A DNA stretch of 64,000 bases, taken from the NCBI RefSeq assembly GCF_009746125.1, contig NZ_CP041352.1:3146436-3210435 (forward strand). Reading direction: 5' to 3'. This stretch comes from Casimicrobium huifangae (GTDB lineage: Bacteria > Pseudomonadota > Gammaproteobacteria > Burkholderiales > Casimicrobiaceae). The first letter of the stretch is position 1. Every line of letters begins with the position of its first letter. The position numbers and the translations under genes are program-made. Of the stretch, positions 1-64,000 are shown piece after piece. The notes under the pieces were generated by a model, which was not told the DNA's origin, made no database searches, and saw only the letters and a list, made by a program, of their open reading frames with translations.

Positions 1-985
1 TGAGTATTTCCACGCATGGAACGTCAAGAAAATCCGGCCGGCCGCCTTCGTAGGCCAGCACGGCTACGACACTACGCAAGAGGCATACACGCGTCTGTTG
101 TGGCTGTTTGAGGGCTTCACCAGCTACTACGACGACCTGATGCTGAAGCGCGTCGGTCTGGTGACGGACGCGGACTATCTGAAACTGATCGGGCGCCGTT
201 TGACTCAGCTGCTGCGCTCACCGGGCCGACAGCGGCAGTCGGTTGCCGACGCCAGTTTCGATGCCTGGATCAAGTATTACCGCGCCGACGAAAATGCAGT
301 GAACTCGCAGTTCAGCTACTACCTGCGCGGCAGCTTCGTGGCAATGGCACTTGATCTGATGCAACGGGCTGCGGGCGAGGACGCGCCGACGCTGGACGAC
401 CTGATGCACGCGCTGTGGCGTGAATTCGGGCAGACCGGTCGTGGCGTCCCGGAAAACCCGGAAGCATTCTTTTCACAATGGGCGCAACGGGATCTCGGGC
501 CGTTCTTCCAGCAGTACGTGAATGGCACCGAGGATCCGGACTGGGCCACGCTGTTCGCATCGTTCGGCATTGTCTACCGAACGCGCCCTGCTGCCACCGC
601 CGCCGACCGAGGCGGCCGTGACGAGTCAGACATCGCCACCAATGCCCGTACGCTTGGCATGCAGATCGGCGACGGCGGCGCGTTGCCGGTGCTCAAGCAC
701 GTGCTTGCCGGTTCTTCCGCCTGGCGGGCGGGGCTCAGTGCCGGTGACACGCTCATTGCCATCGACGGTCTGCGTGCCGGCAGTGCAACGCTCGGCAAGC
801 ACCTCGCCCGGTTCGGCAAAGGGGACCGGCTTGAGATGATGTACTTCCGGCATGACGAGCTGCGAAGTGCGACGATTGAGATCCCCGAGCCCCCGCTCGA
901 CACAGCGTGGCTTGAGGCAAAGAGCGACGATCCGCTTTGCACCGCGCGGCGGGATCGTTGGCTTGGCTCCGCTACTGCGCCGTAA
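1..985 (+). CDS. M61 family peptidase (glycyl aminopeptidase-like), C-terminal part
   Basis: The reading frame is open from base 2 and enters the window inside the zinc-binding motif HEYFH: the first complete codons read EYFHAWN. The second conserved block, WLFEGFTSYYDD, follows at visible residues 34-45, and its Glu is the expected third zinc ligand. Visible residues about 217-297 form a PDZ domain (GSSAWRAGLSAGDTLIAIDG). This order, metallopeptidase core then C-terminal PDZ, is typical of the M61 family, whose members cleave N-terminal Gly or Ala. The family is usually about 600 residues, so roughly the first half lies upstream of the window. The gene converges on the diguanylate cyclase that ends at 1005. 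Family call is firm; substrate is unknown. Confidence 0.9.
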   Translation, partial: EYFHAWNVKKIRPAAFVGQHGYDTTQEAYTRLLWLFEGFTSYYDDLMLKRVGLVTDADYLKLIGRRLTQLLRSPGRQRQSVADASFDAWIKYYRADENAVNSQFSYYLRGSFVAMALDLMQRAAGEDAPTLDDLMHALWREFGQTGRGVPENPEAFFSQWAQRDLGPFFQQYVNGTEDPDWATLFASFGIVYRTRPAATAADRGGRDESDIATNARTLGMQIGDGGALPVLKHVLAGSSAWRAGLSAGDTLIAIDGLRAGSATLGKHLARFGKGDRLEMMYFRHDELRSATIEIPEPPLDTAWLEAKSDDPLCTARRDRWLGSATAP

Positions 986-1004
986 CTCCGGCGGAGTTTA
1001 CGAC

Positions 1005-2918
1005 TCAGTCGCTGGCAACGACCGCGCGATTCTTGCCGCCCTGCTTGGCGGTGTATAGCGCCGCGTCGGCGCGGGCCAGCATCTCGGCGAAACTGCCGTC
1101 TTCGGCGACGGACGCGGCGAGCCCGACACTGCACGAACCATCCGCGAACCCGGCGTCGGCCAGACCATCCACGATACTTTGCCGCAACCGCTCGCCCATG
1201 TTGCGTGCCGTCGCAAGATCGGCCGAGTCAAGCAGCACGATGAACTCGTCACCGCCCCAGCGGCCCAGCCGATCGCGGGTACGCAAGCCGCGGGCGATGA
1301 CCAGCGCAACCTCCTGCAGCAGTTCATCACCACGGGCATGCCCGAAGCGATCATTGACGGGCTTGAGGCCGTCCACGTCAAACAGCAGTACCGCAAAAGG
1401 CCGATTCTCGATCCGCGCCCGACGGAAGCGCGCGACGGCAGTGCCTTCAATTGCCGAGCGCGACAACACGCCCGTAAGACTGTCGGTATCGGCGCGGCGG
1501 CGGAAGCGGCGTGCACGCTGCAATTGCCACACCGCGACAGAGCCAGCCAGCAGTGCAGCCAGCGCCACGACAGCAACAATCAGGCGCTGATTGAGCAGCC
1601 GCTGCTCGGTGGCCTCCAGCTGCGTTTCGCGCAGACGCGCCTCCTGCTCCAGTTGCTTTTCGCGAAACTCGCGTTCGCTGAGCCGGTGCAGATCGCCTTG
1701 CGCGGCCAGCACACCGCGCTGCAACTGGCGTTCGCTCTCGACGCGCAGGTTAAGGGCGTCACGCAGGGTATCCACCGCCTCCGCGCGCTTGCCCTCTGCC
1801 ACCAGCACATCGGCGTCGGCTTCCCGCAACATGGCAACCAGCCAGATCTCGGCGGACGGTGCCAGCGCGTCACGCGCCCGCACATAGGCTTCGCGTGCTT
1901 TCGCCGGCTTGCTCTCCCTCGCTGCAACGCGGGCATCGGCAAGATCGAGCCGGCCGCGCAGGATCGGGTCGTCAATTGCGTCACGCAATGGCATCGCCCG
2001 TTCGATCCACTGCCGCGCGATGTCAAACTCCTGCTGCTCGATGGCCAGATTCACGCGATCCAGCGCCGTAAGGAATTGACCGAGCGGATCCGCATATTCC
2101 TTAGCCTGCTGGTGACTGGCCTCCAGCAGTTGCGCCGCGCGGGACTTGAGCCCGACCGCGCGACTGGCTCGCGCGACTGCGTGTTGCGTGGTTCCGATGA
2201 ACTCCGGGTTGCCCGAGGCCGCCGCGCGATCGAGCAAAGTCTCTGCCGCAGCCAGCGCCGAAGCAGCATCACCGACCGAACGCAGCAGCTCGACGCGGCC
2301 ATAAAGAACCGCAAACGTAACCGTGTTCATCTTCTGGCCACTGCCTTCAACGATCACCATTGCCTCGTTGGACAACCGCATCGCCGCAGCGTACTCGTCC
2401 GCTTCCTGCAACAGCGTCGCGTAGGCGCTCAGCTGACGCGCCAGCTCAATCTGGTTGCCCGCTGCGCGCTGCATCTGCAGAGCCCGCTCGATCCGTTCAC
2501 GGGCCGAAGTTGGCGACTGGCGCCGCAGGGCAAGCAGCATCTGCCCGGCGAGTGCATCGAGCGACGCAATACGCGACGCGTCACCAGTCTGACGGGCCAG
2601 CTCCAGCGCCGCCTCCACCGCGGGAAGCGCAGATTCACTGCCGCCCTCGGCATAGCGGAAGTCACCGAACTGAAAGATGAGTTCAGCGATCAGTTTGGGC
2701 GGATCGCTGGCGTCGAGCCGGTTGATCGCATCGATGAGATTGGAGCGCAATGTCTGCGCACCCGCGTCACGCTGCTGCCGCAATCCGGCAAGCTCGGCAT
2801 CGGTAATCGCCGCATGCACCACACCGGCAAGCGTGGTCAGCGCGGCCAATACAAGCAGCAACACAGCATGTCGCCACCAACGTTTCGTGACGACGTCATG
2901 CGCGCATGACTTCACCAT
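1005..2918 (-). CDS. Membrane diguanylate cyclase with periplasmic TPR-like region and GGDEF domain
   Basis: The protein (637 aa) starts with a signal or anchor segment (WWRHAVLLLVLAALTTLAGVVHA). A long Ala-rich helical region with TPR-like repeats follows, then a second membrane helix (LIVAVVALAALLAGSVAVW) and a C-terminal GGDEF domain. The catalytic motif RWGGDEF is encoded at about 1242-1256, and an inhibitory I-site RTRD lies just before it, so synthesis of c-di-GMP with product inhibition is expected. I chose the start at 2918 because GAGG lies 6 nt upstream on the minus strand. Upstream in-frame ATGs (for example 2930 and 3086) have no such site, and the longest would overlap the next gene. 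The TPR-like sensor suggests a periplasmic input, but the ligand cannot be read. Confidence 0.9.
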   Translation of the reverse strand: MVKSCAHDVVTKRWWRHAVLLLVLAALTTLAGVVHAAITDAELAGLRQQRDAGAQTLRSNLIDAINRLDASDPPKLIAELIFQFGDFRYAEGGSESALPAVEAALELARQTGDASRIASLDALAGQMLLALRRQSPTSARERIERALQMQRAAGNQIELARQLSAYATLLQEADEYAAAMRLSNEAMVIVEGSGQKMNTVTFAVLYGRVELLRSVGDAASALAAAETLLDRAAASGNPEFIGTTQHAVARASRAVGLKSRAAQLLEASHQQAKEYADPLGQFLTALDRVNLAIEQQEFDIARQWIERAMPLRDAIDDPILRGRLDLADARVAARESKPAKAREAYVRARDALAPSAEIWLVAMLREADADVLVAEGKRAEAVDTLRDALNLRVESERQLQRGVLAAQGDLHRLSEREFREKQLEQEARLRETQLEATEQRLLNQRLIVAVVALAALLAGSVAVWQLQRARRFRRRADTDSLTGVLSRSAIEGTAVARFRRARIENRPFAVLLFDVDGLKPVNDRFGHARGDELLQEVALVIARGLRTRDRLGRWGGDEFIVLLDSADLATARNMGERLRQSIVDGLADAGFADGSCSVGLAASVAEDGSFAEMLARADAALYTAKQGGKNRAVVASD

Positions 2919-3063
2919 TGCCAGCCTCATGCCGACGTCATGCGAAGCGGGTGACGTCTGGCTGCGGGTCATCCCATCAGCCAGCAGCCACCCATCGCGT
3001 CGTCCCATTACTACTGCCACCTCTTGTTGCCAACATCGCGAGCCGGAAGCTCGTCGATGGACG

Positions 3064-3855
3064 CTACTTTTTTCCAGGCCCGCCACCTACAGCCGCCGCG
3101 CCCGTTGGCCCCAACGCGCGGGCTTGCACCACCAGCTTGTTGTGGGCATCAAGGAAAGCCGCAGCAATGACCTTGCCTTCGTTGGTAATCCCCCATCCGG
3201 CCGCACCGCCAAGCACCTTGCCAATCACAATGCCACCCACGCCAAGATCGGTTGCCCGTGCCGCACCGGTCGCCGCCGCCAGCTGTTCGGTCGTCTCGTT
3301 GTCAGTCAGAAGCAGAACGACCTGCGCTTCCTTGAACTTCACACCGCTGGCCACACCCGCCCAATCGCGAAGCGCAGGAATCATGCCAAGTATTGCGGCG
3401 ATACCACCGCCCGCGTTGTTCTCGCTGAAGGTCAGCGAAGGCGTCAGGGTCATGCGTGCGCCGATACCTTCGCCCTTCTTCGGTACGGTCTCCGCCTTGA
3501 GGATGCCCGCATCCTTCAGTTCCTGCTCCTGGATCGTGCCACGCAAACCGGCGGCGCGATCAACCACCCGGAAGCAGCCCGACTGCTGCATCATCACGCG
3601 GATCAGCGGCAGCGGCGTCGGCGGTAACTGGTACTGCGAGAGCACGGTGTAGCCGTTCGGGCTCTCGGCGAGTGCGATGGTGGCAATCGGTGCGTCGCAG
3701 GTCACCAGTTCCTTCGCGGCATCCTTCGGCCCGGCAGGCCCCGCCGAGCCCGACACTTTGCTGCCACCTTCGCCAAGATCGGTTTGCCGGCACGACGCGA
3801 GCGCAACGACGGCAATGGCCGCAAAAGCGATAAGCAAGACGGGGCGGGACGGCAT
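3064..3855 (-). CDS. CsgG/HfaB-like outer-membrane lipoprotein
   Basis: The predicted protein begins with a lipoprotein signal peptide ending in the lipobox LASC, so the mature protein should be lipid-anchored at a Cys. The body resembles the CsgG/HfaB family of curli-secretion and holdfast-anchor lipoproteins: a block with PLPLIRVMMQQSGCFRVVDR, a Gly/Ala-rich segment and a stretch AQVVLLLTDNETTEQLAAATG. Most of the length (263 aa) fits this family. The start at 3855 places the lipobox at a normal distance; an upstream ATG at 3885 would add ten residues. No curli subunit genes are adjacent, so a role in amyloid export is not supported here. It lies just upstream of the TPR-GGDEF gene on the same strand, and could be co-transcribed with it. 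Confidence 0.75.
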   Translation of the reverse strand: MPSRPVLLIAFAAIAVVALASCRQTDLGEGGSKVSGSAGPAGPKDAAKELVTCDAPIATIALAESPNGYTVLSQYQLPPTPLPLIRVMMQQSGCFRVVDRAAGLRGTIQEQELKDAGILKAETVPKKGEGIGARMTLTPSLTFSENNAGGGIAAILGMIPALRDWAGVASGVKFKEAQVVLLLTDNETTEQLAAATGAARATDLGVGGIVIGKVLGGAAGWGITNEGKVIAAAFLDAHNKLVVQARALGPTGAAAVGGGPGKK

Positions 3856-3957
3856 GGCAGGCAAGCAGTTACGATTTGCCCACATTTAACCCGAATACGC
3901 CGTCGCTGCGGAGCCGAATTGTCCGCACTGGCGGCGCCATCAAACGGATATCACGTC

Positions 3958-4599
3958 ATGCTGAAACTCTGGGGCCGCGTCAATTCATCCAACGTCAAGA
4001 AGGTGCGCTGGACCTGCGCCGAGCTGGACATTCCCTACGAACGCGTTGACGCCGGGCTGCACTTCGGCGTGGTCAACAGTGACGAGTACCGCGCGATGAA
4101 CCCGAACGGCATGATCCCGGTGATCGACGACGATGGTTTTGTGCTGTGGGAATCGAATGCCATCGTGCGCTACCTGTGCGCCAAGTATCCCAAGGCCCCC
4201 TTTTGGCCGGATGACTTGCATGTTCGTGGCGCCGCGGACCGCTGGATGGACTTTCAGCAAGGGACTATGGGGCCTGCATTGGGGCCGCCGTTCATGCAAC
4301 TCGTCCGTCAGCCCGAACGTGAGTGGGACATGGAAATGATCCGGCGAAACGTCGCGAAGTCTGGCGAAATTTGGCAAATCGTCGACCGCCAGCTCGGACA
4401 GACGAAGTGGCTGGCCGGTGACGAGTTCACGATGGGCGACGTGCCGCTGGGCATTCTTGCCTACACCTGGATGGAACTGCCGCTCGGCAAGGTCGGGCTG
4501 GAGCACTGTCGACCGAAGCTCACCAATGTCTGGCGCTGGTACGACCAGTTGCAGGCGATGCAGAATTACCGCGATATCGTGGTGATCGGTTTGACCTGA
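3958..4599 (+). CDS. Glutathione S-transferase family protein
   Basis: A 213-aa protein with the thioredoxin-fold N-terminal domain of GSTs. It begins MLKLWGRVNSSNVKKVRW, in which the Ser-Ser-Asn region stands where the catalytic Ser/Tyr of GSTs is found. The cis-Pro and glutathione-binding segments NPNGMIPVIDDDG and WESNAIVRYLCAKY follow. The C-terminal helical domain carries WLAGDEFTMGDVPLG, matching the conserved N-capping/hydrophobic staple motif. An in-frame extension upstream to 3784 is open but would overlap the divergent CsgG-like gene and lacks GST similarity, so the ATG at 3958 is preferred. Substrate is unknown. Confidence 0.9.
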   Translation: MLKLWGRVNSSNVKKVRWTCAELDIPYERVDAGLHFGVVNSDEYRAMNPNGMIPVIDDDGFVLWESNAIVRYLCAKYPKAPFWPDDLHVRGAADRWMDFQQGTMGPALGPPFMQLVRQPEREWDMEMIRRNVAKSGEIWQIVDRQLGQTKWLAGDEFTMGDVPLGILAYTWMELPLGKVGLEHCRPKLTNVWRWYDQLQAMQNYRDIVVIGLT

Positions 4600-4671
4600 A
4601 ATCTCGACGAAGTGCGCTGCGATCGGCACAACGGCGGTACTATCCAGAATCTCCAGGACATCTGAGCCGCC

Positions 4672-5931
4672 ATGCAGCCCACTGTCACGGCCCCGACATC
4701 GCAATTCGAACGACTGGCCAATGTCGTTGCGCTGCCAATCGGGCGCTGGGATCGCAATGCACGCCTGATTTTCTGCAACACGCCCTACCTCGCGTGGGCG
4801 GGGCGTCGACAAGAAGAATTGCTTGGCGGCACGCTGACCGCACTGTTCGGCGAAGCAGCATGGCAAGCAGCGCGCCCGGCGTTCGAGCGCGCCTTTCAGG
4901 GCGAGATCAGCAGCTACGAGCGACTGCTGACGCACGCGCCGCATCCCGAGCGCTGGGTCCGCATCCAGGTGTTCCCCGAGGCCGGCTCCGATGGCACCGT
5001 CGCGTCGGTATTCACAATCGCCACCGACATTCATCAGGATGTGGTTCAGCGCGACGCACTGATCGCCGCCCGCAAGCGGCTGGACCGCTTCACCGACAAC
5101 ATCCCGATGCCGCTGGTTTATCTCGACGTCGAGTGCCGGCTGCGCTTTGTCAACCGCGCCTGGCGCGAAATGGTGGGCGATGCCAGTGAAAACGCCCTCG
5201 GCCGCCACGTCAGCGAAGTCCGCGGCGAAGCCATCTGGCTGGAGCAGAAACCGTACTACGACAAAGCACTGGCCGGCGAGCCGTCACATTTCTCGCGATT
5301 AGTGCGCCGCATTGTGGGTGGTCCGCGCTGGATGCGCACCAGCTACTACCCGGACTTCGACGACGGCGGACACGTCGTGGGCATCTACACCCTCTCCACC
5401 GACGTGCATGAGCTGACCTCGACGCAGGAGCGACTGCGCCGGAGCCTGGAGCGCGACGCGCTCACCGACGCCCTGAGCCGGCAGACGATGATGTCCTGCA
5501 TCGAATACTCGCTGACCGACACCAAGCAGGAATACGCGCTGTTCTTCATCGATCTCGATGGTTTCAAGGCGGTCAACGACGAAAAGGGGCATCACGCCGG
5601 CGACCGTCTGCTGGCGGCTGTCGCCGCCGCGCTGCGCGGCGCGGTTCGCGCTGAGGACGCCGTCGGCCGTTTCGGTGGTGATGAGTTTCTGGTGCTCGCG
5701 CGAGGCTGCGGCCGCGCCCAGGCGCAGGCGCTGGCGGAGCAACTGCGGCGCACTGTGCAGGCCACCGCAACGGCCGCTGGCGTGAACGTCAGCGCCAGCA
5801 TCGGCTTCGCCATCGCGCCGACCGACACCCGCGACCCGGTAGCGCTGTTGCAATATGCGGATGCCGCCAAGTACAGCGGCAAGAATCGCGTGATGCCCTT
5901 GGGCAAGCCAGGCACGGACGCGCCCGGATAG
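4672..5931 (+). CDS. PAS-PAS-GGDEF diguanylate cyclase (cytoplasmic)
   Basis: The 419-aa protein has no membrane segment. Residues about 8-120 and 135-250 are two PAS-like domains, each ending in the typical TDIH/STDVH linker. The GGDEF domain follows, with metal-binding FFIDLDGFKAVND, the catalytic RFGGDEF and an upstream I-site RAED. The conserved C-terminal helix is shortened: the sequence reads YADAAKYSGKNRV where the family normally has an ADxAMYxAKxxGRN pattern, consistent with loss of about four residues in frame. This could weaken activity, although the active-site residues are intact. The PAS inputs suggest a redox, ligand or light signal, but no cofactor residue can be assigned. Confidence 0.9.
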   Translation: MQPTVTAPTSQFERLANVVALPIGRWDRNARLIFCNTPYLAWAGRRQEELLGGTLTALFGEAAWQAARPAFERAFQGEISSYERLLTHAPHPERWVRIQVFPEAGSDGTVASVFTIATDIHQDVVQRDALIAARKRLDRFTDNIPMPLVYLDVECRLRFVNRAWREMVGDASENALGRHVSEVRGEAIWLEQKPYYDKALAGEPSHFSRLVRRIVGGPRWMRTSYYPDFDDGGHVVGIYTLSTDVHELTSTQERLRRSLERDALTDALSRQTMMSCIEYSLTDTKQEYALFFIDLDGFKAVNDEKGHHAGDRLLAAVAAALRGAVRAEDAVGRFGGDEFLVLARGCGRAQAQALAEQLRRTVQATATAAGVNVSASIGFAIAPTDTRDPVALLQYADAAKYSGKNRVMPLGKPGTDAPG

Positions 5932-5988
5932 CCGCGCGCCAAGCGACCGCGGACCGATCTGCTCGTCGCTGCAAGCCCGGGAATCACA

Positions 5989-6107
5989 TCAGCTATTGTC
6001 CCAAACCGTTTATGTACAGGGCGTGGAGCCCGATTTGATAAAAAGTCGACTGAGAGACTATTTTCCTCTTTAGCCCAATAAGAATAAGGGTTTCGCGCAA
6101 AAGTCAT
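5989..6107 (+). repeat. MITE-like dispersed element, copy A (most diverged)
   Basis: This intergenic stretch shares ordered blocks with the element at 33012-33133: TCGACT, then an AT-rich run, AGCCCAAT, ATAAGG, and a terminal GCAAAAG-like end. The left end reads CAGCTATTG, a degenerate form of the CAGCTTTTT end of other copies. It is read on the plus strand here in the same orientation as the 33 kb copy. There is no coding potential. The surrounding 5932-6174 gap shows nothing else that I can identify. Confidence 0.5.
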
Positions 6108-6174
6108 AGACATCCAATCGGTATGTGCCGGATCGTCACTGCTACCCATCCCGGCAATCAATACACTGTGCGCC

Positions 6175-7068
6175 ATGCAGTCCGCCACGCCCCCCCTTCC
6201 GCCGCTTGAACAGCCCTACCTCGACCTGCTGCGCCAGGTGCGCACGCAAGGCGCGACCAAAACCGACCGCACCGGCACCGGCACGCTGTCCACCTTCGGT
6301 GCGCAGCTACGCTTTGATCTGCAGCGCGGCTTTCCGCTGATCACCACCAAAAAGGTGTTCTGGAAGGCGATCGCCTACGAATTGCTCTGGTTCCTGCGCG
6401 GGGACAGCAATGCCAAGTGGCTGCAGGAACGCGGAGTCACCATCTGGGACGAATGGGCCAAACCCGACGGCGACCTCGGCCCGGTTTACGGCGTGCAATG
6501 GCGCAGTTGGCCCACGCCGGATGGTGGACACATCGACCAGATTGCTGAAGTCGTCAAGCAACTGAAAACGACCCCTGATTCGCGCCGCATCATCGTCAGC
6601 GCGTGGAACGTGAGTGAACTCTCGAAGATGGCGCTGATGCCCTGCCATGCGTTCTTCCAGTTCTACGTCGCCGACCCGGTCGCGCCCGCAGACCGCGCAC
6701 GCGCCGCACGCGAGGGCCTGGCCGACACGCTCCCCAAGCCGCGCCTCTCCTGCCAGCTCTATCAGCGCAGCGCCGACCTCTTCCTTGGCGTGCCGTTCAA
6801 CATCGCAAGCTACGCGCTGCTCACCCACATGCTCGCGCAGCAGTGCGACCTCGACGTCGGCGAATTCATCTGGACCGGCGGCGACTGCCACATCTACCAA
6901 AACCACTTTGAACAGGTCGATCTGCAACTGACCCGCGCGCCGATTGATCCGCCGCCGACGCTCGTCATCAAACGCAAACCGGCGTCAATTTTTGACTACG
7001 AATACGAGGACTTCGAGATCGCCGGGTATCAAAGCCACGCGGCGATCAAGGCGCCGGTGGCGGTGTAG
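6175..7068 (+). CDS. thyA: Thymidylate synthase
   Basis: ThyA makes dTMP from dUMP using methylene-tetrahydrofolate. The sequence shows the full set of family motifs: [12 protein letters not shown] for phosphate and folate contacts, [19 protein letters not shown], the catalytic Cys157 in [14 protein letters not shown], and the nucleotide-binding [18 protein letters not shown]. At 297 aa it is longer than the 264-aa E. coli enzyme. The extra residues are a charged Ala/Arg-rich insert right after the catalytic strand (about residues 165-190), a position where length varies in the family. The ATG at 6175 is the natural start. The next gene begins only 3 bp after the stop, so co-transcription is likely. 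Confidence 0.97.
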
Positions 7069-7071
7069 GCT

Positions 7072-8028
7072 ATGCCCAACAACAGCAGTCGCTGCCCCGT
7101 ATGCGCGTCCGTTGGGGCGAAGATTCAGCCAGGCGCACTTTTCAAGCGCACAACCTGTGCGCAATGCGGTGAATTTGACATTCTGGTTGACGCCGCCAAT
7201 CAATTAGCGCAGGAAGACGCCAAAACCCGAGCACACTTGTCAGCTTGGATCAGGCAGTCTGGCAAACGACTAGTACGCACTGCGGACGTCAACGCGGCAG
7301 CGGTCTTGCGACGACCGAGTCTATTGCGACGCGCCGACGCAATGCTCCGGTTTGTCTCGCAACGAGTGCGTCTAGGTGAATCCTTTCAATACGGCACTTT
7401 CTCACATGTAGTCCCCGACGGGGTGGGGGGTGCAAGTCGACCGATAGCAAACCCGCTGTTGGCAGTCGGCTGGAATTTGGACGAAAGCGAAGCACGGTAC
7501 ATGCTGGGCGATGTCCTATGCGAAGAAATGCAGTTGCTGAGCCTTAGACCGCAGGGAGACTATTGCATTAGCCCCAAGGGCTACGTTGCACTCGAATCGA
7601 ACTCAAGTACTGCCGCTAATGTTGCGTTTTGCGCCATGTGGTTCAACGAAGAAATTCGATACCTCTTTGATGAGATCATGAAACCTGGGATAGAGGCGGC
7701 AGGATATGAGGCATTTCGCATCGATCAGAAAGAGCACAACAACAAGATTGACGACGAAATCATCGCTGCCATACGCTCGTCACGGTTTGTCGTAGCCGAC
7801 TACACCGGCGAGCGTTGCAACACTTACTACGAGGCCGGATTCGCTCATGGACTTGGCTTACCGGTCATTTTCATGGTGCGCGACGGGACACCGTTGCACT
7901 TTGATACGCGGCAGTACAACATGATTTTTTGGACGCCGGACGACCGCGCGACTGCATCCGCTCGTCTGAAAAGTCGCATACTGGCAACTCTCGGTCGTGG
8001 CCCGTTCAACCTCGAAGCTGGCGACTAG
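7072..8028 (+). CDS. Zinc-ribbon protein with nucleoside 2-deoxyribosyltransferase/TIR-like C-terminal domain
   Basis: The 318-aa protein opens with a four-Cys zinc ribbon (Cys8, Cys11, Cys29, Cys32). A middle region without clear similarity follows. From about residue 182 there is a Rossmann-like domain: AFCAMWFNEEIRYLFDEIMKP, then DEIIAAIRSSRFVVADYTG, then CNTYYEAGFAHGLGLPVIFM. This last block matches the pattern around the catalytic Glu of nucleoside 2-deoxyribosyltransferase-like folds (Glu254 here), which are also used as NAD- or nucleotide-cleaving effectors. The gene starts 3 bp after thyA and is visibly less GC-rich than its neighbours, which suggests acquisition. A base-exchange, nucleotide-hydrolysis or defence role is inference only; no sensor partner is adjacent. 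Confidence 0.65.
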   Translation: MPNNSSRCPVCASVGAKIQPGALFKRTTCAQCGEFDILVDAANQLAQEDAKTRAHLSAWIRQSGKRLVRTADVNAAAVLRRPSLLRRADAMLRFVSQRVRLGESFQYGTFSHVVPDGVGGASRPIANPLLAVGWNLDESEARYMLGDVLCEEMQLLSLRPQGDYCISPKGYVALESNSSTAANVAFCAMWFNEEIRYLFDEIMKPGIEAAGYEAFRIDQKEHNNKIDDEIIAAIRSSRFVVADYTGERCNTYYEAGFAHGLGLPVIFMVRDGTPLHFDTRQYNMIFWTPDDRATASARLKSRILATLGRGPFNLEAGD

Positions 8029-8029
8029 A

Positions 8030-8380
8030 TTGTCCATCCGCGCGATCATGATCCACGCCTCCGATACCGCTGAAGCAATGGCGTGGTACGCCCGCGCCTT
8101 TCCGCGAGCGGAGCCGAAGCGCATCGTCTGGTCGGGTGGCGAGTTCGAGTGTCTGGAGATCGACAGTGTCCAGATCGAGTTTCATCCGGCCGACGAAAAG
8201 GTCACCGCCGGTGCCGCTGGCAGCGTGGTGTACTGGGCCACCGACGATTTCGATGCGACGCTCGCGCACCTGCAATCGCTCGGCGCCGCGCTCTATCGCG
8301 GCCCCGGCCGCATCGAAAACGGCGAACAAATGTGCCAGGTGCGCGACCCGTGGGGCAATTGCATCGGGTTGCGCGGGTGA
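8030..8380 (+). CDS. VOC superfamily (glyoxalase/bleomycin-resistance fold) protein
   Basis: A 116-aa protein with one VOC module pair: IRAIMIHASDTAEAMAWYARAFP at the start, a middle strand WSGGEFECLEIDSVQIEFHP, and the terminal VRDPWGNCIGLRG typical of this fold. It probably dimerises to make a metal or ligand site. I place the start at the TTG at 8030, because translation from there gives the usual first strand; the ATG at 8048 would cut into it. The start lies two bases after the upstream gene's stop, so the two are probably translated from one message. The substrate cannot be deduced. Confidence 0.8.
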   Translation: MSIRAIMIHASDTAEAMAWYARAFPRAEPKRIVWSGGEFECLEIDSVQIEFHPADEKVTAGAAGSVVYWATDDFDATLAHLQSLGAALYRGPGRIENGEQMCQVRDPWGNCIGLRG

Positions 8381-8405
8381 GCGAGTAGACAGACAGTTTG
8401 TTCGC

Positions 8406-8421
8406 GGGCAACGCGTTGCCC
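8406..8421. repeat. Perfect 16-bp palindrome GGGCAACGCGTTGCCC
   Basis: The palindrome lies in the gap 8381-8564. A close relative, GTGGGCAACGAGTTGCCCAC, occurs at 20216-20235, so this is a dispersed hairpin unit rather than a local operator. It has no following T-run, so a simple intrinsic terminator is unlikely. Confidence 0.55.
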
Positions 8422-8564
8422 ATCGTGGGAAGGCGTGCAGCTCAACAGAAATTATTACCGGCGATGAGCGTTTTCAGCGCAACTCCGTGCGTTTGAAGGT
8501 GACGCACTGCGCCCTGCGTTCCCGTGGGCGCGGCGACGGAAATCCATCACACCCGGAGAACCCC

Positions 8565-9149
8565 ATGTTCCAACCCAGCTCCCGCAAAGCGCTCCTGCGC
8601 CGCGCCGCCACACCCGTTTTCGCCTTGATACTCGCCGTCGGCACGGTTGGCGCCCAGACGCAACAAATCGTCACGACCACCTACCCAGGCATTTCGATCA
8701 CCACGGGGAACCCAACTGGCACTCAGCTATCGGCGGTTGCCTACCCAATCACCGTCAATACGACTGGCACGCTGGATGTGGAATTCACCACCAGCCCGGG
8801 GCATTGTTCGAGTATGTTCATTCGCTTTGAACTGGACGGCAACACCGCAACGCCGGTTTACACCTCTCCGGCCGTACTGGCGGCCAATCAGAGTACCGGC
8901 TTCGTCACGCTCGGTCCGGTCTCAGCCGGCACTCACACGGTTGCGATTCGTGCAGAAGGCACGGTGAACGGCTGCAACTTCGGCACATTGGTCGGCTGGG
9001 CCGGCACCGCCCGCGTGCGCACATCACAGGCGATCTCGGCCGAAGCACCCAGCGTGGTGCCAACGCTCGACGGGCGTAGTATCGGCCTGCTGGGCGGATT
9101 GATCGGGATCGCCGCTCTGTTCGGCCTGCGTCGCCGCTGGGGTGCATGA
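8565..9149 (+). CDS. Secreted protein with IPTL-CTERM-like C-terminal anchor
   Basis: The start at 8565 is supported by GGAG 6 nt upstream. The 194-aa product has a signal peptide (KALLRRAATPVFALILAVGTVGAQ) and a Thr/Gly-rich beta-type body with two Cys residues. The tail reads VVPTLDGRSIG, a hydrophobic helix (LLGGLIGIAALFGL), then RRRWGA. That order (P-T-L, transmembrane helix, basic cluster) is the layout of IPTL-CTERM sorting signals on exported proteins of betaproteobacteria, although the first residue is Val rather than Ile. The body gives no recognisable function. The downstream gene overlaps it by 4 bp (ATGA), so they form an operon. Confidence 0.7.
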   Translation: MFQPSSRKALLRRAATPVFALILAVGTVGAQTQQIVTTTYPGISITTGNPTGTQLSAVAYPITVNTTGTLDVEFTTSPGHCSSMFIRFELDGNTATPVYTSPAVLAANQSTGFVTLGPVSAGTHTVAIRAEGTVNGCNFGTLVGWAGTARVRTSQAISAEAPSVVPTLDGRSIGLLGGLIGIAALFGLRRRWGA

Positions 9150-9742
9150 TGCCGGTCTGGGCTTGCACTTCGGCGCGACGCAGTGGCTCCCGTCACTTGT
9201 GCTGGGTTGGTGCGGCGACATTCGCCGCTGCCCTGTCAACCTCGCACGCAGCGTGCCCGCCTGCCGGTGCGGAGTACGTGATCAAGGGCTTTACCGGCGA
9301 CACGCGCGTGACGGCGCGAGGCACCCCGCCTGACAAGCGGGGAGGCTGCTTCTGGAGGACCGAGGACGGCCGCGACCTTTGGTGGAATATGGGTAGCGAT
9401 GTCAAACCGGCACCGCCGCGCCCTGCCGGCTACTCTGCGACTGGCAAAGGTGCGCTGAGGCCAGGCAGCGTCTATCGGTGCACGTTGCCCGGTATCGGCA
9501 TGTTCACCGGCGCCTATTTCGGCATCGTCGATGGCAGCACCTACCGCAACTTCGACGGCAAACGCGGCACTTACACGTTCGACCAGCGCACGGGCATCCT
9601 GCGGCTCGTGTCTGGCTCATCGAAGGGACTGAGTTATCAAAGGCAAAGCGAGGGCAATTTCCGCGTACTGGACGAGCGCGGCAGGATCACCGGCGGCAAC
9701 TGCGCACTCAACGAGGCATTGTCAATCAATGGGCGGTGGTAG
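9146..9742 (+). CDS. Secreted hypothetical protein
   Basis: The ATG overlaps the stop of the preceding gene. The 198-aa product begins with an Arg-containing N-region and a hydrophobic segment (WVGAATFAAALSTSHA) that looks like a cleavable signal peptide. The mature part starts ACPPAGAEYVIKG and has four Cys residues that could pair in the periplasm, together with many Gly and aromatic residues. I recognise no family. The pairing with the IPTL-CTERM-like protein suggests that both act at the cell surface. Confidence 0.65.
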   Translation: MMPVWACTSARRSGSRHLCWVGAATFAAALSTSHAACPPAGAEYVIKGFTGDTRVTARGTPPDKRGGCFWRTEDGRDLWWNMGSDVKPAPPRPAGYSATGKGALRPGSVYRCTLPGIGMFTGAYFGIVDGSTYRNFDGKRGTYTFDQRTGILRLVSGSSKGLSYQRQSEGNFRVLDERGRITGGNCALNEALSINGRW

Positions 9743-9968
9743 TCCGCTCGCGTCGCCAGCGTCCGATGCGTTGCGGTGCCAGCGTTGCGGTAGCGCGGGT
9801 GAATTGCGACACGCTCCATCGCCCACGCCCACGTCCGGTATCTGGTGCGCGGCCTGTCATCAACGCTTCCACCTGCAACAGCGCCGATGGCATGGCGCCG
9901 TTCAGCTGCTTCCGTTTCTGGCGATCGTGATCGGCGTGCTGGCGGCAGTGCTCCGGCAGCGCTACTGA
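9729..9968 (+). CDS. Small zinc-ribbon membrane protein
   Basis: This 79-aa frame starts 14 bp before the end of the previous gene. It contains a CQRC pair and a CAAC pair separated by about 20 residues, consistent with a zinc ribbon, followed by one hydrophobic helix (VQLLPFLAIVIGVLAAVL). The order zinc ribbon then single TM is common in small uncharacterised bacterial proteins. It overlaps the end of the convergent kinase gene by 7 bp. It may be real, but the support is only domain order and overlap context. Confidence 0.5.
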   Translation: MGGGSPLASPASDALRCQRCGSAGELRHAPSPTPTSGIWCAACHQRFHLQQRRWHGAVQLLPFLAIVIGVLAAVLRQRY

Positions 9969-12745
9969 ATCTTGCGGAGCTTATCGGCAATCAGGGTGCG
10001 ACGACGCACTTCCGACGCGGCGAGCGTACGCTTCGCCGCAGCGACATCGATAATTTCCAGTGCGTTGCGATACGCCTTGTGCGCCTTCGCGGCGTGCGAC
10101 TTCGGCAACAACAGCGCATCACCGAGCAGTTCGAATGCCTCGATCAGACTGTCCTGAAAACGGGCGTTCGGGTGCGTCGCGACGAGCGCCTGCATCTCGA
10201 TGATGGCGGTGTTGAGCGCATGCCGCGCCTCCGCCCCGCGTCGCGCACCCACATGTGCGCGTCCGGCGTGCATCAACGACAGCGCGGCTGCCGCCGCGTT
10301 CTCCGGTGCGGTGTCCCGAAACTTCATCTGCATCGCCCGCGCCCGCATGTGCGCTTCCGCTGCAAGATCAAACTGATTGCGGCCAAACGCGAGGTTGCCT
10401 GCGCGCCGGTGCGCCAGCGCCAGAGTTGCCTGCGCATCCACGTCGCCGGGTGCCGCCTCGAGGCGCTCTTGAGCCATTTTCATTTCGATGCGTACATAGG
10501 GCTCTGCGTCATCCAGGCGACCGGCCTTGATGAGCTGCCGCGCCGCCCACCCCGCCGACGACGTCACGCCCGAACGCATCGCCTCGTTGCCGGCGTCGGC
10601 CGAGAGCATTTTTTGCATGAGCTGGGCCGCGTCCACCGCCGCCGCGACCGACGCGTCGAGTCGGTCCACGGCCTCGTACGCAGGAACCAGCCGCGTCAGC
10701 ACAATGGCCAGTTCGCGCTGGCGATAGCTGTTGTTCGGTTCTGCGGCAGCCAGGCGCCGTGCGCGCGCCAGCGCTGTTTCGTACAAAGCCACGGCGTCAG
10801 TCTTGCGACCCAACGCCCAAGCACTCTCGCCGTCGCGCAAGTCGCTCTCGTACAGCGCCGACTGCAGTCCTGGAAAGTCCGGTGCGCTCTTCGCGATCTC
10901 AGCGCGGATCTGGCGAGCCTCCGCATACAGCGCAAGGGCAGCGGCAGGATTCGACATGCCTTTGCCACCGTCGCGCCCGAGAAAATCCCCGTGGGCATCG
11001 AGCGCGGCGGCCAGGTTCAAACGCGCCTCAGTACGGCGCGGTTGCGACCCACTGGCCTGGCGCCATGCTGCGACTGCAGATTCGTATCTTCCGCTCGCCA
11101 CCGGCAAATCGACGCGCTGATACGCCAAGTGCGCCTCTTTCAGCAGCAAACTGGCACGCGCTTCGGTCACGGCCTGCGCTTCACCTCCCGCACTGACGGC
11201 AAGCTCCAGCAGGTTGTTGGCGGTACGGTAACTCCCCGCGGCCCCGTCAAAATCTCCCTGGTTTGCCTCGGTAAAGTTGCCCTGAATGTCGCCGATCCGG
11301 GCGTAGGCGTCCGCGAGCTCAATCAGGAGTTGTGCGTCGTGCGCATTGCCGCCAGCCTCACGGCGCAGGGCTGACAGGTATTGCAACGCATCCTGCACGA
11401 GCTGCCGCTGAACCGGCAGCGAACCAGGGAGCGATTTGATGCCATCGTAGTACGAAAAAATGAGGCGGTTGGCCTGCTGTCGCACGTCACCAAAGCGTCG
11501 TTCAGCAACGCTGCGTTGCGCTTCAGCCACCTGCCCTTGCCAGAGCGCGACGGCGACAGCACCCACAACGGCCGTCAATGCCGCAGCACTCACCGCCACC
11601 GGCCAGCGGTGGCGTGCCACGAACCGGCCTGCGAGGTAGCGCCATGTGCGCGGCCGGGCAGCGACCGGGCGCCCCGCGAGCGCAGCACGCAGATCATCGC
11701 CCAATGCCCGGGCCGATGCGTATCGCGCTTCGGGCCGCTTGTCGATCGCGCAAAGAATCACGTCATCCAGATCGCTGCGACGAGCCAGTAGCGCAGTCGG
11801 GCCGCCGCCGGCTGAATGGGTCGCAGCGGTCGCACTGGGGCGCGCCGGTTCTGACGTTACCAAATGATGCAGCACCTGCAGTGCCGTGTCACCGGTTTGC
11901 CGGTAAGGATGGCGTCCAGTCAGGACTTCATAAAGGATCACGCCGAGCGCATAGACATCGGTCGCAGTCGTGATGGGGCCACCCTGCAACTGTTCAGGCG
12001 CAGCGTAGGCTGCGGTGAGCGGCGCACCGGCGTCGCGCGTCAAGTCATTGCTGTCGGAGTCGAGGAGCTTTGCGACCCCAAAGTCGAGCAACTTGGGTTC
12101 ACCCAACTCGTCGATGAGAATGTTCGCGGGTTTGAGATCACGGTGTACCAGGAGACTGCGGTGCGCATAGTCAACGGCATCGCACACCTTGATCATCACC
12201 GTCACTACGTCGGCGAGTGTCTGATGCGGTCGGCGCGCCCATGTGACCAGCTCTGTCCCTTCGACATGCTCGAGGACGAGGAAGGGCTGTCCATCCGGCG
12301 TCGCGCCCGCGTCATACAAGCGTGCGATGTTCGGATGATTCAGGCCGGCGAGAATGTCGCGTTCTCGCTGAAATCGCGTGTGAAAGTCTTTGCCCGACAC
12401 CGTTCGCAAAATCTTGATCGCGACGGTCTGTGTGAAGTCGCTCGCCCGATGCGCACGGAAAACCACACTGCTTCCGCCCTCCCCGACCAGTGCGTCCAGC
12501 ACAAAAGCGCCAACGGTCTGCCCGGCTGAAGCCGTCGCAAACGCGCGCGCGACGGTCACTGCGTCTGGCGCATCCGGCATGCGATCCTCTGCGGCAAGGA
12601 GCGCCTGCAAGAGCTCAGCGGTGGGTACGTCGTCGCGCGCAATGTTCTGCAGCGCCAATTGCCGGCCTGCGGGATCGAGTGGCAACAGCACATCGAGCTG
12701 CGCCTGCAGGGCTTGCCACTGGGCCGCCGTCATCGTCGAACTCAT
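9962..12745 (-). CDS. Serine/threonine protein kinase with TM helix and TPR-like sensor
   Basis: The 927-aa protein has an N-terminal helical segment and a Hanks-type kinase domain: Gly loop GEGGSS (residues 88-93), Lys111 in VAIKIL, HRDLKPAN with catalytic Asp203 and Asn208, and DFG at 221-223. A transmembrane helix (WPVAVSAAALTAVVGAVAVAL) follows near residue 390. The C-terminal half is Ala-rich helical repeat sequence of TPR type. The kinase therefore faces the cytoplasm and the repeats probably face the periplasm. Its ATG overlaps the stop of the ECF sigma gene by 4 bp. ECF-kinase pairs of this kind are a known arrangement in which phosphorylation adjusts sigma output; that link is inferred here. 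Confidence 0.9.
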   Translation of the reverse strand: MSSTMTAAQWQALQAQLDVLLPLDPAGRQLALQNIARDDVPTAELLQALLAAEDRMPDAPDAVTVARAFATASAGQTVGAFVLDALVGEGGSSVVFRAHRASDFTQTVAIKILRTVSGKDFHTRFQRERDILAGLNHPNIARLYDAGATPDGQPFLVLEHVEGTELVTWARRPHQTLADVVTVMIKVCDAVDYAHRSLLVHRDLKPANILIDELGEPKLLDFGVAKLLDSDSNDLTRDAGAPLTAAYAAPEQLQGGPITTATDVYALGVILYEVLTGRHPYRQTGDTALQVLHHLVTSEPARPSATAATHSAGGGPTALLARRSDLDDVILCAIDKRPEARYASARALGDDLRAALAGRPVAARPRTWRYLAGRFVARHRWPVAVSAAALTAVVGAVAVALWQGQVAEAQRSVAERRFGDVRQQANRLIFSYYDGIKSLPGSLPVQRQLVQDALQYLSALRREAGGNAHDAQLLIELADAYARIGDIQGNFTEANQGDFDGAAGSYRTANNLLELAVSAGGEAQAVTEARASLLLKEAHLAYQRVDLPVASGRYESAVAAWRQASGSQPRRTEARLNLAAALDAHGDFLGRDGGKGMSNPAAALALYAEARQIRAEIAKSAPDFPGLQSALYESDLRDGESAWALGRKTDAVALYETALARARRLAAAEPNNSYRQRELAIVLTRLVPAYEAVDRLDASVAAAVDAAQLMQKMLSADAGNEAMRSGVTSSAGWAARQLIKAGRLDDAEPYVRIEMKMAQERLEAAPGDVDAQATLALAHRRAGNLAFGRNQFDLAAEAHMRARAMQMKFRDTAPENAAAAALSLMHAGRAHVGARRGAEARHALNTAIIEMQALVATHPNARFQDSLIEAFELLGDALLLPKSHAAKAHKAYRNALEIIDVAAAKRTLAASEVRRRTLIADKLRKIQ

Positions 12746-13347
12746 GGCGCGAGCGCCCGGCCAAGCCAGAGTTTGGCCATGGTCCAGTCCCTGCGAACCG
12801 TCGCGTTCGAGATGTTGAGTAACGCGGCAATTTCATCGACATCCATGCCGCCGAAAAACTTTAACTCGACGATCTGCGCCTGCCGCGCGTCAAGCGCCGC
12901 GAGCGCATCGAGCGCATCATGAACCGCGAGCAGATCAACGCCACCATCTGTCGCCACGCCGCTGGCGTCCGCTGCGGATAGCGTCAGGATCGCAGCACCT
13001 GAACCGCGCTTCTGCGCGTTGGCCTCGCGAGCGTGATTCACCAGAATCCGCCGCATCATGGTGGCGGCCAACCCAAAGACGTAGGCACGGCTGCTCCAGT
13101 CAACCTCTCGCTGACCGCAGAGTCGCAGGTACACCTCGTTCACCAGCGCCGTGGGTTGCAACGTGTGGCCGGGTGTCTCGCGAGCCAGGTAGCTCCGGGC
13201 AACGCGACGCAACTCCTCGTAGACGACTGGATAAACACGATCGAGCGCCGCACGGTCACCGCGCCGGCACGCCGCGATATCCTCCGCTGCGACAGTAAAC
13301 TGTTCAGACACGCCTGCTTCAATTGTCAGATCGTTTGTCAAAAGCAT
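12742..13347 (-). CDS. ECF-type RNA polymerase sigma factor (Sig-70_X6-like)
   Basis: About 201 aa with region 2 (DIAACRRGDRAALDRVYPVVYEELRRVARSYL) and the linker HTLQPTALVNEVYLRL characteristic of the ECF group that pairs with Ser/Thr kinases. Region 4 is an HTH (MDVDEIAALLNISNATVRRDWTMAKLWL). I chose the ATG at 13347 because GAGG lies 6 nt upstream; an upstream in-frame start at 13431 would run into the divergent helicase. No anti-sigma factor is adjacent; the overlapping kinase downstream is the likely control partner. Confidence 0.88.
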   Translation of the reverse strand: MLLTNDLTIEAGVSEQFTVAAEDIAACRRGDRAALDRVYPVVYEELRRVARSYLARETPGHTLQPTALVNEVYLRLCGQREVDWSSRAYVFGLAATMMRRILVNHAREANAQKRGSGAAILTLSAADASGVATDGGVDLLAVHDALDALAALDARQAQIVELKFFGGMDVDEIAALLNISNATVRRDWTMAKLWLGRALAP

Positions 13348-13385
13348 ATCAAGCCTCGCCCAAACGTTCGAAGCCGCATCCTGCT

Positions 13386-16031
13386 GTGGCGGATGCTGAG
13401 GCTTTCCTTTCCGCTCGCGGCTGGACGCCATTCCCCTTCCAGCGCGACGCTTGGGCCGCCTACGCGCAAGGCAAGAGCGGGCTGATCCACGCGCCGACAG
13501 GATTCGGCAAAACCTACGCCGCGTTTTGTGCAGCGTGTGCGCTGGGGCCAGCGGGTAACGCCCGTGTACCCTCCCCCCCGGTGGGGGAGGGTGCCGCGCA
13601 GCGGCGGGAGAGGGGGACGGTGGTGGGGGCCGCAGCGGTTGCTGCTACTGCCACCTTGACTGCCAAAGCAAACGTCACCCTCTCCCCCACCCCTCCCCCC
13701 TCAAGGGGGAGGGGAGAAAACGCGTCACCGCCGATCGCCATCCTCTGGGTAACTCCCCTAAAAGCCCTCGCCGCTGATACGACACTGAGCCTCAAGGAAG
13801 CGAGCGCCGCGATGCAGCCGACGTGGACCGTCGGGCTGCGCACGGGTGACGTGTCGAGCAGCGAGCGCGCGAAGCAGGATCGTCGTTTGCCGACGGTGCT
13901 GGTGACCACGCCGGAGTCGCTCGCGCTGATGCTCGCCCGCGCCGATTGGCGCGAGCGGCTTGGCACACTGCGTACGGTGATCGTGGACGAATGGCATGAG
14001 TTGCTGTCGTCGAAGCGGGGCGTGCTGCTGGAGCTGTGTCTCACGCGCCTGCGCGGCGCCAACCGTCAGCTGCAAACCTGGGGCATGAGCGCCACGCTGG
14101 GCAATCTGGACGAAGCGATGCGCGTGCTGATCGGCCCAGACGCGGCGCTGGCGCGGCAGGGCGTGCTGATCAGCGGCAAGATCGACAAGAAGATCGTGAT
14201 CGACTCGCTGCTGCCGGCGACCATTGAGCGCTTTCCGTGGGGCGGGCATCTCGGCGTGCGCATGGTGCGGCCCGTCGTGGAGCACGTCAAGCGCGCGAAG
14301 AGCACGCTGATCTTTACCAACACCCGCTCGCAGACCGAGCTCTGGTATCAGGCGCTGCTCGACGCCGAGCCCGACCTTGCCGGCCAGATCGCGCTGCATC
14401 ACGGCTCGCTGGACCGTGAGACGCGTGAGTATGTGGAGCAAGGCATTCGCAGTGGCGCCTTGCGTGCCGTGGTGTGCACCAGTTCGCTCGATCTTGGCGT
14501 TGACTTTCGCCCGGTTGAACAGGTGCTGCAGATCGGCTCCCCCAAAGGCATCGCGCGCATCCTGCAACGCGCCGGGCGTAGCGGCCATCAGCCGGGCGCG
14601 ACGAGCCGTGTCACTGTGGTGCCGACACATGCGCTGGAGCTGGTCGAGGCAGCAGCATCGCGGCAGGCAGCGGACGCACGGCACATTGAGTCGCGCTCGC
14701 CACTAGGCAGCGGTGGCACAGGTAACCTTGGCGCCAGCAAGGCATGGCGACCACTCGACGTGCTGACGCAACATCTCGTCACCTGCGCGCTGGGCGGCGG
14801 CTTCGATGCTGACGAGTTACGCGCTGAGGTGGAGAAAAGTTTCACCTACCAGAACCTGAGCGATGCCGAGTGGCAATGGGCGCTCGACTTTGTGGTTCGC
14901 GGCGGCGCGTCGCTATCGGCTTACCCAGACTTTCACAAGGTGGTGTTTGACGACGACACCAGGCGTTACATCGTGAAGGACCGCCGCATCGCGCAGCGCC
15001 ACCGCATGAACATCGGCACCATCGTGTCGGAAGCATCAATCACAGTGCAGTTTCAGGGCGGCGCGCGGTTGGGTCATGTCGAGGAAGACTTCATCGCGCG
15101 ACTCAACCCCGGTGATGCCTTCATCTTTGCGGGACGGGTGGTGGAGTTCATCCGCGTGCGCGAAATGACCGCCTATGTGCGTCGCGCGACGAAAAAGCGC
15201 AATCTGGTACCGCGCTGGGCGGGCGGCAAGATGCCACTCTCCACGCAGCTTGCGGGCGCAACGCGCGAGCTGATCGCCGAGGCGAAACATTGCGCTTACA
15301 CCACGCCCGAGATGCGGCTGTGTGAGCCCATCTTCGCTTTACAGACAAGACTTTCGGCGTTACCGGACATGAAGGAATGGCTAGTCGAGTCGCTGAAGAG
15401 CCGCGAGGGCTGGCACCTGTTCTTCTACCCGTTTGAAGGACGACTGGTTCACTTGGGGCTCGCCACGCTGTTCAGCTACCGCCTCGCGCAAAAGCACCCG
15501 GAACTGGGTAAAACCTTCTCGATTGCGATCAACGATTACGGCTTTGAGTTGCTGTCGCCGACCGAGGTGCAGATCAACGCACGCGAGTTGCGTGAGCTGC
15601 TTGATTCACGCCATGTGGAAGCCGACATCCTCGCCGGTCTCAACGCGGCAGAGCTGGGCAAGCGCCAGTTCCGCGAGATTGCGCGCGTGGCCGGGCTGAT
15701 CGACCAGGGCTATCCGGGACAGAACAAGTCGAGCAAGCAGTTGCAGGCATCCAGCGGTCTGCTCTATGACGTGTTCACCACCTACGACAGCGACAACCTG
15801 CTGCTCAAGCAGGCCGTTCGCGAAGTGATGGAGCGGCAACTTGAGGCCTCGCGCCTCGCGGCTGCACTGTTGCGACTGCGTGGCAGCAAGGCGCTCCTGA
15901 TGGCATGCGAACGGCCAACACCTTTCTCGTTTCCGCTGATGGTGGAGCGCCTGCGCGAGAAACTCTCTACAGAGCAAATTGAGCAGCGAGTAGCGCGGAT
16001 GATTGCAGAGATTGAGGGCCAGTCGATCTAG
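13386..16031 (+). CDS. Lhr-like DEXH-box DNA helicase (ligase-associated type)
   Basis: A superfamily-2 helicase of about 881 aa. Motif I is HAPTGFGKTYA, motif II reads DEWHELLSSKRGV, which is typical of the ligase-associated DEXH helicases, and motif VI is RILQRAGRSGHQPG. The C-terminal part is the Lhr-type winged-helix and core region. The frame is open further up, with TTG codons at 13323 and 13335. The GTG at 13386 is preferred because the leading codons are AT-richer and lie over the divergent sigma factor's start and ribosome site. Between motifs I and Ia there is an in-frame insert of about 50 residues, encoded by a GC-rich repeat (13568-13716). The usual partners (ATP-dependent ligase, exonuclease, phosphoesterase) are not in the window. 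Confidence 0.85.
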   Translation: MADAEAFLSARGWTPFPFQRDAWAAYAQGKSGLIHAPTGFGKTYAAFCAACALGPAGNARVPSPPVGEGAAQRRERGTVVGAAAVAATATLTAKANVTLSPTPPPSRGRGENASPPIAILWVTPLKALAADTTLSLKEASAAMQPTWTVGLRTGDVSSSERAKQDRRLPTVLVTTPESLALMLARADWRERLGTLRTVIVDEWHELLSSKRGVLLELCLTRLRGANRQLQTWGMSATLGNLDEAMRVLIGPDAALARQGVLISGKIDKKIVIDSLLPATIERFPWGGHLGVRMVRPVVEHVKRAKSTLIFTNTRSQTELWYQALLDAEPDLAGQIALHHGSLDRETREYVEQGIRSGALRAVVCTSSLDLGVDFRPVEQVLQIGSPKGIARILQRAGRSGHQPGATSRVTVVPTHALELVEAAASRQAADARHIESRSPLGSGGTGNLGASKAWRPLDVLTQHLVTCALGGGFDADELRAEVEKSFTYQNLSDAEWQWALDFVVRGGASLSAYPDFHKVVFDDDTRRYIVKDRRIAQRHRMNIGTIVSEASITVQFQGGARLGHVEEDFIARLNPGDAFIFAGRVVEFIRVREMTAYVRRATKKRNLVPRWAGGKMPLSTQLAGATRELIAEAKHCAYTTPEMRLCEPIFALQTRLSALPDMKEWLVESLKSREGWHLFFYPFEGRLVHLGLATLFSYRLAQKHPELGKTFSIAINDYGFELLSPTEVQINARELRELLDSRHVEADILAGLNAAELGKRQFREIARVAGLIDQGYPGQNKSSKQLQASSGLLYDVFTTYDSDNLLLKQAVREVMERQLEASRLAAALLRLRGSKALLMACERPTPFSFPLMVERLREKLSTEQIEQRVARMIAEIEGQSI
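13568..13716 (+). repeat. GC-rich repeat element inserted in frame within the helicase gene
   Basis: The segment begins with CCCTCCCCCCGGTGGGGGAG and ends with CCTCCCCCCTCAAGGGGGAG, so it is bounded by two self-complementary C-run/G-run hairpins. Such modules are frequent between genes in betaproteobacteria. Here the segment lies inside a coding region and keeps the frame, adding a Pro/Arg/Ala/Thr-rich linker absent from the expected helicase fold. Confidence 0.7.
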
Positions 16032-16044
16032 CGAAGTCTTGTAG

Positions 16045-16064
16045 CCCGGCTGCTCGCAGCCGGG
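16045..16064. repeat. Hairpin CCCGGCTGCTCGCAGCCGGG downstream of the helicase
   Basis: A 20-bp palindrome with an 8-bp stem lies 13 bp after the helicase stop, between convergent genes. It is preceded by GTAG, like the GTAGCCCGG hairpin at 55405. It may help end transcription, but no T-run follows. Confidence 0.5.
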
Positions 16065-16110
16065 GATTTGAATCACGGGAACCCGGTTGCGAGCGGCCAA
16101 CGCATGGGGG

Positions 16111-16494
16111 CTACGCTGGCGCGCCCATCCGCTTTTCGCCAAACTTGAACCAGCCGCGGCCGATCCGGTCTCCGCTCACTTCGTACATCGCAATCATCTC
16201 GATCGTGCCGAGGCCTTCGGGGAAATTGCGGGTGACGATTTCATGATCAATCACGAGGTTGCCCATCACCGTGCGCCCCAGCAAGCGCGCGTGCAAGTCG
16301 GGCTCCTGCAAGCGAATGCTCAGCCGTGCGCGCACATCGGCCGTGCCTTTTGCAACCAAGGTAGACGGGAACTCAAAGTGCTCAACGTCTTCTGCGTAGG
16401 TGGCCATCAGCGCGTCAAGGTCGCGTGCGTTGTAAGCATCGAGCTGGCGTTGAACGATGGAGGCGGGGTCGTGGCTAGCGGGCATGTTGGACAT
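16111..16494 (-). CDS. NTF2/SnoaL-like protein
   Basis: About 127 aa of the NTF2-like fold: SIVQRQLDAYNARDLDALMATYAEDVEHF at the N-terminus is the classical cone-forming helix-turn, and VIDHEIVTRNFPEGLGTIEMIAMYEV supplies the later strands. I prefer the ATG at 16494 (MSNMPASHDP); a longer frame from 16581 has no family similarity. Members of this fold are isomerases, hydrolases or ligand binders. It is the last gene of the leftward run that starts at 24142, 108 bp after the thioesterase, so it may belong to that operon. Confidence 0.75.
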   Translation of the reverse strand: MSNMPASHDPASIVQRQLDAYNARDLDALMATYAEDVEHFEFPSTLVAKGTADVRARLSIRLQEPDLHARLLGRTVMGNLVIDHEIVTRNFPEGLGTIEMIAMYEVSGDRIGRGWFKFGEKRMGAPA

Positions 16495-16602
16495 TCGCAA
16501 TAAGTAGCCTCGGTGCAGCAACGCGGAATCGAGGGTGACGGTGGCTGGACGAAAAAATGCCTCGATTCCGCTGCGCTGCATCGAGGCAAAGGGACAACGA
16601 AT

Positions 16603-17019
16603 CTACGCCCGGATCGCCTGCAATGCTTGCCGGATAGCGGACGGGATTGGTACGCTGCGGTTTGATGCGCGGTCAACGAAGACGTGCACAAAGAAACCAG
16701 TGGCACGCGGTTGCTCATCGCCCTCACCGAACAGGCCCACCTCGTAGCGTACCGAGCTATTGCCCAGCTTTGTGACGCGCAACCCCGCGTGGACCGGCTC
16801 GGGAAAAGAAAAACTCTGTTTGTAGGTGCAACCCGAATCCACGCAGAAACCAACGATGGGCGCGTTGTGAATGTCCAGCCCGCCGGCGCGGATCAGGTAC
16901 TCGTTGATGACGGTGTCAAACCAGCTGTAGTAGACGACGTTGTTGACGTGACCGTAGATGTCATTGTCCATCCAGCGGGTGGGGATGGTGAGAAAGTGCT
17001 TGTAGTCGGCGTGGCTCAT
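16603..17019 (-). CDS. Acyl-CoA thioesterase (hotdog fold, YbgC/4HBT type)
   Basis: The 138-aa product has the hotdog-fold signature: RWMDNDIYGHVNNVVYYSWFD, in which the Asp before the YGHVNN helix is the position of the catalytic acid in 4-hydroxybenzoyl-CoA thioesterase-type enzymes. The strand VGFCVDSGCTYKQSFSFPEPV follows. It would hydrolyse short or branched acyl-CoA esters; the exact substrate is unknown. The ATG at 17019 gives the standard N-terminus. It starts 31 bp after the glcF stop on the same strand, with a REP-like GTAGGAGCGGC unit in between. Confidence 0.85.
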   Translation of the reverse strand: MSHADYKHFLTIPTRWMDNDIYGHVNNVVYYSWFDTVINEYLIRAGGLDIHNAPIVGFCVDSGCTYKQSFSFPEPVHAGLRVTKLGNSSVRYEVGLFGEGDEQPRATGFFVHVFVDRASNRSVPIPSAIRQALQAIRA

Positions 17020-17025
17020 CGGCGC

Positions 17026-17039
17026 ATTGTAGGAGCGGC
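17026..17039. repeat. REP-like unit ATTGTAGGAGCGGC
   Basis: The same 14-bp head occurs at 27157-27170, and in inverted form with one base difference (AATGTAGGAGCGGC) at 18357-18370. All three lie between or at the edges of genes, which is the pattern of REP sequences. Here it sits between glcF and the thioesterase gene. Confidence 0.6.
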
Positions 17040-17050
17040 GCTTATCGGTG

Positions 17051-18283
17051 CTACGCGGCAAGCCGCTCGTCAATCAACTCGATCCAGTGCTTGACCGGCA
17101 ACTCGGTGCCGCTTTGCAGATGCGTCATGCAGCCGATGTTGGCGGTGGCGATCTGCGCGGGCTTGCCGGCCACAAGATTGCCCAGCTTGCGATGCTTGAG
17201 CTCTCCGCTGATTTCGGGTTGCAGCACCGAGTAGGTACCCGCCGAGCCGCAACACAGATGGCTATCGGTCACGGGCGTCAGCGTGAAGCCCGCATCACGC
17301 AGGATACCCTCAACACCGCCGCGCAGCTTCATGCCGTGCTGCAGCGTGCACGGCGGGTGGTAGGCAATCGCCGGCAGCGCATCACGGATGGGCTTCAACG
17401 ATGGTTTGAGTTGCACCCAGGCGTCGGCAATCACTTCGGACACATCCTTCGAGATCGCCGCGATGCGTGTGGCTTTCTCCGCATAGACCGCATCGTGCTG
17501 CATGAAGTGACCATAGTCCTTCACCATCACCGAACAGCCGGACGCGGTGACGACAATCGCTTCGGCACCAGCCTCCACCAGTGGCCACCAGGCGTCAATG
17601 TTGGCGCGGACACGGGCGACTGCGGCATCGTGCTCGTTCAGATGATGGCTCAGCGCACCGCAGCAGCCGCCGGCAGCGACGCGTTTGAGCGTGATGCCAG
17701 CGCGATCCAGCACTCGTGCGGCCGCTGCATCGATAGACGGTGCCATCGCGTCCTGCACGCAGTTGTCGAGCAGCAGCATCGTGCGCGCATGTTGCGCAGC
17801 GGACCAGCTGCCCGGTGCGCGGAGCGGCTGCACCTTGGCCTTGAGCGAGGTCGGCAGCAGGGGGCGCGCCGCCCGGCCCAGCGCGAGTGCGGCAGCAAAT
17901 GCCTTCTTGCTCAGCAGGCCACGATGCAGTACACGCCGACGCAAACTGTCGCCTGCACTGCGTCCGACTTTTTTCTCGACCACCGCGCGCCCGATATCGA
18001 CCAGACGACCGTATTGCACGCCACTCGGGCAAGTGCTTTCGCAGTTGCGACAGGTCAGGCAGCGGTCGAGATGCTGCTGCGTCTTCGCGGTGGGCTCGGT
18101 GCCTTCCAGCACCTGCTTGATCAGGTAAATGCGGCCGCGTGGCCCATCGAGTTCGTCGCCAAGCACCTGATAGGTTGGGCAGGTTGCCGTGCAGAAACCG
18201 CAGTGCACACAGGAGCGCAGGATCGCGTCTGCCTCCAGGCCCTCGGGCGTGTCCTTGATGAAGTCAGCGAGGTTGGTTTGCAT
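17051..18283 (-). CDS. glcF: Glycolate oxidase iron-sulfur subunit
   Basis: GlcF passes electrons from the FAD subunits of glycolate oxidase to the membrane quinone pool. The 410-aa protein has two ferredoxin-type cluster motifs near the N-terminus: CVHCGFCTATCPTY and CLTCRNCESTCPSG. The C-terminal half has two CCG-type domains (GGCCGALSHH and LCCGSAGTYS), as in all GlcF/heterodisulfide-reductase-D-like proteins. Length and layout match the family. It follows glcE by 80 bp, a gap filled by inverted REP-like units. Confidence 0.95.
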   Translation of the reverse strand: MQTNLADFIKDTPEGLEADAILRSCVHCGFCTATCPTYQVLGDELDGPRGRIYLIKQVLEGTEPTAKTQQHLDRCLTCRNCESTCPSGVQYGRLVDIGRAVVEKKVGRSAGDSLRRRVLHRGLLSKKAFAAALALGRAARPLLPTSLKAKVQPLRAPGSWSAAQHARTMLLLDNCVQDAMAPSIDAAAARVLDRAGITLKRVAAGGCCGALSHHLNEHDAAVARVRANIDAWWPLVEAGAEAIVVTASGCSVMVKDYGHFMQHDAVYAEKATRIAAISKDVSEVIADAWVQLKPSLKPIRDALPAIAYHPPCTLQHGMKLRGGVEGILRDAGFTLTPVTDSHLCCGSAGTYSVLQPEISGELKHRKLGNLVAGKPAQIATANIGCMTHLQSGTELPVKHWIELIDERLAA

Positions 18284-18299
18284 ACGTCAAGACGGGATT

Positions 18300-18370
18300 G
18301 TGGGCGCGGTTCTACCGCGACGTGTGAGGGTCCGCCTGCACTGCGGTCGCGGTAGAGCCGCTCCTACATT
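18300..18370. repeat. Inverted pair of REP-like units between glcE and glcF
   Basis: The left unit contains GCGGTTCTACCGCGAC and the right one is the reverse complement form of GTAGGAGCGGCTCTACCGCG. Together they can fold as a two-unit (BIME-like) structure. The right unit overlaps the last codon and the TAG stop of glcE. Such pairs can change the stability of the flanking mRNAs. Confidence 0.65.
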
Positions 18371-19425
18371 GCGGGGAAGATGTTGTACGGATCGAAACTG
18401 GCTTTGATCTTTTGCTGCACGTCACTCAATGCAGCGGCCATCGGAACGACGCGCTCGGCGTCGCTCGTTGCGCCACGAAATACATGGGCGTTGCCGCCTT
18501 CCACCCGCGCCCATTCGCGGATGGCGGGTAGCGCAATCGCCTGCGTACGCAGCCAGCGCTGTGCGCCACCCCAGTCGATCGCCTGCTGGTCCGCCCCATT
18601 GGCAAGATCACCAAGCGCTGCAGTGGACTTGCAGGACACGCGGATCAGCGGGTTGCTTTCATCGACACCGGCGAAGTACCCGTGCTGCTGTTCGCGCCAC
18701 GCCCGCCACCAGGCAGCGTCGTCAGCAAGCAATTCCCCGCCGAGCCTGCTTACCGCAGATGCCACAGCGGACTCAGCACCGGCGAGACGCAGATAGAGCC
18801 GACCCGCCACCCAGGTACTGGCAGTGACCGGGTTGGCCTCGGCGTAGCAGCGGTTCATGGCGGTGATCGCAGCGGCCGCATCGAGTTCGAAGACTCGCGT
18901 CTGTTGTGCCGTGTGCAGAGGCAGGCATTTGAACGCGACCTCGGTGATCATGCCCAGCGTGCCCATCGATCCGGCGAGCAGGCGAGCGATGTCAAAGCCG
19001 GCGACGTTCTTCATCACCTTGCCTCCGAATGACAGGTAATCGCCCTTGCCGTCGACGACTTTGGCGCCGAGCACGTAGTCACGCAGCGCCCCAGCGTAAG
19101 GGCGGCGCGGGCCGGAAAGGCCGGTGGCAAGTGCACCGCCGACCGTGGCCCCGGCCCCAAAGTGTGGCGGCTCGAACGCCAGCATCTGCCCAGCTTCGGC
19201 CATCACCCGCTCCACCTCGGCAAGCGGTGTACCGGTGCGAACGACGATGACGAGCTCGTTGGGTTCGTATTCGACGATCCCGGCGTTGACGCGCGTATCA
19301 AGCGTCAACGCGTCCTGGATGACCGGAGGCGCGCAGAACGATTTGCTGCCCGAGCCGCGAATGCAGATTTTTCCGCCCCGCGCCGCGGCTTCCTTGATTT
19401 GCGCTTGCCAGATGTCGATGCTCAT
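18364..19425 (-). CDS. glcE: Glycolate oxidase FAD-binding subunit
   Basis: GlcE is the second FAD-type subunit of glycolate oxidase. The 353-aa product begins MSIDIWQAQIKEAAARGG and has the PCMH-type FAD site: ICIRGSGSKSF, LVIVVRTGTPLAEVERVMAEAGQ, and ATVGGALATGLSGPRRPYAGALRDYVLG. It lacks most of the C-terminal substrate-binding half of GlcD, as is normal for GlcE. The ATG at 19425 was chosen because the open frame further up overlaps the GST gene and has no similarity. The gene lies between the GST (19-bp gap) and glcF. Confidence 0.93.
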   Translation of the reverse strand: MSIDIWQAQIKEAAARGGKICIRGSGSKSFCAPPVIQDALTLDTRVNAGIVEYEPNELVIVVRTGTPLAEVERVMAEAGQMLAFEPPHFGAGATVGGALATGLSGPRRPYAGALRDYVLGAKVVDGKGDYLSFGGKVMKNVAGFDIARLLAGSMGTLGMITEVAFKCLPLHTAQQTRVFELDAAAAITAMNRCYAEANPVTASTWVAGRLYLRLAGAESAVASAVSRLGGELLADDAAWWRAWREQQHGYFAGVDESNPLIRVSCKSTAALGDLANGADQQAIDWGGAQRWLRTQAIALPAIREWARVEGGNAHVFRGATSDAERVVPMAAALSDVQQKIKASFDPYNIFPAM

Positions 19426-19444
19426 CTTGTCGTCGTTCGCAGGC

Positions 19445-20119
19445 TTACGCCTGCTTCTCGTAAATGAATTCCGGCTCTTCGTGATCAACGACTTGCGGCT
19501 CTGCCCTGGAGTCAGCGATCCATTGCTGCATCGACGGATGTGCGAGCATCGCTTTCACGTAGCTCGCGACCACGGGCGAGCACTTCACGCCATAGGTGTT
19601 GAAGCGGAACACCACCGGTGCGAAGTAGGCGTCGGCATTGCTGAATGTGCCGTAGAGATAAGGGCCACCCGCGCCAAAGCGGCTGCGTGCCTCTGTCCAC
19701 AACGCCTGCATGCGATCAATGTCCTTCTGCACGTCCTCGCGCGGCGTCGCAACCGGATAGCTGCGGCGCACGTTCATCGGCATCCAGTTGCGAAGTGCGC
19801 CAAAGCTGGAGTGCATCTCCGCGCAGGCGCTACGGGCATGGGCACGCGCAGCGGCATCAGCGGGCCACAGGCCCGGATGACGTTCGGCGAGGTATTCGGC
19901 AATGGCGAGCGAATCCCACACCTTGACATCACCGTCAACCAGCACCGGCACGCGGCCATTGGGCGAGCGTTTGCGTGAACTGATCTCGGCAGCGAATTCG
20001 GGTGTCTCGAAGAGATGCTTCTCTTCGGCAAATGCAATGCCCGAGGCATGCAGCAGCAACCAGGGACGCAGGGACCACGACGAGTAGTTTTTGTTGCCGA
20101 TGAGCAGGGTATAGGCCAT
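19445..20119 (-). CDS. Glutathione S-transferase family protein
   Basis: A 224-aa GST with N-terminal motif IGNKNYSSWSLRPWLLL, in which the paired Ser residues stand at the usual active-site position. GRVPVLVDGDVKVWDSLAIAEYLAERHP then forms the glutathione site. The C-terminal domain contains YLYGTFSNADAYFAPVVFRFNTYG. It is inserted between the lactate-type oxidase and glcE in one strand of an otherwise glycolate-oxidation operon. A role in clearing reactive aldehydes or peroxides from 2-hydroxyacid oxidation is possible, but this is inference from position only. Confidence 0.85.
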   Translation of the reverse strand: MAYTLLIGNKNYSSWSLRPWLLLHASGIAFAEEKHLFETPEFAAEISSRKRSPNGRVPVLVDGDVKVWDSLAIAEYLAERHPGLWPADAAARAHARSACAEMHSSFGALRNWMPMNVRRSYPVATPREDVQKDIDRMQALWTEARSRFGAGGPYLYGTFSNADAYFAPVVFRFNTYGVKCSPVVASYVKAMLAHPSMQQWIADSRAEPQVVDHEEPEFIYEKQA

Positions 20120-20215
20120 GACTGTCTTTGTTGGCGAGTTGGAGGGCCGATTAATTTATGGGATCACGATTGCGTGTGTTTGAGGATTTCGCTGGCTAGG
20201 CTGCGTTCCAGGCGC

Positions 20216-20235
20216 GTGGGCAACGAGTTGCCCAC
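20216..20235. repeat. Hairpin GTGGGCAACGAGTTGCCCAC
   Basis: A near-perfect palindrome in the 147-bp gap between the second FAD oxidase and the GST gene. It belongs to the same family as 8406-8421, and the flanking ACCCTAAGG extends the likeness. It is likely a dispersed hairpin rather than an operator. Confidence 0.55.
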
Positions 20236-20266
20236 CCTAAGGATCAATGCAAGGTCGCGCACGACG

Positions 20267-21670
20267 CTATTGCATCGGGATCGTCTTCCCCGGGTTCATG
20301 ATGTTGTTCGGGTCGAGCGCCTTCTTGAGCGTGCGCATCACGTCAACAGCCTCGCCGTGCTCTGCCTTGAGCGCGTCGAGCTTGTGGATGCCGATACCGT
20401 GCTCGCCAGTGCAGGTGCCGCCCATGCCGATCGCGATATGGGCGATGCGGTCAGCCGCAACTTCCGCGCGCTGCCGCTCGTCCGCGCTGTTGGGGTCGAA
20501 AGTGATGAGCACATGGAAGTTGCCGTCGCCGACGTGGCCCACGATCATGCAGACGAGCCCACTCTTCGCGACCTCGTCCTTGGCGGCCTTGACGCAGTCC
20601 GCCAGGCGCGAGATCGGCACGCAGGTGTCGGTCGAGAACGCCTGCTTGCCCGGCACGTAGTTCATGCCCGCCCAGTACGCATCGTGGCGTGCTTTCCAGA
20701 GCTTGCTGCGGTCCTCGGGCTTGTCGGCAAAGCGATAGTCGCTGGCGCCATGTTCGGCCGTGATCGACTTCATCAGCTCAATCTGCTCGCTGACGTAGGC
20801 GTCGGTGCCGTGGAATTCCATGAACAGCGTCGGCTTGACGGCGAATCCGTCGAGCTTGCTGTACTTGATCGAGGCATCCATCTGCACCTCGTCGAGCAGC
20901 TCGATGCGTGCCATCGGGATGCCCAGCTGCATCGCGGTGATCACCGAGTTGACGGCCGACGGCAGGTCCTCGAACTGGGTGACCGCAGCGCTGATGCGCT
21001 CGGGCACGCCATAAAGCTTGAGCTGGATTTCGGTGATGATGCCGAGCGTGCCTTCGCTGCCGATGTAGAGTCGCGTGAGGTCGTAACCCGCGCTCGATTT
21101 TTTGGCGCGAGTGCCGGTCTTGATGATGCGGCCGTCGGGCGTGATGACGGTGAGCCCGAGGATGTTCTCGCGCATGGTGCCGTAGCGCACGGCGTTGGTG
21201 CCGCTGGCGCGCGTCGCCGACATGCCGCCAATGCTCGCGTTGGCGCCCGGATCGATCGGGAAGAACAATCCCGTATGACGGATGTCGGCATTGAGCTGCT
21301 CGCGGGTGACGCCCGCCTGCACGCGGCAGTCGAGGTCTTCAGCATTGATCTCAAGCACCCGATTCATGCGCGAGAGATCGAGGCAGACCCCGCCGTAAAG
21401 CGCTTTCAGATGGCCTTCGAGCGAGGTACCCGTGCCGTAAGCGATGACCGGGATGCGCGCCTGATTGCAAAGCTTCAGGATGCTGGCAACTTCCTCGTTC
21501 GACTCGGGGAACACGACCACATCGGGCAAGCCTGCGTCCTGCATGCCCTCGCCGTGGCTGTGGTGCTCGCGCACCGACTGCGAGGTGACTGCGCGTTCGC
21601 CGTAGGTTTTGCAAAGGGTCGCGACCGCAGACGACACGGTAGCTTCAGTTGGACGATCAAAGGTCAGCAT
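20267..21670 (-). CDS. FAD-linked D-2-hydroxyacid (D-lactate type) dehydrogenase
   Basis: The 467-aa enzyme is of the vanillyl-alcohol-oxidase/PCMH family. FAD-binding blocks are IPVIAYGTGTSLEGHLKALYGG, NASIGGMSATRASGTNAVRYG and LYIGSEGTLGIITEIQLKLYG. The substrate domain has the metal/substrate motif VGHVGDGNFHVLI and the C-terminal TGEHGIGIHK and PNNIMNPGK. This pattern is closest to the respiratory D-lactate dehydrogenases (LDHD-like) and related D-2-hydroxyacid oxidases. The start at 21670 has GGAG 6 nt upstream. It lies directly downstream of glcD in the glycolate operon, so it may broaden the substrate range to D-lactate or similar acids. Confidence 0.88.
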   Translation of the reverse strand: MLTFDRPTEATVSSAVATLCKTYGERAVTSQSVREHHSHGEGMQDAGLPDVVVFPESNEEVASILKLCNQARIPVIAYGTGTSLEGHLKALYGGVCLDLSRMNRVLEINAEDLDCRVQAGVTREQLNADIRHTGLFFPIDPGANASIGGMSATRASGTNAVRYGTMRENILGLTVITPDGRIIKTGTRAKKSSAGYDLTRLYIGSEGTLGIITEIQLKLYGVPERISAAVTQFEDLPSAVNSVITAMQLGIPMARIELLDEVQMDASIKYSKLDGFAVKPTLFMEFHGTDAYVSEQIELMKSITAEHGASDYRFADKPEDRSKLWKARHDAYWAGMNYVPGKQAFSTDTCVPISRLADCVKAAKDEVAKSGLVCMIVGHVGDGNFHVLITFDPNSADERQRAEVAADRIAHIAIGMGGTCTGEHGIGIHKLDALKAEHGEAVDVMRTLKKALDPNNIMNPGKTIPMQ

Positions 21671-21720
21671 CTGGTTCTCCTTGGGCGCTCACGTCAATGT
21701 GTGCCCGCCTTTCCTGTTCA

Positions 21721-21744
21721 CCGGGCGAGCAATGCCCGCCCTAC
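21721..21744. repeat. Hairpin GGGCGAGCAATGCCC with flanks
   Basis: Located in the 82-bp gap between glcD and the second FAD oxidase. The outer repeat GGGC and GCCC can pair around a GAGCAAT loop, and CCGCCCTACC follows. It resembles the GGGCAAC-type hairpins at 8406 and 20216, so it is probably a related dispersed unit. Confidence 0.4.
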
Positions 21745-21752
21745 CAATCGAA

Positions 21753-23225
21753 TCAAAACCTCGGCAAGTCCGCAAAAGGCATCGGCTTACCCTTGCCAAC
21801 GCGCATCTTTCCAAATTCGGCACAGCGGTGCAGCGTCGGTACCGCCTTGCCGGGATTCAAGAGGCCGTGCTCGTCGAAGGCGTGCTTGATCTCGTGCATG
21901 CGCGCCAGTTCCTTCGGCGAGAACTGCACGCACATCTGGTTGATCTTTTCGATGCCGACGCCGTGCTCACCGGTGATGGTCCCGCCCACCTCGACGCAAA
22001 GCTCGAGGATTTCGGCGCCGAACTCTTCGGCGCGTTCCAGTTCACCGGGCACATTGGCATCGAACATGATCAGCGGATGCAGATTGCCATCCCCCGCATG
22101 AAACACGTTGGCGCAACGCAGGCCGTATTTGCCCGACAGCCGCTCGATCTCGTTGAGCACGCGCGGCAATTCCTTACGCGGGATGGTGCCGTCCATGCAG
22201 TAATAGTCGGGCGAGATGCGACCCGTCGCCGGGAAAGCGTTCTTGCGGCCACTCCAGTAGCGCAGGCGCTCGGCCTCGTTCTGCGAGACCTTGATGTCGG
22301 TGGCACCTGCCCTGCGCAGCACGTCCGAAACGCGCGCCATCTCGTCTGCCACTTCATCCGGCGTGCCATCGCTTTCGCAGAGCAGGATCGCCGCAGCCGT
22401 GAGGTCATAGCCTGCGTGCACGAAACCTTCGACGGCCTCGGTCGCGATGCGGTCCATCATTTCGAGACCGCCGGGGATGATGCCCGCCGCGATGATGTCG
22501 CCCACTGCGGCACCCGCCGCCTCGACGCTGGCGAATGAGGCCATCGCAACCTGAGCCAGCTGTGGCTTCGGCGTCAGCTTGACGGTGACCTCCGTCACGA
22601 TGCCGAGCAAGCCTTCCGAGCCGATCATCAGCGCCAGCAGATCGTAGCCACCGGGCGAGGCTTCGTCCAGTGAATCAGAACCGACGTCGACGATATCGCC
22701 TGTCATCAGCACCACCCGCAGCTTGCGGATGTTGTGCACGGTGAGGCCGTACTTCAGGCAGTGCACGCCGCCGGAGTTTTCGGCGACGTTGCCGCCTATC
22801 GTGCAAGCGATCTGTGATGACGGGTCGGGTGCGTAGTAGAGGCCCAGCGGCGCTACCGCCTCGCTGATCGCGAGATTGCGCACGCCGGGCTGCACGCGGG
22901 CCGTGCACGCGAGCGCATCGACATCAAGGATGCGCATCATCTTGGCAGTGGACAGCAGGAGCGCGTTCGGGTCCGGCATCGCTCCGCCCGAGAGCCCGGT
23001 GCCGGCGCCGCGTGCCACGACCGGCACCCGGTGGGCGTGGCACACCTTCATCACGGCAGCAAGCTGTGCCTCGTTCTCGGGCAGCGCAACGCACTTGGGC
23101 AGCGCGCGATACATCGAGAGTCCGTCGCATTCATAAGGCCGCATGTCTTCGGCGGCCGTCTTCAGGCAATCTGCGGGCAGGATGTGGGCGAGCGCCTCGA
23201 AGAAGGTGGCCGATTGCATGTTCAT
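21753..23225 (-). CDS. glcD: Glycolate oxidase FAD subunit
   Basis: GlcD is the main catalytic flavin subunit of glycolate oxidase (glycolate to glyoxylate). The 490-aa product has the FAD-binding segments VPVVARGAGTGLSGGAMP, CTIGGNVAENSGGVHCLKYG and IGSEGLLGIVTEVTVKL. The C-terminal catalytic region contains FHAGDGNLHPLI and TGEHGVGIEK, and the chain ends with HGLLNPGKAVP. Length is typical. Its ATG overlaps the stop of the GntR gene by 4 bp. Confidence 0.95.
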   Translation of the reverse strand: MNMQSATFFEALAHILPADCLKTAAEDMRPYECDGLSMYRALPKCVALPENEAQLAAVMKVCHAHRVPVVARGAGTGLSGGAMPDPNALLLSTAKMMRILDVDALACTARVQPGVRNLAISEAVAPLGLYYAPDPSSQIACTIGGNVAENSGGVHCLKYGLTVHNIRKLRVVLMTGDIVDVGSDSLDEASPGGYDLLALMIGSEGLLGIVTEVTVKLTPKPQLAQVAMASFASVEAAGAAVGDIIAAGIIPGGLEMMDRIATEAVEGFVHAGYDLTAAAILLCESDGTPDEVADEMARVSDVLRRAGATDIKVSQNEAERLRYWSGRKNAFPATGRISPDYYCMDGTIPRKELPRVLNEIERLSGKYGLRCANVFHAGDGNLHPLIMFDANVPGELERAEEFGAEILELCVEVGGTITGEHGVGIEKINQMCVQFSPKELARMHEIKHAFDEHGLLNPGKAVPTLHRCAEFGKMRVGKGKPMPFADLPRF

Positions 23226-24142
23226 GCTCCCTGAGAAGTGGTTGCGGCACGCCCGATGAGGCGCACCAGCACTCGGTCCAGCGCGCGCTGCACATGCGCC
23301 TGCGCAAGCGTTTTCGCCTGCACGGCGTCCGCGGATTCAATGGCCTGCAGGATCGCTGCGTGATCACCGTGGCCAACCTCGGTGATGCCGACGGCGTAAC
23401 CGGTGCGGTCCCAGGTCGCCTTGCGAGAGGCCGAGAACTGTGCGCCGAGAAACTCGACGAAGCGCGTGATCTGCCTGTTGTGGGTTGCTGCCGCGATGGC
23501 GTTGTGAAAGCGGTCGTCAGCGTCGGAGCCGTCGGCGCCGGTCGCAAGCGCTTCGCCCATGTCCGCCAGCGCAGCACGAATCGCCACGAGGTCTGTGTCG
23601 GTCCGTCGTTGCGCCGCCAGCTCAGCGGCACCTGCTTCGACAATCTGCCGCAGTTCTAGCAGCTCGCGTTCGGCGGTATCGGCGATGTCAGATGCCGTGG
23701 CGGGTAGCGCATCACCGAGCTCGCTGCCGCTCGCCGTCACGCCGGATTGGAGTCGGAATGCAGCGATCTTGTTGCGCTCGGCGACGAAGGCGCCAGAGCC
23801 CTGACGCGACTCGATGCGACCATCTGCCTTGAGCCGCGCCAGCGCCTCGCGCACGATCGGGCGCGACACGCCCAGCGAATCGGCCAGCGCTTTCTCGGGC
23901 GGCAACTTGCTGCCAACCTTCCAGAGGCCCATGTCAAGCTGCAGCAGAAGCTGCCGGTGTGCCTCATCAGCCAGCGACTGCGGGCGGGCCACCGTGTTCA
24001 GCGCGGTGCCAGTGATCTCACCAGTCGCCGCATCCAGCGCGGCCGTCAGCGCACGGGCGGCATGCGTTAGCGCAGACGATCGCACGCCTTGCGCAATGTC
24101 CAGACTTGCATCCTTGGCAGTCGAAAAGTTGTCAGACAGCAT
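23222..24142 (-). CDS. GntR family (FadR-like) transcription regulator of the glycolate cluster
   Basis: The 306-aa protein has a winged HTH at about residues 60-120: LPPEKALADSLGVSRPIVREALARLKADGRIESRQGSGAFV, the hallmark of the FadR-type GntR group. The C-terminal half (ELLELRQIVEAGAAELAAQRR and DDRFHNAIAAATHNRQI) is the helical FCD effector domain. An N-terminal extension of about 50 residues is unusual for the family. It is the first gene of the leftward operon and is joined by overlap to glcD, so it is likely autoregulated and responds to a 2-hydroxyacid, by analogy with GlcC or LldR. That effector is inference. Confidence 0.88.
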   Translation of the reverse strand: MLSDNFSTAKDASLDIAQGVRSSALTHAARALTAALDAATGEITGTALNTVARPQSLADEAHRQLLLQLDMGLWKVGSKLPPEKALADSLGVSRPIVREALARLKADGRIESRQGSGAFVAERNKIAAFRLQSGVTASGSELGDALPATASDIADTAERELLELRQIVEAGAAELAAQRRTDTDLVAIRAALADMGEALATGADGSDADDRFHNAIAAATHNRQITRFVEFLGAQFSASRKATWDRTGYAVGITEVGHGDHAAILQAIESADAVQAKTLAQAHVQRALDRVLVRLIGRAATTSQGA

Positions 24143-24199
24143 GACAACATTGTAGGTACCTCAGGCAAAGGTCTTCTGCTGGTTTTCCCGGAGTCAACG

Positions 24200-24317
24200 A
24201 GCAGCTTTCTCTGCGAACGCCCATTCGATATGGGCTAAGCGCCTCTTTTTGGCAAAGTCGAGTTCTATTGAATAGCCCTGCTAAGCCCTTTTGCGATGGG
24301 CCGTTCAACAAAAAGCC
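24200..24317 (+). repeat. MITE-like dispersed element, copy C
   Basis: Bounded by GAGCAGCTTTCTCTGCG on the left and CGTTCAACAAAAAGCC on the right, an imperfect inverted repeat. Internally it shares TGGCAAAGTCGAG and the end segment CGTTCA(A/G)CAAAAAGC with the copy at 51321. It occupies most of the gap 24143-24426, just upstream of the gntR-glc operon. The remaining bases of the gap show no gene. Confidence 0.6.
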
Positions 24318-24426
24318 ATATTGAGAAACTCACCCCGAACGGACTGCTGAAAATGAAAAGAGCGCAGTCAGACCGCGCTCTTGATGCGATGCCAGTGACG
24401 TGTTCGCCGCCAGCTGCGTGATGCAC

Positions 24427-25155
24427 CTAGCTGCCGCAGCCGCCTCCGCCGCAGCCGCCACCGCCGCCACAACCGCTGCTGCCACCATCGCCGCAACTGC
24501 TGCTGTCGGAGCAACTGGACGAATCGCCGCTGCTGCCACCGCCGTCACCCCCGCTGCTGGACGCCATTTGGTCGTGACGCTTTTGCATGCGCGCAAAGTC
24601 ATCCTCGGCGTAGCTGTTGCCGCCCGCGATCCCAAGCTTCTGGTCGATACCGAACAGATCCCTCGGCGACGCAATCGCCGCCGCTGCGAGGCCGCCGGCC
24701 ATGCCTGCCGCCAGCGCGCCGGAACCGAACAGTCCGCTGCGCGTGCCGTAGGTCATCGCCAGCCCGTCGGCTTCTGCCTTGGCGTTGCCATCGTGCGGGA
24801 CATGGTGCAGGAATTTGCCAAACGCCTTCTCACAGAACGCTGAGTAGTTGTGTGTCATCAGGATGAACTCATGCCAGGCCGTATCGACCGCCTTGCTGGG
24901 CATTCCAAACTTGGTGTTCGGATTCTCCGCAATCAGCATGAACCAGGCGCGCAGCCCTTCAAGGATCAGGTTGACCTGCTCTCCGGAGAGATCGGGGTAA
25001 GCCTGATCCAGCTTGAATCGCAGCCCGGACGGGAAGCGATAGCCGCAGATGAATTCCGCTCGCTCGCGCCGTACGCGGTTGTTGCGGCGGGACAGGTAAA
25101 ACGAACCGCCAAGAACGGTCACCAGCACAATGATGCCGAGAATTGTTGATGTCAT
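24427..25155 (-). CDS. Membrane-anchored protein with Gly/Ser/Cys-rich tail (glycine-rich-domain family-like)
   Basis: The 242-aa protein begins with a membrane helix (TSTILGIIVLVTVLGGSFYL) and a basic segment. The middle block VDTAWHEFILMTHNYSAFCEKAFGKFLHH resembles the conserved VDxxWH...Y..FC..AFG region of glycine-rich-domain proteins found in bacteria and plants. A Gly/Ala-rich segment follows, and the last 45 residues are almost only Gly, Ser, Asp and Cys, with the final part GGCGGGGCGS. The Cys pattern suggests metal binding or disulfide cross-linking. It is divergent from the SDR gene, and no function is known. Confidence 0.7.
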   Translation of the reverse strand: MTSTILGIIVLVTVLGGSFYLSRRNNRVRRERAEFICGYRFPSGLRFKLDQAYPDLSGEQVNLILEGLRAWFMLIAENPNTKFGMPSKAVDTAWHEFILMTHNYSAFCEKAFGKFLHHVPHDGNAKAEADGLAMTYGTRSGLFGSGALAAGMAGGLAAAAIASPRDLFGIDQKLGIAGGNSYAEDDFARMQKRHDQMASSSGGDGGGSSGDSSSCSDSSSCGDGGSSGCGGGGGCGGGGCGS

Positions 25156-25293
25156 CTTTATCTCCTCTTTTACTTATCGTTGTTGAGTAGCGATGCTTCT
25201 TTTGCCCACATTGATAGACGATCTGTATGACTGGATTGTGACAACCTGATGCGATTGTGACAGCACGATAATGACGGCACGAAAGGGACAACC

Positions 25294-26040
25294 ATGAACC
25301 AGATAGACCTCAAGGGCCGCGTGGCCGTGATTACTGGCGGCGCCCGTGGCATAGGTTTCGCCTGCGCGCAGCGTTTCATCGACAGCGGTGCCCGCGTAGC
25401 GCTGTGGGACCTCGATGGGGATGCGATCACAGCCGCCGTTGCCAGCCTTGGAGCAGCCGCGAGGGGCTTTGTCGTTGACGTCGCCAACGAAGGCGGAATC
25501 AACGCGGCGCGGCAATCAACGCTCGAAGCGTTCGGCCAGATTGATATCGTGGTCAACAACGCCGGCATCACCGGCCCAAACGTGAAGACCTGGGAATATC
25601 CGCCGGCCGATTTCCGCCGCGTCGTCGAGATTGATCTGGTGGCGCCCTATCTGGTGTCACGGGCGCTGGTGCCGCACATGATCGAGCGCGGTTACGGCCG
25701 CATCGTCAACATTGCCAGCGTGGCCGGCAAGGAGGGCAACCCGAACGCGCCAGCCTACAGCGCCGCCAAGGCGGGGCTGATCGGCCTGACCAAGTCGCTC
25801 GGCAAGGAGCTGGCGACCAGCGGCGTACTGTGCAACTGTGTGACGCCCGCCGCCGCAGAGACTGACATCTTCAAGCAGATGACCGAAGCGCACATCGCGT
25901 TCATGAAATCAAAAATTCCGATGAACCGTTTTGTGCAGGTCGAGGAAATCGCCGCCATGGTGGCGTGGCTCGCGAGCGAGGATTGCTCGTTCACCACCGG
26001 CGGCGTGTTTGATATTTCGGGCGGGCGGGCCACGTATTAG
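25294..26040 (+). CDS. SDR family oxidoreductase (3-oxoacyl-ACP reductase-like)
   Basis: A 248-aa short-chain dehydrogenase. The cofactor site reads TGGARGIGFACAQRF with an acidic residue at the end of the second strand (LWDLDGD), which favours NAD(H). NNAGITGP is the structural NNAG motif. The catalytic Ser-Tyr-Lys are in IVNIASVAGKEGN and PAYSAAKAGLIG. The C-terminal SEDCSFTTGGVFDISGGRATY is typical of sugar or hydroxyacid dehydrogenases of this group. The intergenic 25156-25293 holds the divergent promoters. Substrate is unknown; it is close to a Bug transporter receptor. Confidence 0.9.
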   Translation: MNQIDLKGRVAVITGGARGIGFACAQRFIDSGARVALWDLDGDAITAAVASLGAAARGFVVDVANEGGINAARQSTLEAFGQIDIVVNNAGITGPNVKTWEYPPADFRRVVEIDLVAPYLVSRALVPHMIERGYGRIVNIASVAGKEGNPNAPAYSAAKAGLIGLTKSLGKELATSGVLCNCVTPAAAETDIFKQMTEAHIAFMKSKIPMNRFVQVEEIAAMVAWLASEDCSFTTGGVFDISGGRATY

Positions 26041-26056
26041 TGGCGTTCCGCCACAG

Positions 26057-26147
26057 GACGAAAGACGAATGACGAAGGACGAATGCTGAGAGGCAAATGG
26101 CGAAAGACGAACCCAGCCATCTCGTCACTCGTCTTTCGTCATTCGTC
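26057..26147. repeat. Tandem GACGAA heptamers forming a large inverted repeat
   Basis: Four tandem heptamers (GACGAAA, GACGAAT, GACGAAG, GACGAAT) run from 26057 to 26084. Four reverse-type heptamers (TCTCGTC, ACTCGTC, TTTCGTC, ATTCGTC) run from 26120 to 26147. The two arms can pair with a spacer of about 35 bp. The structure fills the gap between the convergent SDR and Bug genes, where it may act as a bidirectional terminator. Confidence 0.75.
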
Positions 26148-26162
26148 CTGCGGCGATAGCCG

Positions 26163-27134
26163 CTAGTCAGCCTTCGCCCCCGAGGCCTTGACCACTTTCG
26201 CCCATTTGTCGATCTCGGTCTTGATGTGGGCGGCGAACTGCTCGGGGGTATTGCCGACGCCGTCGGCGCCCTGACTCGCGAGGCGCTCCTTCATCTCGGG
26301 TGTCTGCAGCATCTTCTGGATCTGTGCGGAGACCTTCTCGACGATTTCCTTCGGCGTGCCGGCAGGCGCCAGCAAGCCGAACCAGGAGCTGGCTTCAAAC
26401 CCCGGCAGGCCGCTCTCGGCGATGGTCGGCACGTTCGGCAAAGCTGGCGCGCGCTTGCCGCTGGTCACGGCAATGGCTTTCAGCTTGCCGCCCTTGATGT
26501 GCGGCATGACTGATGGCGCATTGTCAAACATCACATTGACCTGACCACTCATTACATCAGGCAGCGCAGCAGAAGAGCCCTTGTAGGGCACATGCGTCAT
26601 CTGCACGCCGGCCAGTTGCTTGAACAGCTCGCCAGACAGGTGAATCGAGGTGCCGGAGCCGCTGGACGCGAAAGTAAGTTTGCCGTCCTCCTTCTTCGCC
26701 AGATCAATCAACTCTTTCACACTGTTGACCGGAAACGATGGCGTGGCGACGAGGATGTTCGGCACTGCGGCCACCAGCGACACCGGGGCGAAATCCTTCA
26801 CCGCGTCATAGGGCATCTTTGCATAAAGCGCCATGTTGATCGCGTGGGTACCTACCGTGCCCATCAGGAACGTGTAGCCGTCCGGCGCAGATTTGGCCAC
26901 CGCGTCGGCGCCGATGTTGCCGCCAGCGCCAGCGCGGTTCTCCACGACGACCGCCTGTCCGAAAGCCTTCTGCAGGTCCGCCGCCACGGCGCGCGCCATG
27001 ATGTCAGTGGTGCCTCCTGCCAGGAAGGGCACAATGATTTTGATGGGCTTGTTGGGGTACTGCGCAAAGGCGGCAGCGCTGAGACTCAGCGCGCCAAGGC
27101 CAGCCAAAAGCGCGCGTTTGCAAAGTGATGTCAT
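26163..27134 (-). CDS. Bug-family tripartite tricarboxylate transporter substrate-binding protein
   Basis: The 323-aa protein has a signal peptide (KRALLAGLGALSLSAAAFA) and then the Bug/TctC signature: YPNKPIKIIVPFLAGGTTDIMARAVA, VVVENRAGAGGNIGADAVAKSAPDGYTFLMG, and VPYKGSSAALPDVMSGQVNVMFDN. The Asp/Gly binding-site region binds carboxylates in this family. The start at 27134 has a near-consensus GGAGGAG just upstream. No TctA/TctB permease genes are adjacent, which is common, because betaproteobacteria have many orphan Bug proteins. A REP-like unit lies upstream (27157). Confidence 0.92.
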   Translation of the reverse strand: MTSLCKRALLAGLGALSLSAAAFAQYPNKPIKIIVPFLAGGTTDIMARAVAADLQKAFGQAVVVENRAGAGGNIGADAVAKSAPDGYTFLMGTVGTHAINMALYAKMPYDAVKDFAPVSLVAAVPNILVATPSFPVNSVKELIDLAKKEDGKLTFASSGSGTSIHLSGELFKQLAGVQMTHVPYKGSSAALPDVMSGQVNVMFDNAPSVMPHIKGGKLKAIAVTSGKRAPALPNVPTIAESGLPGFEASSWFGLLAPAGTPKEIVEKVSAQIQKMLQTPEMKERLASQGADGVGNTPEQFAAHIKTEIDKWAKVVKASGAKAD

Positions 27135-27156
27135 AACTCCTCCTCGATAACGACTC

Positions 27157-27178
27157 ATTGTAGGAGCGGCTGCGCCGC
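27157..27178. repeat. REP-like unit ATTGTAGGAGCGGC with GCGGC/GCCGC hairpin
   Basis: Head identical to the copy at 17026, continued by TGCGCCGCGAC, so GCGGC and GCCGC can pair. It lies upstream of the Bug gene and downstream of relA. Confidence 0.6.
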
Positions 27179-27234
27179 GACTGCACAACAGATGTTGAGG
27201 CGGCCACAGCGACGTGGCTCACGGTCTGCCGTCG

Positions 27235-29424
27235 CTAAACCCGGCGCGCACTCTGCACGCCCTTGACCTGCGCCACTTGCACCAGGGCCGCACGCAATTG
27301 GTCCATGCTGCGCACTTCGGCGGTGAACTTCATCTTGGCGACGAAGTCGCGGGTGAGTGTGTTCACCGCAGTCACGTTGATTTTTTCGCGTGCCAGCACG
27401 TCAGAAATGTCACGCAGCAATCCCTGACGGTCACTGGCGATGACGTCAATCTGCACGCTGAACAGATCGTTCTGCGCGGCGTCGCCCCAGTCAGCATCAA
27501 TGATGCGGTTGGGCTCGCTGGCCATCATCCGCTGCACATTGCTGCAGTCAGCGCGGTGGATCGTGATCCCCTTCAGCCGCGTGACGAATCCTACGATCGG
27601 ATCTGGCGGTACCGGCTTGCAGCACTTGGCGAGCCCGGTCATCAGCTTGTCGACGCCGACCACCAGGATGCCGCCACTCTCCGCTTTGGCGCGACTGCGG
27701 CTGGTGTGCACTTCGCCACGTGACGCAGTTTCTGCCGCCTCATCAAGCAATCCAGCCGCCTTGCGGATAGCGATGTCGAGATCGCGGCTATTGACCTCGG
27801 CGCGACCAACCGCAGCAAAAAAGTCGTCCTGCGACTTGAAGCCGGCTTCGTGCGTGAGCTTGTCGAGATTGAGCGCCGTCTGGCCGTGGCGCTGCAGATC
27901 CTTCTCGACCACCGCACGGCCATGCGCCAATGTCTCCTGCAACTCGAGCGTGTTGAACCACTGCCGCACCTTGCCGCGTGCGCGGTTGCTGCGGATATAG
28001 CCGTTGTCCGGGTTCAGCCAGTCGCGCGACGGGCCGCCCTCCTTGACGGTGGTGATCTCGATGCGCTGGCCGTTCTTCAACGGCGTGTTGAGCGGCACCA
28101 TCACGCCGTCGACCTTGGCACCGCGGCAGCGATGGCCAAGACCGCTGTGCACGGCATAGGCGAAATCGATCGGGGTGGCGTCCTTTGGCAGATCGATAAT
28201 CTTGCCCTGCGGTGTCAGCACGAAGATGGTTTCTTCGAACAACGATGACTTGAAGCCCGCCAGAAACTCGCCGGGCGAGCTGACATCCTTGCCCCACGAC
28301 AGTACCTGGCGCAGGCTCGCCAGCTTGCTCGCAAATCCCGTGTCCCGGGCGGCATTGCCACCCTCCTTGTAGTTCCAGTGAGCGGCGACGCCGTACTCGC
28401 TGGCCTGATGCATTTCGCGGGTGCGAATCTGCACCTCCAGCGCACGCTGCTGCGGCCCGATCACACTGGTGTGCAGCGAGCGGTAGTTGTTGGCCTTCGG
28501 CTTGGCGATGTAGTCGTCAAACTCGCCCGGCACTGGCTGAAACATGCTGTGTACGATGCCAAGCGCGGCATAGCAATCCTTGACTTCGTCCACCATGACA
28601 CGCACCGCGCGAATGTCGTACAGCTCCTCAATGCTGCAATGCTTGCGTTTGAGCTTCTCGTAGATTGAATAAATGTGTTTCGAGCGGCCGCTGATCTCGC
28701 AATCTATCCCTGCAGCGGCCAGGGCATCGCGCAGCAAGGCCTTGGTGGTGTCGATGTAGGCTTCGCGCTCAATGCGGGTTTCATCGAGATAGCGGGCGAT
28801 CGAGTGATATTGGTGCGGCTCCAGCAGGCGCAACGAGAGATCTTCAAGTTCCCACTTGAGCTGCCATACGCCGAGGCGGTTGGCGAGCGGCGCGAACACT
28901 TCCATGACCTCGCGGGCTTCGGCCTGGGCGCTTTCATTGCGCCGCGCCTCGGTCGATAGCGCGGCGCTGCGCAGCGACACCAGCCGTTCGGCGAGCTTCA
29001 ACAGTACGACGCGCACGTCGTCCACCATCGCCAGCAGCATCTTGCGCAGCGCCTCGGTCTGCTGCGCCTGTTGCGCAGCGGTCGGCGGTGCCGTGGATGC
29101 TGATGTACCCGCCCCCCGCTGCAGCCCCTGCATGGTAGCCATGCGGTGAACACCAACGAACAATTGCCCGATTTCGGCGCCGAACTGCTGTTGCACCGCC
29201 TGCTCCGTGTCGGCGTCGGCGGGCAAACCAATCAGTCGCGCGGCAGCAACGCAGTCGTCCCCCATACGCAGGCGTTCCATCAACACCGCGGCGGCTTCGC
29301 CACGCGCCGCAGCTGCTTCGCCGGCGCGCGCCGCCACCCAGACCGAGACGTCATTGCGCACGCCATTGCCTTCCGCTGACGACGGGACAACAATAGGCTC
29401 GGAAACGGGCAAGTCGGACATCAC
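27235..29424 (-). CDS. relA: RelA-type (p)ppGpp synthetase
   Basis: RelA makes the stringent-response alarmone from ATP and GDP/GTP when uncharged tRNA sits on the ribosome. The 729-aa protein has the pseudo-hydrolase HD-like region without an HDxxED pair (MLLAMVDDVRVVLLKLAERL), which is the RelA rather than SpoT pattern. The synthetase segment FDDYIAKPKANNYRSLHTSV and VQIRTREMHQASEYGVAAHW follow. TGS (IDLPKDATPIDFAYAVHSGLGHRC), the helical/zinc-finger-like region (CCKPVPPDPIVGFVTRLKGITIHRADCSN) and ACT domains complete the C-terminus. It is probably monofunctional; a SpoT homologue is not in the window. pgeF lies 12 bp upstream on the same strand. Confidence 0.95.
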   Translation of the reverse strand: MMSDLPVSEPIVVPSSAEGNGVRNDVSVWVAARAGEAAAARGEAAAVLMERLRMGDDCVAAARLIGLPADADTEQAVQQQFGAEIGQLFVGVHRMATMQGLQRGAGTSASTAPPTAAQQAQQTEALRKMLLAMVDDVRVVLLKLAERLVSLRSAALSTEARRNESAQAEAREVMEVFAPLANRLGVWQLKWELEDLSLRLLEPHQYHSIARYLDETRIEREAYIDTTKALLRDALAAAGIDCEISGRSKHIYSIYEKLKRKHCSIEELYDIRAVRVMVDEVKDCYAALGIVHSMFQPVPGEFDDYIAKPKANNYRSLHTSVIGPQQRALEVQIRTREMHQASEYGVAAHWNYKEGGNAARDTGFASKLASLRQVLSWGKDVSSPGEFLAGFKSSLFEETIFVLTPQGKIIDLPKDATPIDFAYAVHSGLGHRCRGAKVDGVMVPLNTPLKNGQRIEITTVKEGGPSRDWLNPDNGYIRSNRARGKVRQWFNTLELQETLAHGRAVVEKDLQRHGQTALNLDKLTHEAGFKSQDDFFAAVGRAEVNSRDLDIAIRKAAGLLDEAAETASRGEVHTSRSRAKAESGGILVVGVDKLMTGLAKCCKPVPPDPIVGFVTRLKGITIHRADCSNVQRMMASEPNRIIDADWGDAAQNDLFSVQIDVIASDRQGLLRDISDVLAREKINVTAVNTLTRDFVAKMKFTAEVRSMDQLRAALVQVAQVKGVQSARRV

Positions 29425-29436
29425 CGGATTATCGCG

Positions 29437-30216
29437 TCACTCGATCCACACGAAGGCGGCCATGCGCCCGGTCGTGCGGTCGCGACGATGGGAAAAAAAG
29501 CGCTCTGGTTCGCTGTAGGTGCAGGCGTCGCTGCTGACCACCTCGGCGACGCCCAGAGCTGCCAGCCGCTGGCGTGCTATTGCTGCGAGGTCGCAAAGAA
29601 ACTTGGGAGGTGATGGCACGGTGTCCGAGTTTGGCAACTTCGGCAGGGCGTAAAAATGGGCGGCCGCGTCAGAGTCCTGCGAGACAAACGCAGCGCGCAC
29701 ATCTTCGCCCACCTCGAAGGCTTTGGGGCCGATGCACGGACCGAGCCATGCCGTCACCCGCTCGCCTGTGACGCCCATCGTGCGCAGCGTGTTTTCGACA
29801 ACACCCGACGCTAGCCCTCGCCAGCCAGCATGGGCTGCTGCTACCACCGACCCGTCGCGAGCGGCCAGCAGCACCGGCATGCAGTCGGCGATCTTGACGC
29901 CACACACCAGCCCGGGGGTGCGGCTGACAATCGCATCGGCCTGAATTTCGGTGCCACCCAGTGGCGCATTGACCGGCAAAGATTCAGCATGCCGTACCTC
30001 ATTGCCATGCACCTGATACACCCAGCGGATGGCCTCCGTATCGACACCCAGTGCCTGCGCAGTACGGCGTTCGTTCTCGATCACATTGTCGCGCAGATCA
30101 GCCGTCGAGTAACCGAGGTTGAGTTCGCCAAAAGGTGGCGGACTGACGCCGCCAATCCGCGTAGTCATCGCTGCATGAACGCGGGGCGATACGCGCCACT
30201 CGGGATGGATGAGCAC
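29437..30216 (-). CDS. pgeF: Peptidoglycan editing factor PgeF (YfiH, laccase-domain family)
   Basis: The 259-aa product is of the DUF152/YfiH family. Zinc-site motifs are VYQVHGNEV, IADCMPVLLAARDG and AAHAGWRGLASGVVENTL, and GPCIGPKAFEVG is the diagnostic block. The family removes wrongly incorporated amino acids from muropeptide precursors and also has nucleoside phosphorylase or adenosine deaminase activity reported. The start is a GTG at 30216, 3 bp after the rluD stop. The rluD-pgeF order with divergent bamD is widely conserved. Confidence 0.93.
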   Translation of the reverse strand: MLIHPEWRVSPRVHAAMTTRIGGVSPPPFGELNLGYSTADLRDNVIENERRTAQALGVDTEAIRWVYQVHGNEVRHAESLPVNAPLGGTEIQADAIVSRTPGLVCGVKIADCMPVLLAARDGSVVAAAHAGWRGLASGVVENTLRTMGVTGERVTAWLGPCIGPKAFEVGEDVRAAFVSQDSDAAAHFYALPKLPNSDTVPSPPKFLCDLAAIARQRLAALGVAEVVSSDACTYSEPERFFSHRRDRTTGRMAAFVWIE

Positions 30217-30219
30217 CCG

Positions 30220-31224
30220 TCAATCCCTCACGTAAATGACTTCGACACCATCATCATCAAAGTCCTCGTCGTCATCGAAACCGTCATCCAGCGTACGATT
30301 GTCGCGCTGCGCACGAAGTTCCTTCAGCAGATGCTTCATGTCCTTCGCCATCGGTGCGATGAAGCGGACTGTTTCACCGGTTGCCGGATGCGCCAATGTC
30401 AGTCGCCAGGCGTGCAACGCCTGCCGATGGAACATCGAGTCACCGCGCTTGCCGTAGGTCGCGTCACCCACCAACGGGTGCTTGATGCTCGCCAGATGTA
30501 CGCGAATCTGGTGCGTGCGGCCGGTCTCGAGCTTGCATTCGAGCAGGCTGTAGTGTTTGCCGAGCATGGCAGCACCGCCGAACGATTCGCGCAGCTTGTA
30601 ATGCGTCACCGCCGGTTTGCCACCGACGACCACCATTGCCATTTTGGTGCGGTCGCGACCGTGGCGTCCGATCGCGCCCTCGACGGTGCCCGATTTGCGC
30701 ACGGCACCGTGCACCAATGCCACGTACTCACGTGACGCTGCGTGCGTCTGCAACTGGCGCACCAGATGCGTCTGCGCCTGCGGCGTGCGGGCCACCATCA
30801 TGACGCCGCTCGTGTCCTTGTCGAGCCGATGCACGATACCGGCACGCGCCACGTTGGCAAGCTCCGGGGCATGATGCAGCAGGGCGTTGAGCAGCGTCCC
30901 TTCCCGGTTGCCGGCGCCCGGATGCACCACGAGGCCAGGCGGCTTGTTGATGATGATCAGGTGCTCATCTTCAAAGATGATTTCGAGCGGGATGTCCTCC
31001 GGCTGGGCATCGGTCTCCTGCGTCGCCTCAGGCAAGGTCGCGGTGATCGTTTCATTGCCTTCGAGCCGCTGCTTGCCTGCCCATACTGCACCGTCAACGA
31101 GGATGTGCCCGTCGTCGAGCCAGGCCTTGAGGCGGTTGCGCGAATGGTCCGGGAACAAGATGGCGAGCGCGGCATCGAGCCGGGTGCCGGACATCGCCAT
31201 CGGCACCGTCACTGACTGTGTCAT
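30220..31224 (-). CDS. rluD: 23S rRNA pseudouridine(1911/1915/1917) synthase
   Basis: RluD isomerises three uridines in helix 69 of 23S rRNA. The 334-aa protein has an N-terminal S4-like RNA-binding region (TRLDAALAILFPDHSRNRLKAWLDDGHILVDG) and the catalytic motif HRLDKDTSGVMMVA, with the essential Asp. The rest (RTHQIRVHLASIKHPLVGDATYG) is standard. It ends in an acidic tail rich in Asp (DDGFDDDEDFDDDG), which is unusual and highly charged. The start at 31224 was chosen; a longer frame to 31263 lacks similarity. Confidence 0.94.
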   Translation of the reverse strand: MTQSVTVPMAMSGTRLDAALAILFPDHSRNRLKAWLDDGHILVDGAVWAGKQRLEGNETITATLPEATQETDAQPEDIPLEIIFEDEHLIIINKPPGLVVHPGAGNREGTLLNALLHHAPELANVARAGIVHRLDKDTSGVMMVARTPQAQTHLVRQLQTHAASREYVALVHGAVRKSGTVEGAIGRHGRDRTKMAMVVVGGKPAVTHYKLRESFGGAAMLGKHYSLLECKLETGRTHQIRVHLASIKHPLVGDATYGKRGDSMFHRQALHAWRLTLAHPATGETVRFIAPMAKDMKHLLKELRAQRDNRTLDDGFDDDEDFDDDGVEVIYVRD

Positions 31225-31368
31225 GGATGCACAGCCCAAGCGATCACAGGTAGCCACTTGCAAAAGCCGGCAACGCCGGGCCGCAGGGCGCTCAGGGCTG
31301 CGCCACCTATAATCGATTTTCTGTATCTGGCGCCAGGCACTGGCGCTTCGTGACGACCAAGGATTGCC

Positions 31369-32169
31369 ATGCGCCTCACCGCGAAATTACAAAGTCTCGT
31401 TCTCATGCTTGCGGCCAGCGTGCTGCTGTCGGGGTGCGGCTCGTTCAGCGGAATGTTCGCCAAGACCGAAGACCCGCAAAAGATGGCCGTCGAGGGATTG
31501 TATCGGCGCGCCAAAGATGCCCTGCAGGGTGGCAACTATGCCGAGGCGATCAAACTCTACGAAACACTGGAATCGCGCTTCCCCTACGGCGTGCAGTCGC
31601 AACAGGCAATTCTCGATACTGCTTATGCGCAGTACAAGCTGGGCGAGCGCGCTCAGGCCATCGCTGCGGCGGATCGTTTCATCAAGCTCTACCCAAATCA
31701 CGAGAACGTCGACTACGCCTACTACGTCAAGGGCCTGGCCAATTTCATCGAAGATCTGGGCCTGCTGTCGATCTTCGCTTCGCAGGACCTCTCCGAACGT
31801 GACCAGAAGTCGGCCCGTGAGGCCTACGTCACCTTCAAGACGCTGGCCGAGAAGTTCCCGCAGAGCCGATACAACGCCGATTCGCTGCTGCGCATGCGCT
31901 ATCTCGTCAATGCGCTATCACAGAACGAATCGCACATTGCCCGCTATTACTACAACCGCGGCGCCTATCAGGCTGCCATTAACCGCGCGCAGTCCTGCAT
32001 TACCAACTACCCGAATACGCCCGCCAACGAAGAGGCGCTGCGCATCATGGTGCAAAGCTACAAGGCGATCGGCAACGCCCAGCTCGCGGCCGACACCGAG
32101 CGCATCTACAAGGCAACCTTTGCCCGCGCGTCGAACGCCAGCGACAGCCCGTGGTGGAAGTTCTGGTAG
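31369..32169 (+). CDS. bamD: Outer-membrane assembly lipoprotein BamD
   Basis: BamD is the essential TPR lipoprotein of the BAM complex that inserts beta-barrel proteins into the outer membrane. The 266-aa product has a lipoprotein signal (LVLMLAASVLLSGCGS) followed by TPR units: LYRRAKDALQGGNYAEAIKLYETLESRFPYG, QAILDTAYAQYKLGERAQAIAAADRFIKLYPNH, and RYYYNRGAYQAAINRAQSCITNYP. AAGGA lies 5 nt before the ATG. It is divergent from rluD, the usual arrangement. Confidence 0.96.
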   Translation: MRLTAKLQSLVLMLAASVLLSGCGSFSGMFAKTEDPQKMAVEGLYRRAKDALQGGNYAEAIKLYETLESRFPYGVQSQQAILDTAYAQYKLGERAQAIAAADRFIKLYPNHENVDYAYYVKGLANFIEDLGLLSIFASQDLSERDQKSAREAYVTFKTLAEKFPQSRYNADSLLRMRYLVNALSQNESHIARYYYNRGAYQAAINRAQSCITNYPNTPANEEALRIMVQSYKAIGNAQLAADTERIYKATFARASNASDSPWWKFW

Positions 32170-32188
32170 TCGGGAACGCGGAGCGCCG

Positions 32189-32872
32189 CTAGCCGGCGCT
32201 GATTTCCTGCCGGGTCAGCGTGTAGGCTGACCGATAACTGGTGGCGATGACCTGCGTCGCACCGCGCTGCTCCAGTGCGGCGCCAGCCAGCTCTCCTTGC
32301 GCCAGACTGTTCACCGCACTCTCCTGATAGCCCGTCACCAGCAACGCCCAGTCAACGCCGGCGTCGGCACCACGGATGCGCTGCTCCGACGTCATCGTCG
32401 CCGTCAGTCCGCCTTGCAGCAGGTGAATGCTGCCGAGGCCGGGGCGCATGCAGAGCACCGGCATCAATTCGTCGCCCAGCCATTGCAGCAGCGATGCCTC
32501 AGACTCCTGCACCAGTTTGAAGCGAAGCTGCAGCGCGTAGTGACCCATCCCCAGCCCGCAACTGCGAATCACCCTGCACAGACCGCGCGACATGCCACGG
32601 TAGTGCGGCATCATTTTCTGCGTCCACGGGGAGGGATTGTTGAGCCGTGCCAGATAAGCCTCGGAAGCCAGCGTGGCGAGCTGCTCGACCTCGTACAGCA
32701 CGCAGTACGCGGGCCCGGCGCTGGTCGCAGCCCAGCGCGTGCCACGCAGGAATCCAGGGATCGACAGCCGCTCGGGCAAATGCTCGTGCGTGTGCCAGTC
32801 GTCGTGTTCGGCGACTGCCTCCGGCACGATGTCGAAATTGAGCAGCATCGCTGCCTGGCCGAGTAATGGCAT
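32189..32872 (-). CDS. Uncharacterised dimeric alpha/beta-barrel-like protein
   Basis: The 227-aa protein has two similar halves. The first begins NFDIVPEAVAEHDDWHTHEHLPERLSIPGFLRGTRW, a pattern seen in ferredoxin-like dimeric barrel proteins (EthD/DUF4286 type), in which the DWH...EH pair may bind substrate. The second half repeats the fold with LLQWLGDELMPVLCMRPGLGSIHLLQ. It converges with bamD at its end. I know no function for it. The start at 32872 is the first Met of a continuous frame. Confidence 0.6.
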   Translation of the reverse strand: MPLLGQAAMLLNFDIVPEAVAEHDDWHTHEHLPERLSIPGFLRGTRWAATSAGPAYCVLYEVEQLATLASEAYLARLNNPSPWTQKMMPHYRGMSRGLCRVIRSCGLGMGHYALQLRFKLVQESEASLLQWLGDELMPVLCMRPGLGSIHLLQGGLTATMTSEQRIRGADAGVDWALLVTGYQESAVNSLAQGELAGAALEQRGATQVIATSYRSAYTLTRQEISAG

Positions 32873-33011
32873 GGTATTTCCTGTGCTGAGTACCGATGCC
32901 GACGTGTCAACGGTTGGTTAATAGTTGATCGCACGCCTGCAATCGAACCTATTGTTCAACAGCGACCACCTCGTGACCGGCAGTTACGAGTGAATGAGAG
33001 AAGATGCGATC

Positions 33012-33133
33012 TACAGCTTTTTTCGCTATCGACCTTCGCATGGGGCCTCATAGCCAGAAAATGCCTGAATCGACTTTATCAAAAATACCACCCTGAGCCC
33101 AATTCGGATAAGGCTTCCGTCAAAAAGCTGCTG
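33012..33133 (-). repeat. MITE-like dispersed element, copy B
   Basis: It starts with ACAGCTTTTTTCG and ends with GTCAAAAAGCTGCT, an inverted repeat of AGCAGCTTTTTGAC. Its reverse complement lines up with the copies at 24200 and 51321 (GCAGCTTT head, AAAGTCGA core, AAAAAGCTG tail). It fills much of the 305-bp gap 32873-33177, in which no gene is visible. Confidence 0.6.
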
Positions 33134-33177
33134 ACCTGATCAACGCTTGCACGCATCCCATCAGCAGCCACCGGGCA

Positions 33178-35127
33178 TCACTGCGAAGCCTGCCACGCCC
33201 GTTGCGACCCAAAAAACGCCGCAACGTCCTCACGTTCGCGGGTGAAGGGCATCGGCGGCAGGCTACTGCGCAGCGTCTTGCCGTAGCCTTTGGTCACCAG
33301 ACGATCATCGCAGATCGCCAGCACGCCGCGGTCAGTCTCGGAGCGGATCAGCCGGCCGGCGCCCTGCTTGAGTGAGATGGCGGCTTGCGGCACCTGCCAG
33401 TCCATGAACGGGCTGCCGCCCGCTTCCTCCAGATGCTTCATGCGCGCAGCCAGTACCGGATCGTCCGGTGGCGCGAACGGCAGCTTGTCAATCACCACCA
33501 GCGACAGCGCATCGCCGGCGACGTCCACGCCTTCCCAGAAGCTCTGCGAACCGATCAACACGGCATTGCCCAACGTTCGGAACCGGCGCAGCAGTTCGCC
33601 TTTCGGGGCCTCGTTCTGGGTCAGCACCGGGAAATCCAGATCGCGCTCGCGCAACAGGCGTGGCAGCGCTTCCGCACACTGCCGCAGCGCGCGCAGGCTG
33701 GTGAACAGCAAAAATGCCCGGCCGCCGGACAGCGTGACCAGCTCCAGCGCCTCGTCAATCACGGCACTGGTATGTTGCGGCGAATTTGGCGGCGGCAGGT
33801 TGCGCGGCACATAAATGCGGCCTGCGCTGGCGTAGTCAAACGGGCTCGCCCAGCTCTGCGAGCGCGCCGCCTCGAGCCCAAGCTGACGGGCAAACAGCGA
33901 GAAATCGCCGGCGACCGACAGCGTGGCGCTGGTGAACACCCAGCTCCGCGCACTCGATTCGGTCTCCTTGCGGAAGATTTCGGCTACCGACAGTGGCGTC
34001 GCGTGCAATTGCCAACCGCTGGTGGTCACGTCCGCCCAGCGGATCAGGTCGCCGCGCGAATCGTCGCGCCAGGCCGAAAGGCGATCTGCCGCTGCGGTTG
34101 CACGATTGTGCAGTGCGGGCAGCTCTTCGCTGCGGTCACGCTGCGCCTCGATTTCATCAGCCAGCGTGCTGGTCTCCTCAATCAAACGATCCAGCGCATC
34201 GAGAAACTCGCGCCGGGCCAGCGCATCGCTGCGCAGAAGTTTGCCTGCGCCGGCATCGAAGCCAAGCCGCACCGCGCGCGCCGCCATGCCCACGGCCTGC
34301 GCAGCATCGAGCAGCGCCTTCGCGTCGGCCGCCTTGCGCCGCTGTTCGAGTTCGGCGTCGCGGGCAAGCTCGGTCAGCTGCAGCATGCTGGTCGATTCGC
34401 CAAAAAACACCGTGGCCACGTCGGGCGCGCGATGTGCCTCATCAATGATGACGGTGTTGCAGGCGGGCAGCAGCTCGCCAAGGCCATCATCCTTGAGCGC
34501 GATGTCGGCGAACAACAGGTGGTGGTTGACCACCACGACGTCAGCGAGCAATGCCTCCTTGCGCGCCTTCAGCACGAAGCACTCCTTGTAGTGACCACAC
34601 TCGCTGCCCAGGCAGTTGTCCCGCGTGGACGTGACCAGCGGCCACACTGGAGAGCTCTCAGGCACCGTCTCGCAATCGGCACGGTCGCCAGTGACGCTGC
34701 GTTCGGCAAAAGCGGCCACGCGCTGCACGTGCATGATGTGGTCGCGCGCCGTGAAGCGCCCCTCGCTGCGGGTGCGCGCCAGGTGATAGTGGCAGACGTA
34801 GTTGCTGCGCCCCTTGAGCAATGCGCTCTCCACCGGCAGCTTGAGGGCGTCGCGAACGCGCGGCAAGTCGCGATCAAACAACTGATCCTGCAGCGTTTTG
34901 GTACCGGTCGCGATGATGACCTTACCCCCCGAAAGCAGCGCCGGCACCAGATAGGCGAAGGTCTTGCCGGTACCGGTGCCGGCCTCGGCGAGCAACTGAC
35001 TGTTGTCGGCGATGGCCTCCGCAATCGCTCGTGCCAGCTCGATCTGCTGCGGTCTTGCACGGAAATTGGGCAACGCCTGCGCGAGCTGGCCATCGGGGCC
35101 AAAAATGCGTTCGAGTTCTGGGATCAC
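33178..35127 (-). CDS. ATP-dependent DNA helicase, DinG/YoaA family
   Basis: An iron-sulfur superfamily-2 helicase of about 650 aa. Walker A is AEAGTGTGKTFAYLVPALL, the Fe-S cysteines lie in SNYVCHYH, DNCLGSECGHYKECF, and the DEAH box reads IIDEAHRAPDV. Later motifs GSQSFWEGVDVAGDALSLVVIDKLPFAPPDDP and QGAGRLIRSETDRGV are complete. These resolve R-loops, G-quadruplexes or stalled forks in related species. The frame is open to 35193, but the GTG at 35127 gives the family-like N-terminus VIPELERIFGPDGQLAQ. It is divergent from the DUF349 gene. No promoter box can be assigned with confidence. Confidence 0.9.
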   Translation of the reverse strand: MIPELERIFGPDGQLAQALPNFRARPQQIELARAIAEAIADNSQLLAEAGTGTGKTFAYLVPALLSGGKVIIATGTKTLQDQLFDRDLPRVRDALKLPVESALLKGRSNYVCHYHLARTRSEGRFTARDHIMHVQRVAAFAERSVTGDRADCETVPESSPVWPLVTSTRDNCLGSECGHYKECFVLKARKEALLADVVVVNHHLLFADIALKDDGLGELLPACNTVIIDEAHRAPDVATVFFGESTSMLQLTELARDAELEQRRKAADAKALLDAAQAVGMAARAVRLGFDAGAGKLLRSDALARREFLDALDRLIEETSTLADEIEAQRDRSEELPALHNRATAAADRLSAWRDDSRGDLIRWADVTTSGWQLHATPLSVAEIFRKETESSARSWVFTSATLSVAGDFSLFARQLGLEAARSQSWASPFDYASAGRIYVPRNLPPPNSPQHTSAVIDEALELVTLSGGRAFLLFTSLRALRQCAEALPRLLRERDLDFPVLTQNEAPKGELLRRFRTLGNAVLIGSQSFWEGVDVAGDALSLVVIDKLPFAPPDDPVLAARMKHLEEAGGSPFMDWQVPQAAISLKQGAGRLIRSETDRGVLAICDDRLVTKGYGKTLRSSLPPMPFTREREDVAAFFGSQRAWQASQ

Positions 35128-35253
35128 CGGGCGATTGTAGGCGGCGACCACCTGCCAGACCGACGCGGTGCAACCTGGCTGACTCTGTGTCAACTCGCGA
35201 ATCGTGCCGGGCGCCTAAAATCATTGGTTCCACTGAATTCACCGACCACTCAC

Positions 35254-38220
35254 GTGCTGAAATCGCTTTTCGCGGGTACGCCGAAATGGCAAAGCCCGAA
35301 CGCCGACGAACGGCTGACCGCTGTTGCAGATCTTGCAGCAGATGATCCCGCCCTTGCCACCCTGATCGCGTCCGACGCTGATGCACGTGTGCGTGCCACC
35401 GCTGTCGGCCGCACGGTTGATGTCGCCTCGCTGAAAACGGCGCACAACGATGCCGATGCCAGCGTGCGCGCTGCTGCGGCGTCGCGCTGGGGACATCTTG
35501 CCGCCGGTGGTGCACCGAGCGACGATCTGCCGCTGGCGGTGATTGCCGCTGCGCTGCGGGACGATTCGTCAGACGAGTGGAAAGCCGCCGCCGCGAAGGC
35601 TGCGTCAAGCGACCTTACCGCGTGGCTTGCGTCAAGCGCAACGCTCGGCAGCAAGCTCGATGCCATCAATGCAGCCACCGACGTCGCCCTGCTCGACAAA
35701 TTGCACCTCTATTGGCGCGACCACGACAAACGGCTTGGCAAGGCCTGTCATGACCGCATGGAAAGCCTGCAATCGCGGGACAAGGCCGCGCAGGAAGCAG
35801 ACGTACTGCTGGCGCAGATGCAGAGCTGGTCGGATGCCGACGAAGTGCCGCTGACCCGGCTGGTCGACACCCAGCGGGCCTGGGCCAAGCTGAGCGTTGA
35901 CAGTGAACGCAAAACACAGTTTGACACCCTGCTCGCGGGATTGCAGCGCAAGATGCAGAACGAAGCTGTCGCGCGCCGCATGCACGAAGCGCTCGCCATG
36001 CAGGTAGCCGGGCTGTCACTCAAGAGCAAGAAGGCCGCTGAGCTCGGCAATGATGAGCTGACCGCGCTGGCGACCGAAGCTACCCACGCACAAAGCTCAC
36101 CTGTACTCGATGCTGGCCTCGCGCAGCAGCTGCAACAGGTTCATGCTGCCATTGCCGCCGAACAGCAACTGCGCGAGCGCAATACCGCCGGTGAGGCGCT
36201 GCTGGCGGCGATGCCGGTGCGTCCGGCTCCGGTCAAACGGGCTGACAAGCCCGCCGCGAAAAAGGACAAGAGCAAGGCTGACGCGCCGGTGGCGGTCGAG
36301 ACGGTGGCAGCAGCGGAACCCACGCAAGCAGAGGCGGAAACCGTTGCCGAACCCGGCGCTGATGTTGCAACACCCACCGCCACCACAGTGGCAGCGTTGC
36401 CTGAGACTGCGGCAGACACAGCTTCCGAGCCCGCAGCTTCGACCACCGAGGTCGCTGCAACCGAACCGATGGCAGCGAGCACGACAGATGCGCCTGTTGC
36501 CGCTGCTGCCACCGAAGCGACTGACACCGCTGAATCGGCTGCTGCTGGTACATCCGTAGCGTCGGAGCCATCAGCAGAAGAGCAGCATGCTGCGATCGCC
36601 GCCGCCCAGCAGCAAAGCGCCTATGAAGCAGCGCACGCCGAATGGAAGGCAAAGTGGGCAGCCTGGCTCGCCACGGTCGATGCCACCACGCGCGAACACT
36701 TCGAGAAGCGTCTGCACGCGCTGGAAAAGCCGGCTGCCGCGCCCCGGCCTGAGCGTACGGTGGTACCGCGCGCAGAGGATGCCGATCTTGCCGCCGCCAA
36801 TGAGGCATTGACCAAGCTGGCCGAACTGATTGCCGCGGGCGATGTGCGTGGCTCCCGTCACGCTGCGACCAGGCTGTATCAGCAGTTCACTGCCAAACGC
36901 TTCCCGAAACTCGAAGAGCAGCGCCTCAACGAACTGGACGGTGAGGTCAAGCGCCTCGAAAGCTGGCTCAAGTGGAGTGATGGGCAGGCGCGTGACGGCC
37001 TGATGGCCAAAGCCGAGGCTCTCAAGGGCTCGCCACTGCCGCCTGACCAGTTGGCGAAAGAAATCCGCGCCATCCAGGACGAATGGAAAGCGCTGGACAA
37101 GAAAAATGGCGGCGCGCCGAAGCCCAAGTGGGACAAGTTCAACGCAGTCTGCAAGGAAGCCTACGCCCCGGCCAAAGCCCACTTCGACAGTCTGCGCAAA
37201 CAGCGCAACGAGAACGCATCGGGTCGTGAGAAGATCATCGACGCGATGGCTGCACTTGGCGATGAAGCCGCCGCCCCCCTCACCGAGGGGCAAACACGCG
37301 ACTGGCACGATCTGGAAAAGCGCAAGTCAGCCCTCTTCGACCAATGGAAGAAAGGCGGTGGTGTCGCCAACGCCGCGTGGAAGGCGCTGGACGAGAAATT
37401 CGATGTCGCCCTCAAAAAACTCGACAGCGCCCTCGATGGCGCGCGCGAGCCCGAGATTGCGCGGCGCAGGCGCCTGATCGCACAGGCCGAGGAATTAGCC
37501 AAGGCAACGCCGTCGCGCGAGACCACCGACGCCACCATCACGTTGCAACGTCGCTGGGCTGCCGAACGTCCGCAGAACCTGCCACATCTGCGCCGCAAGG
37601 ACGAGCAGAAGCTGTGGGACGACTTCAAAAAGCACACCGATGCCGTGTTCAAAGCGCGTGACGCCCAGCGCGACCAGGTGAAAGCGCAGTTCAGCGAGGC
37701 GACCAAGGCACGCTACGCCGTGATTGACGAGGTCAAGGCGCTGGCGAATGGCGATGACGCCAAGGCGATTGATGCTGGTATTGCTGCCACGCGCACGAAG
37801 TGGCGCAATCTGCCCTTCGTCGAGCGCGAAAAGGCGCGCGATCTCGACCGCAAATTCGACGACGCGCTGGTGGCGGCGAAGAAGCGCGCCACCGTGCTGT
37901 CGCGCGGCAGCGTGATCGAGGCGATGAAGAACACACTCGCTGCGATCACTGCCACCGAAGCCGCCGACAAGACTGCGGCAGCGCTGGTGATTGATGCCGA
38001 GCTGATCGCTGGTATTGATTCACCTGCCGAAATCGCCACCGCTCGCCGCATGCAGCAATTGCGCTGGCTGTCGGAGCGCCGGCAACTGCCGACCGCGCCT
38101 GACGCCAAGATCACCGCCATCCGCACGCTGCTTGGCGCCTTCAACGCCACTGGTGCCAAGATCACCCTCGGTGAACGTGAGCGGTTGACGCGGGCGATTG
38201 AGGCGGTAGGCGCCGCCTGA
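35254..38220 (+). CDS. DUF349 domain protein (long, Ala-rich, coiled)
   Basis: A 988-aa protein with a GTG start at 35254. The first ~130 residues look like HEAT-type repeats (ADDPALATLIASDADARVRATAV). A low-complexity Ala/Thr/Glu-rich region spans about residues 330-450. The C-terminal half has several DUF349 units, each with the pattern WKALDKKNGGAPKPKWDKF or RWAAERPQNLPHLRRKDEQKLWDDF. Bacterial DUF349 proteins are mostly uncharacterised. The same frame is open far upstream, but that part is antisense to the helicase and has no family features, so the GTG start is preferred. It is followed 15 bp later by an ApgM-like gene. Confidence 0.85.
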   Translation: MLKSLFAGTPKWQSPNADERLTAVADLAADDPALATLIASDADARVRATAVGRTVDVASLKTAHNDADASVRAAAASRWGHLAAGGAPSDDLPLAVIAAALRDDSSDEWKAAAAKAASSDLTAWLASSATLGSKLDAINAATDVALLDKLHLYWRDHDKRLGKACHDRMESLQSRDKAAQEADVLLAQMQSWSDADEVPLTRLVDTQRAWAKLSVDSERKTQFDTLLAGLQRKMQNEAVARRMHEALAMQVAGLSLKSKKAAELGNDELTALATEATHAQSSPVLDAGLAQQLQQVHAAIAAEQQLRERNTAGEALLAAMPVRPAPVKRADKPAAKKDKSKADAPVAVETVAAAEPTQAEAETVAEPGADVATPTATTVAALPETAADTASEPAASTTEVAATEPMAASTTDAPVAAAATEATDTAESAAAGTSVASEPSAEEQHAAIAAAQQQSAYEAAHAEWKAKWAAWLATVDATTREHFEKRLHALEKPAAAPRPERTVVPRAEDADLAAANEALTKLAELIAAGDVRGSRHAATRLYQQFTAKRFPKLEEQRLNELDGEVKRLESWLKWSDGQARDGLMAKAEALKGSPLPPDQLAKEIRAIQDEWKALDKKNGGAPKPKWDKFNAVCKEAYAPAKAHFDSLRKQRNENASGREKIIDAMAALGDEAAAPLTEGQTRDWHDLEKRKSALFDQWKKGGGVANAAWKALDEKFDVALKKLDSALDGAREPEIARRRRLIAQAEELAKATPSRETTDATITLQRRWAAERPQNLPHLRRKDEQKLWDDFKKHTDAVFKARDAQRDQVKAQFSEATKARYAVIDEVKALANGDDAKAIDAGIAATRTKWRNLPFVEREKARDLDRKFDDALVAAKKRATVLSRGSVIEAMKNTLAAITATEAADKTAAALVIDAELIAGIDSPAEIATARRMQQLRWLSERRQLPTAPDAKITAIRTLLGAFNATGAKITLGERERLTRAIEAVGAA

Positions 38221-38235
38221 CGCGCCGTCCTGCCC

Positions 38236-39168
38236 TTGGCCAACGTCTTACTGCTGCCCGGAGCCTTGCCTCATGATCAGGCAACGCTCCGCGCCTTGAC
38301 CGAGGGTTTGCCACCGCATCCGGCCCTTGCTGCAAAGTTGCGCGGCGCCAGTGTCGCCAAGCTCGAAGGCTCGTGGAGTGATGCGGAACGCGCGGCGGGC
38401 AGTTGCACCGGTGATTTGCCTGGCGGGTTGCTTTTGCACGCCGCTACCGTCAACACGTTCACCAACACCGCAGCCACGCTTGCAGTTGCATCACCTCTGT
38501 CTGCGGCGCTGGGTCTCACCGATCTAACGCCACTGGATCCTGGCACGCTGCAACTCACGGACGCGGAAGCGCGAGCGCTCTGCGATACCTGTAGCGAACA
38601 CCTGCGGGCAGAAGACATCGACCTGACTTTCGTCGATGCCCACCGCTGGCTGATAAGCTGCAATCACCCCGTCAATGTATTGACCGAACGTCCTGACTGG
38701 CTGATCGGGGAGAACCTGCGCCCCAACCTGCCACGCGGCACTGACGCCCGTCTGGTGGAGCGCTGGATGAATGAGCTGCAGATGCTGCTCTACACCCATC
38801 CGGTGAACATCGCCCGCGAGGATCGCGGCCTGCCACCAGTCAATGTGATCTGGCTCTGGGGTTTCTCGTCAACGTCGGCCACTGGCACCGAGGCTACTGA
38901 ACCGTACGTAGCCATCACGACAATTGCAGACTTCGCAACGGCGTTGCGCAACGGTGATCTGACCGGCTGGCAGCAGGCATGGTCTGCCCATGCAGAGGCC
39001 ATTCTCGACGCCGACCAGATCATTTTCGGTGACAACCATCCACTGTTGAGAGTCACGCCGAACAAGCCGGGCATCATGCACAGCCTGTTCGCCCGCTTCG
39101 CTCGACCACCCGCGCTCGCCGGAACGCTTGCAAGTCTGCGCGAGCAAGTTGCCGAAGTCCGGTCATGA
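38236..39168 (+). CDS. Cofactor-independent phosphoglycerate mutase-like (ApgM/COG4255-like) protein
   Basis: The 310-aa product starts at a TTG (38236). It has the segment WMNELQMLLYTHPVNIAREDRGLPPVNVIWLWGFSS, a hallmark of betaproteobacterial ApgM-like proteins encoded next to recJ, and ends with a helical tail. The large insertion of active-site residues seen in true iPGMs is not visible, so a regulatory or degenerate role is possible. Its stop overlaps the recJ start by 4 bp (ATGA), so the two are translationally coupled. Function is uncertain. Confidence 0.7.
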   Translation: MANVLLLPGALPHDQATLRALTEGLPPHPALAAKLRGASVAKLEGSWSDAERAAGSCTGDLPGGLLLHAATVNTFTNTAATLAVASPLSAALGLTDLTPLDPGTLQLTDAEARALCDTCSEHLRAEDIDLTFVDAHRWLISCNHPVNVLTERPDWLIGENLRPNLPRGTDARLVERWMNELQMLLYTHPVNIAREDRGLPPVNVIWLWGFSSTSATGTEATEPYVAITTIADFATALRNGDLTGWQQAWSAHAEAILDADQIIFGDNHPLLRVTPNKPGIMHSLFARFARPPALAGTLASLREQVAEVRS

Positions 39169-40910
39169 CAGCCCATACCGGCAGCGCACCCTCGCTGCGA
39201 CGACGACCAATTGACACCGAGGCCGAGCAGTCACTGCGCACGCAGGGAATTTCGCCACTGTTTTCACGGCTCTATGCGGCACGCGGCATTGCCAATGCCA
39301 GCGATATCGAATGGAAACTCTCGCAACTGCCGCCGCCCAACTTGCTCAAGGGCATCGACGCCGTTTGCGAGCGTCTGCTCCGGGCCATCGGCCAGCGCGA
39401 ACGCATCCTGGTTGTTGCCGACTACGACGCTGATGGCGCCACCGCCTGCGCTGTTGCCCTGCGTGGCCTGCGGGCGATGGGGGCCGAGGTTGGCTACATC
39501 GTGCCCAACCGCTTTGAGTATGGCTATGGACTGACGCCGGAAATCGTGGCGCTCGCGGCGCAGGAATCGCCGCAGGTTATTGTCACTGTCGACAACGGCA
39601 TCGCCAGCGTCGAGGGCGTCGCAGCAGCGCGCGCGCTGGGCATCGACGTGGTCGTGACCGATCACCATCTACCCGGCGCGACGTTGCCCGACACGCCGAC
39701 CATCGTGAACCCGAACCAGCCGGGTTGCACTTTTCCGAGCAAGGCCATCGCCGGTGTTGCCGTGATGTTCTATGTGCTGCTGGCTTTGCGTGCGACGCTT
39801 CGCGAACGTGGCGTGTTCAACGCTGACACGCAGCCCGACCTGAATGGCCTGCTCGACCTCGTTGCGCTTGGCACGGTAGCCGACGTGGTGCCGCTCGATG
39901 CCGTCAACCGTCGGCTGGTCGAGGCAGGGCTGCGCCGGATGCGCGACGGCAAGGCCTGCGCCGGTGTCAACGCGCTGTTCGAGGTCGCCAAGCGCGATGT
40001 GACACGAGCAACCGCCTATGACCTTGGCTTCATGCTCGGTCCACGGGTCAACGCAGCTGGCCGGCTTGACGACATCTCGCTGGGCATCGAGTGCCTGACT
40101 ACCGACGACCCCGCCCGTGCCACCGAAATTGCTGGCGAACTTGACCGCCTCAACCGTGAACGTAAAGGCATCGAATCCGGCATGCGCGACGAGGCGGACC
40201 GCATGATCGCAGCCAGCATCGACGCCACGCAAAAGAGCATCGTTGTCACCGATCCCACCTGGCATCAGGGCGTGGTGGGCATCGTCGCCGGACGGCTGCG
40301 CGAGCGGCATCATCGGCCCACCATCGTGTTCGCACCGGGCGACGAGGGCGAACTGAAGGGCTCGGGCCGGTCAATCCCCGGTTTTCATTTACGTGATGCA
40401 CTTGACCTCGTATCCAAGCGCGCGCCGGCGGTGATGCGCAAATTTGGGGGCCACGCGATGGCTGCGGGGCTCACCATCGCCCAGGCCGATTTCAGCGCTT
40501 TCGCAATGGCTTTTGAGCAAGTCGCGAATGAGTGGCTCACTCCTGAACAACTGGAGCAACGGGTCGATAGTGACGGGTCGTTCGATCTCGCAGAGTTTGA
40601 CTTTGACACCGCCGAAGCCCTGCATCGTCATGTCTGGGGGCAGGCCTTTCCGGCGCCGATGTTCGATGACGAATTCGCCGTGATGGATTCGCGCATTGTC
40701 GGCCTCAAGCACACCAAGCTCAGGCTCAAGCGCTCAACTGCGGGCGGCCGTAACGCACCGGCGCGCATCTTTGATGCAATCCGCTTCAACACCACCGAGC
40801 CGCCACCGCAGCCAATGCGAGCCGCGTACCGCGTGTCGCTATCGGAGTATCAGGGCGCGCAGCGGCTGGAGCTCATCGTGGAGCATTGGTGGCCTGCAAA
40901 TCAGGTCTGA
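39165..40910 (+). CDS. recJ: Single-stranded-DNA-specific exonuclease RecJ
   Basis: RecJ is a 5'-3' ssDNA exonuclease in recombination and mismatch repair. The 581-aa protein has the DHH-family motifs VVADYDADGATACAVALRG, VTVDNGIASVEGVAAARALG, VVTDHHLPGATLP and VALGTVADVVPL. The DHHA1 region has GLKGSGRSIPGF-type sequence (ELKGSGRSIPGFHLRDAL) and KFGGHAMAAGLTI. Length is normal. It shares a 4-bp overlap with the gene before it and converges on the MmcQ-like gene (10-bp overlap). Confidence 0.96.
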   Translation: MTAHTGSAPSLRRRPIDTEAEQSLRTQGISPLFSRLYAARGIANASDIEWKLSQLPPPNLLKGIDAVCERLLRAIGQRERILVVADYDADGATACAVALRGLRAMGAEVGYIVPNRFEYGYGLTPEIVALAAQESPQVIVTVDNGIASVEGVAAARALGIDVVVTDHHLPGATLPDTPTIVNPNQPGCTFPSKAIAGVAVMFYVLLALRATLRERGVFNADTQPDLNGLLDLVALGTVADVVPLDAVNRRLVEAGLRRMRDGKACAGVNALFEVAKRDVTRATAYDLGFMLGPRVNAAGRLDDISLGIECLTTDDPARATEIAGELDRLNRERKGIESGMRDEADRMIAASIDATQKSIVVTDPTWHQGVVGIVAGRLRERHHRPTIVFAPGDEGELKGSGRSIPGFHLRDALDLVSKRAPAVMRKFGGHAMAAGLTIAQADFSAFAMAFEQVANEWLTPEQLEQRVDSDGSFDLAEFDFDTAEALHRHVWGQAFPAPMFDDEFAVMDSRIVGLKHTKLRLKRSTAGGRNAPARIFDAIRFNTTEPPPQPMRAAYRVSLSEYQGAQRLELIVEHWWPANQV

Positions 40911-41230
40911 GCGGCCAGTTTTTTCGGGGCCTTTGCCAGCCAGGCCTGGCGGATCAGTTGCTGCACGACTTCGGGGTTTGCATCACTTAGTCTGATACGC
41001 ACGCCAACGACCTTACCACCCCACAACAGTTTCTCGACGAACTCGGGATGCAACGTCAGCGCAACCTCGCGCGCCTGATCCGGCACGAACACATGAATGT
41101 GCGTCTCCTCCGGCGGGATGGTTACAAAGATCTTGCCGCAAACGCGGAACGATGTGTAGTGGAAATGCGGCTGCTCTGCCACTTCGGACAGCGACAACGC
41201 AAATAGACGCACAGCAGCGATTGGCATCAT
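40901..41230 (-). CDS. MmcQ/YjbR family protein
   Basis: A 109-aa protein with the YjbR/CyaY-like fold: VRLFALSLSEVAEQPHFHYTSFRVCGKIFVTIP, then THIHVFVPDQAREVALTLHPEFVEKLLWGGKVVGVRI. The family is a double-wing DNA-binding-like fold of unclear function. It lies convergent with recJ. The start may be either of two adjacent Met codons (41230 or 41227). Confidence 0.8.
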   Translation of the reverse strand: MMPIAAVRLFALSLSEVAEQPHFHYTSFRVCGKIFVTIPPEETHIHVFVPDQAREVALTLHPEFVEKLLWGGKVVGVRIRLSDANPEVVQQLIRQAWLAKAPKKLAAQT

Positions 41231-41419
41231 GCCCGGACATTAGCCCCCGCGGCATGCAATGGCAACCATTGATGTGTCGTGCGAAACGACAGATGTCTTG
41301 GTAGCAATTCAGAGCAAAGGTCAGAAAAAGCAGCTTGGCGCTTATCTGAACAGGCCGTGGCGACGAAGCTCGCGGCGATAACTTCTGAAGTGCAGGTGAA
41401 ATTGCACGCCGTCAAAATA

Positions 41420-41435
41420 CTGTATAAAATTACAG
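41420..41435 (+). promoter_or_regulatory. LexA (SOS) box CTGTATAAAATTACAG
   Basis: CTGT-N8-ACAG is a perfect match to the LexA consensus of proteobacteria. It ends two bases before the imuA ATG. A TTGCAC (-35-like) lies at 41402-41407 and TATAAA (-10-like) at 41423-41428, so repressor and polymerase would compete. This places imuA-imuB-dnaE2 in the SOS regulon. Confidence 0.9.
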
Positions 41436-41437
41436 TT

Positions 41438-42403
41438 ATGAAGGCGCAGTTTTTCACTCAACTTGCTGCTAGTCACCCTGTACTGCGCGATCATGTGCGA
41501 TTGGGAGCAGAGACCTCCACCAGCACAGCGAATGGCGCGGTATCAGGCAATAACGGACTCAGGGGCGTAGCCAGCAGCTTTGCTGTACTGGATGCCTATC
41601 TGCCATGGCAGGGCTGGCCTGCGGGCGCGATGACCGAAATCATGACCGACGCATCCGGGTGCGGTGAACTGTCATTACTGCTGCCTGCAATGGCGCGGTT
41701 GACCCAGCAAAAGCGTCCAATTCTTTGCATCGGCGCGCCTCATGAATTGTTTGCACCGGCTCTGGCGCAGACAGGTGTTGACCCGGATTACGTCACGCAA
41801 ATTCATTCAGCCAGCTCATCATCAAAACACTTCAAGGAGAACTTGTGGTCCGCCGAACAAGCCTTGCGAACTGGGCTACCGGGCATAGTGGTGCTGTGGA
41901 CTCCTGCGCACTCGATATTGACACCGGAAATCTTGCGACGGTTGCATCTGGCGAGCCTGGCGGGCGCAGGCAATGCGCCTGCTGCGACGACGCCCCCTGT
42001 ACTGATTCACTTCCGTGGCGCCTCATCCATGTCGCAGCCCTCACCGGCCTGGTTGCGCTTTGGCTATGCGGCGGATGATGCACATATTCGTCTGCAAATC
42101 ATCAAGTGCCGGGGGCGTGAACTGACGCGACCACTTATTACGCTGGATCGTGCCGCAGTGCAGGCCAGACTTTATCGGCAAAGGGTCGCGTCACAGCTGC
42201 TCGATAGCACTGTCGAATTTGGCATCACGTCCCTACCGCACATTAACGCAGCAACCCAATACGCCTCAACAACGTTCGCAGTCATTGCAGCAAACGCAAC
42301 ACACGAGGCGAAAGAAAAATCGGGCCGGGCCAACACGCAGCCGAGCCATTCCGAAGATCAGCACGCTACACACCCACCTATTTCCACCAGCACGGCGCAC
42401 TAG
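41438..42403 (+). CDS. imuA: Translesion synthesis accessory protein ImuA (RecA/SulA-like)
   Basis: ImuA helps the ImuB-DnaE2 mutasome. The 321-aa product has the segment LDAYLPWQGWPAGAMTEIMTDASGCGELSLLLPAMARLTQQKRPILCIGAPHELFAPALAQTGVD, the RecA-like core of ImuA with a degenerate nucleotide site. Then comes LIHFRGASSMSQPSPAWLRFGY. The ATG at 41438 follows the LexA box directly; the open frame upstream (from 41279) would run through that box. The last 60 residues are Ala/Thr-rich and look disordered. It is followed by imuB after 13 bp. Confidence 0.9.
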   Translation: MKAQFFTQLAASHPVLRDHVRLGAETSTSTANGAVSGNNGLRGVASSFAVLDAYLPWQGWPAGAMTEIMTDASGCGELSLLLPAMARLTQQKRPILCIGAPHELFAPALAQTGVDPDYVTQIHSASSSSKHFKENLWSAEQALRTGLPGIVVLWTPAHSILTPEILRRLHLASLAGAGNAPAATTPPVLIHFRGASSMSQPSPAWLRFGYAADDAHIRLQIIKCRGRELTRPLITLDRAAVQARLYRQRVASQLLDSTVEFGITSLPHINAATQYASTTFAVIAANATHEAKEKSGRANTQPSHSEDQHATHPPISTSTAH

Positions 42404-42416
42404 GGCGTGTTAAGCA

Positions 42417-43847
42417 ATGTGGCTGGCGGTTCACGTCCCTCATCTGCCTCTGCAGGCACTGTCGGACTCTATTCAGCAATCGGTCCCAGCCCTGATTTTT
42501 GACCGGGTCGGGCGACGTGATGTCGTAATCGCCTGCACCCGTATCGCCGCAGAACTTGGCGTCAAACCCGGGCTGCAACTGGCTGAGGCTCACGCACTAA
42601 GCAACCAGCTTGTGGCCCTGCCCCGTAATCCAGGACGCGAGACGGAATGCCTGCAACATCTGGCCAACGTACTGGCGGTACTGACGCCCAACATCCACAT
42701 CAGCGATGACTTTGGCCTGCTTCTTGAAGTTGGCTCTTCGCGCGCACTATTCGATGGCTACGAGAAGCTTCTGCGCAACGCCATCGTGCTGGTTGATGCC
42801 CAACGCCTTCGCGCGAACCATGTGCTTGCGCCAACCGCTCGTGGCGCACGCTGGCTGGCAAAAGCACACCGGGAACTGCTGATCGAGGAGCAGATTGACG
42901 AATGGCTGGACGATCTGCCAGTCAGGTGCATGGATATCAAACCTGATCTCATCAAAGCTCTCGGCGAGCTCAATCTGCATTTCCTGTCGTCAATCCGCCG
43001 TATTGAAACTGCCGAACTTAACCAGCGTTTCGGCACGGAATTGACAATGGCACTCGATCACGCCTACGGCAAAGTCTCATGGTCGTTGCCATTCTGGAAG
43101 CCTGCACAGGCCTTCCACCAGTATGTCGAATTTCTGGAGCTTGTCACCGACCAGCAGCACTGGTGGCCTGGCGTCTCCGTTCTTCTGCATCAATTGCAGG
43201 AGTTCCTGCGACTGCGTTCGCAAGCAGCAATATCAGTTTTGTTTTCATTTTCAAACGGTCGCCAGCAGACGAGCCAGCTGAGTTTGGCATCAGCTCATGG
43301 CATTCATCTGGCCAGCGAATGGTTGCGGCTGCTGCAAGCCCAGCTTGAGCGCAGTTCAATCCATCATGAAATATCGCGAATTGATCTGTTCTGCAGCGAC
43401 TCAAAAGCATTGCAAGTCCAGGCGCTGGATTTGTTCGATCAGCATAGAAATCGGCAACAAATATGGCAATCGCTGCTCGATCTGCTGACTGCGCGTATCG
43501 GAATGCAGTACCTGCTGCTGAAACCGCGCAACCATCAAAGCGCGCTACCGGAATCCAGAAGTATTGCATCAAGCCCGCCCTCATCCGGCAATGCAACTTC
43601 ACTGCGACCCACCTGGCTGATCGATCCGCCGCGTCGCCTGTACGGCGACACATTACGCCGTTTACGTCACTCACTGGTACTGCGACAGCCAGAGCGCATC
43701 GAGACACTGGATGGCAACACCTCAGCTGATCAGGTCAACGCGGTTCATCGCGACTACTACATCGCCATCGCTGAACGTCATAGCTACTGGTGGGTGTATC
43801 GTGAACGGGCGACAGATTGCTGGTTTTTGCAGGGCATCTTTGCTTAG
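42417..43847 (+). CDS. imuB: ImuB, catalytically inactive Y-family DNA polymerase
   Basis: ImuB is the hub of the DnaE2 mutasome, binding the beta clamp, ImuA and DnaE2. The 476-aa product is Y-family-like (MWLAVHVPHLPLQALSDSI, FGLLLEVGSSRALFDGYEKLL). It lacks the catalytic acidic residues of active DinB, because the position of the first Asp is HVPHL. The little-finger region extends to about residue 300. A conserved terminal segment (PPRRLYGDTLRRLRHSLVLRQPERIETL) is present. Codons are somewhat less GC-rich than in the neighbours. Confidence 0.92.
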   Translation: MWLAVHVPHLPLQALSDSIQQSVPALIFDRVGRRDVVIACTRIAAELGVKPGLQLAEAHALSNQLVALPRNPGRETECLQHLANVLAVLTPNIHISDDFGLLLEVGSSRALFDGYEKLLRNAIVLVDAQRLRANHVLAPTARGARWLAKAHRELLIEEQIDEWLDDLPVRCMDIKPDLIKALGELNLHFLSSIRRIETAELNQRFGTELTMALDHAYGKVSWSLPFWKPAQAFHQYVEFLELVTDQQHWWPGVSVLLHQLQEFLRLRSQAAISVLFSFSNGRQQTSQLSLASAHGIHLASEWLRLLQAQLERSSIHHEISRIDLFCSDSKALQVQALDLFDQHRNRQQIWQSLLDLLTARIGMQYLLLKPRNHQSALPESRSIASSPPSSGNATSLRPTWLIDPPRRLYGDTLRRLRHSLVLRQPERIETLDGNTSADQVNAVHRDYYIAIAERHSYWWVYRERATDCWFLQGIFA

Positions 43848-43880
43848 GCAAGCACAACGTCCCGGTATCAGGCATTACCG

Positions 43881-46800
43881 ATGAAACCTGTCTATGCGGA
43901 GCTTTTTTGTCGCTCCAATTTCAGCTTCCAGCATGGCGCATCCCACCCGGAGGAGCTGGTTGAAACTGCGTACGACCTTGGCTATGGTGCCCTTGCCATC
44001 ACTGACGAATGCTCGCTGGCGGGTGTAGCGCGCGCCTTTACCTCATGGCGAGATGCCTGTGAAAAGAGAGGGCATTCAATTGAAAGCTCTCCGCTGCGCC
44101 TGATCGTTGGTGCCTGCTTCCGCTGTGATGACAGCGAGATCATCCTGCTGGCGAAAACCCTCAGCGGCTACGAACATCTATGCCAGCTTGTGACCCGGTG
44201 TCGGATCGATACCGACAAGGGCACCTATTCCTTCGATCCGGGCGAGCTGTCAGCAATCAGGCAATGCTGTGCAATCATCATTCCCGGTTCATCCTCAGAA
44301 GTGCTGGGCACACTAATAGAGAAGACCAGCCAGCTTTCATGCGCCATTGGCTTCGTGCGCAAATTGACCGCAACCGATCCCCTGCGCTTCGAGCATGCGC
44401 TTTCTGTGGCACAGAAGCACACCCTGCCTTTAACCGCTTGCGGCGATGTACTCATTCATGACAAATCCCGACAGGGTTTGCGCGACATTTTGTGCGCAGT
44501 CAGGAATCACACCACAGTGGATCAATTGGGCGAACTTGCCGAACAAAATGCAGAGCGTTGTCTGAGGCCGCTCACCGCGCTGACACATCTCTACCCCGCT
44601 GAATTGCTGTTGAACAGCGTGGCAATTGCGAGGCTTTGCACTTTTACGCTGGCAGAGCTTCGCTATCAATACCCTGAGGAGTTTGTTCCTGCGGGACTGT
44701 CTGCAGCAAGATACCTTCGCAAGTTGACCCGCCTCGGTGCCAACCGCCGCTATCAAAACCACATTCCATCGAAAGTCAGAAGCCAGCTGAGGAAAGAATT
44801 CCGACTGGTCACCGAGAAAAAGTATGAGGCCTATTTTCTGACCGTGTACGACATCGTGCGTGAGGCACGGCGTCTGGAGATTCTTTGTCAGGGCCGTGGC
44901 TCTTCGGCGAATTCCGCGATCTGCTATTGCCTGCACATCACGGAACTTGATCCCGCACGATGTCATCTGCTCTTTGAGCGCTTCATCTCCAAAGAACGCG
45001 ACGAGCCGCCGGATATCGACGTCGACTTCGAACACGAGCGAAGGGAAGAAATCATTCAATACGTGTTCAAACAGTACGGCCGTCATCGTGCAGCGCTCTG
45101 CGCAACGGTCATTTGCTATCGCACCAAGGGCGCAATCCGTGATGTCGGCAAGGCGCTCGGGTTTTCTGAAGATCAGCTTGACCGCATCAGCAGGAATCTC
45201 TCGTGGTGGGACAAAAGGTCTGAACTGCACCAGCGGCTCGCCGAAATTGGCTTCGATGCTCAGGTGCATCGCGTTCAGCAGTTGCTCAAATACACCGCCG
45301 AGCTACGCGGTTTTCCCCGACACCTCTCGCAGCACCCGGGGGGCTTTGTGCTGGCCGAGCACCGGCTCGACAAGAAGGTCCCCATCGAAAACGCAACGAT
45401 GCCCAACCGCACCGTGATTCAATGGGACAAGGATGACATTGAAGAGCTGGGCATGATGAAGGTCGACATCCTCGGGCTCGGCATGTTGTCCTGCCTGCGC
45501 CGCTCCATGGCACTGGTCGCACAGCAGACCGGTCAGCCGTTCACCATGCACGATATCCCGAAGGAAGATCCGGCTGTGTACGAGATGCTTTGTTGCGGCG
45601 AGAGTACGGGTGTCTTCCAGGTCGAATCTCGCGCGCAAATGAACATGCTGCCGAGGCTGAAGCCAGAAAATTATTTCGATCTGGTCGTACAGATTGCCAT
45701 CGTTCGCCCCGGGCCGATACAAGGTGGCATGGTTCACCCCTATCTCAAGCGTCGCCAGGGGGTTGAGGCTCAAAGCTACCCTTCGTCGGCCGTCGAGAGC
45801 ATCCTGAAACGTACGTTGGGCATTCCGATTTTTCAGGAGCAAGTCATGGAGCTATCCATGAAAGCGGCCGGTTTTTCAGCCGGTCAGGCCGACAATCTGC
45901 GCCGCTCAATGGCAGCCTGGAAACGCAAGGGCGGCCTGGGTCATCTGAAGGAGAAATTGATCAATGGCATGCTTGAGCGCGGCTATACCTCCGAGTTTGC
46001 GGAATCCATTTACAGACAGGTAGAGGGCTTCGGCAGCTACGGCTTCCCGGAATCACACGCAGCGAGCTTTGCCATTCTGGCCTACAACTCGGCATGGGTT
46101 AAGTGCCATCATCCTGCCGCCTTTTGTTGTGCCCTGCTCAACAGTCAGCCGATGGGCTTCTATTCGCCATCACAGTTGATACAGGACGCGCAAAAGAATG
46201 GCGTACAGATATTGCCCGTTGACATCAATGCGAGTGACTGGGATTGCGCACTGATCTTTAATCATCCGGATCCAGAAAAAAGAACCGCAGGCAAAACCAT
46301 GCTGCGCCTCGGGTTACGCATGGTTAGCGGCATCAGCGAGACGGTCGCTGGTGACATCGTCAGGCTACGGCAGGAGATTCCGTTTTCGAGCATTCGCGAC
46401 GTTGTGCAGAGAACGGGTATTGGCACCAAAGTCATCAACGCACTGGCTGACGCCGACGCTTTCAGGCTACTGGCCGGTAACCGGATCCAGTCAAAGTGGA
46501 TGGCCGCCGCTTCGAAATTGCCCGATCTTCCGGCGGCACCATCAGACATCAGCAACGCAGCAGCGCCGCTCAAGCCCCTCACGCTTGGCCAGGAAGTCAT
46601 CGCCGATTACCGCAGCACCGGACTCACACTGCGCGTGCATCCCCTGAAACTGCTGCGCGGTCTGCTGGCTGGCACCCAGCAGGCTGCGAGTCTCAAAAAG
46701 ATTCCCTCCGGTCGCAATATCCGTGTGGCAGGGCTTGTTACCTGTCGCCAGCGCCCCGGCACAGCCAGCGGCGTCACCTTCGTCACGCTGGAAGACGAAA

Positions 46801-46994
46801 CCGGCAACACCAACGTCATCGTCTGGCGCGATCTGGCCGAGAAAGAACGACGTGCGCTGATTGCTTCCCGGCTGATGATTGTCCACGGCAAGCTTCAACA
46901 TCAGGGCCCAATCAGCCATCTTGTTGCAGCGCACATGGAAGACGCCTCGCATCTGCTTGCTGATCTTGCCGTGGCCTCGCATGACTTTCACTGA
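43881..46994 (+). CDS. dnaE2: Error-prone DNA polymerase DnaE2
   Basis: DnaE2 performs SOS mutagenesis across damaged bases. The 1037-aa protein starts with the PHP domain (YAELFCRSNFSFQHGASHPEELVETAYDLGY). The C-family polymerase palm has PPDIDVDFEHERREEI with catalytic Asp380/Asp382, and IAIVRPGPIQGGMVHPYLKRRQG and FPESHAASFAILAYNSAW follow. The C-terminal OB domain (GRNIRVAGLVTCRQRPGTASGVTFVTLEDETGNTNVIVW) completes the usual length. The start at 43881 is 33 bp after imuB. It is the last gene of the cassette. Confidence 0.96.
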   Translation: MKPVYAELFCRSNFSFQHGASHPEELVETAYDLGYGALAITDECSLAGVARAFTSWRDACEKRGHSIESSPLRLIVGACFRCDDSEIILLAKTLSGYEHLCQLVTRCRIDTDKGTYSFDPGELSAIRQCCAIIIPGSSSEVLGTLIEKTSQLSCAIGFVRKLTATDPLRFEHALSVAQKHTLPLTACGDVLIHDKSRQGLRDILCAVRNHTTVDQLGELAEQNAERCLRPLTALTHLYPAELLLNSVAIARLCTFTLAELRYQYPEEFVPAGLSAARYLRKLTRLGANRRYQNHIPSKVRSQLRKEFRLVTEKKYEAYFLTVYDIVREARRLEILCQGRGSSANSAICYCLHITELDPARCHLLFERFISKERDEPPDIDVDFEHERREEIIQYVFKQYGRHRAALCATVICYRTKGAIRDVGKALGFSEDQLDRISRNLSWWDKRSELHQRLAEIGFDAQVHRVQQLLKYTAELRGFPRHLSQHPGGFVLAEHRLDKKVPIENATMPNRTVIQWDKDDIEELGMMKVDILGLGMLSCLRRSMALVAQQTGQPFTMHDIPKEDPAVYEMLCCGESTGVFQVESRAQMNMLPRLKPENYFDLVVQIAIVRPGPIQGGMVHPYLKRRQGVEAQSYPSSAVESILKRTLGIPIFQEQVMELSMKAAGFSAGQADNLRRSMAAWKRKGGLGHLKEKLINGMLERGYTSEFAESIYRQVEGFGSYGFPESHAASFAILAYNSAWVKCHHPAAFCCALLNSQPMGFYSPSQLIQDAQKNGVQILPVDINASDWDCALIFNHPDPEKRTAGKTMLRLGLRMVSGISETVAGDIVRLRQEIPFSSIRDVVQRTGIGTKVINALADADAFRLLAGNRIQSKWMAAASKLPDLPAAPSDISNAAAPLKPLTLGQEVIADYRSTGLTLRVHPLKLLRGLLAGTQQAASLKKIPSGRNIRVAGLVTCRQRPGTASGVTFVTLEDETGNTNVIVWRDLAEKERRALIASRLMIVHGKLQHQGPISHLVAAHMEDASHLLADLAVASHDFH

Positions 46995-47236
46995 GTCCGC
47001 CATTGCGCATTGCACAACAGAAAAATGGAACCTGTTTTCAGCCAGCTACGGGTAAGCCCTGAAACAGCATGTTGAGGCGAGTTTCAGAATTCTATTGCCG
47101 CCACTGATCGTTTGCGTCGCCTGCGAAACGCAGGACTCGTAAGAAATTGCGTTGCATGCGCCCAATGGCCCGAGCGCTTCCGGCTCGACACTTACTCAAC
47201 AAGGTCCACTGCGGATCTGCATACAAGGAGGCTCCC

Positions 47237-48352
47237 ATGTCCGATGAAACAACAATTGATCGCCGCAAGTTTCTGAAGTCCGCCACCATCGTCGGCGGTG
47301 CCGTCGTGGGCGCCGCGCCGATGGTCAGCGTCGCACAATCGCCGATCACGTTCCGCTGGCAATCCACCTGGCCCGCGAAAGATATCTTTCACGAGTACGC
47401 GCTCGACTACGCGAAGAAGGTCAATGACATGTCGGGGGGGCGCCTCAAGATCGACGTGCTGCCGTCAGGCGCCGTGGTCAAGGCATTTGACCTGATTGAT
47501 GCCGTATCCAAAGGCACGCTCGATGGCGGTCACGGCGTACTCGCTTACTGGTACGGCAAGAATTCCGCCATGGCGCTTTGGGGCTCCGGCCCGGCATTCG
47601 GCATGGACGCCAACATGGTGCTTGCCTGGCACGAATACGGCGGTGGTCGTGCTCTGCTCGACGAAATCTACAAGGGCCTCAACCTCGATGTGCAGTCGTT
47701 TGTCTACGGCCCGATGCCAACACAGCCACTGGGCTGGTTCAAGAAGCCCGTCACCAAGGTTGAAGACTTCAAGGGCCTGAAGTACCGCACGGTCGGTCTC
47801 TCCATCGACATTTTCACTGCGCTTGGCGCAGCCGTGAATGCACTACCAGGCGGTGAGATCGTGGCGGCGATGGATCGTGGCCTGCTCGACGCCGCCGAGT
47901 TCAACAACACCAGCTCCGACAAGGTGCTCGGCTTCCCGGATGTATCGAAGGTCTGCATGCTGCAGTCCTTCCATCAAAGCGGCGAACAGTTCGAGATCCT
48001 GTTCAACAAGACCAAATACAACGCATTGCCGGCTGATCTGAAAGCGGTAGTCAGCAATGCTGTACAGGCAGCCTCGGCCGACATGAGCTGGAAGGCCATC
48101 GACCGCTACTCGCAGGACTACATCGAGCTGCAGAAGATGGGTGTCAAGTTCTACAAGACACCCGATGCCATCCTGCAGGCGCAGCTCAAGGCCTGGGACG
48201 ACATCACCAAGAAGAAGTCGGCCGAGAACGCGATGTTCAAGAAAGTGCTGGAATCGATGGAGAAGTTCGCGATGCGCGCCTGCCGCTGGCAGAACGACAC
48301 CAACGTCGACTTCAAGATGGCGTTCCGCCACGCCACCAGCAAGAAGTCATAA
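47237..48352 (+). CDS. TRAP transporter substrate-binding protein (DctP family)
   Basis: The 371-aa product has an N-terminal Tat-type signal: DRRKFLKSATIVGGAVVGAAP, with a twin-Arg. The mature domain includes FRWQSTWPAKDIFHEYALDYAKKVNDMSGGRLKIDVLPSGAVV and the conserved Arg motif KGLKYRTVGLSIDIFTALGAAVNALPGGEIVAAMDRGLLDAAEFNN. TRAP receptors bind organic acids through that Arg. AGGAGG lies 5 nt before the ATG at 47237, so the upstream frame from 47147 is not used. It is followed by a terminator and then the two permease genes. The gap 46995-47236 upstream contains a short hairpin (CCTGCG AAA CGCAGG) at 47120-47134. Confidence 0.93.
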   Translation: MSDETTIDRRKFLKSATIVGGAVVGAAPMVSVAQSPITFRWQSTWPAKDIFHEYALDYAKKVNDMSGGRLKIDVLPSGAVVKAFDLIDAVSKGTLDGGHGVLAYWYGKNSAMALWGSGPAFGMDANMVLAWHEYGGGRALLDEIYKGLNLDVQSFVYGPMPTQPLGWFKKPVTKVEDFKGLKYRTVGLSIDIFTALGAAVNALPGGEIVAAMDRGLLDAAEFNNTSSDKVLGFPDVSKVCMLQSFHQSGEQFEILFNKTKYNALPADLKAVVSNAVQAASADMSWKAIDRYSQDYIELQKMGVKFYKTPDAILQAQLKAWDDITKKKSAENAMFKKVLESMEKFAMRACRWQNDTNVDFKMAFRHATSKKS

Positions 48353-48369
48353 ATCACGGCTCACGAATC

Positions 48370-48404
48370 AGCCCCCGCAGTGCAAGCACCCCGGGGGCTT
48401 TTTT
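48370..48404 (+). terminator. Intrinsic terminator between dctP and dctQ
   Basis: AGCCCCCG pairs with CGGGGGCT with a 14-bp loop, followed by a run of T (48399-48404). It lies 18 bp after the DctP stop, so partial read-through would give more binding protein than permease, a typical design for such operons. Confidence 0.88.
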
Positions 48405-48480
48405 ATGTCGGGCGACCGCCAAGTCGCCGGAAATACTGCGGTCAGCGCAATTGCAGTGCACCGTGTCCGAGGAGATCTGA

Positions 48481-49086
48481 ATGCAATCCGTTTTGCTGTT
48501 GGTCGACAAAATTTCGACCCGCGTGGGCCAACTCGCTGCGTGGAGCATTGTCGCGCTGACCCTGCTCATTGGTTGGGAAGTGTTCTCGCGGTATGTATTG
48601 TCAAATCCGCATCCGTGGGTGATGGATGCGAGCAACATGCTTTACGGGGCGCTGTTCATGCTGGCAGGTGCCTACACACTGTCGAAGAACGGCCATGTGC
48701 GAGGTGACGTCCTGTATGGTTTCTTCCAGCCACGCACCCAGGCATTTTTTGATCTGATGTTGTACCTGCTGTTTTTCGTCGGCGGTATCGTGGCACTGGT
48801 CTATGCCGGCTGGGATTTCTTCACTACCTCGCTGGCGCAGAACGAACGTTCGTCGATTGCCGCCGACGGCCCGCCGATCTATCCGTTCAAGGCAATCATC
48901 CCGGCAGCGGGCCTGCTGCTGCTCATTCAGGGTCTGGTGGAGATCGTTCGCTGTGTGATCTGCCTGAGAACAGGCGACTGGCCCTCGCGCGAGGAGGACG
49001 TCGAGGAGGTCGATGTCGACAAGCTGAAAGCGATGGTCACGTCACATACCAGTAGTACCGACGCCGGCGCACAGGGAGCACGGTAA
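48481..49086 (+). CDS. TRAP transporter small permease (DctQ)
   Basis: The 201-aa protein has four hydrophobic segments, including LAAWSIVALTLLIGWEVFSRYVL, NMLYGALFMLAGAYTLSKNGHVRGDV, LYLLFFVGGIVALVYAGWDFF and IIPAAGLLLLIQGLVEIVRCVICL. This is the family pattern, with the conserved NGHVR.D loop. GAGGAG lies 6 nt before the ATG. The C-terminal tail is acidic and extends past the usual end. The stop overlaps the DctM start by one base (TAATG). Confidence 0.9.
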   Translation: MQSVLLLVDKISTRVGQLAAWSIVALTLLIGWEVFSRYVLSNPHPWVMDASNMLYGALFMLAGAYTLSKNGHVRGDVLYGFFQPRTQAFFDLMLYLLFFVGGIVALVYAGWDFFTTSLAQNERSSIAADGPPIYPFKAIIPAAGLLLLIQGLVEIVRCVICLRTGDWPSREEDVEEVDVDKLKAMVTSHTSSTDAGAQGAR

Positions 49087-51314
49087 TGTTGAAACTGCGC
49101 AAGGAACTCTGGTTCGGGCTCATCATCATGGCGGCCATCGCGCTGCCCACGCTGATCCTCATGCCGTGGAGCAGCATGACCCTGGGCCACTATGGCCTGA
49201 TGATGCTGGCGCTGGTGGTGGTCGCCATCATGCTTGGCTTCCCGACGGCGTTCACGCTGATGGGTATGGGCGTAATCTTCGCTTTCATCGCCTACTTCGC
49301 CCAGAAAGGTGGTGACCCCAATGTCGCCGTGAAGCACACGCTGGACCTGATGGTGCAACGCACTTACGGCGTGATGACCAACGAAGTGCTGATTTCAATA
49401 CCGCTGTTTGTTTTCATGGGCTATCTGGTTGAACGCGCCAACCTGATCGAGAAACTGTTCAAATCACTGCACCTCGCGCTGGCCCGTGTACCCGGTTCAC
49501 TGGCGGTCGCCACACTGGTGACCTGCGCGATCTTCGCCACAGCGACGGGCATCGTCGGCGCCGTCGTCACTTTGATGGGGCTACTCGCGCTGCCCGCAAT
49601 GATGCGCGCTGGCTACGACATGAAGCTCTCCGCTGGTGCCATCACGGCCGGTGGCTGCCTTGGTATCCTGATTCCGCCGTCAGTCATGCTGATCGTCTAC
49701 GGCGCCACGGCAGGCGTGTCGGTGGTCAAGCTCTACGCGGGTGCATTCTTCCCCGGCATCATGCTCGCGGTGCTCTACATCGTCTACGTGATGATCCGTG
49801 CGAAACTCAATCCGAAGCTGGCGCCGCCGCTGTCGGCCGAAGACCGTGTGGTGGCGCTTTCTGCAGTACCGGCAGCTGTTGCCACTGCGCCGGGCCAGCG
49901 AGCGCTCCCGGCGCTGCTGACCGCGGTTCGCGGACACCGTGCGGCAGCCATCGGGCGCAAAAGCCTGCTCAAGGAACTGCTGGTGGCGCTGTTGCCAGCC
50001 ATCGTATTCGGCCTGTTGCTGCTGGCAATTCATCGCGCCGTGACCACGGAACCTGCCGCCGTCGAAACCACTGGTCTGGTCGAAATGGGCAGTGCGAGCG
50101 ACGCCGCGAAGACCAACTCAGGCAACGATGCGGCGGGCAGCAACGAACTCAAGGAGCCCACCGCCGACGGTGTCAAGGAACCGCCAGCGGCCTCCTCCCT
50201 TTCGGAGCTGAAGGAGCCGCCCGCCGACCTCAAGGAACCGCCCACCGATAACGGCAAGGAGGCCACCGCCAGCACTGCCGCCATGAAAGCCGCCACCGAT
50301 GGCACCAAGGCGGGCAGCGACGCAAGCCGTGCCGTGTCGGCGCCAGCAGCGGAGGGCGCGAAAACAGTTCCCGCTCCTGGCTGGTTCTGGTGGACGCTCG
50401 GCATCGTGGTCGCGGCGCTGGTATTGCTTTACGCGGTGCTCGACTGGCAGCGCTACGAAGTCTACAAACTGCTGCTGGCCTCGTTCTTTCCGCTGGCGTT
50501 CCTGATTCTGGCGGTGCTCGGCACCATCGTATTTGGGCTCGCCACGCCGACCGAGGCCGCTGCCGTCGGCTCGATCGGTGGTTTCGTACTCGCTGCAGCC
50601 TACCTCGCCATCGCGCGCCCCGCAGCCGAGCGGACGAAGATACTGCGCCTGTGGCTGCCACTATGGGCCGTGGTGCTGGCCGCCGTGGTCTGGTTTGCGC
50701 TGCTGAAGTCCGAGTTCATCGTCAGTCCGGTACCGATGTGGCTGGGCTGGCTGTCGATGACCGCCTTTGTCGTCTGGTGCGCGCTGGCGACTGTTCAGGT
50801 AAAGCTGCAAGGTGTGCTGTCGGAATCGGTATTCCTGACCGCCAAGACGTCGGCGATGGTGTGCTGGCTGTTTGTTGGCTCATCGATCTTCTCGGCCGCG
50901 TTCGCGCTGCTGGGCGGGCAGGAAGTGATCGAAAAATGGGTGCTTTCGCTCGGGCTGACGACGACACAGTTCATGCTGCTGTCGCAATTCATCATCTTCA
51001 TCCTCGGCTGGCCGCTTGAATGGACCGAGATCATCGTAATCTTCATGCCGATCTTCATCCCGCTGCTGGCCAAGTTCAACGTTGATCCGCTGTTCTTCGG
51101 GCTGCTGGTCGCGCTCAATTTGCAGACCGCATTCCTGTCGCCACCGGTGGCGATGGCCGCCTTCTACCTCAAGGGCGTAGCGCCACCGCATGTCACGCTG
51201 AACCAGATTTTCGCGGGCATGATGCCGTTCATGGTGATTCAGGTAATCGCGCTGCTGCTGCTCTACATCTTCCCGGCGATCGGTCTGTGGCTGCCCGAGG
51301 TGCTTTACAAGTAG
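49086..51314 (+). CDS. TRAP transporter large permease (DctM) with long internal insert
   Basis: The 742-aa product is far longer than the usual ~430 aa. The standard DctM core is recognisable: ISIPLFVFMGYLVERA, LGILIPPSVMLIVYGATAGVSVVKLYAGAFFPG, GLATPTEAAAVGSIGGF, and NLQTAFLSPPVAMAAFYLKGVAPP near the end. Between these is an extra region. It contains a helix (LLVALLPAIVFGLLLLAIH), a low-complexity hydrophilic stretch at about residues 320-430 with repeats of KEPPAD, KEPTAD and KEPPTD, then another helix (WFWWTLGIVVAALVLLYAVL). The insert lies near the middle of the transporter. It is intact in frame. Confidence 0.88.
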   Translation: MLKLRKELWFGLIIMAAIALPTLILMPWSSMTLGHYGLMMLALVVVAIMLGFPTAFTLMGMGVIFAFIAYFAQKGGDPNVAVKHTLDLMVQRTYGVMTNEVLISIPLFVFMGYLVERANLIEKLFKSLHLALARVPGSLAVATLVTCAIFATATGIVGAVVTLMGLLALPAMMRAGYDMKLSAGAITAGGCLGILIPPSVMLIVYGATAGVSVVKLYAGAFFPGIMLAVLYIVYVMIRAKLNPKLAPPLSAEDRVVALSAVPAAVATAPGQRALPALLTAVRGHRAAAIGRKSLLKELLVALLPAIVFGLLLLAIHRAVTTEPAAVETTGLVEMGSASDAAKTNSGNDAAGSNELKEPTADGVKEPPAASSLSELKEPPADLKEPPTDNGKEATASTAAMKAATDGTKAGSDASRAVSAPAAEGAKTVPAPGWFWWTLGIVVAALVLLYAVLDWQRYEVYKLLLASFFPLAFLILAVLGTIVFGLATPTEAAAVGSIGGFVLAAAYLAIARPAAERTKILRLWLPLWAVVLAAVVWFALLKSEFIVSPVPMWLGWLSMTAFVVWCALATVQVKLQGVLSESVFLTAKTSAMVCWLFVGSSIFSAAFALLGGQEVIEKWVLSLGLTTTQFMLLSQFIIFILGWPLEWTEIIVIFMPIFIPLLAKFNVDPLFFGLLVALNLQTAFLSPPVAMAAFYLKGVAPPHVTLNQIFAGMMPFMVIQVIALLLLYIFPAIGLWLPEVLYK

Positions 51315-51320
51315 TCAGGG

Positions 51321-51442
51321 TCAGCAGCTTTTCCACACAACGACCGTTGGTTGAGGGCGTAGCCGTTATTTCTGGCAAAGTCGAGATTTGGTCGAAAGGA
51401 GCCTGGAGGCCTCGTTGAATAGGGCGTTCAGCAAAAAGCTGA
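51321..51442 (+). repeat. MITE-like dispersed element, copy D
   Basis: It begins with TCAGCAGCTTTTCC and ends with CGTTCAGCAAAAAGCTGA, so the ends form an inverted repeat (CAGCTTTT / AAAAGCTG). It shares TGGCAAAGTCGAG with the copy at 24200. It occupies most of the gap 51315-51529; nothing else is seen there. Confidence 0.6.
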
Positions 51443-51529
51443 TCGCCCCGGAAAACTCGGTCTGCGGCGATTCGCTCGATCAGGATCTTCGTGATCGCGC
51501 CTGCGGCCGCGCGGCGAGCGCCAGTCGGA

Positions 51530-52375
51530 TCAGTTCGGCGGCACCGCAGCCGCAGCAGACGCCTTTGCCTCGTGCCTGCGCGCCAGCCGCATCCCGAGCA
51601 GAAAGCCGGAAAAAATGATCAGCATGACGAAGGCGCCCGCCCACAACTCCTTGCCGTCGGCCCAGGCATCCAGTTGCGGCAACAGCAGCTTGCTGGCACC
51701 GAACGCCGCCGTGAGCAGGCTGACCGCCGACACCGCGACCGCCATGACCCGCGAAGCGACACGTGCAGTTTCATCGGAGCGGCGAATGAGACGCGAAATC
51801 CAGATGCCGTTCAGGCCGTCCGACAGCAGCATGCCGACGACAAACAGACTCGCCAGCAAGAGCGCCGTCATCCATCCACCAAACGGGTTGGCGGCCACGG
51901 CAAACAGCGAAGCCTGGCTCAGGGTATCGAACGAAAGCGCAAACAGCGCACCAATCGCCGCCACGGCCAGAGGATTGCCACTGGTCAGCAAACGCGAGAA
52001 GCGGCGGCTTCGCCAGCCAACCAGCCGGGCCACATGATGTGACGGCGTCGAGAGCGCACTGTCAATGTTCAACGCCGCGAGCAGGCAGAGCACAACAATC
52101 GATACCCAGGCGCCGAACGACTCCAGCCATTCGGGCACTCGCCACGCCTGCGCCAGCGTTGCCACGATCATCGCCATAGCGACGACAACGGCGCCGTGTC
52201 CGAGCGAAAACAGAACGCCGGACAGGCGTGCGAGGCGCGGGCGCGTGGCGTAGTTGCAACGGGTCAGGCCGTCGATGGCAGCCAGATGATCGGCATCAAA
52301 TCCGTGCTTCATGCCAAGCAGCAACGCCACGGCAGCAATACCGCCGAGATCGTGCGGAATCTCCGTTGGGCTCAT
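51530..52375 (-). CDS. Nickel/cobalt transporter (NiCoT/HoxN-NixA family)
   Basis: The family imports Ni2+ or Co2+ across the inner membrane. The product (281 aa) has the signature H-x4-D-H in the first helix: LLLGMKHGFDADHLAAIDGLTR, followed by the second family motif FSLGHGAVVVAMAM. There are about 7-8 helices. SFDTLSQASLFAVAANPFGGWMTAL and LLSDGLNGIWISRLIRR complete the set. The start at 52375 (MSPTEI) is preferred over 52396. No urease or hydrogenase genes are adjacent, so the metal's use is unknown. The formate dehydrogenase nearby needs Mo/W, not Ni. Confidence 0.88.
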   Translation of the reverse strand: MSPTEIPHDLGGIAAVALLLGMKHGFDADHLAAIDGLTRCNYATRPRLARLSGVLFSLGHGAVVVAMAMIVATLAQAWRVPEWLESFGAWVSIVVLCLLAALNIDSALSTPSHHVARLVGWRSRRFSRLLTSGNPLAVAAIGALFALSFDTLSQASLFAVAANPFGGWMTALLLASLFVVGMLLSDGLNGIWISRLIRRSDETARVASRVMAVAVSAVSLLTAAFGASKLLLPQLDAWADGKELWAGAFVMLIIFSGFLLGMRLARRHEAKASAAAAVPPN

Positions 52376-52625
52376 GGGCAACCCGGCCAGCAACACTGAC
52401 TATCCACGGTACGGCTCCTTATGCTCAATAAGATCCGCTTGCTTGATACACAAATCGTGCCACCCTTGTCACCAATGTGCGTCAAGCGCGCTTGCGGTTC
52501 ACCGCGGCCGATGGCGTCTGTGTACGTTGCCGTCGAGTTCGAGTCGAAGGCGATCCACTACAGCAGAAGCAGGCGCCAACGATGTCGTGGCGTATGCGCT
52601 TGCCAGTCCAGGCTCCGCGAAAGCA

Positions 52626-52651
52626 AAAGCCCCGCACTGCGGGGCTTTTTG
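52626..52651 (-). terminator. Inverted repeat AAAAGCCCCG / CGGGGCTTTT at the left junction
   Basis: A 10-bp stem with a 5-bp loop (CACTG) lies 9 bp left of the left direct repeat. On the minus strand, which is the tRNA strand, it ends in a T-run, so it was probably the original terminator of tRNA-Ser before the element inserted. The rest of the 52376-52864 gap, apart from the att and arm sites, shows no gene that I can support. Confidence 0.75.
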
Positions 52652-52659
52652 CGATATAT

Positions 52660-52677
52660 CTTGGCGGAGAGGGGGGC
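52660..52677. other. Left attachment site (att) direct repeat
   Basis: TCTTGGCGGAGAGGGGGG, identical to 58489-58506, where it is the 3' end (minus strand CCCCCCTCTCCGCCAAGA) of tRNA-Ser including the CCA. To the right of this copy the tRNA sequence is lost, which marks the element-host junction. Confidence 0.9.
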
Positions 52678-52783
52678 ATACAAACCGTCTTCCAAACCCG
52701 TCCCAGAGAATCCAAAGCAGCGCCATTTCCCATAGGAAAATAGCCAATCCACATCGAATGTAATTCTTGACGCTTCCAGCGCC

Positions 52784-52837
52784 GTCCCACAAAATCTAGG
52801 CATGGTTTGTGGGACGCTTTGGGGGACTCCCTAGCCC
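52784..52837. promoter_or_regulatory. Probable integrase arm-type sites, left end
   Basis: GTCCCACAAA (52784-52793) is the reverse complement of TTTGTGGGAC (52806-52815), and TTTGGGGGAC follows at 52818-52827. GTGGGAC and the following CTAGCCC recur at 58418-58447 on the right end. Placement upstream of the integrase start and near att fits arm binding by the N-terminal integrase domain. Confidence 0.65.
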
Positions 52838-52864
52838 TGCAACCCAGCACCGATATGGGGCAGT

Positions 52865-54118
52865 ATGGCTAAGGCAATCGACAAACTGACCGACCGCACC
52901 GTCAAGGCAATTAAGAAGCCGGGCTATCACGGTGACGGCAACGGGCTTTACCTGTGCGTGAAGCCGAGCGGCGCGAAGTCTTGGATTCTTCGCTACATGG
53001 TCGCAGGCAAAGCCCGCGAGATGGGCTTAGGCCCCTACCCTGCTTTTGGCCTTGCCGACGCTCGCGAACGGCGCAACGCTGAACGCCAGCGCATTGCGGA
53101 CGGTGTGGACCCCATTGAAGCCCGCGACGAACGCGAGCAAGCCAAGAAAGTCGCGCAGGCGAGGAAAAGCACATTCAGCGATTGCGTTGACCGCTTCCTA
53201 GCGGCAAAGTCTGCAGAGTGGACGAACACCAAGCATCGGGCACAGTGGCGCAGCACGCTAGACACCTACGCAGCGCCGCACTTCGGAGCATTGCCGGTTC
53301 AGGCCGTTGACACCGACATAGTGCTCAAGGCGCTAACCCCGATCTGGACAACCAAAACGGAAACCGCTAGCCGCGTGCGCGGGCGCATTGAGGCGGTTCT
53401 CGATTGGGCTACCGCTTCAAAGCTGCGCAGCGGCGAGAACCCGGCACGCTGGCGCGGCAATCTGGACAAGCTGCTGCCGAAGCCGGGAAAGATTGCCAAA
53501 GTCGAACATCATCCGGCCTTGCCTTATCGCGACGTGTACGCCTTTTTGCAACTGCTGGCGAACTCTGACGCGACCGCAGCGCGCGCACTCGAAACTGTCA
53601 TCTACACCGGACTGCGTACCGCCGAAGTCGTCGGCGCAACGTGGGAAGAAATTGACTTTGAAGCCGCAGTCTGGACTGTTCCTGCAAGCAGAATGAAAAT
53701 GAAAAAGGAGCACCGCGTCCCGTTGTCGGCGCCCGCATTGCAAGTGCTGCGCAACTGCTACGCAATGCGCGTCAATGACTACGTTTTCCCGTCGCCGAAC
53801 AGCACCGCAGGACGCCCGCGCCCGCTGTCAAACATGGGAATGTTGCAACTGCTAAAGCGCATGAAGCGCGCCGACATAACCCCGCATGGCTTCCGGTCAA
53901 CCTTTCGCGATTGGGCAGCAGAGCAAACCAACTTCCCGCGCGAGGTTTGCGAAATGGCGCTTGCCCACACGATTGGCAGCGACACCGAGCAGGCCTATCA
54001 ACGTAGCGACTTGCTAGAGAAGCGCGCCCGCCTGATGAGCGCATGGGCCACGTATTGCAACACGAAGCCGAACGACGCTGCGACCGTGACGCCGATCAAT
54101 CGTAAGGCAAAGGCATAG
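52865..54118 (+). CDS. Tyrosine integrase (P4 family, DUF4102 N-terminus)
   Basis: The 417-aa recombinase integrates and excises the element. The N-terminal arm-binding domain (YHGDGNGLYLCVKPSGAKSWILRYMVAGKAREMGLGPYP) is DUF4102. The core has catalytic Arg251 in YTGLRTAEVVGATWEEID, then His341 and Arg344 in HGFRSTFRDWA, His368 in LAHTIG and nucleophile Tyr378 in EQAYQRSD. All are present, so it should be active. The start is ATG at 52865, 28 bp after the left arm-type sites. It lies at the end of the element away from the intact tRNA, not beside it. Confidence 0.95.
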   Translation: MAKAIDKLTDRTVKAIKKPGYHGDGNGLYLCVKPSGAKSWILRYMVAGKAREMGLGPYPAFGLADARERRNAERQRIADGVDPIEARDEREQAKKVAQARKSTFSDCVDRFLAAKSAEWTNTKHRAQWRSTLDTYAAPHFGALPVQAVDTDIVLKALTPIWTTKTETASRVRGRIEAVLDWATASKLRSGENPARWRGNLDKLLPKPGKIAKVEHHPALPYRDVYAFLQLLANSDATAARALETVIYTGLRTAEVVGATWEEIDFEAAVWTVPASRMKMKKEHRVPLSAPALQVLRNCYAMRVNDYVFPSPNSTAGRPRPLSNMGMLQLLKRMKRADITPHGFRSTFRDWAAEQTNFPREVCEMALAHTIGSDTEQAYQRSDLLEKRARLMSAWATYCNTKPNDAATVTPINRKAKA

Positions 54119-54219
54119 AAAACCGCGAAGCCCTGACGCGGAGTATTCAGGGCATGCGACGGGACGCGATGACAACAACATCGCGCCCGCCTGACCAAAA
54201 CGAAAGGTGTTTTTTCATC

Positions 54220-54471
54220 ATGGCTAAAACTGATTCTAGGACTTCAATTTCCGGCGAACGCGCGGACATCGCACTGAACGCGACGTGGGAAATCGAAGGG
54301 CTTGCGGACATCGCGTTATCCAATATCCCGCCCGGAACGGAATCGCTCGCGCTTCGCGGTATCGTTGCGCGAATCAAATCGCTCAATTCCGCGATCATGT
54401 CGGCAATTGGCGAGCCCGATATGGCGGTGACCGACCTGCGCGAACGCGTCTATGTGTTACCGCGCCCATAG
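54220..54471 (+). CDS. Small hypothetical protein of the element
   Basis: An 83-aa protein in the element. The centre reads EIEGLADIALSNIPPGTESLALRGIVARIKSLNSAIMSAIGE, a helical and moderately hydrophobic pattern. AAAGGTG lies upstream, and the ATG at 54220 gives the shortest plausible form; an upstream in-frame start at 54154 is possible. It follows the integrase by 101 bp and precedes a larger unknown gene. I do not recognise a family or function. Confidence 0.55.
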   Translation: MAKTDSRTSISGERADIALNATWEIEGLADIALSNIPPGTESLALRGIVARIKSLNSAIMSAIGEPDMAVTDLRERVYVLPRP

Positions 54472-54489
54472 GGTCAACGGGGAAAGACA

Positions 54490-55341
54490 GTGAGAAAGTC
54501 ATCCAAGGCGGCGGAGACCGCTGACAGCAAAAACGCCAGCTACTACCGGCAACAGACGACAACAGGTCAACCTTTCCGGTCTCCGTTTGCGATGCTCAAC
54601 TTGACCGCGCATGATTGCCAACAGCAACGCGCTGCCGTGGGCATGTCCGACGATGATTTAGAGCGCGACAAGACAATCTTCAATCGCGTGATTGATAGCT
54701 ACATCGCGAAGCATGGCTACCCGGACACGAACGAAAAGGTTGATGCTTACCTTGCACTCGCATTCGAGTTCGTCATCGCTGGCATGCGCGACAGTCGTTA
54801 TCCGCAAGAACACTGGCCTTTGGTTGCTTGCCATGCCGCGCTAGTCACACTCAAGGGCGCACAAGACAAAAAGACCTTCAAAGTTGACGCGGCGATGACC
54901 AACATTGCGCTGTTCGCACAGGCGATGATGAACATTGCGTGGAAGCCAGTGCGCATGATTGCGCTTGAGAGCATCCTCGACAAAAGCCGCGTTGCAATTG
55001 ATGAGCAAGGGCGTGCTTTGGCTCTGCGTCAACAGGAAATTGACTACGCCCGACCACGCTTGAAAGCCTACGAACGCTTCGAAACGAACCAGACCCGAAA
55101 GGAGAAGCGGAGCGACATTTCTAAGGCAATCGAAAGCTATTTGCTGAGACACAGTAAGGCATCTGCCGACGAAGTTTTTGATGCGTTGGCAAAGCAGGCG
55201 ATTGGAAATAAATACGACTTTCACCGGCCTAGATACATGGGCTATGAACCCGAAATACGGCGACGCGACCGACGGGAAACCGTGCAAATGAAGATGCCCA
55301 GATTTCGAAATTTGGTGTCGGAGTTACGCCCGAAAAGCTGA
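54490..55341 (+). CDS. Hypothetical element protein
   Basis: The 283-aa protein starts at a GTG (54490), 18 bp after the previous stop. It is mostly helical. The central segment DAYLALAFEFVIAGMRDSRYPQEHWPLVACHAALVTLKGAQDKK looks like a soluble helical domain, and the C-terminus is very basic (RRRDRRETVQMKMPRFRNLV). The segment SKASADEVFDALAKQAIGNKY could be a winged-helix-like unit. This suggests nucleic-acid binding, but I recognise no family. It is followed by a 105-bp gap with a short hairpin (55405-55422) and then the AlpA-like gene. Confidence 0.6.
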   Translation: MRKSSKAAETADSKNASYYRQQTTTGQPFRSPFAMLNLTAHDCQQQRAAVGMSDDDLERDKTIFNRVIDSYIAKHGYPDTNEKVDAYLALAFEFVIAGMRDSRYPQEHWPLVACHAALVTLKGAQDKKTFKVDAAMTNIALFAQAMMNIAWKPVRMIALESILDKSRVAIDEQGRALALRQQEIDYARPRLKAYERFETNQTRKEKRSDISKAIESYLLRHSKASADEVFDALAKQAIGNKYDFHRPRYMGYEPEIRRRDRRETVQMKMPRFRNLVSELRPKS

Positions 55342-55404
55342 TTCGTTCACGGTTTATCGAACCCGTGAAAGTCGGTTTGTAGCATGCGCCTGAATTGCGC
55401 TGTA

Positions 55405-55422
55405 GCCCGGTAATTCCACCGG
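55405..55422. repeat. Hairpin CCCGGTAATTCCACCGGG
   Basis: Paired CCCGGT and ACCGGG around a small loop, preceded by TGTAG, lie in the 105-bp gap between the 283-aa gene and the AlpA-like gene. The unit resembles the GTAGCCCGG hairpin at 16045. It may be a dispersed unit or a regulator site. Confidence 0.4.
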
Positions 55423-55446
55423 GAGCAGCGTGATTGAAAGGCAACA

Positions 55447-55671
55447 ATGCAAGACAAATTGCAATCACCAGACGGCTTCCTGAACCTTGAAGCCACGCGC
55501 GAATTCGCAGGTGGCCCCGGCGTCAGCACGATCTACAAATGGATGAGCGAGGGCACCTTCCCTAAGCCCTACCCAATCGGCGCGAATCGTCGCGGTTGGA
55601 AAGTGAGCGAGCTAATCGCATGGCGGGACGCTCTACAACCGGTTGAGTACCGCACCAAGGAGACCGCATGA
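55447..55671 (+). CDS. AlpA-family (excisionase-like) DNA-binding protein
   Basis: This 74-aa product resembles the MerR/AlpA-type small HTH proteins of integrated elements: FLNLEATREFAGGPGVSTIYKWMSEGTFPKPYPIGANRRGWKVSELIAWRDAL, which ends with the family W-x2-SE(L/V)xxW pattern. AlpA-type proteins activate integrase or excision in P4-like elements. The ATGA overlap with the next gene supports co-expression. It is likely the switch protein of this element, by analogy. Confidence 0.78.
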   Translation: MQDKLQSPDGFLNLEATREFAGGPGVSTIYKWMSEGTFPKPYPIGANRRGWKVSELIAWRDALQPVEYRTKETA

Positions 55672-56057
55672 CCACGGGAGCGCCGCAAGGCGCTACCCAT
55701 GAAAACGACAACGCCCGTTTGCAGACGGGCGCTGAAGGGTTCGCAAAGCAAACCAGCTACGGGGCAAATGCTAGCTTACCCGGCAAGAAATGGGAATCCG
55801 TTTTGCGCTACCTGCTGAACGTCGGTTCATTGAACCGATTCGAGGCGGAAACAGCGGTTCACGATCACTGCTTACACACGTCGATTGCGAGCCTACGGCG
55901 TGACCTCGGCATCGAGTGCGGGCGAAAGTTTGAAACCGTGCCCTGCCTCAAGGGACAGGCGACGACGAGGGTAATGCGCTACTGGCTTGACCCGAACCCG
56001 GACAACCTGAAGCGCGCCCGCGCAGCACTCGGACAACGTGACGAGGCCGAACAATGA
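55668..56057 (+). CDS. HTH-type element protein
   Basis: The 129-aa protein starts inside the stop of the AlpA-like gene (ATGA). The first ~40 residues look disordered. The rest, SVLRYLLNVGSLNRFEAETAVHDHCLHTSIASLRRDLGIECGRKFETVPC, fits a winged-helix pattern in which HTSIASLRRD is a recognition helix. YWLDPNPDNLKRARAALG closes it. Similar proteins occur in small mobile elements, and their role is unknown. Confidence 0.65.
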   Translation: MTTGAPQGATHENDNARLQTGAEGFAKQTSYGANASLPGKKWESVLRYLLNVGSLNRFEAETAVHDHCLHTSIASLRRDLGIECGRKFETVPCLKGQATTRVMRYWLDPNPDNLKRARAALGQRDEAEQ

Positions 56058-56209
56058 CCCGCGCCTACTTGCTCGAATGGGCAGCGCAACTATGCGCCCG
56101 CTTCCCGGCAATGGGTGCCGTTCACGACCTGGCCTTAATGTCCACGGCTGAATTGTCCGGCCTGATCGCGTTTCTTGAGGCTAAACGGGCCTTGGAAGCG
56201 ATTCTGTAG
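56054..56209 (+). CDS. Small 51-aa peptide in the element operon
   Basis: The ATG overlaps the previous stop (ATGA), and the TAG is at 56207-56209, two bases before the next gene. The product starts MTRAYLLEWAAQLCARFPA and ends LIAFLEAKRALEAIL, a helical sequence. Continuous overlap on both sides makes it likely to be translated. I recognise no family. Confidence 0.5.
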   Translation: MTRAYLLEWAAQLCARFPAMGAVHDLALMSTAELSGLIAFLEAKRALEAIL

Positions 56210-56211
56210 TC

Positions 56212-56691
56212 ATGGGCAAGCCTTCCAAGTGGAAAGGCGCCCGCGAGCGCAGGGACGGCAATGCGTTCGTTCCTGTGCCTTGCGTGGTGTTGCAATCGGT
56301 CGCATACGTCGGTTTATCCGCACACGCCCGCATGCTCTTGTTTGATCTGTTGGCACAGTACAACGGGAAAAACAATGGTGCTCTCGCGTGTCCGTTTACC
56401 CAAATGAAAAAACGCGGATGGAAAAGCGAGGCGACACTGTTCAAGGCAAAGCAGGAGCTGGTAGCGCGCAAGCTGATTCACGAAACACGAATGGGTTCAC
56501 GTCCAAATCGTGTCAGCTACTTTGCTGTGACGTTCTACGATCTCGATGAGGACTCGCGATTAGAAGTCACCCGGCGCACGTTCCCGCGCGGCGCATGGAA
56601 ACTGCTTGAACCGATGCCGTTTGTCATCGGCAAACTGCCGTCGCAAAACGAATCGCTTACTACGCCTGCTGTAGTAGAGGAGACCGTATAG
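56212..56691 (+). CDS. Winged-helix protein with Rep-like pattern
   Basis: The 159-aa protein has the conserved segment FVPVPCVVLQSVAYVGLSAHARMLLFDLLAQYNGKNNGALACPFTQMKKRGWKSEATLFKAKQELVARKLI, a helix-turn-helix common to small element-encoded proteins near replication loci. The Arg/Lys-rich start and the block TRMGSRPNRVSYFAVTF follow. The C-terminal codons overlap the first iteron-like repeat at 56659. Together with those repeats, it could be a replication initiator or a repressor that binds them; which one is not shown. Confidence 0.6.
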   Translation: MGKPSKWKGARERRDGNAFVPVPCVVLQSVAYVGLSAHARMLLFDLLAQYNGKNNGALACPFTQMKKRGWKSEATLFKAKQELVARKLIHETRMGSRPNRVSYFAVTFYDLDEDSRLEVTRRTFPRGAWKLLEPMPFVIGKLPSQNESLTTPAVVEETV

Positions 56692-56793
56692 CTACGCCCG
56701 CTGTAGTAGGGAAATCCAAAAGGCGGCCTTGCTACTACGCCTGCTGTAGCTATCGCGGGCCAATTTCAATCCCCCCTACTACGCCTGCTGTAG
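56659..56793 (+). repeat. Four iteron-like repeats ACTACGCCTGCTGTAG
   Basis: The 16-bp unit occurs at 56659-56674, 56734-56749 and 56778-56793, and a variant CTACGCCCGCTGTAG is at 56692-56706. Spacing is about 32, 43 and 44 bp. Each unit has partly symmetric ends (CTAC..GTAG). The first is inside the 3' end of the HTH gene, and the others lie in the 186-bp gap before 56878. Such arrays are typical of binding sites for a replication or control protein. Confidence 0.85.
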
Positions 56794-56877
56794 ACCTTTC
56801 TAGAAATACCATCTTGCACGGTCTCAAGTGAGAAGCCTGCAAGGATGATCTTCACACCGAAAACTCAGGAGAACATC

Positions 56878-57189
56878 ATGATTGACTCACGCGACCCATT
56901 TTTTCAGCGTCTTTTCGGTTGGCTGTCATCGCGACCAGCAAGCGGAACCGGCTTGCTTGGAAACACTGACGTTACGCCGGGAGTTACAACACGAAGGGGC
57001 CTGCTCGGGCCTAGCGAACCGGGAATCGTCGTTCAGGCCGCCGACGTACCAAATCAACCTTGGTACAAGCGGGGCTTAGGTTACATCCCGGACGGGCAAG
57101 CGACGCCGCAGGAACTAGATGAAATGACCGACGCCGAGCTATCCCAATGGTGGCATCAATTCAACAAGAAGAAAGGCGACAGCAAATGA
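56878..57189 (+). CDS. Hypothetical element protein after the iterons
   Basis: The 103-aa protein starts at 56878; AGGAG lies just upstream. It has a hydrophobic N-terminus (FFQRLFGWLS), a Gly-rich middle (GTGLLGNTDVTPGVTTRRGLLG) and an acidic C-terminal helix (ELDEMTDAELSQWWHQFNKKK). I recognise no family. Its stop overlaps the OB-like gene by 4 bp (ATGA). Confidence 0.55.
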   Translation: MIDSRDPFFQRLFGWLSSRPASGTGLLGNTDVTPGVTTRRGLLGPSEPGIVVQAADVPNQPWYKRGLGYIPDGQATPQELDEMTDAELSQWWHQFNKKKGDSK

Positions 57190-57473
57190 TTGCTTGCATG
57201 GTCTCTGGCAGACTGAAGGAGAAAGCCAAATGGCATATCAAGATGCCGCGCGTCACGACGATCACGACTGCCACGATGATCGCGACCGACGCCGCAAACC
57301 GGGCAACGCAGGTGCTTATCGAAACGACCGACGACGATCTAGGCCGGACGTTGCGCAAGTTGGACGCGGGCGCGATGCTCACCGTCACGGGAGAAATTGC
57401 TTTGCAACCCGTCGGCAAGGTGTTGATGCGGGCGCGTGCCGTAACTCTGTTAGTTGAGCCAGCTAACGCTTAG
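57186..57473 (+). CDS. OB-fold/SSB-like small protein
   Basis: The 95-aa protein starts at the ATGA overlap. The pattern MIACMVSGRLKEKAKWHIKM, TATMIATDA, LIETTDDDLGRTLRKLDAGAMLTVTGEI is what one expects for the strands and turn of a single OB fold, as in SSB and PriB. It lacks a long acidic tail. A role in handling the element's single-stranded DNA is plausible but not proven. It ends 11 bp inside the convergent secreted-protein gene. Confidence 0.55.
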   Translation: MIACMVSGRLKEKAKWHIKMPRVTTITTATMIATDAANRATQVLIETTDDDLGRTLRKLDAGAMLTVTGEIALQPVGKVLMRARAVTLLVEPANA

Positions 57474-58116
57474 GTATCGTCAGCTCTTTAACCAACTTGG
57501 TGAAACAGTCCTCGAAAGCACTGCCGGGCTGAGTTGAACGCTCCCTTACAAATTTTCCGTTGCGCATGTCAGTGTTGGTAACAGATAAGTCCACGTCAAC
57601 TCGTTGGTCAATTCCCTTTTCACCACGACTGTAGCCAATCGTTATTGACTTCCCCAGCGAAGCGTCAGCGATGAGGCCAATGATTGCACTGTCGAGTTTG
57701 ATGGAGGCAACAACGTATCCGGGCTCATCCGACGGCTGCGAGGCGACCGTATCCTTTGCTGTCGATCCTGCTGATCCAACCGCGTAGATAAAGTCCGGCG
57801 CCTTACTGGCTCCGATAGACCCGTCAGCGTTGGGCTTGAACACGCCGACTCTCAACGCGGGCGCAATGAACTTTTCGCCGGGTTTCCCAAACAGATTCAG
57901 GACGAAAGCGCCGCGCACCACTGCGACCTCACCGCGCCAGTAAGCAGTGTCTTTCGTTGTCGCAGCGAACAACATGGAGCATCCAGCTAACTCGCCACGG
58001 GTGTAAATCGGTTCTGCCTTTACTGCGGTGGTCCCGAAGAAGTCGCTTGGCCAATCGTTGGTCGCGTGCGCCGATCCCGCAACCGTTGCCAGAAGCAGCA
58101 GCCCCAACACTCTCAT
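57463..58116 (-). CDS. Secreted cargo protein of the element
   Basis: The 217-aa protein starts at 58116; GGAGG lies close upstream. It has a signal peptide (MRVLGLLLLATVAGSAHA). The body has two Cys residues, many Gly and Asp, and strands such as YVVASIKLDSAIIGLIADASLGKSITIGYSRGEKGIDQRVDVDLSV. I recognise no family. It is the only minus-strand gene in the element, at its right end, where cargo genes are often found. An open frame upstream to 58239 has no signal for translation. Confidence 0.65.
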   Translation of the reverse strand: MRVLGLLLLATVAGSAHATNDWPSDFFGTTAVKAEPIYTRGELAGCSMLFAATTKDTAYWRGEVAVVRGAFVLNLFGKPGEKFIAPALRVGVFKPNADGSIGASKAPDFIYAVGSAGSTAKDTVASQPSDEPGYVVASIKLDSAIIGLIADASLGKSITIGYSRGEKGIDQRVDVDLSVTNTDMRNGKFVRERSTQPGSAFEDCFTKLVKELTIPKR

Positions 58117-58190
58117 AAGCCCCTCCAATCGCAAGCTTTGATCATCGCATGAAAGGCCAAATAGCCACTTGATGCGCGGCAACTTCCCGA

Positions 58191-58356
58191 TTCCGCGCGC
58201 AGGCACGCGCGCGAGGACGGAAAAATCCTTGTAAATCAATTACTTATCTCAAATTACAACGCTCTTTGTCGTTGGCTCAGGGCTGACAAATCGCACCCGC
58301 ATGGCTATCGGTGAACGCACAAAAATACGATCCGCGCAGGCGCACGCGCGCGAGGG
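58191..58356. repeat. GC-rich imperfect direct repeats flanking an AT-rich segment
   Basis: CCGCGCGCAGGCACGCGCGC at about 58193 and CCGCGCAGGCGCACGCGCGC at about 58332 are the matching cores, each followed by GAGG. Between them is an AT-rich part with the inverted pair TTGTAA (58229-58234) and TTACAA (58254-58259). No gene is in the gap 58117-58417, so this may be a promoter or a replication/regulatory region of the element. Confidence 0.5.
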
Positions 58357-58417
58357 TGTTGCGCAACAGCAACAGCGAGAATGGCAGCGTCAACCGCTCG
58401 CAACGGAGAGCCTCACT

Positions 58418-58447
58418 GTGGGACAGTTTGGGGGACTCGCCTAGCCC
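58418..58447. promoter_or_regulatory. Probable integrase arm-type sites, right end
   Basis: GTGGGAC (58418-58424) and TTTGGGGGAC (58427-58436), followed by CTAGCCC, repeat the arrangement at 52809-52837 with one extra base. Their position just inside the right att copy fits arm binding by the integrase. Confidence 0.65.
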
Positions 58448-58453
58448 AGAAAC

Positions 58454-58476
58454 GAAAAAGCCCTGAAAATCAGGGC
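58454..58476 (-). terminator. Terminator downstream of tRNA-Ser, supplied by the element
   Basis: GCCCTGA / TCAGGGC form a 7-bp stem (58460-58476). On the minus strand it is followed by T-run complement of AAAAA (58455-58459), so it can stop tRNA-Ser transcription. It replaces the host's CGGGGCTTTT terminator, now cut off at 52626-52651. Confidence 0.75.
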
Positions 58477-58488
58477 CTTAGCTTATGG

Positions 58489-58506
58489 TCTTGGCGGAGA
58501 GGGGGG
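58489..58506. other. Right attachment site (att) direct repeat inside tRNA-Ser
   Basis: TCTTGGCGGAGAGGGGGG, the 3' end of tRNA-Ser (CCA at 58492-58494) plus three bases. It is identical to 52660-52677. Confidence 0.9.
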
Positions 58507-58579
58507 GATTCGAACCCCCGATACCTTGCGGTACGCCTGATTTCGAGTCAGGTACATTCAACCACTCTGCCACCTCTCC
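58492..58579 (-). tRNA. tRNA-Ser (anticodon CGA)
   Basis: The reverse strand gives an 88-nt tRNA. The acceptor stem is GGAGAGG with CCTCTCC, then discriminator G and an encoded CCA. The anticodon loop is CTCGAAA between CCTGA and TCAGG, so the anticodon is CGA (reads UCG). A long variable arm, typical of Ser tRNAs, lies before the GGGTTCGAATCCC T-arm. The 3' end is the integration site of the element. Confidence 0.95.
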
Positions 58580-58644
58580 GAACCGATGATTGTAGCGCAA
58601 GATCACTGCACCATCACCGCCGCGAGATTACGTGTTGCGTCGTC

Positions 58645-59046
58645 TCAACCCTTGGCTGGCGTCGGCTTGGCGCCGGTGCTCGCTTTCGCCGCCGCCGGAT
58701 TCGCGGTGTTCTGTGTTTTTGGCGCCGCTGCCTGCTTTTGGCCCAATGCTTCAGAAGACGACGGTTGCGCCGCAGCTACCGGCGGTGGCGCTGGGGGCAC
58801 CCATGTTGATGGCGGCACAGTCTTGCCGGCGGCCTTCATTTCGCGGAAGTAGCGCTCTGCGCTTTTGTCCTGATAGCGCCCGAGGTCCGCAGCTTCCTTC
58901 TTGGCAACTTCAGCCGCCTTTGCCTTGGTTTCCTCGGCCTTGGCTTTCTGTTCGTCGGTGAGAACAGGCGTCGGCAACTTCGCGATCGCCAACGTGGTCA
59001 GGGCGCTGCCGATGCACAGCACGAGCCAGTGATTCAGTCTTTTCAT
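58645..59046 (-). CDS. Small exported Ala/Pro-rich protein downstream of formate dehydrogenase
   Basis: The 133-aa protein starts at the ATG at 59046, one base overlapping the stop of the gamma-subunit gene. A signal-like segment (HWLVLCIGSALTTLAIA) leads into a Lys/Glu/Ala helix (EQKAKAEETKAKAAEVAKKEAADLGRYQDKSAERYFREMKAAGK). The tail is Pro/Ala-rich and looks disordered. It is the last gene of the operon. I recognise no named family; the helix may dock on the enzyme or membrane. Confidence 0.65.
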   Translation of the reverse strand: MKRLNHWLVLCIGSALTTLAIAKLPTPVLTDEQKAKAEETKAKAAEVAKKEAADLGRYQDKSAERYFREMKAAGKTVPPSTWVPPAPPPVAAAQPSSSEALGQKQAAAPKTQNTANPAAAKASTGAKPTPAKG

Positions 59047-60104
59047 CAATCATCTCCTCCGACAATAGCCGGCTTGCCTTGGGCAGGCGTCTGCGACTGA
59101 GGTTTCGCAGCCTCAGCCTTTGCCTTGTGGTACCAGATCTCGTGGTGCTCTTTCGCCCACACCTCGTCAACTTCTCCGGTCTTCATCGCACCATAGGCGC
59201 CCGCCACGCCGAGTGTGCCCATGTAGATGTGCCCCAGCGCACCGAGCATGAACAGGATGGCGCCAGCCAGATGCACCAGGCTCGCTATCTGCATGGTAGC
59301 CCGCGTTTGTCCGAAGTTCGGGAAGTTAAGCACGAGGCCAGAGATGCCCACCACCAGGCCAAGCACCGTCACACCACCCCAGAACCAGACTTTCTCACCA
59401 GCATTGAATTTTTCGCTGGGCACATGCCCGTCCGAGAAAAGCCCGCCAAAACTGGCGACCCACTTGATGTCGACGAGCTTCGGCACATTGTCGCGAACAA
59501 ACACGACGAAAGTCACGATACAGCTCAGCACGAATAGCGGACCAAGGAAGTTATGCAGATTCTTGGCGATGATCGCCAGCCACGAGAACAGCGTAAAGCC
59601 GAACACCGGGATCAACAGCGTCTTGCCAAACGCCATGATCAATCCGGATACAGCAAGAACGCAGAACGTGATCGCCGTTGTCCAGTGCGACATGCGTTCA
59701 ACCACCGAAAAACGCGGCAGCATCCGGCCAGACGGCGCCTCATGCAACTGGATCGTGCCGCGCCACATGTAGAACGCAGCGACCACCAGCGCCATGACCA
59801 CCAGCGCCCAGCCGCCGATGACCGACACCTTGCCGTTGCGCAAAGCCCGCCAGTTCTGCCCGCCATCCTGGATCAGCACACCCGCCTCCGGCGCCGGAAT
59901 GCTGGCGTAGCCCTGAACTGCACCACGCACTTCCTTCCAGATCGGCGCGTTGTTGTACGGCTGCTGCACGGTACGCTGCTGCTGTTGCTGCGTCAGCTCT
60001 TCACGAGGCAGCGACGGCCCGGAGCTTTGCTGGGCAGACATTGTGCCCGCCAGCAGTGAGCCACCGAGCGCCAGTGCTCCCACCCACGCAATCAAGCGCT
60101 TCAT
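59046..60104 (-). CDS. Formate dehydrogenase gamma subunit (cytochrome b556)
   Basis: The membrane subunit that takes electrons from the beta subunit to quinone. The 352-aa protein has a signal-like N-terminus (MKRLIAWVGALALGGSLLAGTMSA), a periplasmic segment, and four later helices with the heme-binding His residues: ERMSHWTTAITFCVLAVSGLIMAFG, KNLHNFLGPLFVLSCIVTF, ASLVHLAGAILFMLGALGHIYMGTLG. GGAG lies upstream of the ATG at 60104. It is longer than FdoI of E. coli, because of the periplasmic extension. Confidence 0.92.
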   Translation of the reverse strand: MKRLIAWVGALALGGSLLAGTMSAQQSSGPSLPREELTQQQQQRTVQQPYNNAPIWKEVRGAVQGYASIPAPEAGVLIQDGGQNWRALRNGKVSVIGGWALVVMALVVAAFYMWRGTIQLHEAPSGRMLPRFSVVERMSHWTTAITFCVLAVSGLIMAFGKTLLIPVFGFTLFSWLAIIAKNLHNFLGPLFVLSCIVTFVVFVRDNVPKLVDIKWVASFGGLFSDGHVPSEKFNAGEKVWFWGGVTVLGLVVGISGLVLNFPNFGQTRATMQIASLVHLAGAILFMLGALGHIYMGTLGVAGAYGAMKTGEVDEVWAKEHHEIWYHKAKAEAAKPQSQTPAQGKPAIVGGDD

Positions 60105-60132
60105 AAACCGCTCCCTGGTACAGCCATCAGGC

Positions 60133-60354
60133 TCAATTGACCCGCTTGTATTCGTTCTGGTTGTCAGCACGCGCGCGCAACTGCTTTTCCCAGGTTGCAC
60201 GATCGTTGTTGAACTTTTCGTTGTTATACGGTTTGTCGTCCGGCTTGGCGGCCGAGGTGCCCGGCTTGGCGGCGATCGTTTGCGGCTGCTCGCCGCAAGC
60301 GGACAACATCAAGGCGACCGCTGCGCCAGTGGTGATGAAAACAAGCTTGCTCAT
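60133..60354 (-). CDS. Small lipoprotein in the formate dehydrogenase operon
   Basis: A 73-aa protein whose ATG overlaps the stop of the beta-subunit gene (ATGA). It has a lipobox (GAAVALMLSACGEQ), so the mature part is about 54 residues and is lipid-anchored. The remainder is rich in Lys, Asn and Asp (NNEKFNNDRATWEKQLRARADNQNEYKRVN). Placement between the beta and gamma genes suggests a role in assembly or stability of the complex, which is inference. Confidence 0.7.
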   Translation of the reverse strand: MSKLVFITTGAAVALMLSACGEQPQTIAAKPGTSAAKPDDKPYNNEKFNNDRATWEKQLRARADNQNEYKRVN

Positions 60355-60992
60355 GATTTTTGCGCTGCCGGCTGAGCCGCTGCGGGGGCAGCCTGCTTGG
60401 CGTCCGGGCGACCGTATGCGGTGGCATGCCCCCAGAGGTCACCGCCACGACCGCGCCGCATCACGCGCTCACGATAGATGTCGGAGAGCACATCACCGTC
60501 GCCCGCCAGCAATGCCTTGGTGGAGCACATTTCTGCACACGCCGGCAGCTTGCCTTCGGCGAGACGATTGCGGCCGTACTTCTCGACTTCAGCCTTGCTG
60601 TGATCCTTCTCGGGACCACCGGCGCAGAACGTGCACTTGTCCATCTTGCCACGCAGGCCGAATGCACCCGCCTGCGGGAATTGCGGCGCACCAAACGGGC
60701 AGGCATAGAAGCAGTAACCGCAGCCAATGCAGAGATCCTTGTCGTGCAAGACGACACCGTCTTCAGTCTTGTAGAAGCAGTTGACGGGGCACACCGCCTG
60801 GCAAGGCGCGTCCGAACAATGCATGCAGGCGACCGAGATTGAGCGCTCGGCGCCAACGATGCCGTCATTGAGCGTGACCACGCGGCGGCGGTTCACACCC
60901 CAGGGAACATCATGCTCGTTCTTGCAGGCAGTGACACAGCCATTGCACTCGATGCAGCGCTCGGCGTCACAAATAAACTTCATTCGTGCCAT
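60351..60992 (-). CDS. fdh3B: Formate dehydrogenase FDH3 beta subunit (four 4Fe-4S clusters)
   Basis: The 213-aa electron-transfer subunit has four ferredoxin-type motifs: CDAERCIECNGCVTACKNEHDVPWG, CMHCSDAPCQAVCPVNCF, CIGCGYCFYACPFGAPQFP and CTFCAGGPEKDH with CAEMC. It lacks the C-terminal membrane helix of the E. coli FdoH, which is typical of the FDH3-type subunit. It ends in an Ala/Gln-rich tail. It lies 10 bp downstream of the alpha-subunit gene. Confidence 0.95.
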   Translation of the reverse strand: MARMKFICDAERCIECNGCVTACKNEHDVPWGVNRRRVVTLNDGIVGAERSISVACMHCSDAPCQAVCPVNCFYKTEDGVVLHDKDLCIGCGYCFYACPFGAPQFPQAGAFGLRGKMDKCTFCAGGPEKDHSKAEVEKYGRNRLAEGKLPACAEMCSTKALLAGDGDVLSDIYRERVMRRGRGGDLWGHATAYGRPDAKQAAPAAAQPAAQKS

Positions 60993-61002
60993 GACGTTCT
61001 CC

Positions 61003-63921
61003 TTAGGCCTTTACCACTTGGCAAACCGTGGTCTTGGTTTCCTGCATCATCGTGACCGAGTCGTACCCGTAGGTGGTTGCAGTGTTGACTGCTTCAGCAC
61101 GCACGATTGGGGCTGCACCGTCGGGATATTTCTCGAGCAGGTCCTTGCCCTGCCACCACCCCGAGAAGTGGAACGGAATGAAGGTCGTTCCTGGCCCGAC
61201 ACGTTCGGTAACCAGCGCCTTCACCTTGATCTGTGCACCAGTCGCCGCCTTGACCCACACGTAGTCGTTGTTGCGCACATCGCGATCATTGGCGTCCTTC
61301 GTGTTGATCTCGATGAAGTTCTCCTGCTGCAACTCGGCCAGCCAAGGGTTACTGCGAGTTTCTTCGCCGCCACCCTCATATTCAACAAGGCGGCCCGAGG
61401 TCAGCACCAGGGGGAATTTTTCATAGACCTTGTCAGCCACTGCTTTGTCCTGCACTGACTTGTACAGCGTCTTCAGTCGCCAGAAGGCACCGCCTTTGTC
61501 GGCATGAGTCGGATACTTCTTCGCCAGTTCGGCGCTGGTGCCATAGAGCGGTTCACGGTGCTGCGGAATTGCATCCGGGAAGTTCCATACAACCGCGCGC
61601 GCTTTGGCATTGCCAAAGGGATGACAGCCGTGGTTCTTCATGAATACACGGATTTGACCGCCCGTGAGGTCAGTCTTCCAGTTCTTGCCCTCGGCGCCCT
61701 TCTTCTCTGCTTCGGTGAGTTCGTCCCACCAGCCAAGCTTCTTGAGCAACACGTGATCAAGCTCAGGGTAGCCAGTCGTCAGGTCGGCCCCCTTCGAATA
61801 CGAACCGTCTTCGGCCAGCAGCGACACGCCATCGCGCTCGACGCCAAAGTTCGCGCGGAAATTGCCGCCACCGTCCATCACATGCTTGGACGTGTCGTAC
61901 AGATTGGGCGAGCCCGGATGCTTCATTTCCGGGGTGCCATAGCAGGGCCACGGCAGGCCAAAGTAATCACCGTTGCAGGGACCACCGTTCGCCTTGAGCG
62001 TTTTCGGATCGAAGGTGTTCATGTGCTTCATGTGAAGCTTCAGGCGCTCCGGCGATTGCCCGGTGTAGCCAATCGTCCAGGTGCCCTTGTTGATCTCGCG
62101 AAGAATGTCTTCGATCAACGGTTCTTCCCACTTGCGCTCGCCATCAGGCTTCACGATCTTGCAGTTCTTGGCGAACTGCTCGGCAAAGCCGAACTTCTTC
62201 GCGAACGCGTACATGATCGCGTGATCAGTCTGTGATTCGAACAGCGGAGCGATCACCCGCTCGCGCCACTGGATCGAGCGGTTCGATGCCGTGGCCGAGC
62301 CACTGGTCTCAAACTGGGTGCACGCCGGCAACAGGTAAACACCGTCCTTGCGATCGGGCATCGCCGCCGAGGCCGTTGGATACGGGTCGATGATCACCAT
62401 CAAATCGACCTTTTCCATCGCCTTTTTCATTTCCGGGCCGCGTGTCTGCGAGTTCGGCGCGTGGCCCCAATAGACGATGGCGCGCAGGTTGGAATCCTGA
62501 TCAATGGTCTCGTTCGGATCGAGCACACCGTCGATCCAGCGCGACACCGTCATGCCAGGCTTTTCCATCATCGCCTGCGAGGCGAACTGCTTCTTCAGCC
62601 ACTCGTAGTCAACACCCCACACCGTTGCCCAGTGCTTCCAGGCACCGGTCGCAATGCCGTAGTAACCGGGCAGCGAATCCGGATTGGGGCCGACGTCGGT
62701 GGCACCTTGAACGTTGTCGTGACCACGGAAGATGTTGGCGCCGCCGCCGGACACGCCAATGTTGCCGAGCGCCAGTTGCAGGATGCAGCTGGCGCGAACC
62801 ATCGCGTTACCGATGGTGTGCTGGGTCTGCCCCATGCACCACACGATGGTGGACGGCCGGTTGGTTGCGAACATTTTCGCGATCTCGGCCATACGCGCCT
62901 CGGGCACGCCGCAGGCCTCTTCGACCTTGTCCGGCGTCCACTTGGTCATCACCTCTTCCTTGATCTTGTCCATGCCGTAGACACGATCATTGATGTACTT
63001 CTTGTCTTCCCAGCCGTTCTTGAAGACGTGATGCAGCAGGCCAAACAGGAACGGAATGTCCGAGCCTGAGCGGATGCGCACGTATTCGTCCGCCTTCGCA
63101 GCCGTGCGCGTATAGCGCGGGTCAACCACGATCATCTTGGCGCCGGTTTCCTTGGCGTGCAGCATATGCAGCATCGACACCGGGTGCGCCTCGGCGGCAT
63201 TGGAACCGATATACAGCGCACACTTGGTGTTCTGCATGTCGTTGTACGAGTTGGTCATCGCACCGTAGCCCCAGGTATTGGCTACGCCGGCGACCGTAGT
63301 CGAGTGGCAGATGCGGGCCTGATGGTCACAGTTGTTGGAGCCAAACATGCTCACAAACTTGCGGAACATGTAGGCCTGTTCGTTGTTGTGCTTCGACGAA
63401 CCAACCCAGAACACGCTGTCCGGCCCGGCCGTCTTGCGCAGGTCGAGCAGCTTGTCGCCCACCTCGCTCATGGCCTGTTCCCAACTGATGCGAACGTACT
63501 TGCCGTTCACCAGTTTCATTGGGTATTTCAGGCGATGTTCGCCATGGCCGTGCTCGCGAATCGCGGCACCTTTGGCACAGTGGGCGCCGAGGTTGATCGG
63601 CGAATCAAAAACCGGCTCCTGCCGCGTCCACACGCCGTTCTCGACGATTGCGTCAATAGCGCATCCGACCGAACAGTGGGTGCAAACCGTGCGCTTGACT
63701 TCCGCCTTTGCACCTGCGGCAGGTGCGTCGGCAGCTTCCGCCTTGCCGATCACTCCCAGCGGCAGCTGGCTGGCGAACGCACCGGCGCCAAGGCCAATGC
63801 CCGAGCGCTTGAGAAAACTGCGGCGGTCGAGCGTATTGCTCTGGCGACTTGCACTGAAGCGGCGGACGGTAGGGGCAGACAGCGGCGTGCCGTCAACGTG
63901 GTGAGATTTGCGAACCAGCAT
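61003..63921 (-). CDS. Formate dehydrogenase alpha subunit (molybdenum/tungsten bis-MGD)
   Basis: The catalytic subunit oxidises formate to CO2 in the periplasm. The protein (972 aa) starts at 63921 with GGAG upstream. It has a Tat signal (LDRRSFLKRSGIGLGAGAFASQLP) and a 4Fe-4S motif (CTHCSVGCAIDAIVENGVW, then GAHCAKG). The Mo ligand region reads CDHQARICHSTTVAG, with Cys205 where some FDHs have selenocysteine. VDPRYTRTAAKADEYVRIRSGSDIPFLFGLLHHV and QTQHTIGNAMVRASCILQLALGNIGVSGGGANIFRGHDNVQGATD complete the cofactor site. The window ends 79 bp upstream of the ATG, so the promoter is only partly seen. Confidence 0.95.
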   Translation of the reverse strand: MLVRKSHHVDGTPLSAPTVRRFSASRQSNTLDRRSFLKRSGIGLGAGAFASQLPLGVIGKAEAADAPAAGAKAEVKRTVCTHCSVGCAIDAIVENGVWTRQEPVFDSPINLGAHCAKGAAIREHGHGEHRLKYPMKLVNGKYVRISWEQAMSEVGDKLLDLRKTAGPDSVFWVGSSKHNNEQAYMFRKFVSMFGSNNCDHQARICHSTTVAGVANTWGYGAMTNSYNDMQNTKCALYIGSNAAEAHPVSMLHMLHAKETGAKMIVVDPRYTRTAAKADEYVRIRSGSDIPFLFGLLHHVFKNGWEDKKYINDRVYGMDKIKEEVMTKWTPDKVEEACGVPEARMAEIAKMFATNRPSTIVWCMGQTQHTIGNAMVRASCILQLALGNIGVSGGGANIFRGHDNVQGATDVGPNPDSLPGYYGIATGAWKHWATVWGVDYEWLKKQFASQAMMEKPGMTVSRWIDGVLDPNETIDQDSNLRAIVYWGHAPNSQTRGPEMKKAMEKVDLMVIIDPYPTASAAMPDRKDGVYLLPACTQFETSGSATASNRSIQWRERVIAPLFESQTDHAIMYAFAKKFGFAEQFAKNCKIVKPDGERKWEEPLIEDILREINKGTWTIGYTGQSPERLKLHMKHMNTFDPKTLKANGGPCNGDYFGLPWPCYGTPEMKHPGSPNLYDTSKHVMDGGGNFRANFGVERDGVSLLAEDGSYSKGADLTTGYPELDHVLLKKLGWWDELTEAEKKGAEGKNWKTDLTGGQIRVFMKNHGCHPFGNAKARAVVWNFPDAIPQHREPLYGTSAELAKKYPTHADKGGAFWRLKTLYKSVQDKAVADKVYEKFPLVLTSGRLVEYEGGGEETRSNPWLAELQQENFIEINTKDANDRDVRNNDYVWVKAATGAQIKVKALVTERVGPGTTFIPFHFSGWWQGKDLLEKYPDGAAPIVRAEAVNTATTYGYDSVTMMQETKTTVCQVVKA

Positions 63922-64000
63922 GATGAATCTCCGTAAAACCTTGGAGCGGCGACGCAATCGCCGCGAGTGCGCCTAGACGCGCGCCAGATCGTAGTAGGTG

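Follow-up and report, generated by a model that had tools for sequence, protein, structure and literature searches.

A phased inverted-repeat array as the putative iteron origin of a phage-satellite-like integrative element

An array of four inverted repeats at the 3' end of a winged-helix gene probably forms the iterons of a replication origin, which would belong to an integrative, phage-satellite-like element of 5.8 kb and have the upstream winged-helix protein as its probable initiator; this reading was reached by comparison of sequences. The array lies in a window of 64 kb, by which we mean the whole stretch of DNA that was analysed. Its position at the 3' end of the gene, the four inverted-repeat sites, the conserved A+T-richer core beside them and the resemblance of the protein family to O-like and RepA_N initiators together point to a replication origin. 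An earlier note on this DNA had left two alternatives, replication of the element or repression of downstream genes through the repeats; the comparative evidence given below favours the first and not the second.

The array itself was borne out as the earlier note had described it, with three exact copies and one variant of a 16-mer over 135 bp and the first copy within the 3' end of the winged-helix gene. All copies are on the plus strand, the second carries two mismatches, and the start-to-start distances are 32, 43 and 44 bp (Table 1). When up to three mismatches were allowed, the same four copies and no others were found in the window (expected 0.29), and four were reached in none of 100 shuffles. 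For the 15-mer core CTACGCCTGCTGTAG, the 4.47-Mb genome has the array's four places only at up to one mismatch. At up to two mismatches 20 places were found genome-wide, consisting of the array's four (0, 0, 0 and 1 mismatch) and 16 with two mismatches, and the reversed control gave 40. Copy 1 is translated as TTPAV within the ORF, copy 2 starts at the final base of this ORF, and copies 3 and 4 lie downstream of it. All copies form inverted repeats, with arms of CTAC/GTAG that are in part longer. Beyond what the earlier note had reported, a conserved block (B2) was found directly 3' of copy 4 and another (B1) between copies 3 and 4.

Table 1. Features of the element and of its putative origin, with positions in the window.
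Feature	Position	Strand	Remarks
Left direct repeat, putative attL, 18 bp	52659-52676		Identical to 58489-58506
Tyrosine integrase with Arm-DNA-bind_3, 417 aa	52865-54118	+	Three Pfam matches, E 2.5e-30 to 1.5e-20
AlpA-like excisionase/regulator, 74 aa	55447-55671	+	PF05930, E 1.6e-7
129-aa protein	55668-56057	+	Cluster common to 5 loci including the window
Winged-helix protein, 159 aa, putative initiator, little beyond the DNA-binding domain	56212-56691	+	Homologues, PHROG and structure matches
Iteron 1	56657-56677	+	Core 56659-56674; inside the gene's 3' end
Iteron 2	56689-56709	+	Core 56691-56706, 2 mismatches
Iteron 3	56732-56752	+	Core 56734-56749
Block B1, CTATCNGG..TTTT-like	56750-56775	+	Between iterons 3 and 4; from the 59-array alignment; weak match in the window
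Iteron 4	56776-56796	+	Core 56778-56793
Conserved block B2, AGACCTTTCTAGAAATACCATCTTGC, putative melting/loading core	56792-56817	+	Matrix score; lowest G+C of the region over 59 loci
Right direct repeat, putative attR	58489-58506		Overlaps the 3' end of tRNA-Ser(cga), 58492-58579 (-)

The element of about 5.8 kb (52659-58506) is read as integrative, its att sites being putative and deduced from the direct repeat. No intact empty site was shown among 17 genus genomes, the window's own included. Some part of the right flank was matched in each of these genomes, in several of them in the tRNA gene alone and in two outside it. The left flank was matched at 272-1107 in one other genus genome, on a contig different from that of the tRNA match in the same genome. 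Nine ORFs of the element were scanned with Pfam and PHROG, and neither a helicase-loading domain, primase or helicase nor a capsid or packaging gene was recognised among them. PADLOC gave no match to defence systems in six other ORFs of the element. The 129-aa protein of the window has no Pfam match, and the HTH_39 match of its cluster (E 0.00023, at the cut-off) belongs to the member L089:3781-4107. Between the integrase and AlpA genes there is a 283-aa ORF (54490-55338, +) with Pfam matches below the cut-off only and none in PHROG or PADLOC. On the 3' side of the array, and on the same strand, lie a 114-aa and a 108-aa ORF (genes from 56845 on). A 258-aa ORF on the opposite strand (57463-58239, -), whose inner start appears signal-peptide-like by eye, gave no match in Pfam, PHROG or PADLOC and is probably cargo. 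Outside the element, a stretch upstream (41279-46994, +) was judged by eye and is presumably an imuA-imuB-dnaE2 mutagenesis cassette. To the right of the tRNA-Ser gene, 59046-63957 (-) was likewise judged by eye and is presumably akin to a formate dehydrogenase operon.

No family match in Pfam, PHROG or NCBIfam was obtained with the winged-helix protein of the window itself. Its family resembles phage O-like and RepA_N initiators, by lines of support which are consistent and singly not conclusive. When 36 family members were scanned one by one, the O-like initiator PHROG phrog_678 was matched by 12 members, the window member not being one of them, another initiator PHROG family by 11 and a DnaD-like loader family by 10, with best E-values of 4e-6 to 1.5e-5. 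Nine of the 10 PHROG families listed for these members are initiator or helicase-loader families, and none is a terminase. The Pfam scan of the same members produced weak helix-turn-helix matches in a few of them; the RepA_N domain PF06970 was absent among the families matched, and the sequence similarity of the family to RepA_N is borderline (E 0.024). The AlphaFold model has a mean pLDDT of 72, with values of 85 to 96 per ten residues over positions 21-90 and mostly below 50 after position 124. No C-terminal loader-contacting domain was recognised in the approximately 35 residues past this position, and the C-terminal tails are not conserved within A1. Searched with Foldseek against solved structures, the model matched chains of RepA initiators in the top six places (E 0.0026 to 0.011, TM 0.34-0.39), with MarR-type regulators and CodY close behind and nothing under E 0.001. 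Among viral models the best match was a GpO N-terminal-domain protein (E 0.0023), and again none was under 0.001.

Homologues of the winged-helix protein were found in 6 of 64 family genomes and in 34 of 399 order genomes, the window's own genome being counted in both, and a profile search found them in 23 of 369 class genomes, including the own genome and two already-seen genomes. Two scans of viral contigs contributed 23 loci (5 + 18), including one fragment. When the window protein or its closest group served as the query, none of 13 and 21 stretches, respectively, proved to be a relative. Chromosomes often carry the family (31 of 346 good order genomes), whereas it is rare in phage records (1 of 50,697, two queries) and plasmid records (1 of 72,556, three queries), a distribution that may point to a large and little described group of satellite-like elements. 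The matching phage record, 16 kb long, has an integrase and lacks any annotated structural gene; in the matching plasmid record the gene lies inside an integrated, capsid-bearing element. No small plasmid with the gene, which would have been proof of a replicon, was found among the plasmid records.

The surroundings of the gene were compared in 64 loci. Of these, 55 have an integrase belonging to one cluster, a median of 2.9 kb upstream, and 19 have a short protein judged AlpA-like by eye. On the downstream side the genes differ from locus to locus: a capsid cluster occurs in 11, a prohead protease in 10, a portal in 9 and a terminase in 7 (the Pfam check being on one representative of each cluster). 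Some relatives are thus laid out like capsid-forming PICIs, and the element of the window is a smaller form, without a recognised packaging gene. In one relative (L053, 9138-13147) type I restriction-modification-like genes, identified by eye, follow the origin, so that the cargo differs among elements. A Cupriavidus element (L046, 5384-5900) carries about six copies of another repeat, and no B2 was found there; this array may be another origin layout.

The capsid, protease, portal and terminase genes downstream in these relatives would fit a packaging (cos-like) site, at which a small-terminase-like winged-helix protein binds the repeats and B2 is the cut site, and small terminases also use winged helices. 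However, the window element has the gene, the array and B2 with no packaging gene among its nine scanned ORFs, and the PHROG families listed for the 36 members are those of initiators and loaders rather than terminases. A block common to elements of different make-up would, we infer, also be unusual for a cos site, and we consider a packaging site highly improbable.

As to a replication origin, the array was examined across the relatives, with all loci turned to the gene strand. The relatives' arrays lie in or just past the 3' end of the gene and have a common layout: the inverted-repeat sites are about 22, 33 or 44 bp apart, sites 3 and 4 are separated by a T-rich block, and a conserved block follows site 4 directly. 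The gene contains all four sites in certain relatives, L092 and L103 for example, and iteron 1 alone in the window. Each array was scored by the strongest 15-mer family in the 330 bp after the DNA-binding domain, and 284 random stretches from the same loci served as the null (95% point 2.0, 99% point 2.8, maximum 4.0). The earlier note had proposed the co-occurrence of repeat and gene as a check, to be failed if related elements keep the gene and lack the repeat. Co-occurrence was what was found, with an array scoring above 2.0 at the same position in 56 of 71 scored loci (24/36 first-seen, 21/22 viral and 11/13 fresh class loci). The score passed 2.8 in 37 of the 71 (15/36, 17/22 and 5/13), 15 were not above the 95% null, and one exceeded the null maximum, which stems from random stretches with other repeats. 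It is the array and its layout that are kept, however, and not the 16-mer, which was found nowhere else in the window's genome and is replaced by different letters at the other loci.

The first locus set comprised 66 loci, of which 58 were scored (36 first-seen and 22 viral); those left unscored had no motif for the end of the DNA-binding domain (L016, L026, L028, L032, L034, L043, L084x, L086x). One phage and one plasmid record (L045, L046) and the named genome L010 are among the first-seen loci. The class set of 23 was obtained from 27 places by removing three repeats of loci already present (L110, L111, L117) and L135, a piece of the L123 gene; 10 of the 23 had no such motif and 13 were tested. 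L009 was dropped because it is the same locus as L020, L109 as a 49-residue fragment, and near-copies (L088/L089, L090/L091, L039/L040, L107/L108) were counted separately.

In the 37 strongest arrays the spacings fall into groups of 21-24, 32-33 and 40-46 bp. The best period for their 111 adjacent spacings was 11.0 (R 0.83), the spacings of related loci being non-independent, and the 48 spacings with the second site outside the ORF, which are free of a reading-frame effect, gave a period of 10.6 (R 0.82). Since the sites would thus lie on one helical face, a DNA-binding complex fits better than an RNA structure.

The block near CACCTCTATAGATTTACCATCT follows the last site directly in 59 of 70 loci examined, and the T-rich second block lies between sites 3 and 4 in the alignment of these loci. 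The 59 are the loci with a B2 score of at least 8 (6 for fresh loci) and are thus selected for the block. A B2 matrix was built from the 23 of 35 eligible loci in which a loose pattern was found; the window was excluded and L027, with an array not above the null, was included. With this matrix the block of the window scored 27.4 bits, the next best site on either strand of the 64 kb scoring 10.0. B2 outscored every other site of the locus, both strands considered, in 17 of 22 held-out viral loci. Three of the failures (L087, L099, L102) possess B2 with a 2-base gap, which was disallowed in the first scan, L100 was narrowly beaten by another site, and L106 has diverged. The gap was introduced after the viral test and before the class test, in which B2 was best in 12 of 13 fresh loci, with L119 failing. 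The held-out loci come partly from the clades of the training loci, and their independence is incomplete. A 22-base B2 consensus with up to two mismatches found five places in 399 genomes, all at known homologues. This consensus is insensitive: of the 34 order genomes with a homologue it detects 5, and the window is not among its matches. At three mismatches two further places appeared, neither at a known homologue, and the reversed control gave one match. The G+C content of the two 20-bp bins of B2 is 0.40 and 0.44, compared with 0.47-0.57 elsewhere, over the 59 loci selected for B2. Because B2 is common to elements with different iterons, it is probably read by something other than the iteron-binding surface.

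The same block bears on the possibility that the array is a set of operators, in which a MarR-like winged-helix protein would repress or activate the genes from 56845 on through four phased sites. MarR-type structures are among the near matches of the model, the 114-aa and 108-aa ORFs lie downstream on the same strand, and in some relatives the left arm of iteron 4 appears by eye -35-like, about 17 bp before a TATAGA-like B2. B2 as a promoter is nevertheless unsupported in the window, which has no sigma-70-like site there, the single match (56851-56879) lying past B2. The base preceding TAGA in B2 varies (0.35 bit), unlike that of a -10 element, and we know of no promoter counterpart of the conserved CCAT. 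Moreover, the genes after the array vary, with the capsid in some loci and others elsewhere, and in 12 of 46 loci, by crude ORF calls, the opposite strand carries the next ORF of at least 120 aa within 1.5 kb. The variable downstream genes, the opposite-strand ORFs and the absence of a recognised promoter at B2 of the window all take weight from an operator array, and we regard it as unlikely.

The letters of the iterons vary together with the protein. Iteron differences track winged-helix protein differences over 53 loci (Mantel r 0.557, permutation p 0.001, kinship uncorrected). Residue 74, where the predicted recognition helix begins, is the column most tied to iteron difference, with a partial r of 0.35 (next 0.17). 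Iterons of the form CCGN5CGG were found in 22 of 28 loci with D74 versus 2 of 25 without it; independent contrasts for this link amounted to 3 pairs on supported branches, and the sign test was not significant. The correlation with the protein also speaks against accessory integration or excision sites (arm or Xis sites) or a partition site. Such sites might be expected from the linked integrase and the AlpA-like short protein of many loci, but the nearer direct repeat is some 1.7 kb away from the array, which adjoins the initiator-like gene rather than att. This explanation has very little probability in our view.

Should the array be a replication origin, the winged-helix protein would bind the four inverted-repeat sites, probably as a dimer, and the bound sites would share one face of the helix, being separated by approximately 3, 4 and 4 turns here and by 2, 3 or 4 in the relatives. 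The assembled complex might then introduce a bend at the block separating sites 3 and 4 and open or mark B2, where replication proteins of the host or of a helper phage could load once the element is excised. On this view the origin would melt, a helicase would be loaded and the excised element would replicate, with dependence on a helper. More tentatively, and with somewhat more doubt than confidence, we suggest a replicon class outside the papers searched, found mainly among satellite-like elements integrated in Pseudomonadota, whose initiator is a near-bare DNA-binding domain. Its origin would have two layers, namely phased iterons that change with the recognition helix and an invariant core (B1, B2) read by a shared host or helper partner. 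If this is true, the fast change of the iterons would reflect an arms race, as between PLE origins and an origin-directed nuclease, and B2 would mark a common entry point of the replisome. No description of this protein family or of B2 was found in the open literature searched, a weak negative as subscription papers were mostly outside its scope. With its constant layout and changing letters, the system lends itself to testing which partner reads B2 and how replication is started by an initiator that has hardly more than a DNA-binding domain; B2 together with phased inverted repeats provides a signature for finding such elements.

The position of the array can be likened to that of the phage lambda O/ori-lambda, PICI and PLE origins, which supports replication as its function. 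In lambda and Stx phages the O iterons lie within the O gene, four of them in lambda (PMC7466680). Alike in both systems are a winged-helix initiator, a putative one here, iterons in or at the initiator gene and an A+T-richer stretch on one side. Here, by contrast, the protein ends soon after the DNA-binding domain, no P-like loader was recognised, the sites are 22, 33 or 44 bp apart, whereas lambda iterons are closer together, and B2 is common to elements with different iterons. Two reports on the PLE satellites of Vibrio describe semi-palindromic RepA_N iterons (PMC7145576) and an origin and DNA-binding domain that vary together among PLE types (PMC8263062). The RepA_N proteins (pSK41/pTZ2162 RepA; PLE RepA) are the best structural match, at TM under 0.4, and share semi-palindromic iterons with the present system, although no RepA_N Pfam match was obtained in the 36 members, a conserved C-terminal domain is absent here and the sequence similarity is borderline. 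In Gram-negative PICIs the integrase, AlpA and initiator genes are followed by an iteron origin 3' of rep, and two iteron sets flank an AT-rich region (PMC6092414, the latter in its Fig. 2 legend). The window element likewise has an integrase, AlpA and att (the latter inferred from the direct repeat), but its sites are arranged as 3 + 1 with B2 outside, and no primase (pri) was recognised among the nine scanned ORFs. Compared with capsid-forming PICIs, it is without capsid and packaging genes of its own among the nine ORFs scanned, and some of its relatives have them. The system differs from these known precedents in a protein with little beyond the DNA-binding domain, in the 11-bp phasing of its sites and in a B2 block that is common to different iterons.
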